Assembly: GCF_002943565.1 (NCBI RefSeq)
Contig: NZ_PJCH01000005.1
Span: 744,001 to 808,000 of the forward strand
Source of the DNA: Hyphococcus luteus
GTDB taxonomy: Bacteria > Pseudomonadota > Alphaproteobacteria > Caulobacterales > Parvularculaceae
DNA length: 64,000 nucleotides
Direction: 5' to 3'
The notes under the pieces are model-generated. The model worked only from the letters and a program-made list of their open reading frames with translations, did no database searches and had not been told where the DNA came from. The number at the start of each line of letters is the position of its first letter. Positions within the stretch are counted from its first letter, which is position 1. Below, piece by piece: positions 1 through 64,000 of this stretch. A program made the position numbers and the translations under genes.

Positions 1-155
1 CGTTTACCGGTTTCTTCATAAGCGCCGCTCGGCTGCGTCGTATCTGCGGTTATCAAGCGTTCCCGAACATTGCCGAAAATGGTCCGCGCTCCAACTCCCT
101 AACGCGTCTCAAACCCGAGATGATCTGCATCGAGACGATGAAAGGGAGCGGTGAC
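1..155 (+). other. Sequence upstream of trbB, possible tail of a preceding gene
   Basis: One forward frame is open from the window edge to a TGA at 152-154, just before the trbB start. This would fit the end of an upstream gene, and a CopG-type or traG gene is common here in related elements. The translated residues are rich in Arg and Ser and do not resemble a family I recognise. I cannot support a gene call. Confidence 0.2.
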
Positions 156-1151
156 ATGCCGGCGAACACGCAAAAGCAGGAAACGGACGAACGCCACATC
201 ACGATGTTACGTACAGCGTTCTCGTCCGTCATCCGCGATGCGCTCGCCGATCCCGACACGATCGAAATCATGGCCAATCCCGATGGATCGGTCTGGATCG
301 AAAAGGCCGGGCGCGGCGTCGTCGCTTCCGATCATCGTCTTGAGCCCTCCGACCGGGAGCGAGTTATTCGCCTGGTCTCCTCCGGGGCGGGAGAAGCCGT
401 CGGCCGTCATTCCCCTATCGTCTCCGCAGAACTCCCCGGCGGCGGCGAGCGGTTCGAAGGGCTTCTCCCGCCCATTTCTTCGGCGCCCTGCTTTTCGATC
501 CGCAAAGCGGCCGCGACGGTTTTCAGCCTTGATGACTATGTCGAACAGGGCGCGCTCAAGCCGTCGCTGGCGGGCGCATTGCGCGACGCGATTGGCTGTC
601 ACCGTAACATTCTGATCGCCGGCGGCACGTCGTCGGGCAAAACCACGTTCACGAACGCGCTGCTCGCCGAGCCGGCCTTTCGCGACGAGCGGATCGTCAT
701 TCTCGAAGATACGCGCGAACTGAAATGCGCCGCGCGCAATGTCGTACAGTTACGCACGTTGAGAGACCATGTCTCGCTCAAGCAGCTTGTGCGCTCGACC
801 ATGCGCTTGCGTCCCGACCGTATCGTGGTCGGGGAGGTGCGCGGGCCCGAGGCGCTCGACCTACTGAAGGCGTGGAACACCGGCCATCCGGGCGGCATCA
901 CGACCTTGCATGCGAATTCCGCGCGCGGCGCGCTTGCCCGGCTTGAACAATTGACGCTGGAAGCGGCGCGCCAGGCGCCCGTCGCCCTGATCGCGGACGC
1001 CATCGACGTGGTTGTCTTCATGAACCGGTCCGGCGGCAAGCGCCGCGTCGAGGAAGCGCTGCGCGTCACCGGACTCGATGGCGGCGGCTATGCGACCGCG
1101 CCGCTCATTTCCCCCGCTCTTTCCATCGTGAACCAAGGAGACGCGTCATGA
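156..1151 (+). CDS. trbB: P-type conjugative transfer ATPase TrbB
   Basis: TrbB is the VirB11-like hexameric ATPase that powers pilus assembly and DNA transfer at the cytoplasmic face of a type IV secretion system. The protein has about 331 residues. It shows a Walker A motif (GGTSSGKTT) near residue 155, a Walker B-like stretch (RIVVGEVRGPEA) near residue 222 and the HAN motif (TTLHANS) typical of VirB11 ATPases. The ATG at 156 is chosen because AAAGGGAG lies just upstream; the frame is open further upstream with weaker starts at 120 and 138. The stop overlaps the trbC start by four bases, so the two are probably translationally coupled. Confidence 0.93.
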   Translation: MPANTQKQETDERHITMLRTAFSSVIRDALADPDTIEIMANPDGSVWIEKAGRGVVASDHRLEPSDRERVIRLVSSGAGEAVGRHSPIVSAELPGGGERFEGLLPPISSAPCFSIRKAAATVFSLDDYVEQGALKPSLAGALRDAIGCHRNILIAGGTSSGKTTFTNALLAEPAFRDERIVILEDTRELKCAARNVVQLRTLRDHVSLKQLVRSTMRLRPDRIVVGEVRGPEALDLLKAWNTGHPGGITTLHANSARGALARLEQLTLEAARQAPVALIADAIDVVVFMNRSGGKRRVEEALRVTGLDGGGYATAPLISPALSIVNQGDAS

Positions 1152-1483
1152 CGCTCTATTCAAATATAAAGGCTCTGAACCGGACAGTGCAGGCAGCGGC
1201 CTGCATCGCGGCCCTGACGATCATCGCCGGTCCCGCGCATGCGGCCGGCACCGGCATGCCCTGGGAAGGCCCCCTCGATCAGATCCTTCAGTCCATCGAA
1301 GGCCCGGTCGCGCGCATCGTCGCCGTCATTATCATCACCCTCACCGGTCTGACGCTGGCCTTCGGCGAAACGTCCGGCGGCTTCCGCAAGCTCATCCAGA
1401 TCGTCTTTGGCCTCTCCATCGCCTTCGCGGCGACGAGCTTCTTTCTCACCTTCTTCTCCTTCGGCGGCGGCGCGCTCGTCTGA
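1148..1483 (+). CDS. trbC: Conjugal transfer pilin TrbC/VirB2
   Basis: This 111-residue protein is the major pilin precursor of the mating pair apparatus. An N-terminal signal sequence ends near the Ala-rich GPAHA at residues 28-32. Two hydrophobic segments follow, near residues 52-72 and 83-105, with a short charged loop between them. That is the layout of VirB2/TrbC pilins. The TrbC of RP4 is cyclised after processing; nothing in the sequence shows whether that happens here. It overlaps trbB upstream and trbD downstream (TGATG junction). Confidence 0.9.
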   Translation: MTLYSNIKALNRTVQAAACIAALTIIAGPAHAAGTGMPWEGPLDQILQSIEGPVARIVAVIIITLTGLTLAFGETSGGFRKLIQIVFGLSIAFAATSFFLTFFSFGGGALV

Positions 1484-1737
1484 TGACTGAGGGTTACGAA
1501 ATCCCGCTCCATCGCTCACTCGCCGAGCCGATCCTGATGGCGGGCGCGCCGAGGGGCGCCGCCATCGCCATCGGGACGCTGGCCGCCGCCCTGGCGCTGG
1601 GCCTGCGGCTCTGGATACCGGGCCTCGCGCTTTGGGCGCTCGGCCACAGCGCCGCCGTCTTCATCGCGCGAAACGATCCGGATTTCATGGGCGTGGCTGC
1701 GCGCTCCACCCGACACCGGGAGCATCTGTCATGCTGA
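1483..1737 (+). CDS. trbD: Conjugal transfer protein TrbD (VirB3-like)
   Basis: This small inner-membrane protein of 84 residues partners the TrbE/VirB4 ATPase in pilus biogenesis. The N-terminus has the short amphipathic stretch typical of VirB3 (EIPLHRSL near residues 4-11), followed by hydrophobic segments near residues 25-60. Its start overlaps the trbC stop and its own stop lies inside the beginning of trbE. The tight overlaps show one polycistronic unit. The call rests on the family pattern and the invariant position between trbC and trbE. Confidence 0.88.
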   Translation: MTEGYEIPLHRSLAEPILMAGAPRGAAIAIGTLAAALALGLRLWIPGLALWALGHSAAVFIARNDPDFMGVAARSTRHREHLSC

Positions 1738-4211
1738 ACCTCAGGGAATATTCGCAAACGCCGCGTCTTCTCGCCGACTATCTGCCCTGGGCGTGTCTTC
1801 CGGCGCCGGGCGTCGTCCTCAACAAGGACGGCTCGTTCCAGACGACGTTCCGCTACCGCGGGCCGGACCTTGAGAGCTCGACCGAAGCCGAACTCGTCGC
1901 CGTCATGGCGCGCGTCAACAATGTCTTACGCCGGTTCGGGTCAGGCTGGGCTCTATTCTTCGAGGCGCAGCGCGAAGAAGCCGGCGATTACCCCGTCAGC
2001 GCGTTTCCCGACGCGGCCTCATGGCTCGTCGATATGGAGCGCGCATTACAAGCTGACGAAGCCGGCGCGCGGTTCGAGAGCCGCTATTACCTGACGCTGC
2101 TCTGGCTGCCGCCGGCGGATGCAGCGGGCAATGCGGAACGCGCGCTGATCCAGCGCCCACAGGCGAAGAGTTCGGCCACCTGGCGCGAAAGGCTGGAGAC
2201 GTTCCAGCAGCAGGCGGCGCGGGTCTTCGATCTTCTGTCGACATCGCTCGCCGACATCGCGCGCCTCAGCGATGACGAAACGCTGACCTATCTTCATTCG
2301 ACGATCTCGACCAAGCGCCATCCCGTGACGGCGCCGGAGCTGCCGGTCTTCCTCGATACGATCCTTGCCGATGAACCGTTCGCAGGCGGGCTCGAACCGA
2401 TGATCGGCGACGCGCATCTGCGCACGTTGACCATTCTCGGCTTTCCGGCCTCGACCCTGCCGGGCATTCTCGACGAACTGAACCGCCAGGGATTCGCTTA
2501 TCGCTGGGCGACGCGCTTCATCGCCATGGACAAGGCGGAGGCCGAGAAGATCCTGGGGCGCAAGCGCCGGCACTGGTTCGCCAAGCGCAAATCCATCGGC
2601 GCGGTGCTGCGCGAGACCCTTTTCAACGAACAGGCCGCGTTGCTCGATACTGACGCCGACAACAAGGCGGCCGACGCGGATGCGGCGCTTCAGGAACTCG
2701 GCAGCGATCTCGTCTCCTATGGCTATGTCACGACCACGATCACCGTCGCCGATGCGGACGCGAAAGCCGTTGAAGAAAACATCCGCATCGCCGAGCGGAT
2801 CGTCAATGGCCGCGGCTTCACGGCGATCCGGGAAACGCTGAACGCGGTCGAAGCCTGGCTCGGCTCTCTGCCGGGGCATGTCTACGCCAATGTGCGCCAG
2901 CCCATTCTTCATACACTGAACCTCGCTCACATGGTCCCGCTTTCCGCGGTGTGGGCCGGCTCAGCGGAGAACCCGCATCTTGGCGGCGCGGCGTTGATCG
3001 AAGCGCAGACTGACGGGACGACGCCGTTTCGTTTGAATCTCCATGTCGGCGATGTCGGTCATACACTGGTGGTGGGCCCGACGGGCGCCGGCAAATCGGT
3101 GCTGCTCTCCATGCTGGCGCTGCAATGGCGCCGCTATAAGGGCGCTCAAATTTTTCTCTTCGACAAGGGCCGCTCGGCCCGCGCCGCGACACTCGCCTTG
3201 GGCGGCGCGCATGTGGATCTTGGCGGGACCGAACGGCCGAGCCTTCAACCCCTGAAGGACATCGACACGGAATCCGGCGCGCGGTTCGCCGCCGACTGGC
3301 TGGGCGGTCTCTGTACGCAGGAAGGCGTTGTCATGACGCCGGACCTAAAAGCCCGCCTTTGGGAAGCGGTCGCGGCGCTGGCGAGCGCTCCGGAACGCGA
3401 ACGCACTTTAACGGGGCTGTCGCTAATGCTCCAGGAGGACGCCCTGAAGGCGGCGCTTCAGTCCTATACGCTCGAAGGCGCGCATGGGCGCCTGATCGAC
3501 GCGGACATGGACAGCCTGTCGCTCGCTGACACGGTCTGCTTCGAAATGGAAGAGCTGATGCATTCGGGCGGCGCGGCGCTTGCAGTGCTGACCTATCTCT
3601 TCTATCGGCTCGAAGCGCGCTTCGACGGACGGCCGACGCTGCTCGTCCTCGATGAAGCCTGGCTGTTCCTCGACAATCCTGCTTTCGCCGCGCGCATCCG
3701 CGAATGGCTGAAGACGCTGCGCAAGAAAAACGTCGCCGTCGTGTTCGCCACACAATCGCTGGCGGATATTTCAAATTCGTCGATCGCCCCGGCGCTGATC
3801 GAATCCTGTCCGACGCGGATATTCCTGCCGAATGAACGCGCGGCCGAACCGCAATCGCAGGAATCCTATCGGCGCTTCGGTCTCAATGACCGCCAGATCG
3901 AGCTGATCGCGCGGGCGACGCCGAAGCGGGACTATTATTACCAGTCGCCGCTCGGCGCGCGTGTGTTCGATCTGGGGCTCGGCCCGATCGCGCTCGCCAT
4001 TTGCGGCGCGGCCGATCCGGTCAACCAGAAACGCATCGACAAGGCGCTGAAAGAGGCCGGTCCGAACGGCTTCGCGGGCGCCTTCCTGCGCGCCAGGGGC
4101 CTCGACTGGGCGGCGGACCTACTCGGCCGCTGGCCCCGGCTCCATGTCCGCGAACCGCTGGCGGACGCACCTGATTGTTTCGATCCCGTCGAACTGGAGA
4201 TGTCGCCATGA
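1731..4211 (+). CDS. trbE: Conjugal transfer ATPase TrbE (VirB4 family)
   Basis: TrbE is the largest ATPase of the mating-pore complex, working with TrbB at the inner membrane. It has 826 residues, usual for the family. The N-terminal half is the CagE/TrbE/VirB domain. The C-terminal half carries Walker A (VGPTGAGKSVLL, near residue 445) and Walker B (LLVLDEAWLF, near residue 638), followed by the FATQSLADI segment typical of VirB4 proteins. The open frame extends upstream, but the ATG at 1731 is preferred because it begins at the expected MLNLREY and overlaps the trbD stop. Confidence 0.93.
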   Translation: MLNLREYSQTPRLLADYLPWACLPAPGVVLNKDGSFQTTFRYRGPDLESSTEAELVAVMARVNNVLRRFGSGWALFFEAQREEAGDYPVSAFPDAASWLVDMERALQADEAGARFESRYYLTLLWLPPADAAGNAERALIQRPQAKSSATWRERLETFQQQAARVFDLLSTSLADIARLSDDETLTYLHSTISTKRHPVTAPELPVFLDTILADEPFAGGLEPMIGDAHLRTLTILGFPASTLPGILDELNRQGFAYRWATRFIAMDKAEAEKILGRKRRHWFAKRKSIGAVLRETLFNEQAALLDTDADNKAADADAALQELGSDLVSYGYVTTTITVADADAKAVEENIRIAERIVNGRGFTAIRETLNAVEAWLGSLPGHVYANVRQPILHTLNLAHMVPLSAVWAGSAENPHLGGAALIEAQTDGTTPFRLNLHVGDVGHTLVVGPTGAGKSVLLSMLALQWRRYKGAQIFLFDKGRSARAATLALGGAHVDLGGTERPSLQPLKDIDTESGARFAADWLGGLCTQEGVVMTPDLKARLWEAVAALASAPERERTLTGLSLMLQEDALKAALQSYTLEGAHGRLIDADMDSLSLADTVCFEMEELMHSGGAALAVLTYLFYRLEARFDGRPTLLVLDEAWLFLDNPAFAARIREWLKTLRKKNVAVVFATQSLADISNSSIAPALIESCPTRIFLPNERAAEPQSQESYRRFGLNDRQIELIARATPKRDYYYQSPLGARVFDLGLGPIALAICGAADPVNQKRIDKALKEAGPNGFAGAFLRARGLDWAADLLGRWPRLHVREPLADAPDCFDPVELEMSP

Positions 4212-4903
4212 ATTATCACAGATTCATTCAAGGCGCATTATGCGCGGGCCTCCTTACCATCGCGCCGGCGGCGCAGGCGCAATGGTCCGTCTACGATCCA
4301 TTGAATCACGTCCAGAACATCCTTCAGGCGGTGCGCACGCTGGAAGAGGTTGAGAACCAGATCCAGCAGCTCGCTCATGAGATCGAGATGCTGGAGAACA
4401 TGGCGCGCAATCTCGAAACGCTGCCCGTCAATGTCGCCGAAGCGATCATCCTCGACCGCATCAATCGCATCAGTGAGTTGATGCGCGAGGCCGAAGGCAT
4501 CGGCTACGGCGTCGAGACGGTCGAACGCGATTATGATGAAGCCTATCCGGATTCCTATAGCGAGCCGCCCTCGCAGGCGGCGCTCGTGGAAGACGCACGG
4601 CGCCGCTGGAGCCAGTCGCGGCTCGCTTATCGCGACACGCTCGTCACGCTCTCGGCCGCGCTCGCCGACAATGAAACCGACGCCGGCGCCATCGCCGGTC
4701 TTGTCGAGCGCAGCCAGAGCGCGGCGGGGGCGCTTCAGGCCGCCCAGGCCGGAAACCAGATCGAGGCCATGCAGACCGAACAGCTCATGCAGATGGAGGC
4801 GATGATGGCGGCGCAATACCGCGCCGACGCCCTCGATCATGCGCGCGAGTTGGCCGAAGAAGAGCGCGCCCGCGCCCGCTTCAGAAGCTTCATGGGAGAT
4901 TGA
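4208..4903 (+). CDS. trbJ: P-type conjugative transfer protein TrbJ
   Basis: TrbJ is the VirB5-like periplasmic or pilus-tip component. The 231-residue protein has a signal peptide ending near residue 23 (APAAQAQ). A long alpha-helical region with coiled-coil character follows, rich in Gln and Glu, around residues 40-80 and 160-225. The ATG at 4208 overlaps the trbE stop and is preferred over earlier in-frame starts. Only six bases separate it from trbL, so the entry-exclusion gene trbK often found here is absent. Confidence 0.88.
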   Translation: MNYHRFIQGALCAGLLTIAPAAQAQWSVYDPLNHVQNILQAVRTLEEVENQIQQLAHEIEMLENMARNLETLPVNVAEAIILDRINRISELMREAEGIGYGVETVERDYDEAYPDSYSEPPSQAALVEDARRRWSQSRLAYRDTLVTLSAALADNETDAGAIAGLVERSQSAAGALQAAQAGNQIEAMQTEQLMQMEAMMAAQYRADALDHARELAEEERARARFRSFMGD

Positions 4904-4909
4904 GGCGCG

Positions 4910-6220
4910 ATGGACGTGATCGATACATTTCTCGCGACGTTTATCGCCTATATCGATTCAGGCTTCGGCCTGCTCGCGGGCGACGTCGCCTATCTGTCGA
5001 CCACGCTGATCGTGATCGATGTGACGCTGGCGGGTCTCTTCTGGGCCTTGTCGCAAAACGCCGACGTGATCGCGGGCCTCCTGAAGAAAATTCTATATGT
5101 CGGGTTCTTCGCCTTCATCATCGGCAATTTTTCGATGCTGTCCGGCGTAATCTTCGACAGTTTCGCCCGGCTCGGGCTAACGGCCGGCGGCGGCGCGATG
5201 ACGCCGGACGATCTGATGCGCCCCGGCTACATCGCCGGCGTCGGCTTTGAGGCGGCGAAACCGCTGCTCCAGAACATCGCCGACCTGTCGGGACCCATCG
5301 CCTTCTTCAACAACTTCGTGATGATCGCGATCCTGCTGATCGCCTGGGCGGTGATCATGGTCGCCTTCTTCGTCCTCGCCGTGCAGCTTTTCATCACCAT
5401 CCTGGAATTCAAGCTGACGACGCTAGCGGGCTTCGTGCTCGTGCCCTTCGCGCTCTGGAACAAGACCTCGTTCCTCGCCGAACGGGTCCTTGGCAATGTC
5501 ATCACGTCCGGCGTCAAACTGATGGTGCTGGCGATTGTCATCGGCATCGGCTCAACGCTGTTCGGCTCGGTGGCGGATGCCTTTCATACGGGCGATGACG
5601 TGACGCTGGCGCAGGTCATGGGGACCGTGCTCGCCGCGCTCGTCTTCTTCTGGATGGGTGTCTTCGCACCCGGCATCGCGTCGGGCCTCATCACCGGCGC
5701 GCCGCAGCTCGGCGCAGGCTCGGCGGCGGGCGCAACAGCGGGCGTGCTCGCCGGGACCTACGCCGCCGGTCTTGGCGGCAAGGCGCTGATCGGCGCGGGC
5801 GCGAAAGGCGTCTCCGGCGCGGTCAAGGCGGGCGCATCCGTCGCCGGCGGCGCGCGCACGTCCTATGCGATGGGGTCGGTCGCCTCCGGCGCATCCGGCG
5901 CCGGCGCGGTTGCTGCGGGTCTTGCGGGCGTCGCCCGCGCGGGCGGCGATGTCGTTCGCCGCACCCTCTCGCGGCCGGGCGACGCGATCCGCGACGCCTA
6001 CACACATGGCGCGCGCGGCGCATGGACCGCGACGGGCGGATCGCCGGTCGGCGGGCCGCCGCCTCAGCCGTCCGCATCTGCGGGCAGTCCGGCCTGGGCG
6101 CGACGCATGCAGACCCAGCAGCACATGGCCCATGCCAGTCAGGCGGCGGCCCACACCTTACGCGAAGGCGATCACGGCTCGTCCGGCGCGGCGCCGACCC
6201 TCACAGACAAGGACGACTGA
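4910..6220 (+). CDS. trbL: P-type conjugative transfer protein TrbL
   Basis: TrbL is the VirB6-like polytopic inner-membrane channel component. The 436-residue protein has several hydrophobic segments in its first 260 residues. A C-terminal tail follows that is very rich in Gly and Ala and then in Pro, Gln and His (roughly residues 265-436), a usual feature of TrbL proteins. It lies six bases after trbJ and four bases before trbF in the same operon. The low-complexity tail produces long spurious frames on the opposite strand. Confidence 0.92.
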   Translation: MDVIDTFLATFIAYIDSGFGLLAGDVAYLSTTLIVIDVTLAGLFWALSQNADVIAGLLKKILYVGFFAFIIGNFSMLSGVIFDSFARLGLTAGGGAMTPDDLMRPGYIAGVGFEAAKPLLQNIADLSGPIAFFNNFVMIAILLIAWAVIMVAFFVLAVQLFITILEFKLTTLAGFVLVPFALWNKTSFLAERVLGNVITSGVKLMVLAIVIGIGSTLFGSVADAFHTGDDVTLAQVMGTVLAALVFFWMGVFAPGIASGLITGAPQLGAGSAAGATAGVLAGTYAAGLGGKALIGAGAKGVSGAVKAGASVAGGARTSYAMGSVASGASGAGAVAAGLAGVARAGGDVVRRTLSRPGDAIRDAYTHGARGAWTATGGSPVGGPPPQPSASAGSPAWARRMQTQQHMAHASQAAAHTLREGDHGSSGAAPTLTDKDD

Positions 6221-6223
6221 CCC

Positions 6224-6916
6224 ATGTTCTTCAAACGCTCATCGACCAGCTACGGCCAGAGCCCGTTCCCGGAAACGCCTTATCAGAAAGCCGGACAGAT
6301 CTGGGACGAACGGATCGGATCGGCGCGCGTGCAGTCGAAGAACTGGCGTCTGATGGCGCTCGGTTGTCTCGCGCTCTCCTTCGCGACGTCCGGCGCGCTC
6401 GTCTGGCGCAGTCTGCAATCGACCGTGACGCCCTATGTGGTCGAAGTCGACGAAACCGGCGCGGCGCGTGCGGTTGCGCCGGCCGTTGAGCGCTACAATC
6501 CGAGCGATGCGCAGATCGCGCATCACCTCGCGAACTTCATACAGGATGTGCGCGGGCTATCCGTCGATCCGGTCGTGGTGCGTGAGAACTGGCTCCGGGC
6601 TTACGACTTTGTAACCGACCGCGCGGCGACGACGCTCAGCGAATATGCAAACGCCAATGACCCTTTCGCGGACATCGGGCGCCGTTCGCGCACGGTCGAG
6701 ATCGTCAGCGTCGTCCGCGTGTCGGCGGACAGCTTCCAGGCGCGCTGGATCGAGAAGACTTACGAGAATGGCGCGCTGATGAAGTCCGACCGCTTCACCG
6801 GGCTCTTCACCATCGTCACCCAGCCGCCGCGCGATGCGGCGACGCTGCGCGCCAATCCCCTCGGTTTGTATGTCCACGAGCTCCATTGGGGCCAGGACCT
6901 TGTCACAGGAGACTGA
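6224..6916 (+). CDS. trbF: Conjugal transfer protein TrbF (VirB8-like)
   Basis: TrbF is a bitopic inner-membrane protein that nucleates the translocation complex. Its 230 residues begin with a cytoplasmic segment carrying NPFPETPYQ-like residues near position 10-17. A single membrane span near residues 46-62 follows, then a periplasmic VirB8 fold. Length and domain order match the family. It precedes trbG by four bases. Confidence 0.9.
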   Translation: MFFKRSSTSYGQSPFPETPYQKAGQIWDERIGSARVQSKNWRLMALGCLALSFATSGALVWRSLQSTVTPYVVEVDETGAARAVAPAVERYNPSDAQIAHHLANFIQDVRGLSVDPVVVRENWLRAYDFVTDRAATTLSEYANANDPFADIGRRSRTVEIVSVVRVSADSFQARWIEKTYENGALMKSDRFTGLFTIVTQPPRDAATLRANPLGLYVHELHWGQDLVTGD

Positions 6917-6920
6917 CCCC

Positions 6921-7910
6921 ATGCGTATTCTGTTGTCCTCATCCATGCTCGCCCTGACGGCGGCCTGCGCGTCGGCGCCCGCCGATGACGGGTTCGACCG
7001 CGCCGGTTTTGTCGGCGCCGTTCCGTTCGAGGAGACGGAGGATTACCCGGTCGAAATCGTCGAAACCGCCGTGCCGCTTCCGCTGCCGGGCCAGTTGAAG
7101 AAGATCGACGCCGCGCCGCCGGAACCGCCGGTCCCGCCCGAGGAGGCGATCGAGCAAGGCCGCGCGCATGCGCTGATGGAGCCGACGGTGGATGGCTATG
7201 TCAATGCGATCCAGGTCTATCCTTACACGGAAGGCGCGCTTTACCGGCTCTATGCTAGCCCCGGTCAGGTCAGCGATATTGCCTTGCAGCCGGGCGAAGA
7301 CCTCGTGTCCGTGTCGGCCGGCGACACGGTGCGCTGGGTCGTGGGCGACACGCTGTCCGGCTCAGGCGCCGAAGCCCGCGCGCATGTCCTCGTAAAGCCG
7401 ATCAATGCCGGCATCCGCACCAATCTGATGATCGCGACTGACCGCCGGACCTATCATCTGGAACTCGAAAGCGTTGCGAGCGGCTATATGGCGGCGCTCT
7501 CCTGGCGCTATCCTGCCGACGAGCTGACCCGGCTCGCCGCGCGCAATCGCGACGCGCTGGCGCGTGACGCCGGAACGGTCGAACGCGGTCTTGCGCTGGA
7601 CGGGCTTAACTTCGAGTACAGACTGACCGGCGACGATCCCGACTGGAAGCCGGTGCGCGTCTTCGATGACGGCCGTCAGGTCTTCATCCAGATGCCGGCA
7701 GGCGTGACGACCACCGACATGCCGCCGCTGTTCGTTCTCAATGACGAGAACGACGCCGAACTCGTCAATTACCGCGTGCGCGGGACGTACTATGTCGTCG
7801 ATCGCCTGTTCCGCGCGGCGGAACTTCGCCTCGGCGAGAAGCCGCAGACGGTCGTACGCATCATCCGGGTCGAACGCACCGCCTCGCTCGGCGCCGGATC
7901 GAAGGGCTGA
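6921..7910 (+). CDS. trbG: P-type conjugative transfer protein TrbG (VirB9-like)
   Basis: TrbG forms the outer-membrane-proximal core complex with TrbI. The 329-residue protein starts with a lipoprotein signal whose lipobox is LTAAC at residues 12-16, so it is probably lipidated. The rest matches the VirB9/CagX domain, including the FDDGRQVFIQMP segment near residue 252. The ATG at 6921 follows directly after trbF; the longer open frame that starts inside trbF is not needed. It lies five bases before trbI. Confidence 0.92.
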   Translation: MRILLSSSMLALTAACASAPADDGFDRAGFVGAVPFEETEDYPVEIVETAVPLPLPGQLKKIDAAPPEPPVPPEEAIEQGRAHALMEPTVDGYVNAIQVYPYTEGALYRLYASPGQVSDIALQPGEDLVSVSAGDTVRWVVGDTLSGSGAEARAHVLVKPINAGIRTNLMIATDRRTYHLELESVASGYMAALSWRYPADELTRLAARNRDALARDAGTVERGLALDGLNFEYRLTGDDPDWKPVRVFDDGRQVFIQMPAGVTTTDMPPLFVLNDENDAELVNYRVRGTYYVVDRLFRAAELRLGEKPQTVVRIIRVERTASLGAGSKG

Positions 7911-7915
7911 GCGCG

Positions 7916-9208
7916 ATGGCCGATCCTGTTCCCTTCGACGAGCATGCCGAGCGGCTGAAAATCCGCGCGGCGCCGCGCCCGGTCGCGAAGATCAATCGCA
8001 AAGTGCTGATGGCGGGCGCAGCCGCCGGCGCGCTGCTCCTGTTCGCGGCGGCCAGCATTGCGCTCGCCCCGCCCAAAGCCGTCGATCCCGCCGACCGGCA
8101 GGAGATCTACAATACCGGCAATACGCGAAAGCCGGACCGGCTCGCCTCGCTGCCGGCGAGCTATACCGATCTGCGCCTGACGCCGAAGGATGACGCAACG
8201 CCGCCGGACGTTGCACTCGGGCCGCCGCTCTCCGGCGATCTCGGCGCGACCGTGCTTCAGGCCGAACGCGAGCTTGGCGTCGAGCCGCAATATGCGCGCC
8301 GGATCGATGACGATTTCCGGCCGAACCCGGAAGACGAGGCCGAACGTGCCCGGCGCATGCGGCTTGCCGCGCTCGAAGAGGAAGCGGCGCGCGCGCCGGT
8401 CTTCTTCCGCCTGGAATCGGAAACCGGCGGCGCCGCGAAAACCACGGACGGCCGGTCCGCCGATCGGCTCTCTCTGGAGCGCGCGGCGCTCAACGGGATC
8501 GGGTCGGACCTCCTGGCGCTGGCGGGTCTGCCGCAGGGCGCGCCGTCGGCCTTCGGCGCCGAGCCCGATCCGAACTTGCAGGACCGCAAGCGTGCGTTCG
8601 CGGGCGAAACCGGAAGCGCCGACATCTATAATCCTCACGGCGTTGAATATCCCGTCTCGCCTTATCAGGTGATGGCGGGCACGCTGATCCCGGCGTCTCT
8701 CATAACAGGCATCAACAGCGACTTGCCGGGTGTGATCATCGCCCAGGTGACGCAACCGGTCTATGACACGGTGAGCGGCGACTATCTGCTGATCCCCCAA
8801 GGCGCCCGGCTGCTCGGACGGTATCAGTCTGAAGTCTCGTTCGGTCAGGACCGCGCATTGGTGATCTGGGACCGGATCATCTTCCCGGACGGGTCCTCTG
8901 TGGTGATTTCAGAGCCGGGCGCCGATGCGCAAGGCTATGCCGGCGTTTCCGACCGCACCGATCATCATTGGGGCCGCGTGTTCACCGCTGCCGGTCTCGC
9001 GACCATTCTCGGGATCGGCGCCGAACTCGGCTCCGGCGATGACAGCGACATCGAACGCGCAATCCGCCGCGGAACGAGCGACACAGTGAACCAGGCCGGC
9101 CAGCGCGTCGTCGAACGCAATCTTGGCATTCAACCAACGATCCGTGTGCGTCCCGGCTGGCCCGTTCGGGTCGTGGTGACGCGCGATCTTGTCCTGCGGC
9201 CGCACTGA
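7916..9208 (+). CDS. trbI: Conjugal transfer protein TrbI (VirB10-like)
   Basis: TrbI spans the envelope and links inner- and outer-membrane parts of the secretion channel. The 430-residue protein has a cytoplasmic N-terminus and one membrane span near residues 28-50. A variable charged linker follows, then the conserved VirB10 domain from about residue 245, including the VIPASLITGINSDLPG and YLLIPQGARLLG segments. It is the last mating-pore gene of the operon. A strong AAGGAGG ribosome site 12 bases downstream serves the next gene. Confidence 0.94.
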   Translation: MADPVPFDEHAERLKIRAAPRPVAKINRKVLMAGAAAGALLLFAAASIALAPPKAVDPADRQEIYNTGNTRKPDRLASLPASYTDLRLTPKDDATPPDVALGPPLSGDLGATVLQAERELGVEPQYARRIDDDFRPNPEDEAERARRMRLAALEEEAARAPVFFRLESETGGAAKTTDGRSADRLSLERAALNGIGSDLLALAGLPQGAPSAFGAEPDPNLQDRKRAFAGETGSADIYNPHGVEYPVSPYQVMAGTLIPASLITGINSDLPGVIIAQVTQPVYDTVSGDYLLIPQGARLLGRYQSEVSFGQDRALVIWDRIIFPDGSSVVISEPGADAQGYAGVSDRTDHHWGRVFTAAGLATILGIGAELGSGDDSDIERAIRRGTSDTVNQAGQRVVERNLGIQPTIRVRPGWPVRVVVTRDLVLRPH

Positions 9209-9220
9209 AGGAGGCGATCC

Positions 9221-9457
9221 ATGAGTTTGCGCATCGATAAACTGCCTGACCGCACGCCGGTCAAACTGACCATCAGCGTCGATCCCGATCTCGCACAGGC
9301 GCTTACCGACTATGCGGCGATCTACCGTCAGACCTATGGCGAGGAGGAAAAGCCCGAAACGCTGATCCCGGCCATGCTCGAAAACTTCCTCGGCGCGGAC
9401 GCCGGGTTCAAGCGGGCCCGCAAGGCCCTTCACGCCAACGCTAGCAAAGGAGAGTAA
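9221..9457 (+). CDS. DUF2274 domain-containing protein
   Basis: This 78-residue protein matches the small DUF2274 family (MSLRIDKLPDRTPVKLT start), which sits directly after trbI in many proteobacterial conjugative elements. The alternating hydrophobic pattern near residues 13-40 resembles a small DNA-binding or toxin/antitoxin-like fold, but no function is established to my knowledge. It has an excellent ribosome site (AAGGAGG) and is probably cotranscribed with the trb operon. Confidence 0.82.
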   Translation: MSLRIDKLPDRTPVKLTISVDPDLAQALTDYAAIYRQTYGEEEKPETLIPAMLENFLGADAGFKRARKALHANASKGE

Positions 9458-9460
9458 CCC

Positions 9461-9775
9461 ATGGCGCAGATCGGCTCATTCAATCTCAAGGATGGAAAAT
9501 ATACCGGCACCATCCGGACCATGACGATTAACGTCAAGGCCCAGCTCATCCCCAACAAGGACAAGGTCAATGACGATGCGCCCGACTTCCGGATCTATGC
9601 CGGCGGCGCAGAACTTGGCGCGGCCTGGCGTCAGGACTCGAAGGATGGCGAGACGCCTTATCTCGCCGTGAAGCTCGACGATCCGAGTTTCGACAAGCCG
9701 ATGCGGGCCGCATTCTTCGAAAACGAGACGGACGGCACCGGCGTCATGGTCTGGAACCGGCCGAAGGCGCGTTGA
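9461..9775 (+). CDS. DUF736 family protein
   Basis: This 104-residue protein begins with the typical DUF736 sequence (MAQIGSFNLKDGKYTG) and keeps the GAAW and PYLAVKLDDPSF segments. DUF736 proteins are small, mostly beta-strand, and very common on alphaproteobacterial plasmids and integrative elements. Their role is not known. It lies three bases after the DUF2274 gene and looks like the end of the same transcript. Its presence supports the mobile-element assignment. Confidence 0.88.
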   Translation: MAQIGSFNLKDGKYTGTIRTMTINVKAQLIPNKDKVNDDAPDFRIYAGGAELGAAWRQDSKDGETPYLAVKLDDPSFDKPMRAAFFENETDGTGVMVWNRPKAR

Positions 9776-9808
9776 GCGGCGCAAATCATCCGGCGATCCG
9801 AGGCGGCA

Positions 9809-10084
9809 ATGGCGTTTACGGATGAAGAGCTGCGAAGAGCGCGGATGATTCTGGCGCAGGTCGTGATGACTCATGACCGGAAATATCTTCCGCTGTTCGA
9901 AGTGCTCGACACCGAGGTGCGCAGACGGGAGGAGAGCGCTGCCCGGATCTCAGAAGTCGCCCGGAGCGCCGTTGCGGGGCGCGGCCTCCGGCGGCGCAAA
10001 CGGCGCAAAAACCTGGCCGACGCGCGCCGGAAACCCGCGCAGTCGCAACAGAAGCCGGACGACCGCTTGGCGTCGAAAAATTAG
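9809..10084 (+). CDS. Hypothetical small protein of the element
   Basis: I do not recognise this 91-residue protein. The first 50 residues (MAFTDEELRRAR onward) look helical and soluble. The C-terminal part is very basic, with a cluster of Arg and Lys around residues 58-78, suggesting nucleic-acid contact. A weak GAGG ribosome site lies upstream. It is in the same direction as the trb operon and ends about 50 bases from the convergent integrase gene. A short gene of unknown function is the safest reading. Confidence 0.55.
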   Translation: MAFTDEELRRARMILAQVVMTHDRKYLPLFEVLDTEVRRREESAARISEVARSAVAGRGLRRRKRRKNLADARRKPAQSQQKPDDRLASKN

Positions 10085-10135
10085 AGCGGCGGCGAACAGG
10101 CCCGCGCGTCAAAAGCCGGACCGCGCCGGCCGCAT

Positions 10136-11560
10136 TCAGGCTGTCGCCCGCCCGTGTTTGGCGTCGAACGCCGCGAAGAAATCGTCCGGAAACGGGTGCG
10201 CGATTTTCAGAATCTCGCTCTGGCGATAGGCCATAGAGCCGCCATCGCCATATTTGGGGCGGTCATGGTCGTGCCCCATCAGGAGGCATCGCAATTCATA
10301 GTCGATGCCTGCTTCTTTCATCCGGTTCTCGAAGGCGTGGCGGAAGGAATAGGCGACATGATTCGGCGTCTCGAAAAGACCGCGCCGCTTGAAGGTCGCG
10401 CTCAGCGCGGCGGAGAAACTGTTGGTCTTGTCATGATAGTGGGGGAAGCCCTTCGGCGCTCGTCTTGCGGCCTCCAGGGCGACGCCGACCAGCGGGATTT
10501 CGCGTTCGGACTCGGCCGCTTTGATCTCGCGATCTTCGCGGAACGGAATGACGAGATGAGGGACATTCGCTGTCAGGCGGATGTCTTCGGGCCTGAGATT
10601 GATGACTTCTCCTGGACGGCAGCCGGTTTCGATAAGGATACAGGTGATCAGGAAGAGGTCATCGGAAATCCCGTCGAACGCGCCGGTTTTGAGAATATGA
10701 TTGCGCACCCAATCGTCGCTGAAGGCGGGGCGCTTTTTCTTTTTTCCGCGGGCGGTTTTGAAATTGAGATTGCGGAAGGGATTCGCCCTGTCCTCTTCGC
10801 CGAGATATTTGAAATAGCGCTGATAAAGGTCGCGGATGTCGCCAAAATGGCGCGCAGCGGTTTTGGGGGACTTGGCCTTGGCGCCCATCTTCTCGCGCGA
10901 GATCTGATCCGACCACCAGCCGAAATATTGCTGTGCGTGGTCGCGGGTAATGTCGGTCATGGCGAGATCGCCGACCACCTCGACGAAATAGTTCAGCGAC
11001 CGGTCTTTGGTTGCCTTCCAGAGCCGCAATTGCGCGCGCGACTTGCGCCGATTGTCGGTCGGCGCGATTTCGTCCTGATAGAGCCGCATGGCCCCGCTGA
11101 CGGTCAATTTTGGCGTGTCGACGCCGCCAAGGACAGCGTCGGTGAGTGCGGGAATCACGCGCCCGTCCGCGGTGGTCTGATTGCCGATGGCCAGCGAGCG
11201 GCGCACCAGTTCTTCGATCATGGCGGGGTCTGCGAGTTCGTGCAGCGGGCGGTATTTGAAGCCGACGGCCATGGCGCGGGCTTTGGCCAGCTCGTACCGT
11301 CTGGCGGCGGGCTCGATGTCCATGTCCTGACCGGCCGCTTCGAGCCGCATTTTCTGCTTCAGCGCGTGCCAGTATTCGTCGTCGGCGCGAGCGAGACCGT
11401 CGCGTTGTTCGCGGGCTTCCGGGAGGGCGCGCGTGCCGAGCGAAACGCGGATCAGCGGGGCGTCATAGAAGGGGGCGAGCTTGCGGGGAACGGCGCGCTG
11501 ATAGTGATACCAGCCGTTGCGCAGGAGGAGGTAGCGGTCGGGATCGGATTGCTTCGACAT
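10136..11560 (-). CDS. int: Tyrosine recombinase (site-specific integrase)
   Basis: This 474-residue integrase catalyses insertion and excision of the element. An N-terminal segment like that of many phage-type integrases (LLRNGWYHYQRAVPRKL) is followed by a SAM-like core-binding domain near residues 150-265 and the catalytic domain from about residue 275. Visible active-site residues are Arg315 (ETGCRPGE), Arg407 in YSFRHAF, His430 in LMGH and a Tyr at 437 (or 445). The usual His of the HxxR box is Tyr404 here, a variant seen in some integrases. The gene points away from tRNA-Gly and converges with the trb operon. Confidence 0.93.
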   Translation of the reverse strand: MSKQSDPDRYLLLRNGWYHYQRAVPRKLAPFYDAPLIRVSLGTRALPEAREQRDGLARADDEYWHALKQKMRLEAAGQDMDIEPAARRYELAKARAMAVGFKYRPLHELADPAMIEELVRRSLAIGNQTTADGRVIPALTDAVLGGVDTPKLTVSGAMRLYQDEIAPTDNRRKSRAQLRLWKATKDRSLNYFVEVVGDLAMTDITRDHAQQYFGWWSDQISREKMGAKAKSPKTAARHFGDIRDLYQRYFKYLGEEDRANPFRNLNFKTARGKKKKRPAFSDDWVRNHILKTGAFDGISDDLFLITCILIETGCRPGEVINLRPEDIRLTANVPHLVIPFREDREIKAAESEREIPLVGVALEAARRAPKGFPHYHDKTNSFSAALSATFKRRGLFETPNHVAYSFRHAFENRMKEAGIDYELRCLLMGHDHDRPKYGDGGSMAYRQSEILKIAHPFPDDFFAAFDAKHGRATA

Positions 11561-11567
11561 CCCTGAA

Positions 11568-11602
11568 TTCTATCACAAACTCTATCCATTTTCTATCACA
11601 AA
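11568..11602 (-). repeat. Phased direct repeats upstream of the integrase start
   Basis: The 12-base sequence TTCTATCACAAA occurs exactly at 11,568-11,579 and again at 11,591-11,602, 23 bases apart, only eight bases upstream of the integrase ATG. A partial copy (TCTATC) lies between them at 11,581-11,586. On the integrase strand the core GATAGA therefore recurs three times at 11-12 base steps, about one DNA turn. Such phased sites suggest an arm-type integrase or excisionase binding region, or an operator controlling int. Confidence 0.6.
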
Positions 11603-11690
11603 TCTGGCGCTTTCGAGCGGACACGAAACCTAACAAGGCCGAAAAGGCCTGTGATTTCAATGTGTTGTTTTGAATTTTGGGTGAAGAGAA

Positions 11691-11765
11691 TGGAGCGGGC
11701 GATGAGATTCGAACTCACGACCCCAACCTTGGCAAGGTTGTGCTCTACCCCTGAGCTACGCCCGC
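11691..11765 (-). tRNA. tRNA-Gly (anticodon GCC)
   Basis: Reading the minus strand, the acceptor arm GCGGGCG pairs with CGCCCGC and is followed by a discriminator T and an encoded CCA. The anticodon stem CAACC/GGTTG encloses the loop TTGCCAA, giving anticodon GCC for glycine. The T arm contains the standard GTTCGAATC. The tRNA is intact. Its 3' end faces the integrase gene, as expected when an element inserts at a tRNA 3' end and restores the gene. Confidence 0.97.
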
Positions 11766-11889
11766 TCGGCGCCTGCGCCCGGCCCGCTTGAGCCTCGGCA
11801 GGGGCCGCTATATGCACGAGGGCCGGGCGCTTTGCAAGCGCGGAATGCGCCCGATATGACGTCTGGACAAAAGAGGGGCTGGAGCGGCG

Positions 11890-12471
11890 ATGGCGGGCGA
11901 TATTCAAGAAGGCGAAGCGGGCGAAAGCGCGGAGGAGAGGGCGGCGGGCGTTCCCGCCGGGGCCGCTGACCGGGCGGCGCTCTTCGCCTTTCTCGACGAG
12001 CTCGGGATCGCACACAGGACGGTAGAGCATCCGGCGATTTTCACCGTGGAGGAGGGGCGCGACTACAAGAAAGACATGCCCGGCGGGCACTCTAAAAACC
12101 TCTTTTTGAAAGACAAAAAAGGCAAGCTGACGCTCGCCGTTGCGCTCAGTGAGACCCAGGTCGATCTCGTCGGTCTCGGCAAGCGGATCGGGGCCAAAGG
12201 CCGGCTCTCCTTCGGCAAGCCGGACCTGATGACCGAGACGCTCGGCGTCATTCCCGGCGCGGTGACGCCGTTCACGCTGATCAATGACAGCGCCAAAGCG
12301 CTCACCCAGGTGATCCTCGACGAGGCGCTGCTCGCCCACGACCCGGTCTGGTTTCATCCGCTCGAAAACACCGCCTCGACGGCGATTTCCCCGGGCGATC
12401 TCGTCAGCTTTGTCGAGGCCTGCGGCTTCGAGCCGCTGATATTGCCGCTTTCCGGGCCGTTTGAGGACTGA
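11890..12471 (+). CDS. YbaK/prolyl-tRNA-editing domain protein
   Basis: This 193-residue protein matches free-standing editing domains of the YbaK/ProX type, which hydrolyse mischarged aminoacyl-tRNA such as Ala-tRNA(Pro). After an acidic N-terminal leader of about 35 residues, the core has the conserved GGHSKNLFLKDKKG region near residues 65-78, including the Lys of the active site, and the typical VTPFTLIND segment. A GGAG ribosome site precedes the ATG. It is the first chromosomal gene beyond the integration site. Confidence 0.85.
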   Translation: MAGDIQEGEAGESAEERAAGVPAGAADRAALFAFLDELGIAHRTVEHPAIFTVEEGRDYKKDMPGGHSKNLFLKDKKGKLTLAVALSETQVDLVGLGKRIGAKGRLSFGKPDLMTETLGVIPGAVTPFTLINDSAKALTQVILDEALLAHDPVWFHPLENTASTAISPGDLVSFVEACGFEPLILPLSGPFED

Positions 12472-12576
12472 AACGGTCTGCGCGGGCGGTTGCGTTTCGC
12501 CGCGCGCGCCCTCATTTAATGAAGGAGAGCCCGACAGCGGGCGGATTTTAGACGATCGCGGGCGCGGAGGCCTGGC

Positions 12577-13503
12577 ATGAGCGAGATTATCGGCGGCGGA
12601 CAAGGTGGAGCAGGGGCTCCGGACGGAGACCTGATCAAGGACGCGACTATCGAGACATTCGAACAGGACGTTCTCGCCGCGTCCATGCAGGTTCCGGTGA
12701 TTGTCGATTTCTGGGCCGACTGGTGCGGGCCCTGCAAGCAGCTCGGGCCGCATCTCGAGAAAGCCGTGAAGGCGGCGGGCGGCAAGGTCAGGCTCGTCAA
12801 GATCGACATCGACAAGAACCAGATGCTCGCCTCGCAGATGCGCATCCAGTCGATCCCGACGGTCTATGCATTCTTCCAGGGCCGCCCGGTGGACGGGTTC
12901 CAGGGCGCGCTGCCCGAAAGCGAAATCAAGGCCTTCGTCGACCGCCTGCCTCAGGCGGACGGCCGGTCCGAGAGCGACCCGAACCAGGATTACCTTGCGG
13001 CCGGCGACGCCGCGTTCGAGGCTGGCGATATGGCGACGGCGGCGCAGCTTTACGCGCAGGCGGCACAAGCCGACCCGCAAAACGTCGCCGCCATCGCCGG
13101 GCTTGCGCGCTGTCACCTGGCGCTCGGCGACAAGGAGAAGGCGCGCGAAACTTTCTCCATGATCCCTGAAGACAAACAAAACGAACCAGCCGTCGCGAGT
13201 TTGAAAGCCGCGCTGGAGCTCGCCGAAAGCGGCGGGGAGACGGGCGATATCGCCGCGCTTGAGGCGGAGGCGCAAGCCAATCCGGAAGACCTTGAAAAAC
13301 GCTTCGCGCTCGCCAACGGGCTTTTGAGCGCCGGCTCCATGGAGCCCGCGATTGAACAATTGCTGGCGATCATCGAGCGCGACCGTGAATGGAACGACGC
13401 GGCGGCGCGGGAAAAACTCCTGACCGTGTTCGAAGCGCTGGGCCAAACGCATCCGGCGACGGTGCGAGGACGGCGCAAACTTTCATCCATCCTGTTTTCG
13501 TAA
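12577..13503 (+). CDS. ybbN: Thioredoxin/TPR chaperone, CnoX (YbbN) type
   Basis: This 308-residue protein joins an N-terminal thioredoxin domain (residues 20-125) to C-terminal tetratricopeptide repeats, the layout of the chaperedoxin CnoX/YbbN that protects proteins during oxidative stress. The active-site motif WCGPC is complete with Cys50 and Cys53, unlike the E. coli protein, so it should be redox active. It starts a tight cluster with the LON-domain and Trm112 genes. Confidence 0.9.
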   Translation: MSEIIGGGQGGAGAPDGDLIKDATIETFEQDVLAASMQVPVIVDFWADWCGPCKQLGPHLEKAVKAAGGKVRLVKIDIDKNQMLASQMRIQSIPTVYAFFQGRPVDGFQGALPESEIKAFVDRLPQADGRSESDPNQDYLAAGDAAFEAGDMATAAQLYAQAAQADPQNVAAIAGLARCHLALGDKEKARETFSMIPEDKQNEPAVASLKAALELAESGGETGDIAALEAEAQANPEDLEKRFALANGLLSAGSMEPAIEQLLAIIERDREWNDAAAREKLLTVFEALGQTHPATVRGRRKLSSILFS

Positions 13504-13512
13504 AGGCGGCGC

Positions 13513-14172
13513 ATGGCGGCAGGGGCGGGAAAGCCCGGAAGACTGAAGGCGGCGCCGGAGACGCTGCCGCTGTTTCCGCTGACCGGCGCGCTTCTTTTGC
13601 CGGGCGGGCAACTGCCCCTCAACATTTTCGAGCCGCGCTATCTCGCCATGGTCGACGCCGCGCTCGCCGGCGACCGGCTCATTGGCATGATTCAGCCCAT
13701 CGAAGAGACGGACTCAGGTCGCCCCGAGCTTTACCGGGCCGGGTGCGCCGGGCGCATCACCTCGTTCGCCGAGAGCGGCGACGGGCGTTATCTCATCAAT
13801 CTCACAGGGACGCGGCGTTTTGCGCTGGCCGAAGAGCTGGCGAGCGATACGGCTTACCGTCTCGCCCGGCCCGACTGGGACGCCTTCGCGATTGATGGGC
13901 AAGGCGATCCGACCGAAGACGAGGTCGACCGCGAGGCGTTGCTCGAGGCCTTGCAGGAGTATCTGGCTGCAGAAAACCTGCACATTGAATGGGACAAAGC
14001 GGCCGAAGCCTCGCCGCAGGCGCTGGTCGTATCGCTGGCTATGGGCTGTCCGTTTCGGCCCAATGAAAAACAGGCGCTGCTTGAAGCGAAGACGCTTGCG
14101 GAGCAGGCTGAATGCCTTATGGCGCTGATGGCTTTAGCGGGCGGCGATGACAATGGCGCCCCGCTGCAATAA
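13513..14172 (+). CDS. LON peptidase N-terminal (substrate-binding) domain protein
   Basis: This 219-residue protein consists only of the LON substrate-binding domain, starting at [15 protein letters not shown] near residue 18 and including [15 protein letters not shown]. There is no AAA+ or protease domain, so it cannot act as a Lon protease. Stand-alone proteins of this type are common in Alphaproteobacteria and their role is not settled. It begins nine bases after the CnoX gene and is followed by the Trm112 gene, suggesting a protein-quality or translation-linked operon. Confidence 0.88.
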
Positions 14173-14198
14173 GACATTACCAAAGAAAGGTCCGGGCG

Positions 14199-14411
14199 AT
14201 GAGTGAAGCGCAAGACAAGCCGGAAATTGATAGAAAGCTTCTGGAAATCCTGGTCTGCCCGCAGACGAAGGCGCCGCTCGACTATGACCGCGAAGCCGGC
14301 GAGCTGATCAGCAAGAAAGCGGGGCTCGCCTATCCGATCCGTGACGGCGTGCCGATCATGCTGATCGAGGAAGCGCGCACCCTGACCGACGAGGAAATGC
14401 GCGCGCGTTAA
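14199..14411 (+). CDS. Trm112 family protein
   Basis: This 70-residue protein has the Trm112/YcaR pattern: [14 protein letters not shown] at residues 9-22, then a short beta-rich stretch ending in [16 protein letters not shown]. Eukaryotic Trm112 activates several methyltransferases that act on tRNA, rRNA and release factors; the bacterial role is less clear. Only one Cys of the zinc-binding set remains, so it probably lacks zinc. The AAAGAAAGG ribosome site suits the ATG at 14,199. Confidence 0.9.
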
Positions 14412-14518
14412 CAATCGGCGCTCGAGCCGCCGGCAAGGTTAACGGTCCGGTCTATGCATGACGTCTTCAGGAGCCGGTTCATTTCGCCGGCGCTGTCCTG
14501 AATTCGGAGACCGGCGTC

Positions 14519-15649
14519 TTGTCCGCTGAGCTGGAAAGAATTGAAACGCTTAAGACGCGCGGCGCGCTTGTCGCGCCGGGAGAGGCTCCGGGCCTGTGCG
14601 ATGCGTGGGCGGCGCTCTGCGGCGACCTTCTGGAAGAAAACCCGTTCTTCGCGCCGGAAGCGCTCTTGCCGGCGCTCAAGGCTTACGCAAGCGAGCGCGT
14701 GCGGCTCGCCTGCATCTGGTCGGGGGAGGCGCTGATCGCGCTTTTGCCGGTCGTCAAAAGGCGGGTCTATGCGCGCCTTCCCGTCGCCTATTGGGCGACC
14801 TGGACTCATCCGCATTGTTATTACGGCGCGCCGCTCATTCGCCGCGGCTTCGAAGAGGCGGCGTTCGCAGGACTTTACGAGCTTTTGTGCGAGGGCGAGG
14901 AGGGTCGCGCTTTCGTGCGGCTGGCGCGTCTCGACCGCGACAGGCCGGCGATGAAAGCGGCGCAAAGCGCGGCCGAAACGGAGCGCCGGCTCGCCTATGA
15001 CGCGGGCGCCGTCGCCCGCGCCATGCTGCCTTCGGGCGCCTCGGCGGAGGCGACGCTCGCCGTTCATGTGCGCAAGAAAAAGCGCAAGGAATTGGCGCGC
15101 CTGAAAAAGCGGCTCGAAGAAAAGGGAACGCTGACGCTGCGCCTGCTCTCGCTGGCGGACGATCTCCGTCAGTGGACGGAAGACTTTCTCGCGCTTGAAG
15201 ACAAGGGGTGGAAAGGCAAGGCGAAAACGTCGCTGAAATCGGACGGCAAGGACGCGGCGTGGTTTCGCGAAACCCTTGCGGCCATGGACAAGCGCGCGCA
15301 GCTACATTTTCTTCGGCTCGACCTTGACGAAAAACCCGTCGCCATGCTGGCGACATTGATTTCGAATGGCGCCGCCTATTCCCTGAAGATCTGCCACGAC
15401 CCCGACTATGCGCGCTATTCGCCGGGCGTGATGATCGAGATCGAGGCCATGCGTTCGCTCCTGACGCGGCCCGATTTCCGTTTCGCCGACAGCTGCGCCG
15501 CGCCGGACCATACGATGATCAACGGCCTCTGGCGTGCGCGTCGCGTCGTCACCGGCCTTAATGTCAGCGGCCGCAGCGTTTCCGCTCGTGGAAGCCTCGG
15601 CCTTGCACGGTTGTTGGAGGGCGCCCGCGCCCGCCTGCCGAAAGGATGA
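14519..15649 (+). CDS. FemAB/GNAT-type acyltransferase family protein
   Basis: The 376-residue protein matches the acetyltransferase-like family related to FemAB and BcsL/CelD (Pfam GNAT_6). The core domain lies around residues 165-320, with the typical long Lys/Arg-rich helix near residues 182-202. Several such proteins act in cell-surface polysaccharide or peptidoglycan pathways; the substrate is unknown here. A TTG start at 14,519 is chosen because GGAGA precedes it at good spacing and there is no better ATG. Its stop overlaps the start of the cupin-like gene, so the pair is probably coupled. Confidence 0.72.
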   Translation: MSAELERIETLKTRGALVAPGEAPGLCDAWAALCGDLLEENPFFAPEALLPALKAYASERVRLACIWSGEALIALLPVVKRRVYARLPVAYWATWTHPHCYYGAPLIRRGFEEAAFAGLYELLCEGEEGRAFVRLARLDRDRPAMKAAQSAAETERRLAYDAGAVARAMLPSGASAEATLAVHVRKKKRKELARLKKRLEEKGTLTLRLLSLADDLRQWTEDFLALEDKGWKGKAKTSLKSDGKDAAWFRETLAAMDKRAQLHFLRLDLDEKPVAMLATLISNGAAYSLKICHDPDYARYSPGVMIEIEAMRSLLTRPDFRFADSCAAPDHTMINGLWRARRVVTGLNVSGRSVSARGSLGLARLLEGARARLPKG

Positions 15650-16491
15650 AAGCGATGAGTGCGTTCAATCCCCGATCTCTTGACGATTTCGCCGAGCGCT
15701 ATCCCGCGTCTCCGGCGACGCTGCAGCACCGCTTAGCGGGTCATCCGCTGTTCGCCATGCACCGGCTGACGACGCTCGCCCGCGCCCTGCCGGCTGACCG
15801 CATCGAATATAATTCGGGCGACCTGCCCATCGGGCAGGATCCCGGCGAAACGCCGATGAACGGGCTCAGCGCCGAAGAAACCCTGCGCCGCATCGCCGAA
15901 AATAAATCCTGGATGGTTCTTAAAAATATCGAACGCGATCCATATTATGCGAGGCTGCTTAACGCCTGTCTCGATGAGCTTGCGCCCGTAACGGCGCAAA
16001 CCACCGGCGCCATGCACAAACGCGAAGGCTTTATCTTCATTTCATCGCCCGGTTCCGTGACGCCTTTCCACATGGACCCCGAACACAACATCCTGATGCA
16101 AATTCGCGGCGCCAAAACATTCCGGATTTTTCCGGCGGCGCGCGATTTCGTCAGCGACGAACAGCACGAAGCGTTTCACCGGGCCGGCGGCCATCGCAAC
16201 CTTCCCTATAAAGAGGATTTCGACGATTGCGCGACGGCCTATAAACTCTTTCCGGGCGACGCGCTTTATGCGCCGGTGAAGGCGCCGCACTGGGTCAGGG
16301 TCGGCCCGGACGTCTCCATTTCGCTCTCGATCACCTGGCGCAGCGAAGCCTCCGACGCTGAAGCCTCGCTCCGCCGCGCCAATGGCTGGCTGCGCGCCCA
16401 TGGGATTGCGCCGCCGGCGCCGGGGGCGGTTCCCTTGCACGACCGGCTGGCGTCGCTTGGGGCCCGGGCTGCGGCCCGGCTTGCGCGCTGA
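15646..16491 (+). CDS. JmjC/cupin-like 2-oxoglutarate oxygenase family protein
   Basis: This 281-residue protein has the metal-binding triad expected of JmjC-type Fe(II)/2-oxoglutarate oxygenases: His142 and Asp144 in TPFHMDPEHN, and His215 in APHWVRV. Proteins of this type hydroxylate proteins or small molecules; the substrate cannot be read from the sequence. The ATG at 15,646 overlaps the end of the acyltransferase gene, and a second ATG at 15,655 is also possible. The overlap suggests the two enzymes serve the same pathway. Confidence 0.78.
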   Translation: MKAMSAFNPRSLDDFAERYPASPATLQHRLAGHPLFAMHRLTTLARALPADRIEYNSGDLPIGQDPGETPMNGLSAEETLRRIAENKSWMVLKNIERDPYYARLLNACLDELAPVTAQTTGAMHKREGFIFISSPGSVTPFHMDPEHNILMQIRGAKTFRIFPAARDFVSDEQHEAFHRAGGHRNLPYKEDFDDCATAYKLFPGDALYAPVKAPHWVRVGPDVSISLSITWRSEASDAEASLRRANGWLRAHGIAPPAPGAVPLHDRLASLGARAAARLAR

Positions 16492-16578
16492 GCTCCAGCC
16501 ATTGAGGGGCTTGCGGCGCTGGCCTATTCTCTCCGGGCGGTGTAAGGGACGGGACTTTTTATCCTGACGGAGGAAATA

Positions 16579-18042
16579 GTGTCCTCAACCATAGAATTCG
16601 ACGCCCCGGCCAGCGATCTTCAGCTTTGCGCAAGTCCTAAGGAGGCGATCGACCGGCTCATCGCGCTTTATGACGAGGCTTACGACAGCACGCGGCAGCG
16701 CTTTGAGCAGTATCTCGCCGGCGACGCGGCGGTCGACCGAAGCAGCGGCGCCGTCTATCCTTATCTGTGCGCAGTGGTGCCGGCGGAGGCCGCGCCCCAG
16801 ACCTCGAAGCTCGCCCTCGGCCAGATCGCGGCGCTCAGCGTTCACGGCGCGACAGTGACGCATCCGGCGCTCTTCGCCGATTATTTCTCGGCGCAGCTCG
16901 CCTATATCATAGAGCGCTATTCCGCGAAGATTTATGTGGGGCGCTCTTTCACGCCGATCCCGCTCACCTTCGCGCTTGAAAAAGCGACGGCGGCCCTGAC
17001 GCCGGAAAAGCGCAACCGCCTGCAGCAATATTTCCACACGCCCAATCTCGTCGCCACCAATGACGACATTGTCGACGGCCATCTCATCTTGAAGCGTCAC
17101 GGCGCCATGCCTTTGTCGCTCTTCACGGCGGAGCGGGTCGATTATTCCCTGCATCGCATCCAGCATTACACGGCGACGAAGCCCGAACACTTCCAGAATT
17201 ATGTTCTGTTTACGAACTATCAGCGCTATGTGGACGAATTTGTCGACTACGCAAAAGGCGAGATCGCGGCGGGCCGCGCCGAGGCGCTGATCGAGCCCGG
17301 CGACCGCGTCACGACCAAGGATAAAAAGCCTGAAGGGCCCGAACCCCGCCTGCCGCAAATGCCGGCCTATCACCTCGTTCAGCCGGGCCATGACGGCATC
17401 ACGCTCGTCAATATCGGCGTCGGGCCCTCGAACGCTAAGACGATTACCGACCATCTTGCGGTCCTGCGCCCCCATGTCTGGTTGATGATCGGCCATTGTG
17501 GCGGTCTCCGGCGGTCCCAGCGGCTCGGCGATTACGTCCTCGCCCATGCTTATTTGCGCGAGGACAATGTGCTCGACGATGTGTTGCCGCCCTCGGTGCC
17601 GCTGCCGACCCTTGCTGAAGTGCAGCTCGCCATGACCCAGGCCGTGCAGGAAGTGTCGGGCATCGAACAGAAAAAGCTGAAAGAGCATTTGCGCACCGGC
17701 ACCGTCGTCACCACCAGCGACCGCAACTGGGAGCTGCGTTTTGAAAAGAACGCCGTGCGCCTCAACCAGGCGCGCGCCATCGCCATCGATATGGAATCGG
17801 CGACCATCGCCGCCAACGGCTATCGCTACCGCGTGCCTTACGGAACGCTTTTATGCGTGTCCGACCGGCCGCTTCATGGCGAGGTGAAGCTGCCCGGCAT
17901 GGCCGACGCTTTCTATCGGGAGCGGGTGAGCCAGCATCTCGACATCGGCGTCAGGGCCATCGAGCTCCTGCGCGAAGAGGCGCGGGCCGGAACGCTGCAC
18001 TCGCGCAAGCTCAGAAGCTTCGATGAGCCGTTTTTGCGCTAA
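16579..18042 (+). CDS. amn: AMP nucleosidase
   Basis: Amn splits AMP into adenine and ribose 5-phosphate and helps set adenylate levels. The 487-residue protein is the usual length. An N-terminal AMP nucleosidase domain covers about residues 15-180, and a C-terminal nucleoside-phosphorylase-like domain contains VNIGVGPSNAKTITDHLAVL and the IDMESATIAANGYR segment. The start is GTG at 16,579 with GGAGGA upstream. The last bases overlap the stop of the convergent glutaminyl cyclase gene. Confidence 0.95.
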   Translation: MSSTIEFDAPASDLQLCASPKEAIDRLIALYDEAYDSTRQRFEQYLAGDAAVDRSSGAVYPYLCAVVPAEAAPQTSKLALGQIAALSVHGATVTHPALFADYFSAQLAYIIERYSAKIYVGRSFTPIPLTFALEKATAALTPEKRNRLQQYFHTPNLVATNDDIVDGHLILKRHGAMPLSLFTAERVDYSLHRIQHYTATKPEHFQNYVLFTNYQRYVDEFVDYAKGEIAAGRAEALIEPGDRVTTKDKKPEGPEPRLPQMPAYHLVQPGHDGITLVNIGVGPSNAKTITDHLAVLRPHVWLMIGHCGGLRRSQRLGDYVLAHAYLREDNVLDDVLPPSVPLPTLAEVQLAMTQAVQEVSGIEQKKLKEHLRTGTVVTTSDRNWELRFEKNAVRLNQARAIAIDMESATIAANGYRYRVPYGTLLCVSDRPLHGEVKLPGMADAFYRERVSQHLDIGVRAIELLREEARAGTLHSRKLRSFDEPFLR

Positions 18043-18845
18043 TTGAGCATTTCGAAGATTTCGATCTTGAAAAGCTTCGGCCAGTATTTGCCGGTGACGT
18101 AGAGGACGTCTTTTTCGCCCTTATAGGCGATGCCGTTCAGAACGTCGGTCTTGCCGCGTTCATAATCTTCATCGGGCAGGAGGCCGCGCAGATCGACGAT
18201 TCCGGTGACCGCGCCGCTCGACGGATCGATGCGGACAATGGCGTCGGTCTGCCAGACATTGGCGAAAATCTCGCCGTCGACCCATTCAAGTTCGTTGAGA
18301 TTGCGCAAGGGCTTTCCGCGCAGAGTGACGTTGAGACGTCGCGTCTCCTCGAAGGTTAAAGGATCGATGAAGCGCAATTGCGCGCCGCCGTCGCTCATCA
18401 CCAGTTCTTCGCCGTTGAAGGCGAGACCCCAGCCTTCGCCGTCATACTGGTAACTTTTTTCGAGCGTGAAGTTTTCCGGATCGAAGCGGAAGGCGGTTCC
18501 GTTTTTCCAGCTCAGAACGAAAATGTTGCCATGCGCCATGGCCGCGCCTTCGCCGAAATGCGATTGCGGCAGAGCGGTTTTTTGCAGGACTTCGCCTGTT
18601 TCAAGATCGACCCGCCGCAGGGAAGATTCGCCGTACTGGCCGGTCGTCTCGTAAAGGTCGCCATCGTCGAAAAAGAGGCCTTGCGTGAAGGCGTCGCGCG
18701 CATGGGGATGGGTTTCGAGGACGCGGTAGCCGTAACGGAAGGGCTCGACAGGCTCTGCGGCCGCTGCTGCGCAGCACGCCAGAAACGTGACAAAGACGGC
18801 GGCCAGCCTTGTTGCAATATGCCGCCTTGCAACAACGGGTCTCAC
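18039..18845 (-). CDS. Glutaminyl-peptide cyclotransferase (plant/bacterial beta-propeller type)
   Basis: This 268-residue secreted enzyme belongs to the beta-propeller glutaminyl cyclases that turn N-terminal Gln into pyroglutamate. A signal peptide covers about residues 1-30 (AAAAAEP end). The family's PHARDAFTQGLFF and YETTGQYGESSLR segments follow, then FGEGAAM and LNELEWVDGEIFANVW. The GTG start overlaps the stop of the preceding ceramide N-acyltransferase gene, which points to translational coupling. A role in the ceramide pathway is not known, so the linkage is notable. Confidence 0.9.
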   Translation of the reverse strand: MRPVVARRHIATRLAAVFVTFLACCAAAAAEPVEPFRYGYRVLETHPHARDAFTQGLFFDDGDLYETTGQYGESSLRRVDLETGEVLQKTALPQSHFGEGAAMAHGNIFVLSWKNGTAFRFDPENFTLEKSYQYDGEGWGLAFNGEELVMSDGGAQLRFIDPLTFEETRRLNVTLRGKPLRNLNELEWVDGEIFANVWQTDAIVRIDPSSGAVTGIVDLRGLLPDEDYERGKTDVLNGIAYKGEKDVLYVTGKYWPKLFKIEIFEMLN

Positions 18846-19993
18846 AGCGGCTTCTCGTACATGCGATAGGTCTTGTAGATCTCGGCGCCCATGTCGAGGA
18901 GCATCGACAGCATGGATTCGTTGCTGTCGAGAATCCAGGAGAGCTCGGAATGAACGACGCCGCGGGAGACATTCTCTTCTTGGGCGATCATAATCATTTT
19001 GTAAGCGAGCGCCGTGCCGACCGGGCGGCGGTGAAGCTTGCGGACGACGCCCATGAGCGGCATGCGCGCGCGCGGAACGGGCTGCAGTTTCAGCCGCCAG
19101 ATCAGCTTCGCCCAGTTGAAGGGCAGCAATTTGCCGCCGAAATCGCGGGTGACGTAATTGACGTCGGGCAGGACGAGGCTGAACGCCGCCGGTTCGCCGT
19201 CATAATCGCAGAACACCACATTATAAGGCTCAATGATCGGCCTCAGCTCCTTCGCCATATGGTCGATCTGATCCTCCGTAAACGGAATAAACCCCCAATT
19301 GTCGAACCATGCGTCGTTGAAAATATTGACGAGGGTGTGAATCTCCCTGTCGAAATTCTTCATGTCTATGGTGCGGAACGAGACTTTCGGGTTGGCGAGC
19401 GCCTTGTCGATAAAGCGCTGGCGTTTTTCCGGCATCAGTTGCGGGCGCGGAATATATTTAAGGGCGTGCATGTCGACGGCTTTTTGAAAGCCGTTCTCCT
19501 CCATCAGGCGCGCATAATAAGGCCGCCCGTGGGGCATCATCACGTAGGGCGGCGTGTCGAAACCGCTGATGAGAAGCCCGGATTCCTCATTGATCGTATT
19601 GTTGAAGGGGCCGAGAATTTTCTCAACGCCTTCGGATTTCAGCCAGTGCGAGGCCGCATCGATGAGGGCCTTGGCGACGCCCGGGTCGTCAACGCTCTCG
19701 AAAAAGCCGAAATGGCCGGCATTGTCCCCATGGCGCTCGATATAGGCCCTGTTGACGAGCGCGGCGATGCGTCCCGCCGGCTTGCCGTCCTTCTCGGCGA
19801 TCCAGAGTTTGCGCGGAAACCCCTTGATCGACGGGTTCTTCTCGGCGTCGAGGCGCGCGGCGAGCTCATATTCAAGCGGCGCGACGTAATTCGGGTCGTC
19901 GGCGTAAATGTCGTTCGCCAGCCGGATGAAGGTCTTCATGTCGGCGGGCGTTTCGACAGGGCGGATGGCGAGAGAGGCGGCGGTGTCGAGCAT
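18842..19993 (-). CDS. bcerS: Bacterial ceramide synthase-like N-acyltransferase
   Basis: The 383-residue protein has a GNAT-like fold with IAEKDGKPAGRIAALVN near residue 65 and a second acyltransferase-like half around residues 210-370. This matches the family that includes Caulobacter bCerS, which adds the second acyl chain to the sphingoid base intermediate. Assignment to ceramide synthesis rests on this resemblance plus linkage to spt, acpR, cerR and aasR. The ATG at 19,993 (MLDTAAS) is preferred over an upstream in-frame ATG because GGAAA lies at suitable distance. Confidence 0.82.
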   Translation of the reverse strand: MLDTAASLAIRPVETPADMKTFIRLANDIYADDPNYVAPLEYELAARLDAEKNPSIKGFPRKLWIAEKDGKPAGRIAALVNRAYIERHGDNAGHFGFFESVDDPGVAKALIDAASHWLKSEGVEKILGPFNNTINEESGLLISGFDTPPYVMMPHGRPYYARLMEENGFQKAVDMHALKYIPRPQLMPEKRQRFIDKALANPKVSFRTIDMKNFDREIHTLVNIFNDAWFDNWGFIPFTEDQIDHMAKELRPIIEPYNVVFCDYDGEPAAFSLVLPDVNYVTRDFGGKLLPFNWAKLIWRLKLQPVPRARMPLMGVVRKLHRRPVGTALAYKMIMIAQEENVSRGVVHSELSWILDSNESMLSMLLDMGAEIYKTYRMYEKPL

Positions 19994-20078
19994 GCGTGTT
20001 TCCGAAAGGGCGTTAAAGTCCGATCTTACCCCTAAACCGCGCTGAGGCGAAACGGCCCGGCGCAAATTCCGCGCGCGG

Positions 20079-20579
20079 TTAATTCAGCTTGATGACGACA
20101 TGCGCGCCGTCCTGCGGCGTCACTTCGAAAAGCGCTTTTTCGACCGGCGGCGGCCCGAAGCGGACTTTCGGATTGTTGGAAATGCCCCAGGGCTCGGCGG
20201 GAAAGCCGATGGCGGTCTTGTCGAAATCGCCATTGGCGTTTTCATCGTGATACGTCGACATGGCGAAAAGACCGGACTCCGGCGCGTCGATGCAGAATTT
20301 CGTCATCGGCGACTTGGCGGCGTATTTCACCTGTTTCAGGCGCCCGCGTCCGTGCAGGAACCCTTCCTGCCTGTTCGGGAAGAGATCGGCGGTGATGAGG
20401 CCGACACTGTCTTCCACGCCTACAATGATGACGCGGATTTCGTTCTCCGCGCCCTTGCAGCTCACATGGTCGAAGTTGAAATCTTCTTCCGTCACTGCCG
20501 TGGCGTCGTCGGCGAAGGCCGCGCCTGCGCCAGCGGCCACTATCAGGGCGGCGATTATTCCGGCACGCGTCACTTCCAT
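20079..20579 (-). CDS. DUF2141 domain-containing secreted protein
   Basis: This 166-residue protein has a signal peptide ending near residue 23 (GAAFADD) and a DUF2141 domain with the characteristic STYHDENANGDFDKTAIGFPAEPWGISN region near residues 108-135. DUF2141 proteins are predicted to be extracytoplasmic and beta-rich; their function is unknown. A near-perfect AAGGAGG site precedes the ATG. It lies between spt and bcerS in the same direction, so a role in handling the ceramide product in the periplasm is possible but unproven. Confidence 0.88.
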   Translation of the reverse strand: MEVTRAGIIAALIVAAGAGAAFADDATAVTEEDFNFDHVSCKGAENEIRVIIVGVEDSVGLITADLFPNRQEGFLHGRGRLKQVKYAAKSPMTKFCIDAPESGLFAMSTYHDENANGDFDKTAIGFPAEPWGISNNPKVRFGPPPVEKALFEVTPQDGAHVVIKLN

Positions 20580-20857
20580 GTCCTCCTTAACTCCGCCCGG
20601 CCTTAATTAGGCGTCCGAGACGCCGCGGCGAAGGCGCAAATGCGGCGATTTTGCGCCGCAGGCGTCTTTTGCGGGCCCCTGACGGGATCGTGAACACGCC
20701 GCCCGGGGCCAGCCGGCGTCCTAGCCGGTAATTGCGACAGGCTTGTGTAAGCGCCCGCGCGCCCGGTGCGGCGGCGAGGCCTCCTTGTCCCGTTTCGAAG
20801 GAGAGCAGCAAGTTCCGGGCCGTATGACAAAGCGTACAATTTACGGGGGCCTTGATG
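20580..20857 (-). other. Intergenic region between spt and the DUF2141 gene
   Basis: These 278 bases hold no convincing gene; the frames here have no family match or ribosome site. A short perfect hairpin (GGCGTC, loop CGA, GACGCC) lies at 20,610-20,624, about 30 bases before the DUF2141 start. The gap is long enough to carry a separate promoter for the DUF2141-bcerS-cyclase set, but I see no clear promoter boxes. Confidence 0.4.
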
Positions 20858-22069
20858 TTAAGCGTCTGTGTCGATGCGGGCGGACGGGAACGCTTCGGCA
20901 AGCGCCCCATAAGCGGAAACAAGGCGGTCGATGTCGTCACTGGTGTGCGCCGAGGAAACCGCGAGGCGGAGAAGAGATTCCTTGCCGGGGGTTCCCGGCG
21001 GGATCGCCATATTGACGTAAACGCCGTGCTCCAGGAGGAAGCTCCACGCCTCGAAGGCGTCTTCCCGGGTCGGCAGAAGCACCGAAATCACCGGCGCGGG
21101 CTCGGCCGCGAGCCGGAGGCCGAATTGCGTGAAGGCGGCGTGCAGGCGCTTGGCGTTTTCCCAAAGCTTCGCTCTGATTTCCGGATGCGCCTTGATGTTG
21201 GCGAGCGCCGCGCTCGCCGACGCGATCGTCGCTGGCGACGGGGAGGCGGTGAAGCGGTAGGGGTTGGACGAAATGCGCAGATATTCCGCTTCCGGATGGT
21301 TTGAGGCGACGAAGCCGCCGATCGACGCGAGCGCCTTTGAAAAGGTGCCGGTGTAAAAGTCGACTTGATCCATCACGCCTTCGGCTTCGGAAACGCCTTT
21401 GCCGGTTTCCCCGTAAACGCCGAAGGAATGGGCTTCGTCGACAAGAAGAAAGGCGTCATGCTTGTGCGCGACCTCGACGAACTCCTTTACCGGCGCGATG
21501 TCGCCATACATCGAATACATGCCCTCGATGCAGACGAGCTTGCCCTTGTATTTCGGATCGAGGCGCGAGAGGCGTTTATCGAGATTTTCCGGATCGTTGT
21601 GACGGAAACGGATGGTTTCCGCGCCAGAAAGCTGGCAGCCGTCATAGATGCAGGCGTGACAGTCGGCGTCGATCAGGACGGCGTCCTGGACGCGGTCGAC
21701 GAGCCCGGCGATGGCGCCGAGATTGGCGGCGTAGCCGGTCGAGAAGACCAGGCAGTGCTTCATGCCGAGATAGGCTGCAAGATCCTCTTCGAGCTTTTTG
21801 TGGCCGGCGAAAGTGCCGTTGGCGACGCGCGATCCGGTGGTGCCGGTGCCGTCATGATCAAGCGCGTCTTTCGCAGCCTGGATCGCGCTCGCCTCGAAGG
21901 TCTGCCCGAGATAATTGTGAGTGCCGGCGAGCACCGTTTCGCGGCCCTTGATCCGCGCGCGCGTCGGACCGAGGACTTCCTCCATCACCACCGTGAAGGG
22001 GTTTTTCCCGATCGCCGACAGATGGTCGTAGAGCGCCGCGTTCTTCTCGAATTTTTCAAACAGGCTCAT
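20858..22069 (-). CDS. spt: Serine palmitoyltransferase
   Basis: Spt is a PLP enzyme of the alpha-oxoamine synthase family that joins serine to an acyl thioester to give 3-ketosphinganine. The 403-residue protein has the PLP-binding set: His138 (DADCHACIYDG), Asp211 and His214 (VDEAHSFGVYG) and the Schiff-base Lys245 (TFSKALASIGG). It is soluble and lacks membrane spans, like other bacterial forms. Closely related enzymes (KBL, AONS) share these motifs. The choice of Spt rests on the adjacent acyl carrier protein, two bases upstream, and the rest of the ceramide genes. Confidence 0.9.
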   Translation of the reverse strand: MSLFEKFEKNAALYDHLSAIGKNPFTVVMEEVLGPTRARIKGRETVLAGTHNYLGQTFEASAIQAAKDALDHDGTGTTGSRVANGTFAGHKKLEEDLAAYLGMKHCLVFSTGYAANLGAIAGLVDRVQDAVLIDADCHACIYDGCQLSGAETIRFRHNDPENLDKRLSRLDPKYKGKLVCIEGMYSMYGDIAPVKEFVEVAHKHDAFLLVDEAHSFGVYGETGKGVSEAEGVMDQVDFYTGTFSKALASIGGFVASNHPEAEYLRISSNPYRFTASPSPATIASASAALANIKAHPEIRAKLWENAKRLHAAFTQFGLRLAAEPAPVISVLLPTREDAFEAWSFLLEHGVYVNMAIPPGTPGKESLLRLAVSSAHTSDDIDRLVSAYGALAEAFPSARIDTDA

Positions 22070-22071
22070 CG

Positions 22072-22335
22072 TCAGGATTGTTCTTTCTTGATCGCATGAA
22101 TGGCGTCGACCAGTTCCCCGATGGTCTTGATTTCAGAGATTGTGTTGACCGGGATCGAGATGTCGTAATTGTCCTCGATGTCCATGACGACGTCGAGCAG
22201 CGAGACGGAATCGATCTCCAGATCGGCGATGATGTCGGTGTCGCGCGTCAGCTTCACGCCCTTTTCGTTGAGCGGCTCCAAAAGGGAGGTGATCTTGTGG
22301 AATACGAGATCGTCGTCTTCTTGAATGCCGGACAT
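22072..22335 (-). CDS. acpR: Acyl carrier protein of the sphingolipid cluster
   Basis: This 87-residue acyl carrier protein has its phosphopantetheine Ser at position 43 in EIDSVSLLDVV and a helical layout typical of ACPs. It is distinct from the housekeeping AcpP and probably carries the fatty acyl chain used by Spt. A strong AGGAG site precedes the ATG at 22,335; the longer upstream frame is not needed. It ends two bases before the spt start. In Caulobacter an ACP in the same position is needed for ceramide synthesis. Confidence 0.88.
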   Translation of the reverse strand: MSGIQEDDDLVFHKITSLLEPLNEKGVKLTRDTDIIADLEIDSVSLLDVVMDIEDNYDISIPVNTISEIKTIGELVDAIHAIKKEQS

Positions 22336-22382
22336 GGCTTCGTCTCCTTTGCGGGGCGTCGTTCCGCGCGCCCGCGCGCCGA

Positions 22383-23306
22383 TTAAAGCAAACCGTGTTC
22401 TTGATACCAACGGGCGGTTTTTGCAAATCCTTCCTTTAGGGGCGTTTTCGGCCGCCAGCCTGAGGCCTCGCTCAGGAGGTTCTCCCGCGCCGTCCAGTCC
22501 GGGTGGAAGAACTCGTTGACCTGGCCTTCGCGGACGCTGGGGCCCTTCCCAAGCGCGCTCTCGACGGCGCGCGTCGCGCCATGATAGGCCGCAATCGCCG
22601 GGCGCGGAACCGCAATCGCGCGGGGATGCTTGCCCAGAACCTCGCCCAAAATCTCGCCGATTTCCCGCCAGGAATGGCCCTCTTCGCGCTCGTCGCCGAC
22701 CTCGTAGACAGCGCCGGGGGCCGCGCCTTCCGCGGCTGCGAGCATCGCCCCGGCGGCGTCCTCCACATAGAGAATGGAGGCGCGGGCGGCGGGATCGGTC
22801 TTGGGCGCGAGGGCGAAGCCGGCCTTGACCAGCTTGAAAAAAGGCAGGGTGACCATGTCCCGCGGCCCGTAGATGGCGGGCAGCCTGAGCGCGCGCCAGT
22901 CCCCGCCGGCGCGCGCGACCGCCGTCTCGCTGTCGAACTTGCTTTTGGCGTAAGGCGAGACTTGCGGCTGGCGCGCCGACATGGACGAAGCATGGACAAG
23001 CCGCGCGTTAGCGTCTTTAGCGGCCCGCGCCGCTTTCGCCGCGCCTTCCACATTGACGCGCGCATAGTCCTCGCGCGCGCGCGCATGGGTGAGGCCGGCG
23101 AGGTGGAAGAAAACATCGGCGCCGGCGGCGAGCTCGGCGAGCGCCGTCTCGTCTTCGAGCGCGCCCTTGACGATGCGCACGTCCTTGGCGGCGGGAAGGC
23201 GCGCCGGATCGCGCGCCAGCGCGGCGACGTCCCATCCTTGTTCCAAGAGCAAATCAATCAGCGCGGCGCCGACAAAGCCGGTTCCGCCTGTCACCGCTGC
23301 TTTCAC
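22383..23306 (-). CDS. cerR: NAD-dependent epimerase-type ceramide reductase
   Basis: The 307-residue protein is an extended short-chain dehydrogenase with a nucleotide-binding TGGTGFVG at residues 6-13 and a catalytic Tyr119-x3-Lys123 (PYAKSK). In Caulobacter the neighbouring gene of this family, cerR, reduces the oxidised ceramide intermediate, and the same place in the operon suggests the same job. The GTG at 23,306 is chosen because it directly precedes the Rossmann strand and has AGGA upstream. The longer frame would run into the aasR gene. Confidence 0.85.
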   Translation of the reverse strand: MKAAVTGGTGFVGAALIDLLLEQGWDVAALARDPARLPAAKDVRIVKGALEDETALAELAAGADVFFHLAGLTHARAREDYARVNVEGAAKAARAAKDANARLVHASSMSARQPQVSPYAKSKFDSETAVARAGGDWRALRLPAIYGPRDMVTLPFFKLVKAGFALAPKTDPAARASILYVEDAAGAMLAAAEGAAPGAVYEVGDEREEGHSWREIGEILGEVLGKHPRAIAVPRPAIAAYHGATRAVESALGKGPSVREGQVNEFFHPDWTARENLLSEASGWRPKTPLKEGFAKTARWYQEHGLL

Positions 23307-23316
23307 GGGACCGGTC

Positions 23317-25131
23317 CTAAACGCGCGCCTCAGCGAGGCTGCGCGGGGCTTCTTCGTCTTCCTGAACGTCTCCGGCAAAGGCGCCGTCGAGATATTTCTG
23401 CTTCACCTTGGCGCGGGAAAGCTTGCCGGAAGAGGTCATGACCATGGAGTGCGGCCGGGCGAGAACGATTTCCGCCGGCGCGCCGACGGCGTTCTGCACG
23501 ACAACGCCGATTTCGCGTTTCAGGGCCGCCAGCGCTTCGGCGTCCATGCCGCGGCGTTCGGCGACGACGACGATGCGTTCGCCGTGGCCGTCATCGACGG
23601 AAAACGCCGCCACGCCGCCGCCGCGCACGCCTTCGACTTTTTCGACGGCCCATTCGATGTCCTGCGGCCAGATATTGCGGCCGTTGATGATGATGAGATC
23701 CTTGGCGCGGCCGGTGATGACGATCTGGCCGCCCAGGAAATACCCCATGTCGCCGGTGTCGAGCCAGTCGCCGTCATACATCTCGGCGGAGGCTTCGGCG
23801 TCGGAGTAATAGCCGGGCGTCAGGCTCGGTCCCTTGATGAAGATGCGGCCCACATGACGTTCGTCGCAGGGCGCGCCGCTTTCGTCGCGCACTTCGATGG
23901 CGTGACCGGGCAGCGCGCGTCCGCACAGGACGAAGCCGCGCTTGTGTTCCGGCGAGGTCAGCGTCGAGGCCGGCTGCGCGACGCCGGAGCGCGTGTAATG
24001 GCGCATGTCGACTTCGTCGACTTTCACCGCCTCGCCAAGTTTCGGGAAGGAAATGGCGAGCGTCGCTTCGGCCATGCCGTAGCTCGGCGTGAAGGCGTTG
24101 CGGTTGAAGCCCACGGGGCCGAAAGCCTCGGCGAAGGCGTTCAAGGCCTCCGGGCGCACCATGTCGCCGCCAATGCCGGCGACGCGCAGATTAGTGAGAT
24201 CGATGGCGCCGGGTTCGGCGCGCGCCGAGCGCTTGGCCGCGAGTTCGTAGCCGAACGACGGGCTGTAGGTGATCGTCGTCTTGTTGTCGGTCATGATGCG
24301 CAGCCACAAAAGCGGTCTGCGGACGAAATCGGACGTCGCCAGGAAATCGACGGAAACCTGCGTCGTCATCGGGGTCAGGACAAAGCCGATGAGCCCCATG
24401 TCGTGATAAAGCGGCAGCCAGCTCGTGGCGCGGTCGCCCTGCGTAAGATACATGCCGTCGCGGGCGATGGCGGTGAGATTGGCGCAGACCGAGCGCTGCA
24501 GGCCGATAACGCCTTTCGGCGCGCTCGTCGAACCGGACGAGTACTGAATATAGCAATAGTCGTCGGCGCCGAAGCGCTGGGGGCTGGCGCCCTTGTCGTC
24601 GAGCGCGTTGAGCTCGTCAAAGCTCATGACTTTCGCGCCGCCCGCCTGGCCGGCGGCTTCTTCCAGAAATTCGCGCAAGGTTTCCGGTCCAACCGCAGCG
24701 GCGGCGTCGGCGCCGGCGATCATCTGGCGGATCTGATTGATGTAGCCGTCCTTGCCGCCGAGATTGACCGGCATCGGCATCGGCGCCGGAACGAGTCCGG
24801 CATATTGGCAGGCGTAGAAGGTGACGAGAAAATCGGGGCTCGTTTCGGCGATGACGGCGAGCCTTGCGCCGCGCTCGAAATTGCCGGCGAGTTTCGCCGC
24901 GAGCGCCAACGCGCTTTCGCGCAACCCGGAGAAGGGAAGCGCCGCGGAGACGTCGCCGCGCAGATTGAAGAAAGTATAGCCGGTGTCGCCTTGCGCCGCA
25001 TAATCGAGCGCGTCGCAAATTGTGGAAAATCCGCTGGCCTTCGCCGGCAGCGAAGCGTTTTGACTCGGCAAGGCCGCCGTCTTTTCCGGGCCAAGCTTCT
25101 TCTCCGGCCCCTCGTTAGGAATGACGGTCAT
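23317..25131 (-). CDS. aasR: Acyl-ACP synthetase / fatty acyl-AMP ligase
   Basis: This 604-residue adenylate-forming enzyme has the AMP-binding signature YSSGSTSAPKGV near residue 196. It also has PSYGMAEATL near residue 345, the TGDMGYF motif near residue 460 and a C-terminal Lys in TSSGKLSRAK near residue 575. The overall pattern is that of fatty acyl-AMP ligases, which load acyl groups onto an ACP. As first gene of the operon it most likely charges the AcpR protein with a fatty acid for Spt. It ends ten bases before cerR. Confidence 0.88.
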   Translation of the reverse strand: MTVIPNEGPEKKLGPEKTAALPSQNASLPAKASGFSTICDALDYAAQGDTGYTFFNLRGDVSAALPFSGLRESALALAAKLAGNFERGARLAVIAETSPDFLVTFYACQYAGLVPAPMPMPVNLGGKDGYINQIRQMIAGADAAAAVGPETLREFLEEAAGQAGGAKVMSFDELNALDDKGASPQRFGADDYCYIQYSSGSTSAPKGVIGLQRSVCANLTAIARDGMYLTQGDRATSWLPLYHDMGLIGFVLTPMTTQVSVDFLATSDFVRRPLLWLRIMTDNKTTITYSPSFGYELAAKRSARAEPGAIDLTNLRVAGIGGDMVRPEALNAFAEAFGPVGFNRNAFTPSYGMAEATLAISFPKLGEAVKVDEVDMRHYTRSGVAQPASTLTSPEHKRGFVLCGRALPGHAIEVRDESGAPCDERHVGRIFIKGPSLTPGYYSDAEASAEMYDGDWLDTGDMGYFLGGQIVITGRAKDLIIINGRNIWPQDIEWAVEKVEGVRGGGVAAFSVDDGHGERIVVVAERRGMDAEALAALKREIGVVVQNAVGAPAEIVLARPHSMVMTSSGKLSRAKVKQKYLDGAFAGDVQEDEEAPRSLAEARV

Positions 25132-25538
25132 TCAACGCCCCGCACTTCGCCGGCCGCCGCCGGCCGTTCTTGATTTATCACCGCCGCAAAGACCCCTCGA
25201 GGAAGCCTCTCGCAGAATGCCTGCTGGAAGACCTCGCCCCGGCGCGTCTTACACGGCGCATCTCCACGCCCCTGCGCCAAGACGCAGGGCTAATTTTGAG
25301 CCGATACAAGCCCTTGGGTCAACGGGCAAGACCTTGACCTGCCTCTGCTTATCAAGATTTGCAGCCGGATGTTACAGCTTGTTGCGTCAATGCCGGAATA
25401 TTTGACTGCTTTTTCCGGGACGGCGGCGTTTCGGCGCTTGAACCGGCCAGTTTCCGCGCCTAATTTCGCAATTGCGCAAAGGCCAGCCAACAGGCCCCTG
25501 CGCCGCCCCCGCATTACGAATTAGTCAGGAGCGCGAAA
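25132..25538. promoter_or_regulatory. Divergent intergenic region of the ceramide locus
   Basis: These 407 bases separate the leftward aasR operon from the rightward hydroxylase gene, so both promoters should be here. A perfect 7-base inverted repeat (CCCTGCG / CGCAGGG, loop of six) lies at 25,270-25,289 and could be an operator or a short terminator-like hairpin. The middle part is AT-richer, with promoter-like TTGACC near 25,334. I see no gene; the short frames here lack ribosome sites. Confidence 0.45.
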
Positions 25539-26312
25539 ATGCGCCTTTTCATCGGCTACAAGGCTTGGAAAGAAGAGGAATATCTCCTCAACCGCATGAC
25601 TTTCGACGACCTCGTCAAAGCCTATGTCACCTATCCCGCGATCCAGGTCTACGCGTTGATCCTGATCGCCGCGCTTGTCGCCGGAATCGCGACGATCGGC
25701 TCTATCTCGTTGTTTTTAGCCGCTTTTGCCGCCGGCGCGGTTCTGTTCCCGATCGCCTGGTACTTCGTTCACCGGTTCGTCCTGCATGGCAGCTGGATGT
25801 ACAAGACGCCCTGGCTCGCGGGGTTGTGGAAAAGGGTCCATTACGACCATCATCTCTATCCCAACGATCTTTCGGTCCTGTTCGGAGGGCTGCACACCAC
25901 CCTGCCGACGATCCTTCTGGTCGCGGGGCCCGTGGGCTGGCTGATCGGCGGTTTTCCCTGCGCCTGCGCCGCTGTGGCGGGCACGGTGGTGATGACGATG
26001 TACACCGAATTTCTGCATGCGGGCGAACATCTCGCCTTCCAGCCCAAGTCGAAATTCTGGAAAGACATGAAGCGGCGCCATCTCGCCCATCATTTTCACA
26101 ACGAGCAGGGCAATTACGGCATCGCGGAATTTTTCTGGGACCGCCGCTTCGGCACGTTCTATGACGACACCAAAGATGCGCCGCGCACCGCCACGGCCCG
26201 CAATCTTGGTTACACAAGCGAAATGGCCGAGAAATTCCCTTGGGTTAAGGAGCTGACGGACGCGGAGCCCGAACCCCGCAAGTCGATGCGCAGCCGCGGC
26301 GCGGTCTCTTAA
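25539..26312 (+). CDS. Sterol desaturase/fatty acid hydroxylase superfamily protein
   Basis: This 257-residue membrane protein has the histidine boxes of di-iron lipid hydroxylases: HRFVLH near residue 78, HYDHH near residue 102, a HAGEH group near residue 164 and HLAHHFH near residue 184. Several hydrophobic segments flank them. Enzymes of this superfamily hydroxylate fatty acids, sphingoid bases or carotenoids. Its position divergent from the ceramide operon suggests that it hydroxylates the sphingoid base or the amide-linked acyl chain. A GGAG site precedes the ATG. Confidence 0.82.
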   Translation: MRLFIGYKAWKEEEYLLNRMTFDDLVKAYVTYPAIQVYALILIAALVAGIATIGSISLFLAAFAAGAVLFPIAWYFVHRFVLHGSWMYKTPWLAGLWKRVHYDHHLYPNDLSVLFGGLHTTLPTILLVAGPVGWLIGGFPCACAAVAGTVVMTMYTEFLHAGEHLAFQPKSKFWKDMKRRHLAHHFHNEQGNYGIAEFFWDRRFGTFYDDTKDAPRTATARNLGYTSEMAEKFPWVKELTDAEPEPRKSMRSRGAVS

Positions 26313-26364
26313 AGACAGGGGCCGCAAACGCCCGCTAGGCCGAACTTCCGTGGCTTTTATTCAG

Positions 26365-26385
26365 ATTCCGGGCTGAGCCCGGAAT
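26365..26385. repeat. Perfect palindromic hairpin downstream of the hydroxylase gene
   Basis: Arms ATTCCGGGC and GCCCGGAAT flank the three-base loop TGA, about 50 bases after the hydroxylase stop. No T-run follows, so it is not a standard intrinsic terminator. It resembles short interspersed palindromes seen in many Alphaproteobacteria. No second copy was noticed in this window. The remaining bases up to hppA show no gene. Confidence 0.5.
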
Positions 26386-26565
26386 AATCCGCCGCGCATT
26401 GGCGGCGCAGAACTTTTTGTTGATTTTGCCGGGGGGCTTTGTCAGTTTCCCGCGGACATCAACAGGGGGCCGGTTGAAGCGCGCGCGGGGAGTTCGATTC
26501 CGTTGCTGCGGCCATACCGGCGGACATCCATCCATCAACGATAAAAATCCGAAGAAAGGTACATC

Positions 26566-28692
26566 ATGAGCTTAGCGCTATGGTTGGTCATAGGGGCCGG
26601 CTTGCTCGCCATCGCCTATGGCGCCTTCACCATCAATCAGGTGATGTCGATGCCTACGGGCAGCGACCGTATGAGGGAGATCGCCGCCGCCATTCAGGAG
26701 GGCGCGCAAGCCTATCTCAACAAACAATACACGACCATCGCCATCGCCGGCGCGGTCGTGTTTATCGTGCTGCTCGTTGCGTTTAAATTCGACTTCATTC
26801 CGGCGTTCGGTTTCGCCATCGGCGCGATCCTGTCGGGCGCCGCCGGTTTTATCGGCATGCTCGTTTCGGTGCGGGCCAATGTGCGCACCACGCAGGCCGC
26901 CAGCGAAAGCCTCGCCAAGGGGCTTTCCGTTGCGTTCAAGTCAGGCGCCATCACCGGCATGCTGGTCGCCGGCCTCGCGCTTCTGGGCCTTGCGTCCTAC
27001 TACATGATCCTGACGGGCCCCATGGGCCATGCGCCGGAAAGCCGGTCTGTCGTGAACGGCCTCATCGCCCTGTCGCTCGGCGCCTCGCTGATCTCCGTCT
27101 TCGCGCGTCTCGGCGGCGGCATCTTCACCAAGGGCGCCGATGTCGGCGGCGACATGGTGGGCAAGGTCGAAGCCGGCATTCCCGAAGACGATCCGAGAAA
27201 CCCGGCGACCATCGCGGACAATGTCGGCGACAATGTCGGCGACTGCGCCGGCATGGCCGCAGACCTTTTTGAGACGTATGTGGTCACCGTTGCGGCGACC
27301 ATGGTTCTCGGTTCGATCCTGTTCACGGCGAATGCGGCGGAATTCATGTTCTATCCGCTCGCCATCGGCGCGGTGTGCATCGTCACCTCGATCGCCGGCA
27401 CGTTCTTCGTGACGCTCGGCAAAGGCTCCACCAACATCATGGGCGCGCTCTATAAAGGCCTCGTCGTCACCGGCGTCTTGTCGCTCATCGCGGTAGGCAT
27501 TGTGACCTTCCAGATGTTCGGTTTCTCCGAGCCCATCGGCAATACCGAAGCGGGCAAGCCCTTTACCGGACTGTCGCTTTATTTCTGCGGCGTTCTCGGG
27601 CTTGCGGTCACCGGCCTCATCGTCTGGATCACTGAATACTACACCGGCACCGCCTATCGTCCGGTGAAATCGGTGGCGAAATCGTCGGAGTCCGGCCACG
27701 GCACCAACGTCATCCAGGGCCTTGCGGTTTCCATGGAAGCGACGGCGCTGCCGGCCCTCGTCATCGTCGTCGGCATCATCACCGCCTATAATCTCGCAGG
27801 CCTCTTCGGCATTGCGACGGCGGTCACCACCATGCTGGCGCTCGCCGGCATGATCGTCGCCCTCGACGCATTCGGTCCGGTTACGGACAATGCCGGCGGC
27901 ATCGCGGAAATGTCGGGCCTTGAAGGATCGGTCCGCGACACCACCGACGCGCTTGATGCTGTGGGCAACACCACCAAGGCCGTCACCAAGGGCTACGCCA
28001 TCGGCTCGGCGGGCCTCGGCGCGCTTGTCCTGTTCTCGGCCTATACGAAGGACATCGAACATTTCTCGTCGCATGCGGCGGAGTATCCGTTCTTCGAAGG
28101 CGTCAACGTCACCTTCTCGCTGTCCGATCCTTATGTGATCGCCGGCCTCCTCATCGGCGGCCTTCTGCCGTATCTCTTCGGCGGCATCGCCATGCAGGCC
28201 GTGGGTCGCGCGGCGGGCGCCATCGTCGAGGAAGTGCGCCGCCAGTTCAAAGAAAAGCCGGGCATCATGCAAGGCACGGAAAAGCCCGACTACGCCCGTG
28301 CAGTGAACATGCTCACCGGCGCGGCGATCAAAGAGATGGTGGTGCCGTCCATGCTGCCGATCTTTTCGCCGCTGGTTCTTTACTTCGTCGTCTACGGCGT
28401 TGCGGGCAAGGCTGCGGCCCTGTCTGCGGTGGGCGCGATGCTGATCGGCGTCATCGTCACCGGCCTCTTCGTCGCCATTTCCATGACGGCCGGCGGCGGC
28501 GCCTGGGACAACGCCAAGAAATACATCGAAGACGGCAATCACGGCGGCAAGGGCTCGGAGGCCCACAAAGCCGCTGTCACCGGCGACACGGTGGGCGATC
28601 CGTACAAGGATACGGCGGGCCCGGCGGTGAACCCGATGATCAAGATCACCAATATCGTGGCGCTGCTGCTCCTGGCGGCGCTTGCCGGCTAA
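26566..28692 (+). CDS. hppA: Membrane-bound proton-pumping pyrophosphatase
   Basis: HppA couples pyrophosphate hydrolysis to proton export across the inner membrane. The 708-residue protein has about 15-16 hydrophobic segments and the catalytic stretch with [22 protein letters not shown] near residues 194-213, followed by [13 protein letters not shown]. The [17 protein letters not shown] segment has Lys after GNTT, which marks the potassium-independent proton-pumping class. A good ribosome site (GAAGAAAGG) precedes the ATG, and a strong terminator follows. Confidence 0.97.
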
Positions 28693-28711
28693 GGCCGACG
28701 CAAACAAACAT

Positions 28712-28745
28712 AAAAAAGGCCGCGCTTGTTTGCGCGGCCTTTTTT
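28712..28745 (+). terminator. Intrinsic terminator after hppA
   Basis: An 8-base stem GGCCGCGC / GCGCGGCC closes a six-base loop and is followed by six T residues at 28,740-28,745. A run of six A residues precedes the stem, so it may also work on the other strand. It starts about 20 bases after the hppA stop. Confidence 0.92.
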
Positions 28746-28810
28746 ATTGGCGCTCTTTCAAGGCCGCGGCGAAACGGGCGTTAACCTAATTTTTCAGCTG
28801 CGGCGGCAGG

Positions 28811-30313
28811 ATGAAAGCGATGCCTTATATCGTTTTCATCGCTTTTTTCTGTCTCGGCGTCGGCCTGCGCCAGGGCGCCCTGATGGACCCGGACACCGGC
28901 TGGCATATTGCCGCGGGGGATTATATCCGCGCGCATGGTCTGCCGGCGAGCGATCCCTGGTCCTACACGGCGGGTGACGCGCCCTGGTACAATCTCTCCT
29001 GGCTCTTCGACGTCGTTCTCAGCCTGGTGCACGGGTTTGGCGGGCTCGATGCGGTGGTTGTCGCCGCCGCGCTGTTTTACGCCCTCGCTGTGGCGTTCGT
29101 TTGCTGGATCGCGCAAAAAAGTTCGGGGAGCCTCATCGCCTCGCTCGCCGTAACTGCGCTCGCCGGGTTCGTGCTCCTGCCCGGCATGCTGGCGCGCCCG
29201 CAGTTGTTTACGTTTCTCCTGATCCTCGGCTTTTACTGGGTCCTGCGCTTTGGCGGCGCGCGCATGCTTTTGGCGCTGCCCGTTCTGACGGCGCTGTGGG
29301 CCAATGTGCATGGCGGTTTTCTCGCCGGGTTCGTGATGCTCGGCATGTTTTTTCTGGAAGCGCTCGTCGGCGGCGAGCGCAAGCGCGCCCTCTATCTTGT
29401 CGCGGCGGGCGCGGCGTGCCTGCTGGCGCTGCTCCTCAATCCCTATGGCTGGCATATTCTCGAAGCCGCGAGCCTCACCATGAACAGCGCCCTCAAAGAC
29501 GTGCTTTTAGAATGGCGCCCGACGGAACTGACGGCGGGCAGTCCGGTCTGGCTGCTTGTCATTGTCTTCGCGGGCGTGTCGGCTTTGTTCGAAAAAAGCA
29601 TTCCGCTTGCGGATAAACTGCTCGCCTGTTTCTGGCTCGCCGCGGGACTGATGAGCGCCCGCATGATGCAGATCGCGGCGCTCATGAGCGCGCCTTATCT
29701 TGCGCAGGCCCTCGCGCTGCGCCTCGGCCAGTCGCCGGTTGGCGGCGCCATCGAGGCGCGCGACCGCGACTACGCCGCCGATCTTTCGAAAGCGGCTGTG
29801 CGGGGCGTTCTGGCTTGCGCCTCCGTCATCTTCGTCGCGGCGGCTTTTGCGCCGCCCGTGCAAAAGGCCCTTGCAGGCGGCGAGGCCTTTGTGGAGACGC
29901 CCGCTTCCCATGCGCCGGAAAGCGCCCTTGCTTACGCGGACGGGCATTTCCCCGAGGCGCGGCTTTTCGCTAATTACGGCTTCGGCGGCTATATTCTTTA
30001 TTGCTGCCGCGATGTGCGGCCTGTTTTCGTCGACGGGCGCGCCGACACCGCCTATCCGAGAAAAGTGCTCGAAGACGCCATCGTGCTCGGCTTCATGGAC
30101 GGCCGCGGCGAGACGGATGAGCAGCGTGCGGCCGAATGGAAGGCTTTGACTGAAACCTACGGGATCGACGGCTTTCTCGCGTCGACCAGGTCGGCCCTGC
30201 TCGGGCATCTCATGGCGACGCCCGGCTGGGCGAAAGTCTATGAAGACGATGACGCCGCGCTTTTCATGCGGGCGGAGCTGGCGCGCGCGAAAACGAAGCA
30301 TATGGCGAAATGA
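28811..30313 (+). CDS. GT-C-like polytopic membrane protein of unknown function
   Basis: This 500-residue protein has about nine or ten hydrophobic segments. The first periplasmic loop has MDPDTGWHIAAGDYI (residues 25-39), then SDPWSYT and PWYNLSWLFDVVLS, a pattern common to uncharacterised bacterial proteins related to GT-C glycosyltransferases. In GT-C enzymes an acidic residue in this loop is catalytic. A soluble C-terminal part holds a short stretch like FVDGRADTAYP near residue 410. Substrate and role are unknown. Confidence 0.7.
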   Translation: MKAMPYIVFIAFFCLGVGLRQGALMDPDTGWHIAAGDYIRAHGLPASDPWSYTAGDAPWYNLSWLFDVVLSLVHGFGGLDAVVVAAALFYALAVAFVCWIAQKSSGSLIASLAVTALAGFVLLPGMLARPQLFTFLLILGFYWVLRFGGARMLLALPVLTALWANVHGGFLAGFVMLGMFFLEALVGGERKRALYLVAAGAACLLALLLNPYGWHILEAASLTMNSALKDVLLEWRPTELTAGSPVWLLVIVFAGVSALFEKSIPLADKLLACFWLAAGLMSARMMQIAALMSAPYLAQALALRLGQSPVGGAIEARDRDYAADLSKAAVRGVLACASVIFVAAAFAPPVQKALAGGEAFVETPASHAPESALAYADGHFPEARLFANYGFGGYILYCCRDVRPVFVDGRADTAYPRKVLEDAIVLGFMDGRGETDEQRAAEWKALTETYGIDGFLASTRSALLGHLMATPGWAKVYEDDDAALFMRAELARAKTKHMAK

Positions 30314-30341
30314 AAAAGAGCCCGCTTCAGCGGGCCCTTTT
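30314..30341. terminator. Bidirectional terminator between convergent genes
   Basis: The stem GCCCGC / GCGGGC closes a TTCA loop at 30,320-30,335, with TTTT after it and AAAAAG before it. It lies directly after the stop of the membrane-protein gene and close to the stop of the convergent glycine-zipper gene, so it can serve both. Confidence 0.85.
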
Positions 30342-30362
30342 CCGTAATGGCGCGCATAAACG

Positions 30363-30833
30363 TCAATCGTTGAGGCAGGCGTTCAAGGCTGCGTCATAAG
30401 CGGCCTTTTGCTGCTCATATTGCGCTTTTGCCTGCGCGTAGCGTTCATCGGCTTTTTGTTGTTTATCGGCCTTCACCGCCTGACCGCCGGCTGCGCCCGC
30501 CGCGGCGCCTGCGGCCGCGCCATAGCCGGCCTTGTCGCCGATCACTTCGCCGGCGACGGCGCCGACAGCCGCGCCTGCGGCCGTTCCTTTCAGCACCTGC
30601 TTGTTGCCGGCGTCTTCGCGTACCGGCACAGGGGTGGTCGCGGGATCGAAGCCGGTCTCTGCGGTTGCGCTCGCGCGGCAGTCTTTTTGGACGCTGTCCA
30701 CGACAGCCGCGCTGTCTTCTGAAGCGAGCTGCAAATCTTCTTCCTCGTCCAAATTCGTTGCAACGACAGCGCCGACGGCGGTGGCGGTTAAGACGCCCGC
30801 GGCGCCGAGAGCGATCAGGGTTCCTTTACGCAT
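30363..30833 (-). CDS. Glycine-zipper envelope protein
   Basis: This 156-residue protein has an N-terminal hydrophobic segment (residues 4-24) that may be a signal peptide or membrane anchor. A glycine-zipper block follows near residues 85-120 (repeated AAGAAVGA and AAGAAAGAAGG units), with a Gln/Ala/Lys-rich helical tail. Glycine zippers insert into or oligomerise in membranes, as in SmtA/OmpA-like outer-membrane lipoproteins. The precise role is unknown. The ATG at 30,833 has GGAG upstream and replaces an earlier in-frame ATG. Confidence 0.75.
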   Translation of the reverse strand: MRKGTLIALGAAGVLTATAVGAVVATNLDEEEDLQLASEDSAAVVDSVQKDCRASATAETGFDPATTPVPVREDAGNKQVLKGTAAGAAVGAVAGEVIGDKAGYGAAAGAAAGAAGGQAVKADKQQKADERYAQAKAQYEQQKAAYDAALNACLND

Positions 30834-30923
30834 GTCCGGTCTCCTTTCGTTGTTCGAAAGGGCGAACACGCGAAGACGTCAAAAGAGCCGAAACTTACGA
30901 GAATTCAATATTGGCGCGCGCCG

Positions 30924-32741
30924 TCAGCGCCAGTCCCAGCCCCAATGCCAGCCCCCGCCCCCGCTCCAGCGATGGGGCTTGCGCGTTTCAACATAGAACA
31001 CGTTGTGCGGGAGTTCGCGCCGGCGGATGCCTGTGTTCGCTGCGATGATGTCGCCGAGACGCACATGGCGCACCATCGCCTGCTCCGTGCGCGTCAGGTC
31101 GCGCTCCCACCAGAAACGGTCATGATCGCGCAGGGCCGCAAACTGTTTCACCACAATGGCGCGGAAAGTTTCGCCGAGCTGCGAGCCCCGCCAGAAAAGC
31201 GCATCTTCGGAAATGCCGCCGACCCACAAATCGATGTCGTCCACTGTTCCATAAGCCTCGCGCAGTTTTTGCTGCAGTTCAGGGTTGCGCGTAATGTCGC
31301 TGAAATCTTCATGGCGTTTCAGCCCCATCTCTTCGCGCACCTCGTTGAGCGAGGGCAGGCCGCGATCGCGCCCGCGCTGGATGTTGAGCGCGGCGAGGTC
31401 GAAACCGCCGGCGCCCGGCGGGCCGAACAGGAAGTTGCGCAAATCGTCGACAATCATGTTGTCGTAGGTCTGGCTCTTCTGCGAGGCGAGGCCGCGCAGG
31501 ATCGGCTCGATGTCGCCGCGTTCCGTGAGGATCAAGGACGCGTTGAAGAAGGCGTCGCGAAGCTGGAGATGGCCTTCGGGAATTTCGCGGCCGCGCGCGT
31601 CGACACGCATCAGCCGCGCATTGATCAGCGTATGGCCGAGCCGCCAGGCGGCGCCGGAAAACTCGGTGAAAAGCCCGGGATCGCCCGGCTCATAGCCGCG
31701 ATAACGGGGCAGGGCGCGACGGCCGATAAGCGCAGGCAAAAACTGCTCATAGGTGATGATCTGGATTTCCGCGTTCACCATGCGTCGGGCGGCGTAATAA
31801 ACATCGTCGCCGGAAAACCAGGGCCGCGTCTTTCTGATATAATCCGCCCACCGATTATGCTCGCGCATGAACAGCGTGTGCATGGAGGTAAGCCCCACCT
31901 GCTCGTTCGAGCGCACGTCGCCGGCGAGAAACAGGGTCGCCGGGTCGATGGGGCCTTCATTGGCGTTGGGAAGAAGATCGGTATTGAACGGCAGGAGATC
32001 GCCGTCGCTGGTCTTCAGGCGTCCCGTCCCGTCATTGGCGCGCAGGGCGTGGGCCCGTTCGTCGCTCGAGCCATAGACATTGGAGCCGTCGAGCCATGAC
32101 GTGATCTCGTTCATCTGCTGGCGCGGATTGGAAAGATCCGTGCCGGTCTCTTCGTCATAGATGGCGCGGTCGAAATGAATCCATTTGTCGCCTTCCCAGC
32201 CCGGGTCGAACCACGGATCGCCCATGGGCACGGGGATGTCGTGGGAGCGGTCGTCGGACCTGACGCCGTCGCCGAGCGCGAAATCATGGTCGATGAACTG
32301 GCCCCATTGCCAGAGGAAGTCGCTCGTGCCGAACGGGTTCGGATAAGACTGGCCGGCCTGATCGACGACGATGTTCGAGATTTCACGCGGGCTTTTGCGA
32401 AGCGGTCCCGCCATGGCCGAAATGCCGTCGGCGTAATCATTGGGCGCCATGCGCGTCAGCTGGTGAAAAGTGGCGCCCGCTTCCGGATCTTGTCTGTTGT
32501 TGCCACTTCCGTCGAAGCTTCTGACTTCGCGGCCCTGATGAAAGGCCGGGCGCCGGCCGAAATAACGCCGCCATTTCGCGCGCGCCTGTTCATGGGCGTC
32601 GCGCTCGATATTTTGCGCCGGCCCGTGGTCCCGGCGACCGTACTCCCGCTCCTTGCCGGACCCGTGCGCCGCCGCCATGGGGGCCGCCGCGCTCATCAGC
32701 GCCATCGCCGCCGCGGCAAACAGAAACTTCGCCCTTTTCAT
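30924..32741 (-). CDS. Secreted heme peroxidase of the animal peroxidase superfamily
   Basis: The 605-residue protein has a signal peptide (residues 1-25) and a full animal-type heme peroxidase domain. The distal His152 lies in WGQFIDHDF, the conserved HTLFMREHNR motif is at 288-297, and the proximal His370 is in WRLGHTLINARL. The DLAALNIQRGRDRGLP segment is also typical. Such bacterial peroxidases oxidise halides or phenols and may defend against microbes or hydrogen peroxide. The Trp/Gly-rich end (WSGGGGWHWGWDW) is unusual. No secretion system gene is adjacent. Confidence 0.92.
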   Translation of the reverse strand: MKRAKFLFAAAAMALMSAAAPMAAAHGSGKEREYGRRDHGPAQNIERDAHEQARAKWRRYFGRRPAFHQGREVRSFDGSGNNRQDPEAGATFHQLTRMAPNDYADGISAMAGPLRKSPREISNIVVDQAGQSYPNPFGTSDFLWQWGQFIDHDFALGDGVRSDDRSHDIPVPMGDPWFDPGWEGDKWIHFDRAIYDEETGTDLSNPRQQMNEITSWLDGSNVYGSSDERAHALRANDGTGRLKTSDGDLLPFNTDLLPNANEGPIDPATLFLAGDVRSNEQVGLTSMHTLFMREHNRWADYIRKTRPWFSGDDVYYAARRMVNAEIQIITYEQFLPALIGRRALPRYRGYEPGDPGLFTEFSGAAWRLGHTLINARLMRVDARGREIPEGHLQLRDAFFNASLILTERGDIEPILRGLASQKSQTYDNMIVDDLRNFLFGPPGAGGFDLAALNIQRGRDRGLPSLNEVREEMGLKRHEDFSDITRNPELQQKLREAYGTVDDIDLWVGGISEDALFWRGSQLGETFRAIVVKQFAALRDHDRFWWERDLTRTEQAMVRHVRLGDIIAANTGIRRRELPHNVFYVETRKPHRWSGGGGWHWGWDWR

Positions 32742-32895
32742 TGTGACCTCTTCCTCGACCCCTAACGCCGCCAGTATCGGATGGGATGGCGTTTGATTTC
32801 AAGCGGCGCCATAAGCGCGGGGCGTGCGTTAAGCATGTTATTTCTTGCGGCGGGCGAGGCCGGCTGCGGCCCCGCCCGCGAAAGGTTTAAAGCGT

Positions 32896-33591
32896 ATGGC
32901 GTTCGAAGCGGTGATTTTCGATTGCGACGGGGTGCTCGTGGACAGCGAGGTGTTGTCCATTCGCGGGGAGCGCGCGGCGCTTGAGCCCCTCGGTCTTTCC
33001 TATTCGCCGGAAGAATATGTCCGGAAATTCGTCGGCCTTCACGACGGCGCGTTTTTTGCGGCGCTGCGGGAGGATTTTCAGCGCGCGCATGGACGCGATG
33101 CGCCGGACGGTTTTGAGGAACAGATCCTCGAAGGGCGCCGGCGCGAGAGCCATTTGCTGGCGTCAATCAAGGGCGCGGCCATGGGGCTTGCGGCGGCCCG
33201 CGAACGCGTGGGGACCATCGGCGTCGCCTCGTCTTCTCGGGCGCATTTCCTGCAATCGAAGCTTGAGCGCACGGGGCTTTACGATCTCGCTGGCCCCCAT
33301 GTCTATTCCGCCGATCTCATCACGCATGGCAAGCCGGCGCCGGATATTTTCCTTTACGCAGCGGAGAAAATCGGCGCCGATCCGGCGCGCTGCCTTGTTC
33401 TGGAAGACAGCGAGAACGGGGTGAAGGCCGGGCGCGCGGCAGGCATGACGGTCTGGGGTTTTCTCGGCGGCGGGCACTGCTTTGACGGTCATGGCGAGCG
33501 GCTCGTGGGCGCCGGAGCGACAAGCCTCGCGCGCGACTTCATGTCTTTTGTCGACTTGCTTGACGAAGTCGTCGCCCCCGCGGAAGAGTGA
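32896..33591 (+). CDS. HAD-IA family hydrolase (phosphatase/phosphoglucomutase-like)
   Basis: The 231-residue protein has the HAD motif I FDCDGVLVDSE at residues 7-17 with nucleophile Asp8 and acid/base Asp10. Motif II Ser is in ASSSRA near residue 113. Motif III Lys is in HGKPAPDIF near residue 149, followed by LEDSENGV. This is the HAD-IA subgroup with a four-helix cap, which includes sugar-phosphate phosphatases and beta-phosphoglucomutases. The substrate is not predictable. The start at 32,896 is chosen because the nucleophile then lies at residue 8. Confidence 0.88.
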   Translation: MAFEAVIFDCDGVLVDSEVLSIRGERAALEPLGLSYSPEEYVRKFVGLHDGAFFAALREDFQRAHGRDAPDGFEEQILEGRRRESHLLASIKGAAMGLAAARERVGTIGVASSSRAHFLQSKLERTGLYDLAGPHVYSADLITHGKPAPDIFLYAAEKIGADPARCLVLEDSENGVKAGRAAGMTVWGFLGGGHCFDGHGERLVGAGATSLARDFMSFVDLLDEVVAPAEE

Positions 33592-33596
33592 GCCTC

Positions 33597-34646
33597 ATGA
33601 GTTTTGCATCCGACAACTGGGCGGGCGCGGCCCCGGAAATTCTCGAGGCGATCGCGCGCGCCAATCACGGCGCCGCGCCCGGTTATGGCGGCGACGCGCT
33701 GACTAAAAAGGTCGAGACGCGCTTCGCCGAGATTTTCGAAAAAGACTGCAAGGTCTATTTCGTCGCGACGGGCGGGGCTGCGAACGGCCTCGCGCTTTCG
33801 GTGATGACGCCGCCTTACGGCATGGTGCTCTGCCACGAAGAAAGCCATGTGCAGATGGACGAATGCGCCGGGCCGGAATTTTTCACCGGCGGCGCCAAGC
33901 TTCTCCCCATTGTGGGCGCTGACGGCAAACTGACGGCGGATGCGGTTAGGGAGACCATCAAAGGCTTTCCCTATCGCCCGCCCCATGGCGCCCCCATCAG
34001 CGCGCTGTCCATCACTCAAGGGACTGAATGCGGCACATGTTATTCCGTTGACGAATTATCGGCTGTCTGCGCCGCGGCGCATGAGGCGGGGCTTTCGGTG
34101 CATATGGACGGCGCGCGTTTCGCCAACGCCGTTGCTGCCTCAGGTAAGAGCCCGGCGGACCTCACCTGGAAGGCCGGCGTCGACGTCCTTTGTTTCGGCG
34201 GCACCAAGAACGGCTGCATCGCGGCGGAGGCGGTCGTTTTTTTCAACCCTGACAAGGCGAAAGATTTTGAATTCATGCGCAAGCGCGCCGGGCATTTATG
34301 GTCGAAAATGCGCTTCATCTCGGCGCAGTTCGACGCCTATCTCGAAGACGGGCTGTGGCTGAAGCTCGCGGCGCACGCCAACAAGATGGCGCAACGTCTG
34401 GCGGCGGGGCTGAAAGAGGCGGGCGCCGAATTCCTCTATCCCGTCGGCATTAACGAACTTTTCGTGGTCCTGCCCGAGGGCGCCGCGCCGAAGCTCAACG
34501 AGGCGGGCTATCTTTTCTATCCCTGGGTGACGCCCGGCGATCCGGCGAATGGCCGCGCGCACCGGCTTATCTGCTCGTTCCGCACGAGCGAGGAAGAGGT
34601 GGACGGGTTTGTGGAAGCGGTGAAAAATAATTCGAATAGGCAATGA
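33597..34646 (+). CDS. ltaE: Low-specificity L-threonine aldolase
   Basis: This PLP enzyme cleaves L-threonine or allo-threonine to glycine and acetaldehyde. The 349-residue protein has the family start MSFASDNWAGA and the sequences HMDGARFANA near residue 176 and CFGGTKNGC near residue 200, with Lys as Schiff base. A GTG nine bases earlier is also in frame; the ATG at 33,597 is preferred because GGAAGAG lies at normal spacing. It follows the HAD gene closely, in the same operon. Confidence 0.9.
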   Translation: MSFASDNWAGAAPEILEAIARANHGAAPGYGGDALTKKVETRFAEIFEKDCKVYFVATGGAANGLALSVMTPPYGMVLCHEESHVQMDECAGPEFFTGGAKLLPIVGADGKLTADAVRETIKGFPYRPPHGAPISALSITQGTECGTCYSVDELSAVCAAAHEAGLSVHMDGARFANAVAASGKSPADLTWKAGVDVLCFGGTKNGCIAAEAVVFFNPDKAKDFEFMRKRAGHLWSKMRFISAQFDAYLEDGLWLKLAAHANKMAQRLAAGLKEAGAEFLYPVGINELFVVLPEGAAPKLNEAGYLFYPWVTPGDPANGRAHRLICSFRTSEEEVDGFVEAVKNNSNRQ

Positions 34647-34661
34647 GTTTCAGGGGTTGTC

Positions 34662-35042
34662 ATGCTGCCGCCGGGAGAGGACTTAAAAGACAGACAACCA
34701 GTTTGGGATTATCTCCAATATTTTTGGATGGATACCGATCCGGAAATTTTATTCCCGCGTATTGTCAATATATGTGCAAACTCAAAATACTCGCTTGACG
34801 AAATCGAACAGATTTTTTGGAATGAGCTTGAGCCTGCAGTTGGCTTTAATCTCTGGGGCATAGCAGGAGAATGGGCAGGCTTTGAAATTGATTGGCTGAG
34901 CGAGCGCATACTCAAGAAAAACCGCTTTGGACGGCCTTTGCCTTTACGCCAGTTAAGACCACATGCAAGCCACTGGTGGGGGAGGTTAAAGAGCGCTGTT
35001 TCAGCAAGGCGTGATTCTGAACATGCAGGGTCTGTCGCCTAA
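34662..35042 (+). CDS. Small AT-rich gene, DUF7079-like protein
   Basis: This 126-residue protein has a pattern (VWDYLQYFWMDTD, SLDEIEQIFWNELEPAVGFNL, AGEWAGFEIDWL) that I associate with a family of small proteins labelled DUF7079, sometimes suggested to be immunity proteins. The gene is clearly richer in A and T than all neighbours and has different codon use, a sign of recent transfer. AGGGG precedes the ATG. It overlaps the hemH stop by four bases. No toxin gene is adjacent, so immunity is only a possibility. Confidence 0.6.
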   Translation: MLPPGEDLKDRQPVWDYLQYFWMDTDPEILFPRIVNICANSKYSLDEIEQIFWNELEPAVGFNLWGIAGEWAGFEIDWLSERILKKNRFGRPLPLRQLRPHASHWWGRLKSAVSARRDSEHAGSVA

Positions 35043-36082
35043 ACCCATCCCGCAGTTTCGCGCCGGGCGATCATTTCCAGCATGGAAATCGCTTCCGGCG
35101 TTGCATTGAGGCAAGGGATCGCGGTGAAGGCCTCGCCGCCCGCCTCCATGAAGGTCTCGCGGCCCGCAATGTCGATTTCTTCCAGCGTCTCGATGCAGTC
35201 GGCCATGAAGCCCGGCATAATCACGGCGAGCTTTTTGACGCCTTGCCGGCCAAGCTCTTTGATCGTCTCGTCTGTTGCGGGCTCCAGCCATTTTTCACGC
35301 CCAAATTTCGACTGAAACGCCAGGGGCGCGAATTCTTCCGTCCACCCCATTTTCCCGCGCAACAGGCGCGAGGTCTTGGCGCAATGGCAATGATAAGGAT
35401 CGCCGAGGTCGAAATAACGCTGCGGCAGGCCGTGATAGGAAAGGATCACCCGCTCCGGCGCAAAATCCAGCGTCTCGAGATGCCGTCGCGTCACGGCGGC
35501 GAGGGCCTCGACATAGGCGGGATGGTCGTGAAAGGCGGGGGCCATGCGGATCGCCGGCTGCCAGCGCATTTTTTTCACGGCGTCGAAAACCGCGTCGGCG
35601 ACGCTCGCCGTCGTGGTCGCGGAATATTGCGGATAAAGCGGAATGACGAGAATGCGCTCGCACCCATCCGCCTTCATGGCGTCGAGGCGCGAGGCGATGG
35701 AAGGATTGCCGTAACGCATGGCCCAGTCGACGTTGACCCCTTCAAAGCTTGCGGCGAGTTTTTCGGCTTGTTCCCGCGTGTAATAGCGCAAAGGGCTTTC
35801 ATTGCTTTCCTGGCGCCAGATCTTGGCGTAGTTGCGCGCCGTCGCGGCGGGCCGGACATTGAGGATGATCCCGTAAAGGACCGGCAGCCAGATGGCGCGG
35901 GGGAGGTCGACAATCCGTTCGTCGCTCAAAAACTCCCGCAAATAGCGCCGCACCGCCCCCGCTTCGGGCGTGTCCGGCGTGCCGAGATTGACGAGCAAAA
36001 CGCCGGTTTTCGCCGCCGGGATCGCCGGGTGGCCTTCGGGCGTGTGATTGGCCTTAGAGGAAGATGCGGCGTCTGCGCCCAT
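35039..36082 (-). CDS. hemH: Ferrochelatase
   Basis: HemH inserts iron into protoporphyrin IX, the last step of protoheme synthesis. The 347-residue protein has the family start GVLLVNLGTPDTPE near residue 27. The conserved His is in ILSYHGLPQRYF near residue 215, and the acidic metal path in MPGFMADCIETLEEID near residue 300. Length is normal. It ends convergently with the small AT-rich gene and is divergent from the transporter gene at 36,262. Confidence 0.96.
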   Translation of the reverse strand: MGADAASSSKANHTPEGHPAIPAAKTGVLLVNLGTPDTPEAGAVRRYLREFLSDERIVDLPRAIWLPVLYGIILNVRPAATARNYAKIWRQESNESPLRYYTREQAEKLAASFEGVNVDWAMRYGNPSIASRLDAMKADGCERILVIPLYPQYSATTTASVADAVFDAVKKMRWQPAIRMAPAFHDHPAYVEALAAVTRRHLETLDFAPERVILSYHGLPQRYFDLGDPYHCHCAKTSRLLRGKMGWTEEFAPLAFQSKFGREKWLEPATDETIKELGRQGVKKLAVIMPGFMADCIETLEEIDIAGRETFMEAGGEAFTAIPCLNATPEAISMLEMIARRETAGWV

Positions 36083-36261
36083 CGCGGGGTTTTCCTTTCA
36101 AATCGTCGTGCGCTGGCGGCCTTGTCGCAAAAAAACGTCCCGTTGTCACAATAGTGAAACATAAAAAATAGAGGGTGCGCCGCAAATCGGGCCGGCGCGC
36201 CCTGTGCGCCGGCGAAGCCTTGACCGGAGCCCGGAAGGGCCGGTCAGACGAAGGAACAGGC

Positions 36262-37260
36262 ATGGACATCGATATCGGGTTGTGGGCCGCCATCGGTTTT
36301 GCGTTTGCGGCCTATGCGGTTGTGGGCAATGACGCGCTGCAAACGCTAGGCACGTTCATTAATTCCAACCGCCGCCTGCCATGGTGGGCGCTGTTTCTTT
36401 ACGCGGCGACGGTGCTCGTCGTGGTTTTCGCCTTCGGCTATATGGCGAATGGCGGCGATCCGTCTTTCGGCCGTCTCGACAACACGGCCAAATATCCGAT
36501 TTTCGAGCCGCATTGGTATCACGTCCTGCCGCCCTTGATGCTGCTTGTCCTGACGCGGCTCGGCATTCCGGTCTCCACCACCTTCATGGTGCTGGCCATT
36601 TTCGCCACCATGGGCGGGCTTTACAGCATGCTGGTGAAGTCGCTGATCGGCTACGCCGTCGCCTTCGTGTCGGGCGGGGTCATCTATGCGGCTTTGGCGC
36701 CCACTATCGAGCGATGGTTTTTAAAAACGGCCTCGCAGCAGCATGCGCCGATCTGGGTGCTCGGCCAGTGGATCACCACCGGCTATCTCTGGTCGGTCTG
36801 GCTGATGCAGGACCTCGCCAACATCTTCATCTTCCTGCCCCGCGGCGTGGACGCGGCGGGCGCGCCGGCGCTCAATCCGACGGAAGCGGGTATCGCAGTT
36901 GCGGGCATCGTCGTGCTGCTCGGCTATACGTTCTGGAACGGCGGCGGCCCGGTGCAGCGCATCCTGAAATCGAAGACCGCCGTCACCGACATCCGCTCGG
37001 CGACGATCATCGACTTCATCTTCGCGACGCTGCTGTTCTATTTCAAAGAGCTCAACAACATCCCCATGTCGACGACCTGGGTGTTTCTGGGGCTTATTGC
37101 GGGCCGCGAATTCGCCATTGCGACGCTCGATCAAATCCGCTCTCCGGCGGGGACGTTCCGCATTGTGGCGACAGACGCCGGCAAAGCGTTTTTAGGTCTC
37201 GTCATCAGCGTGGTGATGGCGGTGGGCCTGCCGGAGCTGGCGAAGGCCTTCACCGGCTGA
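36262..37260 (+). CDS. PiT-like inorganic phosphate transporter family protein
   Basis: The 332-residue membrane protein has about nine hydrophobic segments. Two repeated signature-like stretches are visible: GNDALQTLGTF near residue 22 with PVSTTFMVL near residue 108, and NNIPMSTTWVFLGLIAGRE near residue 275. These resemble the GANDVANAFGT and STT motifs of the PiT sodium- or proton-coupled phosphate transporters. The first repeat is not fully canonical, so the substrate could be something else. The ATG at 36,262 has AAGGAA upstream. Confidence 0.65.
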   Translation: MDIDIGLWAAIGFAFAAYAVVGNDALQTLGTFINSNRRLPWWALFLYAATVLVVVFAFGYMANGGDPSFGRLDNTAKYPIFEPHWYHVLPPLMLLVLTRLGIPVSTTFMVLAIFATMGGLYSMLVKSLIGYAVAFVSGGVIYAALAPTIERWFLKTASQQHAPIWVLGQWITTGYLWSVWLMQDLANIFIFLPRGVDAAGAPALNPTEAGIAVAGIVVLLGYTFWNGGGPVQRILKSKTAVTDIRSATIIDFIFATLLFYFKELNNIPMSTTWVFLGLIAGREFAIATLDQIRSPAGTFRIVATDAGKAFLGLVISVVMAVGLPELAKAFTG

Positions 37261-37270
37261 TTGGCCGGTT

Positions 37271-37609
37271 TCAGTCCCCCGGCTTATAGCGCGCGGCTTT
37301 GTCTTTCACCCGGTAACGGGCCTCGTCCTGGCGGCGATAGCGCCGGCGCATGCGCTCGCCTTCATCCAGCGTGCGATAGGTTTTGGGCGCGGCGTCTTCC
37401 GTCCGGCTGTCGCGCAAGTCCGCGGCCCTGGTCCGGGCGCGGGGTTTGAGGCGGTAGGCTTTGCGGCGCGGGCGCGCGTCGATTTCCGGATCGTCCTTTA
37501 AGGCCAAAAGGCCCAAAAGCCCGTCGGACTTCGCGCGGGCGTTCTTCAGATACCAGTGAAGAACGACGGCGAAGACGGCGAGGATCAGGATGAACTCTAT
37601 GGTGTCCAT
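37271..37609 (-). CDS. Membrane-anchored basic hypothetical protein
   Basis: This 112-residue protein has one N-terminal membrane span (residues 5-21) and a very basic, Arg-rich cytoplasmic tail with YRLKPRARTRA and RMRRRYRRQDEARYR. I do not recognise the family. Such short anchored proteins are often annotated as hypothetical in Alphaproteobacteria. It ends 11 bases from the convergent transporter gene. Confidence 0.6.
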   Translation of the reverse strand: MDTIEFILILAVFAVVLHWYLKNARAKSDGLLGLLALKDDPEIDARPRRKAYRLKPRARTRAADLRDSRTEDAAPKTYRTLDEGERMRRRYRRQDEARYRVKDKAARYKPGD

Positions 37610-37709
37610 GGCGTGTCCGGTCTTGCAATCCTCATGCTAGGGCCGCCCGCCATTAACCAATGGCGCTCTCCATAGACGGGGCGGGCCGGATCGCCGTAAA
37701 TTCCGCCTC

Positions 37710-38522
37710 ATGACATATAAAAACAAATGGGCGCTCGTCACCGGCGCCTCGGCGGGCATCGGCGCGACGTTCGCGCGAAGCTACGCCGCAAAGGGAGCGA
37801 ATATCGTTCTGGTCGCGCGCCGGGAAGAGCGTATGCGCGATCTCGCCGCCGAGCTTGAGGAAAGGCACGGCGTCAAAACCAGGATCGTCGCCGCCGATCT
37901 CGCCGAGCCGGACGCGCCGCAGCGCATTTACGACGCGCTTTCGGCGGACGGGATCGTCGTCGACATCCTCGTCAACAATGCCGGATTCGGGTTGCCCGGC
38001 GTTTACACCGAAAACGACTGGGCGGCGCATCGCGCCTATCTGGAGCTGATGCTGGTTTCCTACGCGCATATGACGCGGCTCTTCCTGCCGGGCATGCTGG
38101 CGCGCGATTACGGGCGCATCATTCAGGTCGCCTCGCTGGCGGGGCTCGTGCCGGGCTCGGCGGGCCATACGCTTTACGGGCCGTCGAAAGCTTTTCTGAT
38201 CAGTTTCGCGCAATCGATCGCCGCCGAATGCGACGGGACCGGGGTGAACTCTTCGGCGGTTTGTCCGGGTTTCACTTATTCGGAGTTTCACGACGTCAAC
38301 AAGACGCGCGGCCTCGTCTCGCAGCTTCCCAAACACATGTTCATGGAAGCCGAACCGGTCGTCGAAGGCGCGATCGATGCGGTGGAAAAGGGGCGGGCGG
38401 TCTATGTCCCCGGCGCCTGGAACAAGTTCACGGCCTGGCTCGCGCGCACCCTGCCGCGGTCATGGGCGGAAAAGATGGTGACGAACCAGTCGAAGCGCTT
38501 CCGTAAGCAGACCGGCCATTAA
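37710..38522 (+). CDS. Short-chain dehydrogenase/reductase
   Basis: The 270-residue protein is a classical SDR. It has TGASAGIGATFA near residue 11, NNAGFG near residue 89, the catalytic Ser in VASLAG near residue 143 and Tyr-x3-Lys in LYGPSK near residue 156. It resembles the DltE/SDR group that acts on lipids or steroids, but the substrate is not determined. It overlaps the stop of the convergent malic enzyme by four bases. Confidence 0.88.
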   Translation: MTYKNKWALVTGASAGIGATFARSYAAKGANIVLVARREERMRDLAAELEERHGVKTRIVAADLAEPDAPQRIYDALSADGIVVDILVNNAGFGLPGVYTENDWAAHRAYLELMLVSYAHMTRLFLPGMLARDYGRIIQVASLAGLVPGSAGHTLYGPSKAFLISFAQSIAAECDGTGVNSSAVCPGFTYSEFHDVNKTRGLVSQLPKHMFMEAEPVVEGAIDAVEKGRAVYVPGAWNKFTAWLARTLPRSWAEKMVTNQSKRFRKQTGH

Positions 38523-40813
38523 GCCGTTTTTTCCGCCCAGCTGCGGTGTTCGGAATCGAGCTCGTACGCGGCCATGGCCGCGAGCGTGACGATGTCGCCC
38601 ACGGCGGCACCGACCTGGGCGATCTGAACCGGCCGGTCGAGACCGATCAGGACGGGCCCGAGGACGAGCGCGCCGCCAACCTCGCCCAAAAGCTTGGTCG
38701 AGATCGCGGCGGAGTGAACGCCCGGGGTGATCAGCACATTGGCTTCGCCTTTCAGACGCGAGAAAGGATAAAGCGTGCGCAATTCCTCATTCAGCGCCAT
38801 GCGCGGGGTCATCTCGCCCTCATATTCGAAATCGATATCCGTGCGCTTGTCGAGAATCTCGACGGCGCCGGCGACGCGCCGCGAATGCGCCGTGTCCGGA
38901 TTGCCGAAATTCGAATAGGAAACGAACGCGACTTTCGGCGGAAAGCCCATATGGCGCGCCGCATGAGCCACCTGCATGGCGATTTCCGCGAGATCTTCCG
39001 GTCCGGGCAGTTCGGTGACGTTGGTGTCGGCGACGAACAGCGTGCGGTTCTTGGTGAGAATGATGGAAACGCCGATCATGCGCTCGCCGGGCCGCGGATC
39101 GAGGGCGAGCCGGACATTGTCCAGCGCCACGTCGTAATGGCGCGTCACGCCGGTCACCATGCCGTCCGCATGGCCATGGGCGAGCATGCAGGCGCCGTAG
39201 ACATTGCGGTCGGTGTTCACAAGCCGCACCGCGTCGCGGTGGAGATAGCCTTTGCGCTGCAGGCGCTTGTAGAGATACTCGACATAGAGATCGCTGTTTT
39301 TCGCGGTGCGCGAATGGTGGATCTCGAAATCGGCGTCTTCGGGAAGGCCTGCGTCTTTCAGGCCCTGACGGATATATTCCTCGCGGCCGATGAGGATCGC
39401 GCGTCCGAGATTTTCCTGCTGGAAACCATAGGCGGCGCGGATCACCGCTTCTTCCTCGCCTTCCGCGAAAACGACGCGCTTCGGCGTTTCGGACCCGCGC
39501 AGGGTCGCTTGGATGCGCTGCAGGAAGGACGCCGCGGGGTTGAGACGCGCGGCGAGGTTTTGTTTGTAGGTGAAGAGATTGTCGACCGGCCGGCGGGCGA
39601 CGCCGGAATCGGCGGCCGCCTTCGCCACCGCCGGCGGGATTTCGGAGATCAGGCGCGGGTCGAACGGTGTCGGGATGATATAGCCCGGCCCGTATTTCAG
39701 GCGCTTGCCGTAAGCGGCGGCGACCTCGTCGGGCACGTCTTCGCGTGCGAGCCGCGCCAGCGCCTCGGCGCAGGCGATTTTCATCTCGTCATTGATGGTG
39801 CGCGCGCGCGCGTCGAGGGCGCCGCGGAAGATGTAGGGAAAGCCGAGAACGTTGTTCACCTGGTTCGGATAATCGGACCGGCCGGTGGCGATGATCGCGT
39901 CGTCGCGCACGGCTTGGATGTCTTCCGGCGTGATTTCCGGATTCGGATTGGCCATGACGAAGATGATCGGATTTTTCGCCATGGACCTGATCATGTCCTG
40001 GGAGATGGCGCCGGCGACCGAAAGCCCGATCACAACATCGGCGCCGTCCATGGCGTCGGCGAGGCTTTTCTTGTCTGTTTCGACGGTGTGCGCCGAGCGC
40101 CACTGGTCGAGCTGGCGGCTCTTGGTGAGGATGCCTTTGGAGTCGCAGACGAACGCGTTTTCCGCCGGAAGGCCCATGGCCTTGATGAGGCCGATCACGG
40201 AAAGCGCCGAAGAGCCGGCGCCGGAGACGGCGACCTTGATGTCCTTGATCGACTTGCCGGTGACGTCGAGCGCGTTGAGGAGGCCCGCCGCGGCGATGAT
40301 CGCCGTTCCATGCTGGTCGTCATGGAAGACCGGGATGTCCATCTCCTCCTTGAGGCGCTGTTCGATGATGAAGCTGTCGGGCGCCGCGATGTCTTCGAGA
40401 TTGATGCCGCCGAAGGCGGGGCCGAGATATTTGACCGCGTTGATGAAGGCTTCCGGGTCCTTCGTGTCGACTTCGAGGTCGACGGAATCGATGTCCGCGA
40501 AACGCTTGAAGAGGACGGCCTTGCCTTCCATCACCGGCTTTGCGGCGAGCGCCCCGAGATCGCCCATGCCGAGGATCGCCGTGCCGTTGGAAATGACGGC
40601 GACCATGTTGCCTTTCGCCGTGTAGTCGTACGCCTTGTCCGGATCGTCGGCGATCGCCTGCACCGGCGCGGCGACGCCGGGCGAGTAGGCGAGCGAGAGG
40701 TCCCGCTGCGTCGCCATGGGCTTGGTCGGCGTGATCTCGATCTTGCCGGGCTTGCCGCGGCTGTGAAAGGCGAGGGCTTCCTCGTCGGTGAATTTCTTGG
40801 TGTTTTCGTCCAT
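38519..40813 (-). CDS. maeB: NADP-dependent malic enzyme with phosphotransacetylase-like domain
   Basis: MaeB converts malate to pyruvate with NADPH production, linking the citric acid cycle to gluconeogenesis and lipid synthesis. The 764-residue protein joins a malic enzyme domain (residues 1-430; GDLGALAAKPVMEGKA, GINLEDI and the Rossmann fold) to a C-terminal phosphotransacetylase-like domain of about 330 residues. That is the usual two-domain alphaproteobacterial form. The ATG at 40,813 (MDENTKKF) is preferred over an earlier in-frame ATG. It is divergent from the DMT transporter gene. Confidence 0.95.
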   Translation of the reverse strand: MDENTKKFTDEEALAFHSRGKPGKIEITPTKPMATQRDLSLAYSPGVAAPVQAIADDPDKAYDYTAKGNMVAVISNGTAILGMGDLGALAAKPVMEGKAVLFKRFADIDSVDLEVDTKDPEAFINAVKYLGPAFGGINLEDIAAPDSFIIEQRLKEEMDIPVFHDDQHGTAIIAAAGLLNALDVTGKSIKDIKVAVSGAGSSALSVIGLIKAMGLPAENAFVCDSKGILTKSRQLDQWRSAHTVETDKKSLADAMDGADVVIGLSVAGAISQDMIRSMAKNPIIFVMANPNPEITPEDIQAVRDDAIIATGRSDYPNQVNNVLGFPYIFRGALDARARTINDEMKIACAEALARLAREDVPDEVAAAYGKRLKYGPGYIIPTPFDPRLISEIPPAVAKAAADSGVARRPVDNLFTYKQNLAARLNPAASFLQRIQATLRGSETPKRVVFAEGEEEAVIRAAYGFQQENLGRAILIGREEYIRQGLKDAGLPEDADFEIHHSRTAKNSDLYVEYLYKRLQRKGYLHRDAVRLVNTDRNVYGACMLAHGHADGMVTGVTRHYDVALDNVRLALDPRPGERMIGVSIILTKNRTLFVADTNVTELPGPEDLAEIAMQVAHAARHMGFPPKVAFVSYSNFGNPDTAHSRRVAGAVEILDKRTDIDFEYEGEMTPRMALNEELRTLYPFSRLKGEANVLITPGVHSAAISTKLLGEVGGALVLGPVLIGLDRPVQIAQVGAAVGDIVTLAAMAAYELDSEHRSWAEKTA

Positions 40814-40925
40814 TTGGGATCTCGTGGCGGGGGTTAGATTGTGGCATACGCGGCTCGCCCGGCCCCTGCAATGCTTCATGGGCCACGAAAGCGGAACGAT
40901 CTTAGCGACATGGCGTTTTCAAGAC

Positions 40926-41846
40926 GTGAACCGCACTGACGTCCCCTCCCGGCCCGCCCTCGGCGCTTTTGTCTTGCTGGCGGCGGGCATGATCCTGTTC
41001 GGCTCGGCGACGCCGGTCTCCAAAATCGTCACCGGCGCCATGCCGGTCTTTATCGGCTCGCTCTTGCGCGTCGGGCTCGGCGCCCTGGCGCTCGCGCCTT
41101 TCGCGCTGCCCCGGCTGGGTGAGCTCAAAACCGTCTCGCGCGGCGACATCGCCGCGATGGCGGCGATCGCGCTTTTCGGCATGGTCGGCTTTTCAGCCTT
41201 CATGCTTTACGGCATGCGGATGATTTCCGGCGTCGGCGGGGCGGTGGTGATGGCCATGACCCCGGCGGTGACGGCGGCGGCGGCCATTGTCTTTTTCGGC
41301 GAGCGGGCCAGCCGACGAAAACTGATTGCGTTGGCGCTCGCCGTGGGCGGCGTGCTCATTCTCCATGTCTCCGGCGCCGCTGGCGAGGAAGACGGCGGCG
41401 CAAATGCGCTCCTCGGCATCGCGATGATCTTCGCAGCGGTCTGCTGTGAAGCGGCCTATACGCTGCTGGGACGCAAAGTCAGCGCCGACATTTCGCCGGT
41501 GCTGGTCGCCTTCGTCGCCTCGGCGGCGTCCATTCCGCTCTTCGCCGTCGCCGCCGCGTTTCAATGGTCAGGCTTCGATGCGCTTGCCGTCAGCGCCGGC
41601 GAATGGGCGGCGGTCGCCTGGTACGGGGCGGGCACGCTCGCGCTTGGCACGGCCCTCTGGTATTCGGGGCTTTCGAGAACCCAGGGCTCGACAGCCGCCG
41701 TCTTCATGGGGCTGATGCCGGTGTCGGCGCTGGTTTTGTCCTATGTCCTTCTCGGCGAGGCGTTCCGCTGGGTCCATCTGCTCGGTTTCGGCGTGGTTTT
41801 CGCCAGCGTCCTCCTCATTTCCCGGGAGCATATGGGTCACGATTAG
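40926..41846 (+). CDS. DMT superfamily (EamA-type) transporter
   Basis: The 306-residue protein has ten hydrophobic segments arranged as two EamA repeats and is probably an inner-membrane exporter or importer of a small metabolite. The conserved GSATPVSKIV near residue 25 and GTALWYSGLSRTQGS near residue 243 fit the family. The start is uncertain. GTG at 40,926 puts the first membrane span at a typical distance; ATG at 40,878 would add 16 residues. Neither has a clear ribosome site. Confidence 0.85.
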   Translation: MNRTDVPSRPALGAFVLLAAGMILFGSATPVSKIVTGAMPVFIGSLLRVGLGALALAPFALPRLGELKTVSRGDIAAMAAIALFGMVGFSAFMLYGMRMISGVGGAVVMAMTPAVTAAAAIVFFGERASRRKLIALALAVGGVLILHVSGAAGEEDGGANALLGIAMIFAAVCCEAAYTLLGRKVSADISPVLVAFVASAASIPLFAVAAAFQWSGFDALAVSAGEWAAVAWYGAGTLALGTALWYSGLSRTQGSTAAVFMGLMPVSALVLSYVLLGEAFRWVHLLGFGVVFASVLLISREHMGHD

Positions 41847-41915
41847 GCGCGCGAGAGTTGCGGGCGGCCCGGCGAGCGCTTAGGTAAAGCCTCAAGAAAA
41901 CCCGCGGAAAATCCC

Positions 41916-42497
41916 ATGTTTATTCAGACCGAAGACACCCCGAACCCGCAATCCATGAAGTTCCTGCCCGGCCAGCCGGTGCTGGGCGAGGGCGCGACGG
42001 GCGTCGATTTTCCCACCGCCGAAAGCGCGGCGGCTTCGCCGCTGGCGCAACTCCTGTTCGAGACCGACGGCGTCATGGGCGTTTATCTCGGCGCCGATTT
42101 CATCACGGTGACGAAAACCGAGGCCGTCGAATGGCTGCATATCAAGCCGGCCCTTCTCGGCGCCATTGCGGATTTCATGACCGCGGGCCTGCCGGTGATT
42201 GCGGAAGGCGCCGCGCCCTCCGATGCGCCGGCGACGCCGCTCGAAGAGTATGAAGGCGAAGACCGCGAGGTTGTCGAACAGATCGTCGAGCTGATCGAAA
42301 CCCGCGTTCGGCCCGCCGTGGCGGCCGACGGCGGCGACATCGTCTTCAAGCATTTCGAGCCGCGCACCGGCGTCGTCTTCCTGTCGATGCAGGGCGCGTG
42401 TTCGGGCTGCCCGTCCTCGACCATGACCTTGAAAAGCGGCATCGAAAACATGCTGAAACATTACGTGCCGGAAGTCGTCAGGGTGGAGGCGGCGTAA
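41916..42497 (+). CDS. nfuA: NifU-family iron-sulfur scaffold protein
   Basis: The 193-residue protein has an N-terminal Nfu_N domain (MFIQTEDTPNPQSMKF) and a C-terminal NifU-like domain with the cluster-binding CSGCPSSTMTLKSG motif near residue 165. It carries and delivers Fe-S clusters to apoproteins. This is the form usual in Alphaproteobacteria and related to mitochondrial NFU1. It precedes the oxidoreductase gene by 16 bases. Confidence 0.93.
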   Translation: MFIQTEDTPNPQSMKFLPGQPVLGEGATGVDFPTAESAAASPLAQLLFETDGVMGVYLGADFITVTKTEAVEWLHIKPALLGAIADFMTAGLPVIAEGAAPSDAPATPLEEYEGEDREVVEQIVELIETRVRPAVAADGGDIVFKHFEPRTGVVFLSMQGACSGCPSSTMTLKSGIENMLKHYVPEVVRVEAA

Positions 42498-42513
42498 CGC
42501 GCCGGCGGGGGAG

Positions 42514-43101
42514 ATGGCGAAAAACATCCTGATCGTTCAGGGCCATCCAGATCCCGCCAAGGGCCATCTCTGCCATGCGCTGGCCGACGCTTATGCGCGC
42601 GGCGCGCGCGAAGGCGGCGCGGACGTGAAAACCGTCGAGGTCGCCGCGCTCGATTTTCCGTTTTTGCGCAGCGAGGCCGACTGGCGTGGCGACGCGCCCG
42701 AAAGTTTGCGCCCCGCCATCGAAGATCTGCGCCGGGCGGATCATTTTCTGTTCATTTATCCGCTCTGGATGGGAACCATGCCGGCGCTCCTCAAAGCCTT
42801 TCTGGAGCAAACCTTCCGGCCGGGCGTTGCGCTCGGGTCCGAGCCGCAAGGCTTTCCCAAGCCCGGTTTCAAAAACAAGTCGGCGCGCATCGCCATCACC
42901 ATGGGCATGCCGGCGCTCGCCTATCGCTGGTTTTTCAGCGCCCACAGCCTGAAAAGCCTCGAGCGCAACCTCCTGCGCCTTTGCGGGATCAAGCCGATCC
43001 GGGAAACCCTGTTCGGCCTCGTTGAGGCGACAGGCGAGGAAGGCTGGAAAAAGCGCATGGCCGCCTTCGCCGAAATCGGCCGCCGCGACGCGAGGCCCTG
43101 A
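42514..43101 (+). CDS. NAD(P)H:quinone oxidoreductase, flavodoxin-like fold
   Basis: The 195-residue protein belongs to the flavodoxin-like quinone reductases (MdaB/NQO type), which reduce quinones by two electrons with FMN or FAD. It has the start ILIVQGHPDPAKGHLCHAL and the PLWMGTMPALLKAF segment near residue 86 typical of the family. The specific substrate is not predictable. GGGGGAG precedes the ATG. Confidence 0.85.
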   Translation: MAKNILIVQGHPDPAKGHLCHALADAYARGAREGGADVKTVEVAALDFPFLRSEADWRGDAPESLRPAIEDLRRADHFLFIYPLWMGTMPALLKAFLEQTFRPGVALGSEPQGFPKPGFKNKSARIAITMGMPALAYRWFFSAHSLKSLERNLLRLCGIKPIRETLFGLVEATGEEGWKKRMAAFAEIGRRDARP

Positions 43102-43189
43102 GCCAGGCGCGCGCGAACCGCGAGGGGCGCGGCGTGTTCTGAGAGAGGCGCGTTTTCAAGCGCGTGGTTTGAAACAAGGGAGATTTTCC

Positions 43190-43399
43190 ATGTCGGATAA
43201 TGTCTACGCCGTTTCGAAAGTCGTCGGCACGTCGAAAAATTCGGTCGAAGACGCGATCCAGAATGCGATTTCGACCGCCGCGTCGACGCTCAAAAATCTC
43301 GACTGGTTCGAGGTGAAGGAGGTCCGCGGCCTCATCGACGACGACAAGGTCGCCTATTATCAGGTCTCGCTGGAGCTTGGCTTTCGCTATGAAAAATAG
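43190..43399 (+). CDS. Dodecin family protein
   Basis: Dodecins form dodecameric shells that bind and store flavins. The 69-residue protein has the family pattern: YAVSKVVGTSKNSVEDAI near residue 5, the conserved Trp in LDWFEVKEVRG near residue 39 that stacks with flavin, and the final VSLELGFRY. The ATG at 43,190 has AAGGGAG upstream; the longer upstream frame has no such site. It lies between two flavoenzyme genes. Confidence 0.93.
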   Translation: MSDNVYAVSKVVGTSKNSVEDAIQNAISTAASTLKNLDWFEVKEVRGLIDDDKVAYYQVSLELGFRYEK

Positions 43400-43451
43400 C
43401 TAGAAGACCGGGAAGTAAATCGCCCGGCTGAGCAGGCCCCAGGAGACCGAA

Positions 43452-44045
43452 ATGTCCGACAAAATGATCAATGACGAAGCCCTCGACCTCATCTTCCGCG
43501 AGGCGCGCACCCGCAATGGCTGGGAGGAGCGCAAGGTCACCACGACCCTGCTGCAGGCCGTCTACGATCTCACCAAGATGGGCCCGACCTCGGCGAACTG
43601 CTCGCCGGCGCGCTTCGTTTTCGTGACCTCGGACGAGGCGAAGGCGCGGCTGAAGCCGCATCTGATGGAGGGCAATCAGGCCAAGACCATGGCCGCGCCC
43701 TGCTGCGTCATCATCGGGCACGACATGAAGTTCTATGAAAAGCTGCCCGAGCTTTTTCCGCATACGGACGCGAAAAGCTGGTTCGAAGGCAATGACGCGC
43801 TGATCGAAGAGACCGCCTTCCGCAACGGCACGCTGCAGGGCGCCTATTTCATGATCGCCGCGCGTTCCCTCGGCCTTGATTGCGGGCCGATGTCCGGTTT
43901 CGACAAGAACGGCGTCGACAAGGCGTTCTTTGCGGGAACCACGATCAAGTCGAATTTCCTCTGCAATATCGGCTATGGCACGGACGAGAATCTTTTCCCG
44001 CGCGCGCCGCGGCTTGAATTCAACGACGCGTGCCAGGTTGTCTAA
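43452..44045 (+). CDS. rutE: RutE-like malonic semialdehyde reductase (nitroreductase family)
   Basis: The 197-residue protein matches the RutE/HadB subgroup of FMN-dependent nitroreductases. It has [15 protein letters not shown] near residue 44 and [16 protein letters not shown] near residue 141. RutE reduces malonic semialdehyde to 3-hydroxypropanoate in pyrimidine breakdown. No other rut genes are visible in the window, so the substrate may differ. A GGAG site precedes the ATG. Confidence 0.88.
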
Positions 44046-44064
44046 GACCTGACACGCCGCAAGG

Positions 44065-44670
44065 CTAACGCCCGCGCACTCTTTCCATAAATTCCGTCCA
44101 CGGAAAATTTACGCCGGGGTCGGTGCGCCGCCCGGGATCGAGCCGGGCGTGGCTCGTGACATGAGCGAGGTTCGGGTATTTCGCCCAGGCGTAACGCACG
44201 ATCGCGGCGGCGGCCTCGATCTGCCAGTCCGAAAACGGGTCTTCGCCGTCCTGCCGGTTGACGACTTCGATCCCCAGCGACGCGCGGTTCAGATTGTTCG
44301 CGCCGTCGCAGATATCCGGATGCGCGCAGGACCGGCGCACATGCCAGGCGGCGAGCCTTTCGGGGCAGGTCGCCCAGACATGGCGTCCGTGCGCCGGTTC
44401 ATCCTTGCCCGGCACCACCCAGTGAAAGCTGGCGCGTCCGGCCGCCATGACCGAGACAGCGCCGTCAGTGGTCGAGCCCGCCGTCGCATGAATGACGATA
44501 AGACGGACCGTCTCTTCCGGCGGTCCCCCGCGCAAAGAAGCGACGGTGCCCGCAACCGCCCAGGCGCGCTTATGGATGGTTTCCGCAAGGGGCGCCGGCT
44601 CAGGTCTGAAAGGAAGGTCGAACTGGTAATTTTTCGGATCGGCCGCGATGCGGGTCTCGGGCTTGGTCAT
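44065..44670 (-). CDS. N-acetylmuramoyl-L-alanine amidase
   Basis: The 201-residue protein contains an Amidase_2 domain with zinc-binding His in VIHATAGSTTDG near residue 60 and a second His in VTSHARLDPGRRTDPG near residue 178. The His/Asp arrangement is that of the AmpD/AmiD type, which removes stem peptides from muramic acid. There is no signal peptide, which favours a cytoplasmic muropeptide-recycling role. It is convergent with rutE and divergent from tsaB. Confidence 0.88.
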   Translation of the reverse strand: MTKPETRIAADPKNYQFDLPFRPEPAPLAETIHKRAWAVAGTVASLRGGPPEETVRLIVIHATAGSTTDGAVSVMAAGRASFHWVVPGKDEPAHGRHVWATCPERLAAWHVRRSCAHPDICDGANNLNRASLGIEVVNRQDGEDPFSDWQIEAAAAIVRYAWAKYPNLAHVTSHARLDPGRRTDPGVNFPWTEFMERVRGR

Positions 44671-44735
44671 GAGGACCTCCGTGGGAAGGTTTTTTCGGTT
44701 TTGCGCCGGCGCCGGCGTCGAGTAGGTAAGCGGCC

Positions 44736-45407
44736 ATGCTGGTGATGGGTCTCGATACGGCGTTGAAGCGCTGCTCGGTCGCTATTCTAAGGGGCGATCA
44801 GGTGCTCGCGGATGAATCCGTCGGGCTCGAACGCGGCCATGCGGAATATCTGGCCCCCATGGCGGCGGCGGCGCTCGCCAAGGCCGGCGTCGCCGTGCGC
44901 GATCTCGACCGGGTCGGGGTCGTCATCGGCCCCGGCGGTTTCACCGGCGTGCGCGTGGCGCTCTCCTTCGCCCGCGGGCTCGGCGTCGGGACCGGCGTCG
45001 CCGTCGTCGGGGTGACCAGCCTTGCGGCCCTGGCTGCTCCTGTAGGCGCGCCGCTGGTCGCGCCGGTGATCGACGCAAGGCGGGGACAGGTTTACGCCGG
45101 GCTTTACGGGGAAGACGGCGAGGTTCTCATGCCGCCATTCGTTACGGATCCGGAAGAAGCGTTGAAAAGATTGAAGGAAAAGGCCGTCGGCGCGCCGCTG
45201 GCGCTGGCCGGCTCCGGCGCCGCGCTGATCGAGCCTATGCCCCCGGGCTGGGCCGTTTCCGGGGCGGAAGACATCGACGCCAAGGCGGTCGCGCGTCTCG
45301 CCGCCGCCGCGCCGGCGCCGGAAGGCCCGCCGGCGCCGCTTTACCTGCGCGCGCCCGACGCCAAGCCCGGCCGGCCGGGCCTCTTCAAAGGGGCATCCGG
45401 CGCATGA
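44736..45407 (+). CDS. tsaB: tRNA threonylcarbamoyladenosine biosynthesis protein TsaB
   Basis: TsaB is an inactive-fold partner of TsaD and TsaE in making t6A at position 37 of ANN-decoding tRNAs. The 223-residue protein has the start GLDTALKRCSVAIL and the GPGGFTGVRVALSFARGL segment near residue 67. Length and order before rimI are usual. The rimI start overlaps its stop. Confidence 0.93.
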   Translation: MLVMGLDTALKRCSVAILRGDQVLADESVGLERGHAEYLAPMAAAALAKAGVAVRDLDRVGVVIGPGGFTGVRVALSFARGLGVGTGVAVVGVTSLAALAAPVGAPLVAPVIDARRGQVYAGLYGEDGEVLMPPFVTDPEEALKRLKEKAVGAPLALAGSGAALIEPMPPGWAVSGAEDIDAKAVARLAAAAPAPEGPPAPLYLRAPDAKPGRPGLFKGASGA

Positions 45408-45850
45408 CCGGCTGGCGCATCTGGACGGCCATCAAAGAAGACGCCGATGCGCTGGCCGAGCTTGAAGCGCTCGCCTTTGGCGGGAGGAGCTGGGGCGCGG
45501 ACAATGTGAAGGAGAGCTTTGTCGCGTCCCGCGTGACAGTTCTTTTCGGTGGCGAAAGCAAATCGAAACCGCAAGGCTTCGCCGTCTGGCGCGATCTCGG
45601 GGACGAGGCGGAGCTTTTGACCATCGGCGTCGCCGCCGCGGCGCGGCGCAAGGGCCTCGGCGCGGCGCTCCTCGCCGCCGTCCTCGATGCGGCGCACGGC
45701 GTCGGCGCCAATCGCTTTTTCCTTGAGGTCGGCGCGGACAACGCCGCCGCTCGCGCTCTTTACGCGCGCGCCGGTTTTTCTCAGGTTGGCGTCAGGAAAG
45801 CCTACTATGCCGACGGCGCCGATGCGGACGTTCTGGCGCGGGACTTGTAG
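45404..45850 (+). CDS. rimI: Ribosomal protein S18 alanine N-acetyltransferase-like RimI
   Basis: The 148-residue GNAT enzyme has the acetyl-CoA-binding motif RRKGLGAALLAAVLDAA near residue 81 and the family's FFLEVGADNAAARALYARAGF stretch near residue 105. RimI acetylates the N-terminal Ala of S18. The overlap with tsaB and the fur gene downstream are the standard alphaproteobacterial order. Confidence 0.9.
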   Translation: MTGWRIWTAIKEDADALAELEALAFGGRSWGADNVKESFVASRVTVLFGGESKSKPQGFAVWRDLGDEAELLTIGVAAAARRKGLGAALLAAVLDAAHGVGANRFFLEVGADNAAARALYARAGFSQVGVRKAYYADGADADVLARDL

Positions 45851-45952
45851 GCCCATCAGTCTTCGCTTTCGAGTTGCATGGCGGGGCCGGCGCGTTGATA
45901 AAGGGCTTTGGCGCATAGAGCGCATAGGACCGCTTTCACCGGGGAAGACGAC

Positions 45953-46369
45953 ATGGACCGGCTCGAAAAACTTTGCACCGAAAAAGGCATGCGCATGACC
46001 GAGCAGCGCCGGGTGATCGCCCGCGTTCTGTCCTCGGCGCACGACCATCCCGATGTGGAGGAGATCCACCGGCGCGCCACCGAGATCGACGCCAATATCT
46101 CGATCGCCACGGTTTACCGCACCATGCGTCTTTTCGAAGAGGCAGGCGTCGTCGAGCGCCATGACTTCCAGGACGGGCGGGCCCGCTATGAAGAGGCGAC
46201 GGAAAGCCACCACGACCATCTCATCGATCTGCGCTCCGGCGAGGTGATCGAATTCGTCAATGACGAGATCGAGGCGCTGCAAAGAAAGATCGCCGAACAG
46301 CACGGCTATAAGCTCGTCGACCACCGGCTGGAGCTTTACGGCGTGCCCTTGGAAAAGAAGAAAGACTGA
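45953..46369 (+). CDS. fur: Fur family transcriptional regulator
   Basis: The 138-residue protein has a winged-helix DNA-binding half (RMTEQRRVIARVL, then ISIATVYRTMRLFEEAGVV) and a dimerisation half with the metal-binding ESHHDHLIDLRSG near residue 83. It lacks the extra Cys pairs of some Fur proteins. In Alphaproteobacteria the Fur-like protein at this position may respond to iron or manganese (Mur). The ATG at 45,953 has GGGGAAGA upstream. Confidence 0.93.
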   Translation: MDRLEKLCTEKGMRMTEQRRVIARVLSSAHDHPDVEEIHRRATEIDANISIATVYRTMRLFEEAGVVERHDFQDGRARYEEATESHHDHLIDLRSGEVIEFVNDEIEALQRKIAEQHGYKLVDHRLELYGVPLEKKKD

Positions 46370-46413
46370 GCTCCGGCGGCGTTAGCCGAATCTGCTAAAT
46401 TGCAGCGAAAAAG

Positions 46414-46461
46414 CTTGACGCCAGTGGGTAAACTGGTCAGTGTACCAGCCAAGACGTCAAG
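46414..46461 (+). promoter_or_regulatory. Operator-like array upstream of the diiron protein gene
   Basis: A possible -35 element TTGACG starts at 46,415. The bases after it alternate CCAGT and ACTGG half-sites: CCAGT at 46,421, ACTGG at 46,432 and ACCAG at 46,444, which make two overlapping inverted repeats. A further 7-base inverted repeat CTTGACG / CGTCAAG brackets the whole stretch (46,414-46,420 and 46,455-46,461). This looks like an operator for a dimeric regulator such as a TetR protein. The regulator is not adjacent. Confidence 0.5.
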
Positions 46462-46538
46462 TCAGGCAAACCGGCTGTCCGCGGCTGCGCCTATAAGAGC
46501 AAGAATGTCAGCCGCCGCGAGCCCTTTGGAGGAAACGC

Positions 46539-47651
46539 ATGGCTTCTTTGCGCGAGCTTTACCCGATCCCCGATATCGATCCTTGCTGGACCGTGCCCCA
46601 GAATTTCGAAGCGTCCTTCGACTGGGAATATGACGACGGCCGCAAGCAGATGATGCACCTTTATCAAAAGGGCAAGGACATGCAGTGGGATGCGCTCGAG
46701 CGCATCGACTGGTCTTTGGACCTCGATGAAGAAAACCCCATGCAGATCAAAGACGAGATGGGCGGCATCGCGCATCTGCCGTTGTGGGAGAAGATGAGCC
46801 GCAAGGAAAAGGCCGAGCTTCGCCGCCATCAGCAGGCTTGGACCACGTCGCAATTCATGCAGGGCGAGCAGGCGGCGCTGATCTGCGCCGCGAAGATCGT
46901 GCAGCAGGTGCCCGATCTCGACGCCAAGTTCTACGCCTCGACCCAGGTGATGGACGAAGCGCGCCATGTGGAAGCGTATAAAAAACTCCTGCAGGCTTTC
47001 GGCGTCGCCTATCCCATGACAGGCCCGTTGCAGACGCTGGTGGATCAGGCCTTGCGGGATTCGCGCTGGGACATGACGTATCTCGCCATGCAGGTGGTGA
47101 TCGAGGGGCTGGCGCTCGCCGCCTTCAACAATATCCGCGAGACCGCCGGCAATCCGCTGGCGCAGCAGGTCAACGCCTATGTGATGCAGGATGAATCGCG
47201 TCACGTCGCCTTCGGCCGGCTGACGCTGAAGGAATATTATCCGCAGCTGACGCAAAAAGAACGCGATGAGCGCGAGGAATTCCTCGTCGAGGCCTGCTAT
47301 CACATGCGCGACCGGTTCGAGGCGCGCGAGCTTTACGAAGCGCTCGACCTGCCCGTCGACGAAATCGTCGAAGCGCAAATGGCGTCGGGCTATCAGCAGA
47401 TGTTCCGCACCATGCTGTTCTCGCGCATCGTGCCGATCGTGCGCGACATCGGCCTGTGGTCAGACAAGATTCAGAAAGCCTATACGGAGATGGGCGTCAT
47501 CGGCTTTGCCGATGTGGATTACGGCGAGCTCATGCAGCACGACAATGAGCGCGCCGAAGAATTCGACGAAATGAACAAGCGCAAGCGCCAGGGCTATGTC
47601 GAAGAAGTCGCCGCGCTTGGCGAATCCGGCGGCGTCGCCGCGGCGGAATAA
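46539..47651 (+). CDS. Ferritin-like diiron protein
   Basis: The 370-residue protein is a ferritin-like four-helix enzyme with a complete set of six diiron ligands: Glu110 (QGEQAAL), Glu140 and His143 (DEARH), Glu189 (VIEGLA), and Glu219 and His222 (DESRH). This is the ligand pattern of R2-like oxygenases, acyl-ACP desaturases and AurF-type N-oxygenases. I cannot place it in one of these with confidence. A GGAGGA ribosome site precedes the ATG. It is monocistronic, between a possible operator and a strong terminator. Confidence 0.82.
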   Translation: MASLRELYPIPDIDPCWTVPQNFEASFDWEYDDGRKQMMHLYQKGKDMQWDALERIDWSLDLDEENPMQIKDEMGGIAHLPLWEKMSRKEKAELRRHQQAWTTSQFMQGEQAALICAAKIVQQVPDLDAKFYASTQVMDEARHVEAYKKLLQAFGVAYPMTGPLQTLVDQALRDSRWDMTYLAMQVVIEGLALAAFNNIRETAGNPLAQQVNAYVMQDESRHVAFGRLTLKEYYPQLTQKERDEREEFLVEACYHMRDRFEARELYEALDLPVDEIVEAQMASGYQQMFRTMLFSRIVPIVRDIGLWSDKIQKAYTEMGVIGFADVDYGELMQHDNERAEEFDEMNKRKRQGYVEEVAALGESGGVAAAE

Positions 47652-47668
47652 AACGCAGGCTGCCTGAG

Positions 47669-47711
47669 TACGAAAAAAGCGATAGACTCTGTTCAATCGC
47701 TTTTTTTCGTA
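47669..47711. terminator. Bidirectional terminator after the diiron gene
   Basis: Long arms starting TACGAAAAAAGCGAT and ending ATCGC-T7-CGTA pair almost perfectly around a 12-base loop. The A-run and T-run mean it can stop transcription from either direction. It lies between the diiron gene and the convergent lipoprotein gene. Confidence 0.92.
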
Positions 47712-47729
47712 TTCCCCATTTCGGAAAAA

Positions 47730-48380
47730 TCAAACGCCCGAGAAGTTCCTGCGGTGAAGCGGTTCCGGCGCGGCGTAATTCTCCGTGCTGTCCTGTTCGA
47801 TCTTGTCGGCGAGGGCGTCGGCGGAGCGGCCCAGTTCGCGGATTGCGGACGCATAGGAGTCGCGGATGGCGTTGAGCCGGGTTTCATCCACCGGCTCTCC
47901 GTCTTTTTCGAGTTGTTTGGCGGCGTTCACGTAAATCTGCCGGTTTTCCCTCAGCGCCTGGATCGCGGTTTCGAGCATGACGACGTCGTTCATGGTGAGC
48001 CGCGGCGCGGCGAGCGCCCCGTCCGCCGCCGCGAGCAGCCGGTCGGCGGCGGCGAGATTGGCGTTGGCGTCGCCCGCCAGCATGAAAAAGCGCGCGCCTT
48101 CAGGCTGCAGGGCCTCGAGATAAACGTCCACAGCCTTGCTGCGGGTCATCCGATCGTCGGACGCGGCGCCCGTTATGCGGGAAATGAAAGAGACTTCTTC
48201 AACGCGCGGCCATGGCGCGGTCTCCACCGCTTTGACGGCGTCGGCGAGCACCTCGCGCTCGGCGACGACTTCACGCCGCGCATCAGATTGTGAAGTGAGC
48301 GGATTGACGGCGCAGCCGCCTGATAAAAGCAAGACAAATGCGGCGAAACCGCCGACTAGCCCTGAACCCCGTTTCAACAA
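47730..48380 (-). CDS. Hypothetical lipoprotein
   Basis: The 216-residue protein has a lipoprotein signal with lipobox LSGGC at residues 19-23, so it is probably attached to a membrane in the periplasm. The rest is mostly helical, with Ala/Glu/Arg-rich stretches around residues 30-60 and 100-200. I do not recognise the family. It is convergent with the diiron gene and divergent from the proline iminopeptidase gene. Confidence 0.72.
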   Translation of the reverse strand: MLKRGSGLVGGFAAFVLLLSGGCAVNPLTSQSDARREVVAEREVLADAVKAVETAPWPRVEEVSFISRITGAASDDRMTRSKAVDVYLEALQPEGARFFMLAGDANANLAAADRLLAAADGALAAPRLTMNDVVMLETAIQALRENRQIYVNAAKQLEKDGEPVDETRLNAIRDSYASAIRELGRSADALADKIEQDSTENYAAPEPLHRRNFSGV

Positions 48381-48442
48381 ACCCCGACTCCGCAGAAAGA
48401 CTTGTTACACATGTCTCTCCCCACTAAACGCTAACTCATTAA

Positions 48443-50394
<1,952 letters not shown>

Positions 50395-50580
50395 CGCGCC
50401 GGATTTCTCCCGTGAAAAAGCAGAGCCGCAAAGCTTTTTGGCATTTCGGCAATTCTCCGCATCGAACCGCCGGCATATGCCCCCTCGAAACGATTTAACA
50501 CAAACACCGCCTTTCGACGACAGGCGCGTTCAGCCGCCGCTGCAACAAGAGGCAAAGCTACCGGCGGAAAGGAACCGGCC

Positions 50581-51351
50581 ATGAAACCAGCGCTTTATCT
50601 CATTTACGCCCTTGTGGGGTATATCATCGGGCTCGCCAATATCGCTTATATTGTCGGTTTTCTGGCCGACATCGGGGTGCCGAAGGGGATCGGCGACGGG
50701 CCTCAAACTCCGATGTCTCAGGCGACGGTCATAGACGCGGGGTTGGTGTTGTTGTTCGGACTGCATCACTCCGTCACCGCCAGAACGGCGTTCAAGAAGC
50801 AGTGGACGAAAATCATCCCGGCGCCCATCGAGCGGGCGACTTATCTTTACATGACCGCTTTTATGTCAGTCATCCTGGTCGTGTTCTGGCGGCCTATTCC
50901 AGTCACGGTCTGGCATGTCGACTATCCCTGGGCCGGCGCCATTTACAGTCTTTATTTGCTGGTTTGGGCGCTGATGTTCTCAGCGACTTTTCATTTCGGT
51001 CATTTCTCGTTTTTCGGCGTTGCGCAGGCCTGGGCCGAATTCAGAAAATCTCCGCCCCGGCAGGGAGGGATGACGGCTCGTTTTCTTTACGCGCTCGTAC
51101 GCCATCCGATCAGTCTTGGCTGGATGATCACGCCTCTGATTGTTCCGCATTTGACCGTCGGCCACCTTGTGTTTGCCGGCGCGACCTTTGTCTACATCAT
51201 GGCCGCAACGCCATTTGAAGAGGCGGATCTCATCGAAGAGCTCGGCGACGAATATCGTGAATATAAAAAGCGCACGCCCGCTTTCGTTCCGCGTCTTGGA
51301 GCAAACAAGACGGATGACGGCGTCGTCGCGGCGGAAGGGAGGAAGATGTGA
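50581..51351 (+). CDS. MddA-like membrane S-methyltransferase (NnrU/ICMT-related)
   Basis: The 256-residue membrane protein has about six hydrophobic segments. It has LLFGLHHSVTARTAFK near residue 58, YALVRHPISLGWM near residue 170 and the C-terminal EEADLIEELGDEYREYKKRTPAFVP near residue 217. This RHP plus EE pattern is shared by isoprenylcysteine methyltransferases, NnrU and MddA. The first segment and the end resemble MddA, which makes dimethyl sulfide from methanethiol, but other relatives cannot be excluded. It is coupled to the hydrolase gene by a GTGA overlap. Confidence 0.72.
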   Translation: MKPALYLIYALVGYIIGLANIAYIVGFLADIGVPKGIGDGPQTPMSQATVIDAGLVLLFGLHHSVTARTAFKKQWTKIIPAPIERATYLYMTAFMSVILVVFWRPIPVTVWHVDYPWAGAIYSLYLLVWALMFSATFHFGHFSFFGVAQAWAEFRKSPPRQGGMTARFLYALVRHPISLGWMITPLIVPHLTVGHLVFAGATFVYIMAATPFEEADLIEELGDEYREYKKRTPAFVPRLGANKTDDGVVAAEGRKM

Positions 51352-52223
51352 ACGAAACGATTTACGGCGCCATGCTCCGGCGGCGAACTCTGCTCACGAC
51401 GTTGATGGCCGCGCCTTTCGCCGCCTGCGGCGCGCGCAAGAAGAATGAGGCGATGAATATGAGAACAAGCAAAGCGAAGGCCGGGGACGGCGTGACTATA
51501 CGTTATGCAGTGATCGGCGAGGGAAAGCCGCTCGTGTTGTTGCATGGCTTTTCCGATCAGATCGATTCCTGGACGGAATTCGGTTATGTCGATGCGCTGG
51601 CGTCGGCGGGGCGCCGGCTCGTTCTCATCGACCAGCGCGGCCATGGCGGAACGAGCGCGCCGCATGATATTGACGCTTATGCGCCAGCGCGGCGGGCGGG
51701 CGACATCGCCGCCGTGCTGGACGAAATAGGCGCTGAGCGCGCTGACATATTCGGCTATTCCATGGGCGGCTGGACGGCGCTCAATGTTGCGCGCTTTCAC
51801 GCCGGCCGCGTCGACCGTCTGATTGTCGGCGGCTGCCATCCGTTCGGTCAGAATATGGCGTTTTACCGGGAGGCCGTGGCCGGCGATATTGGAAAATGGA
51901 TCGGCATTGTCGAACAGCTCGGCGGCCCCATGCCCGCCCGATGGAAAGAGCGGGTGCGAAACACGGACATTATCGCGTTGCGTGCGGCCGTCGCCGAAGA
52001 CCGGCCGGATATTTCGAACGCGTTCTCCGGTTTCGAGCGGCCGGCGCTGTTTTTTTCAGGCGGCGACGATCCGTTGCACGATGCGGTTGCGCGCTGTGCG
52101 GAATTCTTTCCCGATGCGCGTTTTGCTGAAATCGAAGGCTGCAACCACATGACGGCCTTTCTGCGCGCCGACCTTGTCGCGCTGCGGCTGAACGCCTTTC
52201 TCGCAGAACGGGCTCCGACTTAA
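51348..52223 (+). CDS. Alpha/beta hydrolase lipoprotein
   Basis: The 291-residue protein begins with an Arg-rich segment (LRRRTLLTTLMAAPFAAC) whose lipobox ends at Cys27. This suggests export, perhaps by the Tat route, and lipidation. The hydrolase core has LLHGFSDQIDSW near residue 64, the nucleophile Ser in FGYSMGGWTA near residue 135 and a His in GCNHMTAF near residue 266. The substrate is unknown. GTG at 51,348 overlaps the methyltransferase stop. Confidence 0.82.
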   Translation: MNETIYGAMLRRRTLLTTLMAAPFAACGARKKNEAMNMRTSKAKAGDGVTIRYAVIGEGKPLVLLHGFSDQIDSWTEFGYVDALASAGRRLVLIDQRGHGGTSAPHDIDAYAPARRAGDIAAVLDEIGAERADIFGYSMGGWTALNVARFHAGRVDRLIVGGCHPFGQNMAFYREAVAGDIGKWIGIVEQLGGPMPARWKERVRNTDIIALRAAVAEDRPDISNAFSGFERPALFFSGGDDPLHDAVARCAEFFPDARFAEIEGCNHMTAFLRADLVALRLNAFLAERAPT

Positions 52224-52242
52224 GACCTTCGGCCGGCCTGGC

Positions 52243-53001
52243 TCACCCCGGACAATAGGCCGCCGCGACGACGCCTTTTTGTCCCGGTTCCTGAACGATA
52301 AGGGCGCAGCCTTCGCCTTCCGCCGGCGCGGGTGCCGTCAAATCTCCGCCGCGCCGGCGCACAAGGCCCAAAGGCTCCATGCCGGTCACCACATTCACTT
52401 CGTCGAAGGTCTTGCCGGCGTTTTTGCCGCTGGTGATGTCGGTGACGACGTGTTTTTTGAAGGTGACGAGATAGGCGTTGCCGCCGGCTTCGCTTTTTCC
52501 GATGTCGAACCGGACGGCGCCGTCTTTGTTGATATGCGCGAAAACTTTTGCGCCATCATCCGGCGCGGCCTCGATCAGTTCCCTGATTTTTTCCTCGCTG
52601 GCGCCGACAGTCTGCGCCGCGCCGTTGACGATCGCCTGCGGCGTGTAAATCGAACTCCTGTGGCGGATGTTCATGTTGTAGCGCTTCTGGCGCTTGGTGT
52701 AGGCGGCCTCGGAAAAGGGGTCGACCCAGCGGCCGTTCTCCGAGGTGGTCATGTTCCAGTAGTCCACATGCCAGGACAGCGCGACCACGTCGTCGCGCGC
52801 GGCGATTTTCGGAAAGAGGGCCGCCGCGGGCGGGCACATATTGCAGGCCTGGGAGAGGAAGAGCTCGACGAGGACAGGGCTTTCCGCGTCTTCACGGGGT
52901 TGGGCCTGCGCCGGGAAGGCGCAAAGAACGGCCGCAAAGAAAAATCCTGCGGCGGCGCTTTTGCCGTGCAAGCGGATCGAAATCCGGCGATTTTCGCCCA
53001 T
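52243..53001 (-). CDS. DUF1223 domain-containing secreted protein
   Basis: The 252-residue protein has a signal peptide ending near residue 33 (AFPAQAQ) and a DUF1223 domain with the thioredoxin-like start ELFLSQACNMCPPA near residue 44, in which CNMC is a possible redox Cys pair. The segments LSWHVDYWN and YTPQAIVNGA are typical. The family is predicted periplasmic with unknown substrate. The start at 53,001 is chosen for its GAGGGTGA upstream and the signal peptide; the longer frame upstream is unlikely. Confidence 0.85.
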   Translation of the reverse strand: MGENRRISIRLHGKSAAAGFFFAAVLCAFPAQAQPREDAESPVLVELFLSQACNMCPPAAALFPKIAARDDVVALSWHVDYWNMTTSENGRWVDPFSEAAYTKRQKRYNMNIRHRSSIYTPQAIVNGAAQTVGASEEKIRELIEAAPDDGAKVFAHINKDGAVRFDIGKSEAGGNAYLVTFKKHVVTDITSGKNAGKTFDEVNVVTGMEPLGLVRRRGGDLTAPAPAEGEGCALIVQEPGQKGVVAAAYCPG

Positions 53002-53190
53002 GTCACCCTCAAGAAAGCAGATACGCGCTCTCTCCCTCGCCGCAACATGCCGCGCACGCGGTGCGCGATCAAACCAAAGTTTCTCACAAAAATGCGAGTT
53101 TTCGCGCGCCCTTGCAGGCATGTTGCAGGATGATTGCATCGCGCGGCCCGCCCGCCTAAATAGCGGGTCTTTCGCAAATGCCAGAGAAAC

Positions 53191-54570
53191 ATGACCGATC
53201 CGCGGCCAAAACAAGGTAAATCCGTCTTCATCCGCACCTATGGGTGCCAGATGAACGTCTATGATTCCGAGCGCATGGCCGGGCTGTTAAAACCGCTGGG
53301 CTATGGGCTTGCGGACAAGCCCGAGGGCGCGGATCTCGTTATCCTCAACACCTGCCATATCCGGGAAAAGGCGGCCGAGAAGGTCTATTCGGAGCTGGGG
53401 CGGCTGAAACGGCTGAAAGCTGACAAAGCAAAGACCGGCGGCGAGATGAAAATCGCGGTGGCCGGCTGCGTCGCCCAGGCCGAAGGCCCGGAGATCGCCG
53501 CGCGCGCCCCGCAGGTGGATATGGTCGTCGGCCCCCAGGCCTATCACCGCCTGCCGGAGCTGATCGCGAAAGCGGCGCGCGAGCGCGGCGATGTTCTCGA
53601 CACGGATTTTGCGGTGGAGGAGAAATTCGACCGGCTCGCGGCCCGCGAAGCGGCGGGGCCGTCCGCGTTTCTCACCGTTCAGGAGGGCTGCGATAAATTC
53701 TGCACCTTCTGCGTCGTTCCCTATACGCGGGGGGCCGAAGTCTCGCGCAATGTGGACGCCATCGTCGCCGAAGCCCGGTCGCTCGCGGCGCAAGGGGTGC
53801 GCGAGATCACGCTGATCGGCCAGAACGTCAACGCCTGGGCCTCGGCGCCGCCGGCGGGCGTTTCGGGCGATCAATGGGGGCTCGGCGAGCTTTGCCGGCA
53901 TCTCGCCAAAATCGACGGGATCGAGCGCATCCGCTTTACCACCTCCCACCCGCGCGACATGGATGACGGGCTGATCGCCGCCCTCGCGGAAGAGGAAAAA
54001 CTGATGCCCTATCTGCACCTGCCCGTGCAGGCGGGCTCGGACAAGATTTTAAAGGCCATGAATCGCGGCCATAACGGCGAGCACTACGTTCGCTTGATCG
54101 AGCGCATCCGCGCTGCACGCCCCGACATCGCCCTTTCCGGCGACTTCATCGTTGGTTTCCCAGGCGAAACGAACGAGGATTTTGAAGCGACTTTGGCCCT
54201 TGTGGAGGAAGTCGGCTACGCCTCGGCCTATTCCTTCAAATATTCCCGCCGGCCGGGAACGCCCGGCGCGGCGATGGGCAAGCAGGTCGCCGAAGACGAG
54301 AAGGACGCGCGCCTCGCGCGGCTCCAGAGCCTTCTGGAAAGCCAGCGCCAGGCTTTCAACGCCGCCCAGATCGGGGCCGAATTGCCGGTCCTTTTTGAAA
54401 AGCCGGGCCGTAATGAGGGCCAGCTTGTGGGGCGGTCCCCATATTTGCAAAGCGTTCACGTCCGGGCGCCACACTCTCTTCTTGGAAAGATTGTTAAGGT
54501 GAAGATCGAGGATGTGACGCCGAATGCGCTTGCGGGCGCATTGAGCAGCAAGGAAGAGGCCGCCGCTTGA
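53191..54570 (+). CDS. miaB: tRNA-2-methylthio-N6-dimethylallyladenosine synthase MiaB
   Basis: MiaB adds the methylthio group to i6A37 of tRNA. The 459-residue protein has the three domains in order: UPF0004 with TYGCQMN and NTCHIRE; radical SAM with [15 protein letters not shown] near residue 167; and a C-terminal TRAM domain. It starts the phoH-ybeY-corC-lnt block and overlaps the phoH start by four bases. Confidence 0.96.
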
Positions 54571-55550
54571 GCGAACACGACAAGGCAACTGGGCCTTCCG
54601 GCGATATCGAGCATATCGACTTTGACGACAACCTTCTGGTTGCGGCGCTTTCCGGCGAACATGACGCCCATCTCGTGCTTTTGGAAAACGCGCTTGGCGT
54701 CAGGATCGATCCCAAGGGCAACCGCTTTGCGGTGAGCGGCCCGCCGGCGGCGCGCGAGCGCGCAATCGCCGCGCTTTCCGCGCTCTATGCCAAGCTTGCC
54801 CGCGGCGAGACGGTGGCCGAAGGCGAAGTGCGGGCGGCGGCGAAACTCTCCGAAGCGCCGGCGGAAGTGCACGCCATGAAGCCCGGCATCAAGACGCCGA
54901 AACGCCTGATCAGCGCGCGCACGGCCAACCAGGCGGCGTATTTGCGCGCGCTTGGCGAAAACGATCTCACCTTCGGCGTCGGGCCCGCCGGCACCGGCAA
55001 GACCTATCTCGCCGTCGCTCATGCGGTGAGCCTGTTGCTTTCCGGCAAGGTGGAGCGGGTGATCCTGTCGCGTCCGGCGCTCGAGGCGGGCGAGCGCCTC
55101 GGTTTTCTGCCGGGAGAGATGAAGGAGAAGCTCGATCCTTACATGCGTCCTCTCTATGACGCGCTCCACGATATGATGCATGCGGATTATGTGGAGCGGC
55201 GCATGGCTGCGGGCGATATCGAGATCGCGCCGCTTGCGTTCATGCGGGGGCGGACGCTCGCCCGCGCCGCGGTCATTCTCGACGAGGCGCAGAACGCGAC
55301 GCCCGCGCAGATGAAGATGTTTCTCACCCGTCTCGGCGAAGGCGCCCACATGGCGATCACCGGCGATCCGAGCCAGACCGATTTGCCGTCGGGCGAAATG
55401 TCCGGCCTCGCCGACGCGCTCGGCGTTCTCGCAGGGCTAAGGGGCGTCGCGGAAATCCGCTTCGAGGCGGCCGACGTCATCCGCCATCCGCTCGTGGCGC
55501 GGATCATCGACGCCTATGACAAGCGCGCCCGGCGCTCTTCCCGGCCATGA
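54567..55550 (+). CDS. phoH: PhoH family ATPase
   Basis: The 327-residue protein has Walker A in [15 protein letters not shown] near residue 138 and Walker B in [24 protein letters not shown] near residue 230. It belongs to the PhoH/YbeZ group, linked by context to YbeY and RNA processing. The start is TTG at 54,567, overlapping the miaB stop; no ATG fits as well. The ybeY gene overlaps its end. Confidence 0.92.
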
Positions 55551-55993
55551 TCGAGAGTCTTGTGGAAGACGAGGGCTGGTTTGAAGCCCTGCCCGGCCTT
55601 GAGGGGCTCGTGGGGGACTGCCTTTCCGCCGCGGCCAGCGCCGAGCCGGCGCTCGACCGGGAAATCGCGCTCCTTTTCTGCGACGATGCGGCCATCATGG
55701 AGCTTAACAGCCGGTTTCGCGGCAAGGACCGGCCCACCAACGTGCTCTCCTTTCCGTCGGGGCAGGAGAAGGGGTTTCTGGGTGACATTGCGATCGCGAG
55801 GGAGACCTGCCTCGCCGAGGCGGCAGACAAAAACATCCCGTTGCGCGACCATGCCGCTCATCTCATTATTCATGGCATGCTGCATCTGATCGGCTATGAT
55901 CATGAGACGGAGGGCGAAGCCGCCGTCATGGAGCGGCGCGAGGCGGAAATCCTCCGCGCCATGGGGATCGCCCATCCTTATGGCGGCGAGTGA
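55547..55993 (+). CDS. ybeY: Endoribonuclease YbeY
   Basis: YbeY is a metal-dependent endoribonuclease that matures 16S rRNA. The 148-residue protein has the zinc motif with three His in HLIIHGMLHLIGYDH near residue 106. The NVLSFPSGQE segment near residue 65 is also conserved. It overlaps the phoH end and ends 13 bases before the corC start. Confidence 0.93.
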   Translation: MIESLVEDEGWFEALPGLEGLVGDCLSAAASAEPALDREIALLFCDDAAIMELNSRFRGKDRPTNVLSFPSGQEKGFLGDIAIARETCLAEAADKNIPLRDHAAHLIIHGMLHLIGYDHETEGEAAVMERREAEILRAMGIAHPYGGE

Positions 55994-56006
55994 ACGGACG
56001 AAGACA

Positions 56007-56906
56007 ATGAACGGCGAAGAGAGCGACGACGAGAACGGATTTGGCGACAGTATTCTGGCGCGGCTGCGCTCCATGATGGGCAAGACCGGCCGCGCGGAAG
56101 ACCTCGCCGCCGCCATTGAAAATGGCGATGACGAAACGGCGGGCGCCCTTTCCCGGTCGCGCCGGGAGATGATCGAACGGGTCATCGCCTTCGATGAGAA
56201 GAAAGTCTTCGACGTCATGGCGCCGCGCGCCGATATTTCCGCCGTCGAGATCGACACGCCTTTGCAGGAGCTCATTCGCCTGTTTTCCGAGGCGGGGCAT
56301 TCGCGCATGCCGGTCTATCGCGGCGATCTCGACGATCCGGTGGGCATGGTTCACATCAAGGATGTGATCGGGCTCATCGCCGATGCGGCGAAACCGCTTC
56401 CCGCGGCGGGGCCGATCCTTAAAACCCTGCGCCGCGACGTGCTTTACGTGCCGCCTTCCATGCGGGTCACGGACCTCCTCCTTCGGATGCAGGCTTCGCG
56501 CATTCATATGGCGCTCGTCATCGACGAATATGGCGGCACTGACGGGCTCGTCACCATCGAAGACCTCGTCGAGGAGATTGTCGGCGAGATCAATGACGAA
56601 CATGACGACGATGACGAGGTGGTGATCGCGCCGCTTGCGGGCGGCGGCTGGGAAGTGGACGCGCGCGTCGAGCTTGCGGATTTCGAGGAGGAAACCGGCC
56701 TCAATCTCGACAATGAAGACGATGATGTCGATACGGTGGGCGGCTTTGCAGTTTCGCTGGCGGGCCGCGTGCCGCAGCGGGGGGAAGTGCTCCAGGCGCC
56801 CAACGGTTTTGATTTCGAGGTGACAGAGGGCGATGCGCGCAAGGTCAGGAAACTGCGCATCCGGCCCTCCGCTCTCGCCGCGCCTGCTGGCAAAGCCGCG
56901 GAGTAG
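56007..56906 (+). CDS. corC: Hemolysin/CorC family transporter-associated protein
   Basis: The 299-residue protein has two CBS domains (residues 65-185, with MAPRADISAVEI and IDEYGGTDGLVTIEDLVEEIVGEI) and a C-terminal transporter-associated domain. It lacks the membrane DUF21 domain, so it is the soluble CorC type linked to magnesium and cobalt export. The ATG at 56,007 (MNGEESDD) is preferred; an earlier in-frame ATG would overlap ybeY. It is followed four bases later by lnt. Confidence 0.9.
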   Translation: MNGEESDDENGFGDSILARLRSMMGKTGRAEDLAAAIENGDDETAGALSRSRREMIERVIAFDEKKVFDVMAPRADISAVEIDTPLQELIRLFSEAGHSRMPVYRGDLDDPVGMVHIKDVIGLIADAAKPLPAAGPILKTLRRDVLYVPPSMRVTDLLLRMQASRIHMALVIDEYGGTDGLVTIEDLVEEIVGEINDEHDDDDEVVIAPLAGGGWEVDARVELADFEEETGLNLDNEDDDVDTVGGFAVSLAGRVPQRGEVLQAPNGFDFEVTEGDARKVRKLRIRPSALAAPAGKAAE

Positions 56907-56910
56907 CGGC

Positions 56911-58515
56911 TTGGATTCTTTCTTTTCCCGATTGTCAGGGCTCCTCGCCGGTTCTGCGGAAAAACTCCGCGCGCTGAAAGGCTGGCGGCGCAGGCTGGCG
57001 GCGTTTCTCGCCGGGCTCGCCGGGGCGCTCGCCATGGCGCCGGTCTATGCGCTGCCGCTTCTGGCGGTTTCCTTGAGCGTTTTCGTCATCCTCATCGACG
57101 GGGCGAAAGCCCATGCGCGCCCGCGCGCCAGCGCCTTTGCGGCGGGCTGGTTCTGGGGCTTCGGCTATTTCCTCGCCGGGGTTTACTGGATGGCGTTTTC
57201 CTTCTTCGTCCAGGCCGACCAGTTCGCCTGGATGGCGCCCTTCGCCATGACCGGCATGCCGGCCTTCCTTGCGCTCTTCACCGGGGTCGCCGCTCTCGTC
57301 TCGGTTCCTTTCGAGAAAACGGGCTGGGCGCGCATCGCATTGTTCGCCGCAATTTTCGCCATGGTCGAATATTTGCGCGGGCATATCCTGACCGGTCTTC
57401 CCTGGAACCTCGCAGGCCAGGCGTTGGCCGGAAGCGCGGCGGGGTCGCAAACGGCGGCCTGGTATGGCGCATACGGATTAAGTCTTGTGGCGATTTTTCT
57501 GGCAATGGCGCCGGCGGCCGGGCTCGGGCCCCGCGACAAGCCCCATGCGCTGTCGGGCCTTGTCGTCATGCTCGCCGGAACGGCGGTTTTATATGCTGTC
57601 GGCGCCGCGCGGCTCGCCCTGCCGGACCCTGAAGGCGACGCGCGCAATATCGTCCGCATCGTTCAGCCGAATATCCCCCAGCGTGAGAAAATCGACTGGG
57701 ACTACTGGGCGAAAAATTTCGAGCGCCAGATGGAGCATTCGAGAGGCGCCGTTCCGCCCGATGCGCAGCTCTATGTCATCTGGCCGGAAAACGGCGCGCC
57801 GCTGCTCGAAGAAGCGGCGACGGCGCTTCAAGCGATTGGCGACGATTTTCCGGAAAACTCGGTCTTGATCGCCGGCGCGGTGCGGCGCGCGCGTGGGGCC
57901 GAAGGCGCGGAGCGCTGGTACAACTCCATCGCCGTCGTGGAGGAAACGCCGCGGGGCCGCGCCGTGACGGCCCATTACGACAAGCATCATCTGGTGCCTG
58001 TCGGCGAATATCTTCCCTTCTTCGAGTTTTTCAAAAGCATCGGTCTGGCGGCGCTGACCCCTTATCAGGACCGCGGGTTTTATGCGGGGGCGGGGCCGAA
58101 AACCATCGAAGCGGGCGGGACGCGCTTTTCGCCCATGATCTGTTACGAGGCGATTTTCCCCCATGCCTCTTATCCGGCCGGCGAGCGTCCCGGCTGGCTC
58201 GTCGTCGTCACCAATGACGCTTGGTATGGCGACACCTCCGGGCCCCGCCAGCATCTCGACATGGCGCGGCTGCGCTCGATCGAAACCGGCCTGCCCATGG
58301 CGCGCTCGGCGAATACGGGGATTTCCGCGCTGATCGACGGCAAGGGCCGCATGCTCGCCCGGCTGGCGCTCTATCAGGCCGGCAAGATCGAGGCGCCCCT
58401 GCCGCCGGCCCTGCCGCCCCCGCTTTATGACCGTTTCGGCGACTGGGTCTTCTTCGTGATGCTGCTCGGCTTTCTGGCGCCGGCGCTCGCTGCGAAGCCG
58501 TCTGCGCGCAAATAG
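56911..58515 (+). CDS. lnt: Apolipoprotein N-acyltransferase
   Basis: Lnt adds the third acyl chain to lipoproteins in the inner membrane. The 534-residue protein has several N-terminal membrane spans and a nitrilase-like periplasmic domain with the triad Glu293 (IWPENG), Lys358 (HYDKHHLVPVGE) and Cys411 (ICYEAIF). The start is probably TTG at 56,911, four bases after the corC stop; the longer open frame lies inside corC. No clear ribosome site is visible, so it may be coupled to corC translation. Confidence 0.92.
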   Translation: MDSFFSRLSGLLAGSAEKLRALKGWRRRLAAFLAGLAGALAMAPVYALPLLAVSLSVFVILIDGAKAHARPRASAFAAGWFWGFGYFLAGVYWMAFSFFVQADQFAWMAPFAMTGMPAFLALFTGVAALVSVPFEKTGWARIALFAAIFAMVEYLRGHILTGLPWNLAGQALAGSAAGSQTAAWYGAYGLSLVAIFLAMAPAAGLGPRDKPHALSGLVVMLAGTAVLYAVGAARLALPDPEGDARNIVRIVQPNIPQREKIDWDYWAKNFERQMEHSRGAVPPDAQLYVIWPENGAPLLEEAATALQAIGDDFPENSVLIAGAVRRARGAEGAERWYNSIAVVEETPRGRAVTAHYDKHHLVPVGEYLPFFEFFKSIGLAALTPYQDRGFYAGAGPKTIEAGGTRFSPMICYEAIFPHASYPAGERPGWLVVVTNDAWYGDTSGPRQHLDMARLRSIETGLPMARSANTGISALIDGKGRMLARLALYQAGKIEAPLPPALPPPLYDRFGDWVFFVMLLGFLAPALAAKPSARK

Positions 58516-58617
58516 GCATGAGGCGCAACCTTTGCGGGACGTTTCTCCTCCGTTATAAAGCTTTGGTGGGATGTGTTGGGCCAGAAGGCCCGTAAATCAA
58601 GGCATATGGGGGACGCC

Positions 58618-59094
58618 ATGGCCAAACCGCAGAAAGCGGAGACCGGCGTGAACGCGCAGGAGGGCGGCAAGCGCAGCGGTCCGCACCCGATCGACGTTCA
58701 TGTGGGCTCGCGGGTCAAGCTCCGCCGCATGATCCTCGGCATGAGCCAGGAAAGTCTCGGAAAATCGCTCGGGCTCACCTTTCAGCAGATCCAGAAATAC
58801 GAAAAAGGCGTCAATCGCATCGGGGCCAGCCGGATGTTCGAATTGTCGCAGCTTCTCGAGGTGCCGGTGCAGTTTTTTTACGACGAATACGGCGCCGGCG
58901 CGGACAGAGCGCCCGGTTTCGCCGAAACAGGGGGCGGGGAGGTCATGAATCTCCTCAATTCCCCCGAGGGCGTGCAACTTTGTCGCTATTTTTCCGGAAT
59001 CCGCGATCCTGAGGTGAAAAAACGGGTTCTGGAGCTGGTTCGATCCATCGCGGAAACCGAGGAATCCGGGGTTTCCGCGCCCTCATCGGGATAA
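58618..59094 (+). CDS. XRE-type helix-turn-helix transcriptional regulator
   Basis: The 158-residue protein has a Cro/C1-type HTH near residues 24-80 ([37 protein letters not shown]) and a short C-terminal helical part with [12 protein letters not shown]. The family sits between lnt and metK in many Alphaproteobacteria; the targets are not known. ATG at 58,618 has a strong GGGGGA site; another ATG at 58,606 is also in frame. Confidence 0.88.
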
Positions 59095-59118
59095 ACACCG
59101 AAATCTTTTCCCTTACGG

Positions 59119-59174
59119 TTGGACATGGGGCCGATGTTTCGTTATAGCCCCGCATATAAAGTTTTCCTTATATG
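59119..59174 (+). promoter_or_regulatory. metK promoter and leader hairpin
   Basis: A promoter-like pair TTGGAC (59,119-59,124) and TTATAG (59,142-59,147) are separated by 17 bases. A perfect 7-base stem CATATAA / TTATATG at 59,153-59,174 with an eight-base loop lies near the expected transcript start, 17 bases before the metK ATG and just before a GAGG. It may affect translation or RNA stability. The sequence does not match a SAM riboswitch class I know. Confidence 0.6.
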
Positions 59175-59191
59175 TGAGGTTTGCCATTTCC

Positions 59192-60412
59192 ATGACACGC
59201 CAGTCTTTTCTTTTCACCAGCGAAAGCGTTTCCGAAGGCCATCCGGACAAGGTTTGCGACCGCATTTCCGACGAAATCGTCGACCTGATCTACCGTGAGG
59301 CGCAAAACGGCGAGATGAACCCGTGGGACGTGCGGGTCGCCGCTGAAACGCTGACAACCACCAACAAAGTCGTCATCGCCGGCGAGGTCCGCGCGCCGGA
59401 GCACCTGATGGACGGCAAGGGCGGGGTCACGCCCGAACCCTTCGAAAAGGCCGCCCGCGACGCCATCAAGGCGATCGGCTACGAACAGGACGGCTTCCAC
59501 TGGAAGACCGCCGACGTCGAAGTGCTGCTTCACGGCCAGTCCGCGGACATCGCGCAAGGGGTCGACAAGGCCTCCGATGCGAACGCCGAGGGCGCGGGCG
59601 ACCAGGGCATCATGTTCGGCTACGCCTGCCGTGAAACGCCGATGCTGATGCCGGCGCCGATCTATTACAGCCATAAGATCCTTGAGGACCTGGCCAGGGC
59701 CCGCCATGCGGGCGAGGGCGACGCCGGCCGGCTCGGCCCCGACGCCAAGAGCCAGGTCAGCGTGCGCTATAAGAATGGCGAGCCGGTGGAGATCACCTCC
59801 ATCGTCCTGTCGACCCAGCATCTCGATCCGAGCTGGGATTCCGACAAGGTGCGCCAAGTCGTCGAGCCTTATATCCGCAAATCCGTGGCCGATCTTCCGA
59901 TTGCGGACGATTGCGCCTGGCACGTCAATCCGACCGGCAAGTTCGTCATTGGCGGGCCGGACGGGGACGCAGGCCTGACCGGCCGCAAGATCATCGTCGA
60001 CACCTATGGCGGCTGGGCCCCTCATGGCGGCGGCGCCTTCTCCGGCAAGGACACCACCAAGGTCGACCGGTCGGCGGCTTATGTGGCGCGTTATCTCGCG
60101 AAAAACGTCGTCGCCGCGGATCTCGCCGACCGCTGCACCATCCAGCTCGCATACGCCATCGGCGTTGCGCAGCCGCTGTCGATCTATGTCGACTTGCACG
60201 GCACGGGCAATGTCGCGGAAGAAGCGCTCGAAAAGGCGCTGGGCGACGTGATGGACCTGTCGCCGTCCGGCATTCGCCGCACGCTCGATCTCAACAAGCC
60301 GGTTTATGCGCGCACCGCCGCATACGGCCATTTCGGCCGCGAGCCGGACGCCGAGGGCGGCTTCTCCTGGGAGAAAACCGATCTCGTCGACGATCTGAAA
60401 AAAGCGCTCTAA
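59192..60412 (+). CDS. metK: S-adenosylmethionine synthetase
   Basis: MetK makes SAM from methionine and ATP. The 406-residue protein has the family start [16 protein letters not shown]. It also has [12 protein letters not shown] near residue 133 and the [19 protein letters not shown] segment near residue 279 that binds phosphate and metal. The ATG at 59,192 (MTRQSF) is the usual start; a GTG upstream would add six residues. A terminator follows. Confidence 0.97.
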
Positions 60413-60441
60413 AGAACGCTTTCCCGATCAGGAAGAATTTT

Positions 60442-60472
60442 CGCCGCGCCTTGCAATAGGCGCGGCGTTTTT
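60442..60472 (+). terminator. Intrinsic terminator after metK
   Basis: A 9-base perfect stem CGCCGCGCC / GGCGCGGCG closes an eight-base loop (60,451-60,458) and is followed by five T residues. It lies about 30 bases after the metK stop and before trmB. Confidence 0.93.
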
Positions 60473-60515
60473 CGTTGTTGAGCCGGTCGCGCCGGACCGC
60501 TAAGCACGGCGCGAC

Positions 60516-61196
60516 ATGGCCGAAGAGAAATATATTCCCCGCCTTTACGGGCGCCAGCAGGACAAGCCCCTAAAGCCGCGCCAGCGTCGGCTGATGGAAA
60601 CGCTCTTGCCGCGCATCGCGGTTCCCATGGCGGGGCCTATCGATCTGAAGGCGCTTTTTCCGCAGGCGGAGGAAGTTCACTTAGAGGTCGGTTTCGGCGG
60701 CGGCGAACACCTCGCCTGGCAGGCCGCGCGTCATCCTGAGATCGGCTATATCGGCGCTGAGCCGTTCAACAACGGCGTCGGCAAGTTGCTTGGCCTTATT
60801 GACGAAGAAGGTCTTGAAAATGTGCGCGTCCATCATGGCGACGCGCGGCCTTTAATGGAGGCGCTGCCGGACGCCTCGCTTGCGCGTCTCTATGTCCTCC
60901 ATCCCGACCCCTGGCCGAAAAAGCGCCATCACAAAAGGCGGATGATTTCGCCGTGGTTTTTCGAGGAGGCGGCGCGCCTTATCAGGCCCGGCGGGACCTT
61001 GCGCGTCGCGTCCGACATTCGCGACTATATCCGCTGGACCCTGATGCACGCGCAAAACGCGGCCGGTTTCGAATGGACGGCGCAAAGCGTGAGCGACTGG
61101 CAGACGCGGCCCGAAGACTGGCCGCAGACACGTTATGAAGCAAAGTCCCGGCGCGAGGGCCGCAGCCCCGCCTATCTCATCTTCCGCCGCAAATAA
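60516..61196 (+). CDS. trmB: tRNA (guanine-N7)-methyltransferase TrmB
   Basis: TrmB methylates G46 in the variable loop of tRNAs. The 226-residue protein has the SAM-binding motif EVGFGGGEHLAWQ near residue 54 and the family's HPDPWPKKRHHKRR near residue 129. It follows the metK terminator, as in many Alphaproteobacteria. Confidence 0.94.
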   Translation: MAEEKYIPRLYGRQQDKPLKPRQRRLMETLLPRIAVPMAGPIDLKALFPQAEEVHLEVGFGGGEHLAWQAARHPEIGYIGAEPFNNGVGKLLGLIDEEGLENVRVHHGDARPLMEALPDASLARLYVLHPDPWPKKRHHKRRMISPWFFEEAARLIRPGGTLRVASDIRDYIRWTLMHAQNAAGFEWTAQSVSDWQTRPEDWPQTRYEAKSRREGRSPAYLIFRRK

Positions 61197-61254
61197 GGCT
61201 CCCTTTACGGCATTTTGACTTGCGCGCGCTTGCGGGCGCAGGACTAATGCGCAG

Positions 61255-62565
61255 ATGTTTAAGCCTTTCCCGCGTCTCTTGCTGGCCGCCGCATTCTTTC
61301 TTGCGCTTCCCGCCTGCGCCAGGCTGACCCTCGCCTGGACGAATTTGAAGCCGGAGGGCGAGCCGGCGCGGCCTCAAGCGCTCGGCGCGTTCGACGGCGC
61401 GCCGCCGGTCAAAACCATTGGGGAGTGGCGCACCAGCCGCGCGCCCGTTTTCCGCGAAGCGCTGCAGCGCGAGGTTTACGGTTTCTTGCCAGACGCATCG
61501 CAGACGCGCGTCCTCTCTCATGAGGTGATCAATCCGTCGGCTTTCGGCGGCCGCGCAGTGCTTGAGGAATACAGGCTCGCGGTGGCGGCGACCTTTAACG
61601 GCGTTTCCGTGGAGACAACCGGCGCCGATGAAGAAACAAGTTTCGTCATGGATGTGGCGCTGCCGGTGAATGCAAAAAGGCCGGCGCCGGTCATCCTCAT
61701 GGAAACGTTTTGCCAGCGCTGGAACACGCTGCCCGACCCGGCTGTCGCCGGCGCGCCGGAACAGATCGAGCGGGGCGGCGGGATAATGACTTACGTCTTC
61801 GGGCGCTATATCTGCACGCCGCCCGTCGATGCGATCCTCGATGCGGGATACGCTGTGGCGACGATTTATCCGGGCGAGATCGTTCCCGACAAAAGGGAAG
61901 AAGGCCTCAAACAGTTGCGTCGGCTCTCCGCCGGCTATGAAGACGACGAAACGCGCTGGGGCGCCGTCGCCGCCTGGGGCTGGGCGTTTTCGCGCATGGT
62001 TGATGTTCTCGCAGACGATCCGCGCATCGATCAAGATGCTGTCATCGCCTGGGGCCATTCGCGTTACGCCAAGGCCGCGCTTGTCGCCGCCGCTTTCGAC
62101 GCCCGCATCGACGGCGTCATCGCCCATCAGTCCGGCACGGGCGGGGCGTCCTTGAACCGCGAGAAGAAGGGCGAAAGCGTCAAGGCCATCACCGACACTT
62201 ACCCGCACTGGTTCTCCAGAGCTTATGCCGGTTTTGCAGGCCGCGAAGACGAGATAGTCATCGACCAGCATGCGCTGCTCGCGCTGATTGCGCCGCGGCC
62301 CGTGCTTCTCGGCAACGCCCGGCGCGATGTTTGGTCGGACCCCAACGGCGCCTTTCGCGCCGCGATGGGCGCTGATGCCGTTTACGAAATGCTGGGGAGC
62401 GATGGCCTTGAACAGGGACGGCTCGACATATGGAAGCCCGGCGCCGATCTCGCCTTCTGGATCCGTCCGGGCACCCATGGGGTGGTTGAAGAGGACTGGC
62501 CGGCCTTCCTTGAATTTCTCGACGCGCATTTCAAAGCGGATGCGCCCTCGCTTGCGGCCGATTGA
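61255..62565 (+). CDS. CE15-like (glucuronoyl esterase type) lipoprotein hydrolase
   Basis: The 436-residue protein has a lipoprotein signal with lipobox ALPAC near residue 20. The alpha/beta hydrolase core carries GHSRYAKAALVAAAFD near residue 265, which is the GHSRxGKxAL motif of CE15 glucuronoyl esterases. IDQHALLALIAPRPVLLGNA and RPGTHGVVEEDWPAF hold the other conserved parts. CE15 enzymes cleave lignin-carbohydrate esters; this lipoprotein could act on other sugar esters. No carbohydrate-use genes are next to it. Confidence 0.82.
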   Translation: MFKPFPRLLLAAAFFLALPACARLTLAWTNLKPEGEPARPQALGAFDGAPPVKTIGEWRTSRAPVFREALQREVYGFLPDASQTRVLSHEVINPSAFGGRAVLEEYRLAVAATFNGVSVETTGADEETSFVMDVALPVNAKRPAPVILMETFCQRWNTLPDPAVAGAPEQIERGGGIMTYVFGRYICTPPVDAILDAGYAVATIYPGEIVPDKREEGLKQLRRLSAGYEDDETRWGAVAAWGWAFSRMVDVLADDPRIDQDAVIAWGHSRYAKAALVAAAFDARIDGVIAHQSGTGGASLNREKKGESVKAITDTYPHWFSRAYAGFAGREDEIVIDQHALLALIAPRPVLLGNARRDVWSDPNGAFRAAMGADAVYEMLGSDGLEQGRLDIWKPGADLAFWIRPGTHGVVEEDWPAFLEFLDAHFKADAPSLAAD

Positions 62566-62647
62566 ACGCCGCCGGGAGGGTGACGAATGCGGACGGACGC
62601 CTTAGGGTCCGCCGCCAAACTGTCATCGAGCGGGTCAACAATCTCTC

Positions 62648-63805
62648 ATGCCTGAAAGTCTTGCAGAATTCTGGAGCCATGTGGAAGCCGTCTGGGACAT
62701 GGCGTTTTTCGGCTTCAGCGCCGGGCGCATTCTCGCCGCCTTTTTCATCCTGTTCATCGCTTATGTGCTGCGCCGGCTGATCGCCCGCGTCCTCGCCGTC
62801 TGGCTGCGCCGTCTCGCCGCCCGCACCAAAACCACATTTGACGATGCGCTGATCGGCGCGGTCGAAAAGCCGCTGGCGCTGGCGCCGATCGCGCTCGGCG
62901 TGTTTTTCGCCGCGCGGGTTCTGGGGCTGTCGGAGGATTTGCTTTTATTCGCGGATCGTATTGTCCGTTCCCTGATCGCCATTGTGATTTTCTGGAGTCT
63001 GGCGCGGCTGGTCGAGCCTATCTCCTCGCTCTTCGCGGCGCGCGGCGGCAATCTCACTGAAACCATTCTCAACTGGTTCCGTCAGGCGCTGCGCATCTTT
63101 TTCCTGTTCGCCGGCGCCGCCGCTATCCTGCAGGTCTGGGGCATTCCGATTCTGCCGATCCTCGCCAGTTTCTCGCTCCTTAGCGTCGCGATTGCGCTCG
63201 GCGCCCAGGACCTTTTCAAGAACCTGATCGCCGGCGCGACCATTCTCATGGAGCGGCGTTTTTCACTCGGCGAATGGGTGAAGGTCGACGGCGTCGTCGA
63301 GGGCACGGTGGACAAGATCAACTTCCGCTCCACCCAGATCCGGCGTTTCGACAAGGCGCCGGTGCAGGTGCCGAACGCCGTCTTTTCCGACAGCGCGGTG
63401 ACGAACTTTTCGCGCATGACCCACCGGCGCATCTACTGGATGATCGGGCTCGAATACCGCACCAGCGTCGATCAGCTGCGCGAAATCCGCGATGGCGTCG
63501 AGGCTTATGTCACGGGGAATGAAGACTTCGCACCGGCGTCGGAAGTCTCGACCTTCGTGCGGATCGACAGCTTCGCCGATTCCTCGATCAACATGATGCT
63601 CTATTGTTTCACCAAGACGACGAACTGGGGCGAATGGCTCGAGATCAAGGAGGCGCTCGCCTGCAAGATCATCGAGATCGTCAAGGGCGCCGGCGCCGGG
63701 TTCGCCTTCCCCAGCCAGTCCGTCTATATCGAGCATCTGCCCAAGGGCGCCGAAATCTTCGACCCGGAAAGTTCGATGGCGAATGACGAGCGAAACGGAA
63801 ACTGA
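62648..63805 (+). CDS. mscS: Mechanosensitive ion channel (MscS family)
   Basis: The 385-residue protein has three or four membrane spans and the MscS core with the pore-lining helix [21 protein letters not shown] near residue 177. A beta domain ([22 protein letters not shown]) and a C-terminal alpha/beta domain follow. It relieves osmotic downshock. It starts about 80 bases after the esterase gene, and its end overlaps the ttcA start. Confidence 0.92.
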
Positions 63806-64000
63806 CGCGCCGGCTGAGGCGGCGCCGGAAGCCGCCGAGGGCTTGCCGCGCGTTTATGCGGGCGCGCCGGCCTCTGTTTCGTTCAAGAAACTCAGAAAAC
63901 GCCTTTTGCGCCAGACCCAGGAGGCGATCCGCCGTTACGGCATGGATGGCGCGCGCAAGGACGGGGCGCCCCAGAAATGGCTGGTCTGCCTTTCCGGCGG
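63783..64000 (+). CDS. ttcA: tRNA 2-thiocytidine biosynthesis protein TtcA, 5' part
   Basis: The gene starts at ATG 63,783 inside the end of the channel gene and runs off the window after 72 codons. An N-terminal Ala/Glu-rich leader is followed by [20 protein letters not shown]. The last residues, WLVCLSGG, are the beginning of the PP-loop SGGKDS that binds ATP. TtcA thiolates cytidine 32 of certain tRNAs. The iron-sulfur Cys residues would lie beyond the window. Confidence 0.85.

Follow-up and report, generated by a model that had tools for sequence, protein, structure and literature searches.

Ceramide is a lipid usually associated with animals and yeast. Among bacteria, the closest described system is the ceramide/CPG2 cluster of Caulobacter crescentus, CC_1168-CC_1152 (PMC11324152, PMC9386255). 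The Caulobacter ceramide hydroxylase, CC_0202, is a DesA-type enzyme encoded outside that cluster, and CC_1157, whose mutants were without high cofitness with the cluster, was called probably unrelated (PMC11324152, PMC9386255). In Sphingomonadales the genes are scattered (PMC11324152); therefore, headgroup genes within the cluster are not strictly defining.

In the window analysed here (a 64,000-nucleotide stretch of Hyphococcus luteus DNA), positions 18039-26312 held all of the genes listed by an earlier note: aasR, cerR, acpR, spt, DUF2141, bcerS and a glutaminyl cyclase (QC) gene on the minus strand, and a divergent hydroxylase gene, FAH, on the plus strand. The aasR gene (23317..25131, minus strand) would encode an acyl-ACP synthetase of the fatty acyl-AMP ligase type (NF006624, 715 bits, cut-off 600). 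Family profile searches assigned cerR (22383..23306, minus strand; longest ORF to 23378) to PF01370, as an SDR/epimerase-type ceramide reductase, and acpR (22072..22335, minus strand), whose ATG start was preceded by a GGAG site, to PF00550, as a specialised acyl carrier protein. The serine palmitoyltransferase gene, spt (20858..22069, minus strand), matched NF047599 with 555 bits (cut-off 500), and bcerS (18842..19993, minus strand; longest ORF to 20065), the putative GNAT-type bacterial ceramide synthase gene, matched PF00583 weakly (27.9 bits, cut-off 20.7). By family match, these five were homologues of the Caulobacter ceramide set, as the earlier note had recognised, and its tight leftward unit of aasR, cerR, acpR and spt was borne out by gaps of 10, 47 and 2 bp on one strand (cerR starting with GTG at 23306). 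Downstream, 278 bp separated spt from DUF2141 and 85 bp separated DUF2141 from the ATG of bcerS at 19993; the divergent aasR and FAH were 407 bp apart. Gene-level tests thus pointed to a Caulobacter-type ceramide locus. In the proposed pathway, AasR would load free fatty acid onto AcpR, SPT would condense the AcpR-bound acyl group with serine, bCerS and CerR would complete dihydroceramide, and the Scs7-like FAH would hydroxylate ceramide, probably on its N-acyl chain. We consider it highly probable that the locus is of this type, with FAH as a ceramide hydroxylase, DUF2141 as a pathway partner and spt swapped in place.

The order AasR-CerR-AcpR-SPT on one strand was found in all 25 named-record loci retrieved with the spt protein as query (in L009 the AasR match was cut, in L012 and L020 it was split, and in L028 SPT was cut), indicating that the order is not due to chance; DUF2141 lay next downstream in 20 of them. 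A cultured relative, Amphiplicatus metriothermophilus (L022), has the locus as well. Outside the family, the spt loci read came from 33 of the 39 genomes over the SPT cut-off, with six genomes of family f3 left out and with the Euryhalocaulis record L026 counted again as L222. Each of these stretches was at most 20 kb long, so that absence from a stretch does not mean absence from the genome. In most other loci read in the order, a block of headgroup genes and lptF2/lptG2 stood between spt and bcerS. The compact order, which the earlier note had singled out as distinguishing, is derived within the order but usual for the family Parvularculaceae. The expectation that headgroup genes lie elsewhere held at the level of homologues: none was recognised between FAH and QC, within the ceramide unit, whereas headgroup homologues mapped to C14:81.5-83.4 kb and to C12:473.5-478.1 kb. 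Outside the locus, the genome has homologues of a ceramide-linked kinase pair, of a glycosyltransferase and of a second LptF/LptG pair. In family f3, which we take from gene order to be Caulobacteraceae, profiles built from related loci matched the expected slot for CerR in 9/9 loci (241-287 bits) and for bCerS in 8/9 (425-458 bits).

The spt product is predicted to be a true serine palmitoyltransferase. The earlier note had raised a placement with KBL/AONS rather than with SPTs, which is not what we found: the best solved relatives were SPTs (E 1e-115, against 5e-58 for KBL), and the KBL, bioF and ALAS models scored far below their own cut-offs on this protein. Residues H138, D211, H214, K245 and R368 aligned with the catalytic residues H159, D231, H234, K265 and R390 of structure 2jg2, and I356 stood in place of R378 of 2jg2 in every row compared (14 of type A and 24 of type B, as defined below).

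Within its operon, spt was out of step. Relative to G042, the nearest relative, identity was 67% for SPT and 84-100% for nine neighbouring proteins (HPPase 96, FAH 91, AasR 91, CerR 85, AcpR 100, DUF2141 84, bCerS 86, QC 86 and AMN 89), with the unlinked NTf at 79%; the labels HPPase, NTf and flippase-like are provisional. In SPT, G041 and G019 each reached 87%, although both fell short of G042 in every one of the ten remaining proteins. The SPT tree separated type A (15 rows), to which the window belongs, from type B (24 rows) with support 100/98, and on the tree of the five other operon proteins the distribution of A and B takes 7 changes, at least 6 of them forced by starred branches. Both trees comprised 39 rows, L009 and L060 entering with cut AasR and bCerS; left out were seven far rows (L026, L029, L031, L033, L068, L080 and L085), L086 and 23 loci judged from their contigs to be duplicates. 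In the five-protein tree, the sister pairs window/G042, G041/G022 and G019/G021 were each composed of one A and one B genome at 100% bootstrap. In AU tests on 20 of the 39 rows, SPT rejected the three sister pairs (p 8.5e-5, 0.0016 and 1e-29), and the other genes rejected window+G041+G019 (1.5e-4) and window+G041 (8e-83). DNA identity between the window and G042, read over 200 columns at a time, was 92-94% in acpR, 63-66% at the start of spt, up to 84% in mid-spt, 64-67% near its end, 72-79% after spt and 84-92% in DUF2141; the deviating tract was roughly the spt ORF. Sister genomes carry two ancient types of spt at one and the same position. Suspicion of an assembly or binning chimera arises from the word MAG in the titles of 22 of the 25 named records, and such an artefact is very improbable, as spt of the window is embedded in a 1.2 Mb contig belonging to a genome of 16 contigs that is 99% complete, the type A genome G019 consists of one contig, G042, of type B, is represented by a contig of 571 kb, and all three sister pairs show the conflict.

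We suggest an in-place exchange of spt through homologous recombination, for which the conserved acpR and the downstream genes served as anchors. The gene could be exchangeable alone because SPTs are reportedly relaxed in using foreign acyl-AcpR. Judged by hand from branch lengths in the SPT and five-protein trees, the age of each type appears to match that of the seven-genome subclade, which argues against a recent single import. A possible but doubtful alternative is an ancestral tandem duplication, with A and B side by side and then lost reciprocally in each descendant, involving no exchange between species. By that account, the A and B copies of the subclade would be expected to follow species order within each type, as they nearly do, and the A copies of G041 and the window show no greater similarity than do several other proteins of these two genomes. 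However, both copies would have to persist through three speciations before opposite losses in three sister pairs, and a second spt at E ≤ 1e-100 was found in no family genome except the G027 double. The two different acpR-spt ends of G027, which are 77% identical over 1010 DNA bases and lie on two contigs, could be a tandem pair, but the second resembles G035/G037/G038 (92-94% over 277 residues), whereas the DUF2141 and bCerS beside it are nearest to G030 (76 and 87%). With such different nearest relatives, the double looks like exchange and not like an old duplication, and exchange in place is preferred here. G027 was also considered as a simple A-B tandem intermediate and discarded, since both copies are of type B, one G030-like and one G035/G037/G038-like. 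Equating A and B with alpha-type and beta-type SPTs was likewise rejected: P0002 satisfied NF047599 but not NF047603, as did the three B and two A rows of the family that were scanned. The separate history of spt had been missed in the first reading.

The DUF2141 gene (20079..20579, minus strand; PF09912, 82.8 bits, cut-off 24.4) probably encodes an exported beta-sandwich protein; its model was mostly strands with a pLDDT of 76 (our AF2 models were based on 22 and 14 rows), and the signal peptide was judged by eye. It was present in 42/42 spt-positive and 0/20 spt-negative family genomes at E ≤ 1e-20, a cut-off chosen once the hits had been viewed; with the threshold of the search itself, 1e-10, a weak relative appeared in 4/20 spt-negative genomes. 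The gene tracked spt closer than the other genes profiled (FAH, QC and NTf), a pattern that had escaped the first reading; Fisher values for co-occurrence ignore kinship. It occurred inside ceramide clusters of three further families and was not found in the fetched stretch (≤20 kb) of 13 of the 33 spt loci outside the family. In 4/9 f3 loci it occupied the slot divergent to lptF2, a position that would correspond to CC_1157. DUF2141 is probably an exported pathway partner, which would act in periplasmic reduction, hydroxylation or transport. The family extends beyond ceramide, because PMC5989583 and PMC9241875 also place it beside the carotenoid hydroxylase gene crtG in Sphingomonadales.

FAH (25539..26312, plus strand), with a PF04116 domain (74.6 bits, cut-off 31) and a ten-histidine metal site, is proposed as a di-metal ceramide N-acyl hydroxylase. 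It was present in 34/42 spt-positive and 0/20 spt-negative family genomes; in four of the 34 (G018, G031, G034 and G040) a matched range contained a stop. Across the order, 25/200 genomes had it, all 25 being among the 66 with spt over the cut-off. Hydroxylation would not be essential to the pathway, since 8/42 spt-positive family genomes had no FAH and at least one other, G018, had a broken copy. Alone among seven genomic paralogues, FAH matched a solved structure, the yeast ceramide hydroxylase Scs7, which was the only match, by sequence as well as by fold, although few members of the family may have solved structures. Linkage to spt and the structural match support a putative ceramide hydroxylase role for the hydroxylase named in the earlier note. 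Most likely FAH hydroxylates ceramide, the N-acyl chain being the probable position. It would be rather unlikely for FAH to act on C4 of the sphingoid base, as Sur2 does, or on a non-ceramide lipid to which it is linked by accident. PF04116 includes enzymes for many lipids, and the adjacency of DUF2141 to crtG would suit such a substrate; against this, FAH was found only with spt, adjoined bcerS or spt in distant families, resembled only Scs7 among the structures, and carried the first box H-x4-H of the Scs7 alignment, unlike the H-x3-H of five of six paralogues, which we take to be the Sur2/sterol type. A cytochrome b5 domain was not found in the 257 residues, where PF04116 was the sole domain, so that a separate protein probably supplies the electrons. 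FAH (P0001) did not match PF00487, the DesA-type family, and looks like a second, independent bacterial solution, because the reported Caulobacter enzyme is DesA-type. Five PF00487 matches occur elsewhere in the genome.

QC (18039..18845, minus strand; PF05096, 314 bits, cut-off 22) is probably a bystander. Despite its 4-bp overlap with bcerS, it was at least as common without spt (18/20 family genomes) as with it (25/42), so that we do not count it as a pathway member, although it followed bcerS in 11 of the 25 named loci.

The analysis named two testable candidates in bacterial ceramide synthesis, a yeast-like hydroxylase and DUF2141. If confirmed, FAH would be a second bacterial ceramide hydroxylase, unrelated to the DesA-type enzyme of Caulobacter. 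The proposed recurrent exchange of spt would have left natural pairs of near relatives that differ in the first committed enzyme, in which lipids and the responses to phage and polymyxin could be compared directly between SPT types. A bolder view, unlikely to hold in full, is that A and B are exchangeable alleles of one slot kept across species, differing at residue 51, a probable serine contact (His51 in A and Asn51 in B, in the place of Asn52 of S. multivorum SPT), and yielding different long-chain bases; outer-membrane sphingolipids would vary between sister species, perhaps under phage or peptide-antibiotic pressure, and DUF2141 would be an obligatory, overlooked exported component.

Like the Caulobacter crescentus cluster, this locus has the same five ceramide genes and the same aasR-cerR-acpR-spt run; unlike it, headgroup and transport genes lie outside and DUF2141 and FAH inside. 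Homologues of the kinase pair and LptF2/LptG2 exist in this genome too, but elsewhere, and stand beside spt in related genomes. FAH shares with yeast Scs7 and FA2H (PDB 4zr0, 4zr1), its only confident fold match, the PF04116 domain and ten aligned histidines, and differs in its identity of about 20% and in the cytochrome b5 domain not found in its 257 residues. Mosaic operons formed by gene displacement in situ contain one gene with a foreign history in an unchanged order. The operon described here resembles them in that a single gene, spt, has a foreign history and order was kept; it differs in that the proposed exchange is recurrent, with two types alternating in three sister pairs, and concerns only the enzyme at the first committed step of lipid synthesis.

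All eight genes reported in the earlier note were found in the window, which is 64 kb of contig C12 in a 4.92-Mb genome (16 contigs, 99% complete). The leftward genes were ordered aasR, cerR, acpR, spt, DUF2141, bcerS and QC (glutaminyl cyclase), while FAH, encoding a PF04116 hydroxylase, ran rightward, followed by a pyrophosphatase-like gene that we take to be HPPase. The aasR-cerR-acpR-spt core order was shared by all 25 named loci retrieved with the spt protein, and the nearest named relatives by spt and its neighbours were records of Parvularculaceae, Parvularcula and Marinicaulis, most of them MAGs. The window SPT scored over the threshold of the NCBI serine palmitoyltransferase model NF047599, its closest solved structures bear that same name, and it retained the PLP lysine K245 along with H138, D211, H214 and R368. 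The ceramide pathway here is ordinary; FAH and DUF2141 are both good new leads, and the history of spt is unusual and well supported. To the left of QC lay a convergent AMP nucleosidase gene, accompanied beside the locus in several genomes by a FemAB-like GNAT (PF13480) gene and a Cupin_8 gene (window 14519-15649 and 15646-16491). Conjugation genes (T2SSE/TrbB-like, TrbE, TrbL and TrbI by Pfam) followed by a DUF6538/phage-integrase gene (window 120-9208 and 10136-11560), 6.5 kb from the ceramide unit, may mark where an integrated conjugative element ends.

The SPT tree separated two groups, types A and B, and among the 26 spt-bearing genomes of the window's own genus, 4 carried A (G000, the window's genome, with G019, G039 and G041) and 22 carried B. 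The nearest relative, G042 (locus L032), was 84-100% identical in nine other neighbourhood proteins. For an unlinked gene the figure was 79%, and for SPT only 67%. G041 and G019 had SPTs 87% identical to that of the window, yet all ten of their other proteins were farther from it than those of G042. On a tree of AasR, CerR, AcpR, DUF2141 and bCerS, A and B were intermixed, requiring 7 type changes, at least 6 of them forced, and three sister pairs at 100% bootstrap joined an A to a B genome (window/G042, G041/G022 and G019/G021). In AU tests (20 rows), the SPT data and the other-gene data each rejected the other's groupings. In 200-column windows, DNA identity between the window and G042 was 92-94% in acpR, dropped to 63% where spt starts and recovered after spt, indicating that the deviating tract was the spt ORF, within that resolution. 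Identity in mid-spt reached 84%, as expected of a conserved enzyme core. Another case was G027, in which an acpR-spt end resembling G035, G037 and G038 lay upstream of DUF2141 and bcerS closest to those of G030. Two G027 contigs (L086 1-1098 and L088 9250-10593) each terminated in a distinct acpR-spt copy, 77% identical in DNA, representing either a tandem pair or mixed strains.

Three SPTs from different Rhodobacteria were reported to prefer Caulobacter acyl-AcpR, and AasR to acylate its own AcpR (Padilla-Gomez et al., PMC9386255). Given this relaxed use of acyl-AcpR by SPT and the action of AasR on its own AcpR, spt should be replaceable alone, and acpR and aasR less easily, which fits the observed spt-only conflict. 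Over more than 370 residues, seven columns set the 14 A rows of the family apart from the 24 B rows without exception. One of them is residue 51 (His in A, Asn in B), which aligned to Tyr73 of the solved SPT structure 2jg2. Placed from neighbouring residues and not by alignment, residue 51 would correspond to Asn52 of Sphingobacterium multivorum SPT, described as making a water-mediated contact to the serine hydroxyl (PMC10196870). Position 356 (spt at window 20858-22069) was Ile in all of these A and B rows, versus Arg378 of 2jg2; the seven other loci compared carried Ile, Leu or Val there.

FAH was the only one of seven PF04116 proteins in the genome with a sequence match to a solved structure, the yeast ceramide hydroxylase Scs7 (1e-6); the six paralogues had no such match at E 0.1. 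At E<=0.001, Scs7 (probability 1.00) was the only protein retrieved with the AF2 model of FAH (pLDDT 74), and the ten Scs7-aligned histidines of FAH were unvaried across 14 homologues. Within the family, FAH occurred in 34 of 42 spt-bearing genomes and in 0 of 20 lacking spt. Across the order it was present in 25 of 200 genomes, each of them one of the 66 whose spt exceeded the cut-off, taking the two 200-genome draws as the same set. Within the family, three genomes of genus g8 carried it immediately beside bcerS or spt, as did Euryhalocaulis, one ETNP MAG and, in another family, f4, two of the three loci. No copy was found in eight spt-bearing family genomes, and in G018 the copy between the pyrophosphatase-like gene and aasR was interrupted by a stop (L027, about 6182-6709), which indicated a trait that is gained and lost. 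The f4 clusters varied: L223 had contiguous acpR-spt-FAH-bcerS, L225 had spt-FAH at a contig end with GT4 glycosyltransferase genes 3' of cerR, and L224 had spt-bcerS and GT4 genes without FAH. These are possibly a glycosphingolipid version.

DUF2141 was present at E<=1e-20 in 42/42 spt-bearing and 0/20 other family genomes; weak relatives (1e-11 to 1e-15) occurred in four of the latter. Of 33 spt loci outside the family, 20 carried it in the fetched cluster (f2 6/6, f3 4/9, f4 0/3, f5 10/15; one f3 copy verified as PF09912), ahead of bcerS or divergent to lptF2. CrtG, a carotenoid hydroxylase, is a PF04116-like protein. A DUF2141 gene is reported next to crtG in two papers (PMC5989583, PMC9241875). 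Because DUF2141 was retained where FAH was lost, it is not merely a FAH helper. CerR has been assigned to the periplasm in Caulobacter (PMC11087976), and the likely signal peptide (by eye) and predicted beta-sandwich of DUF2141 suggest that it may carry or present ceramide there.

The expectation that headgroup genes lie elsewhere in the genome was borne out at the level of homologues, on C14 and another part of C12. The DAGK_cat and NTf genes at C14:81502-83429 were homologous (25% and 34%) to a pair beside spt in G053. Within C12:473495-478100 lay a second LptF/LptG pair resembling ceramide-linked LptF2 (31%, 1e-42), a protein without a Pfam match that looks like a flippase only by eye, and an enzyme of the GT4 type, whose relative in f4 (406 bits) lies 3' of cerR; the C10 LptF/LptG pair had no match to ceramide-linked LptF2 at 1e-3. 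NTf occurred in 25/42 spt-bearing family genomes and 1/20 of those without spt, suggesting that headgroups may differ between genomes. Headgroup or transport genes lie between spt and bcerS in the f2 loci, in most of those of f5 and in two of the three from g8, whereas in the window's genome their homologues are away from that interval. The proposed hydroxylation step would also differ from that of Caulobacter, for which a DesA-type enzyme has been reported (PMC11324152), while the window locus carries the Scs7-like PF04116 protein FAH.
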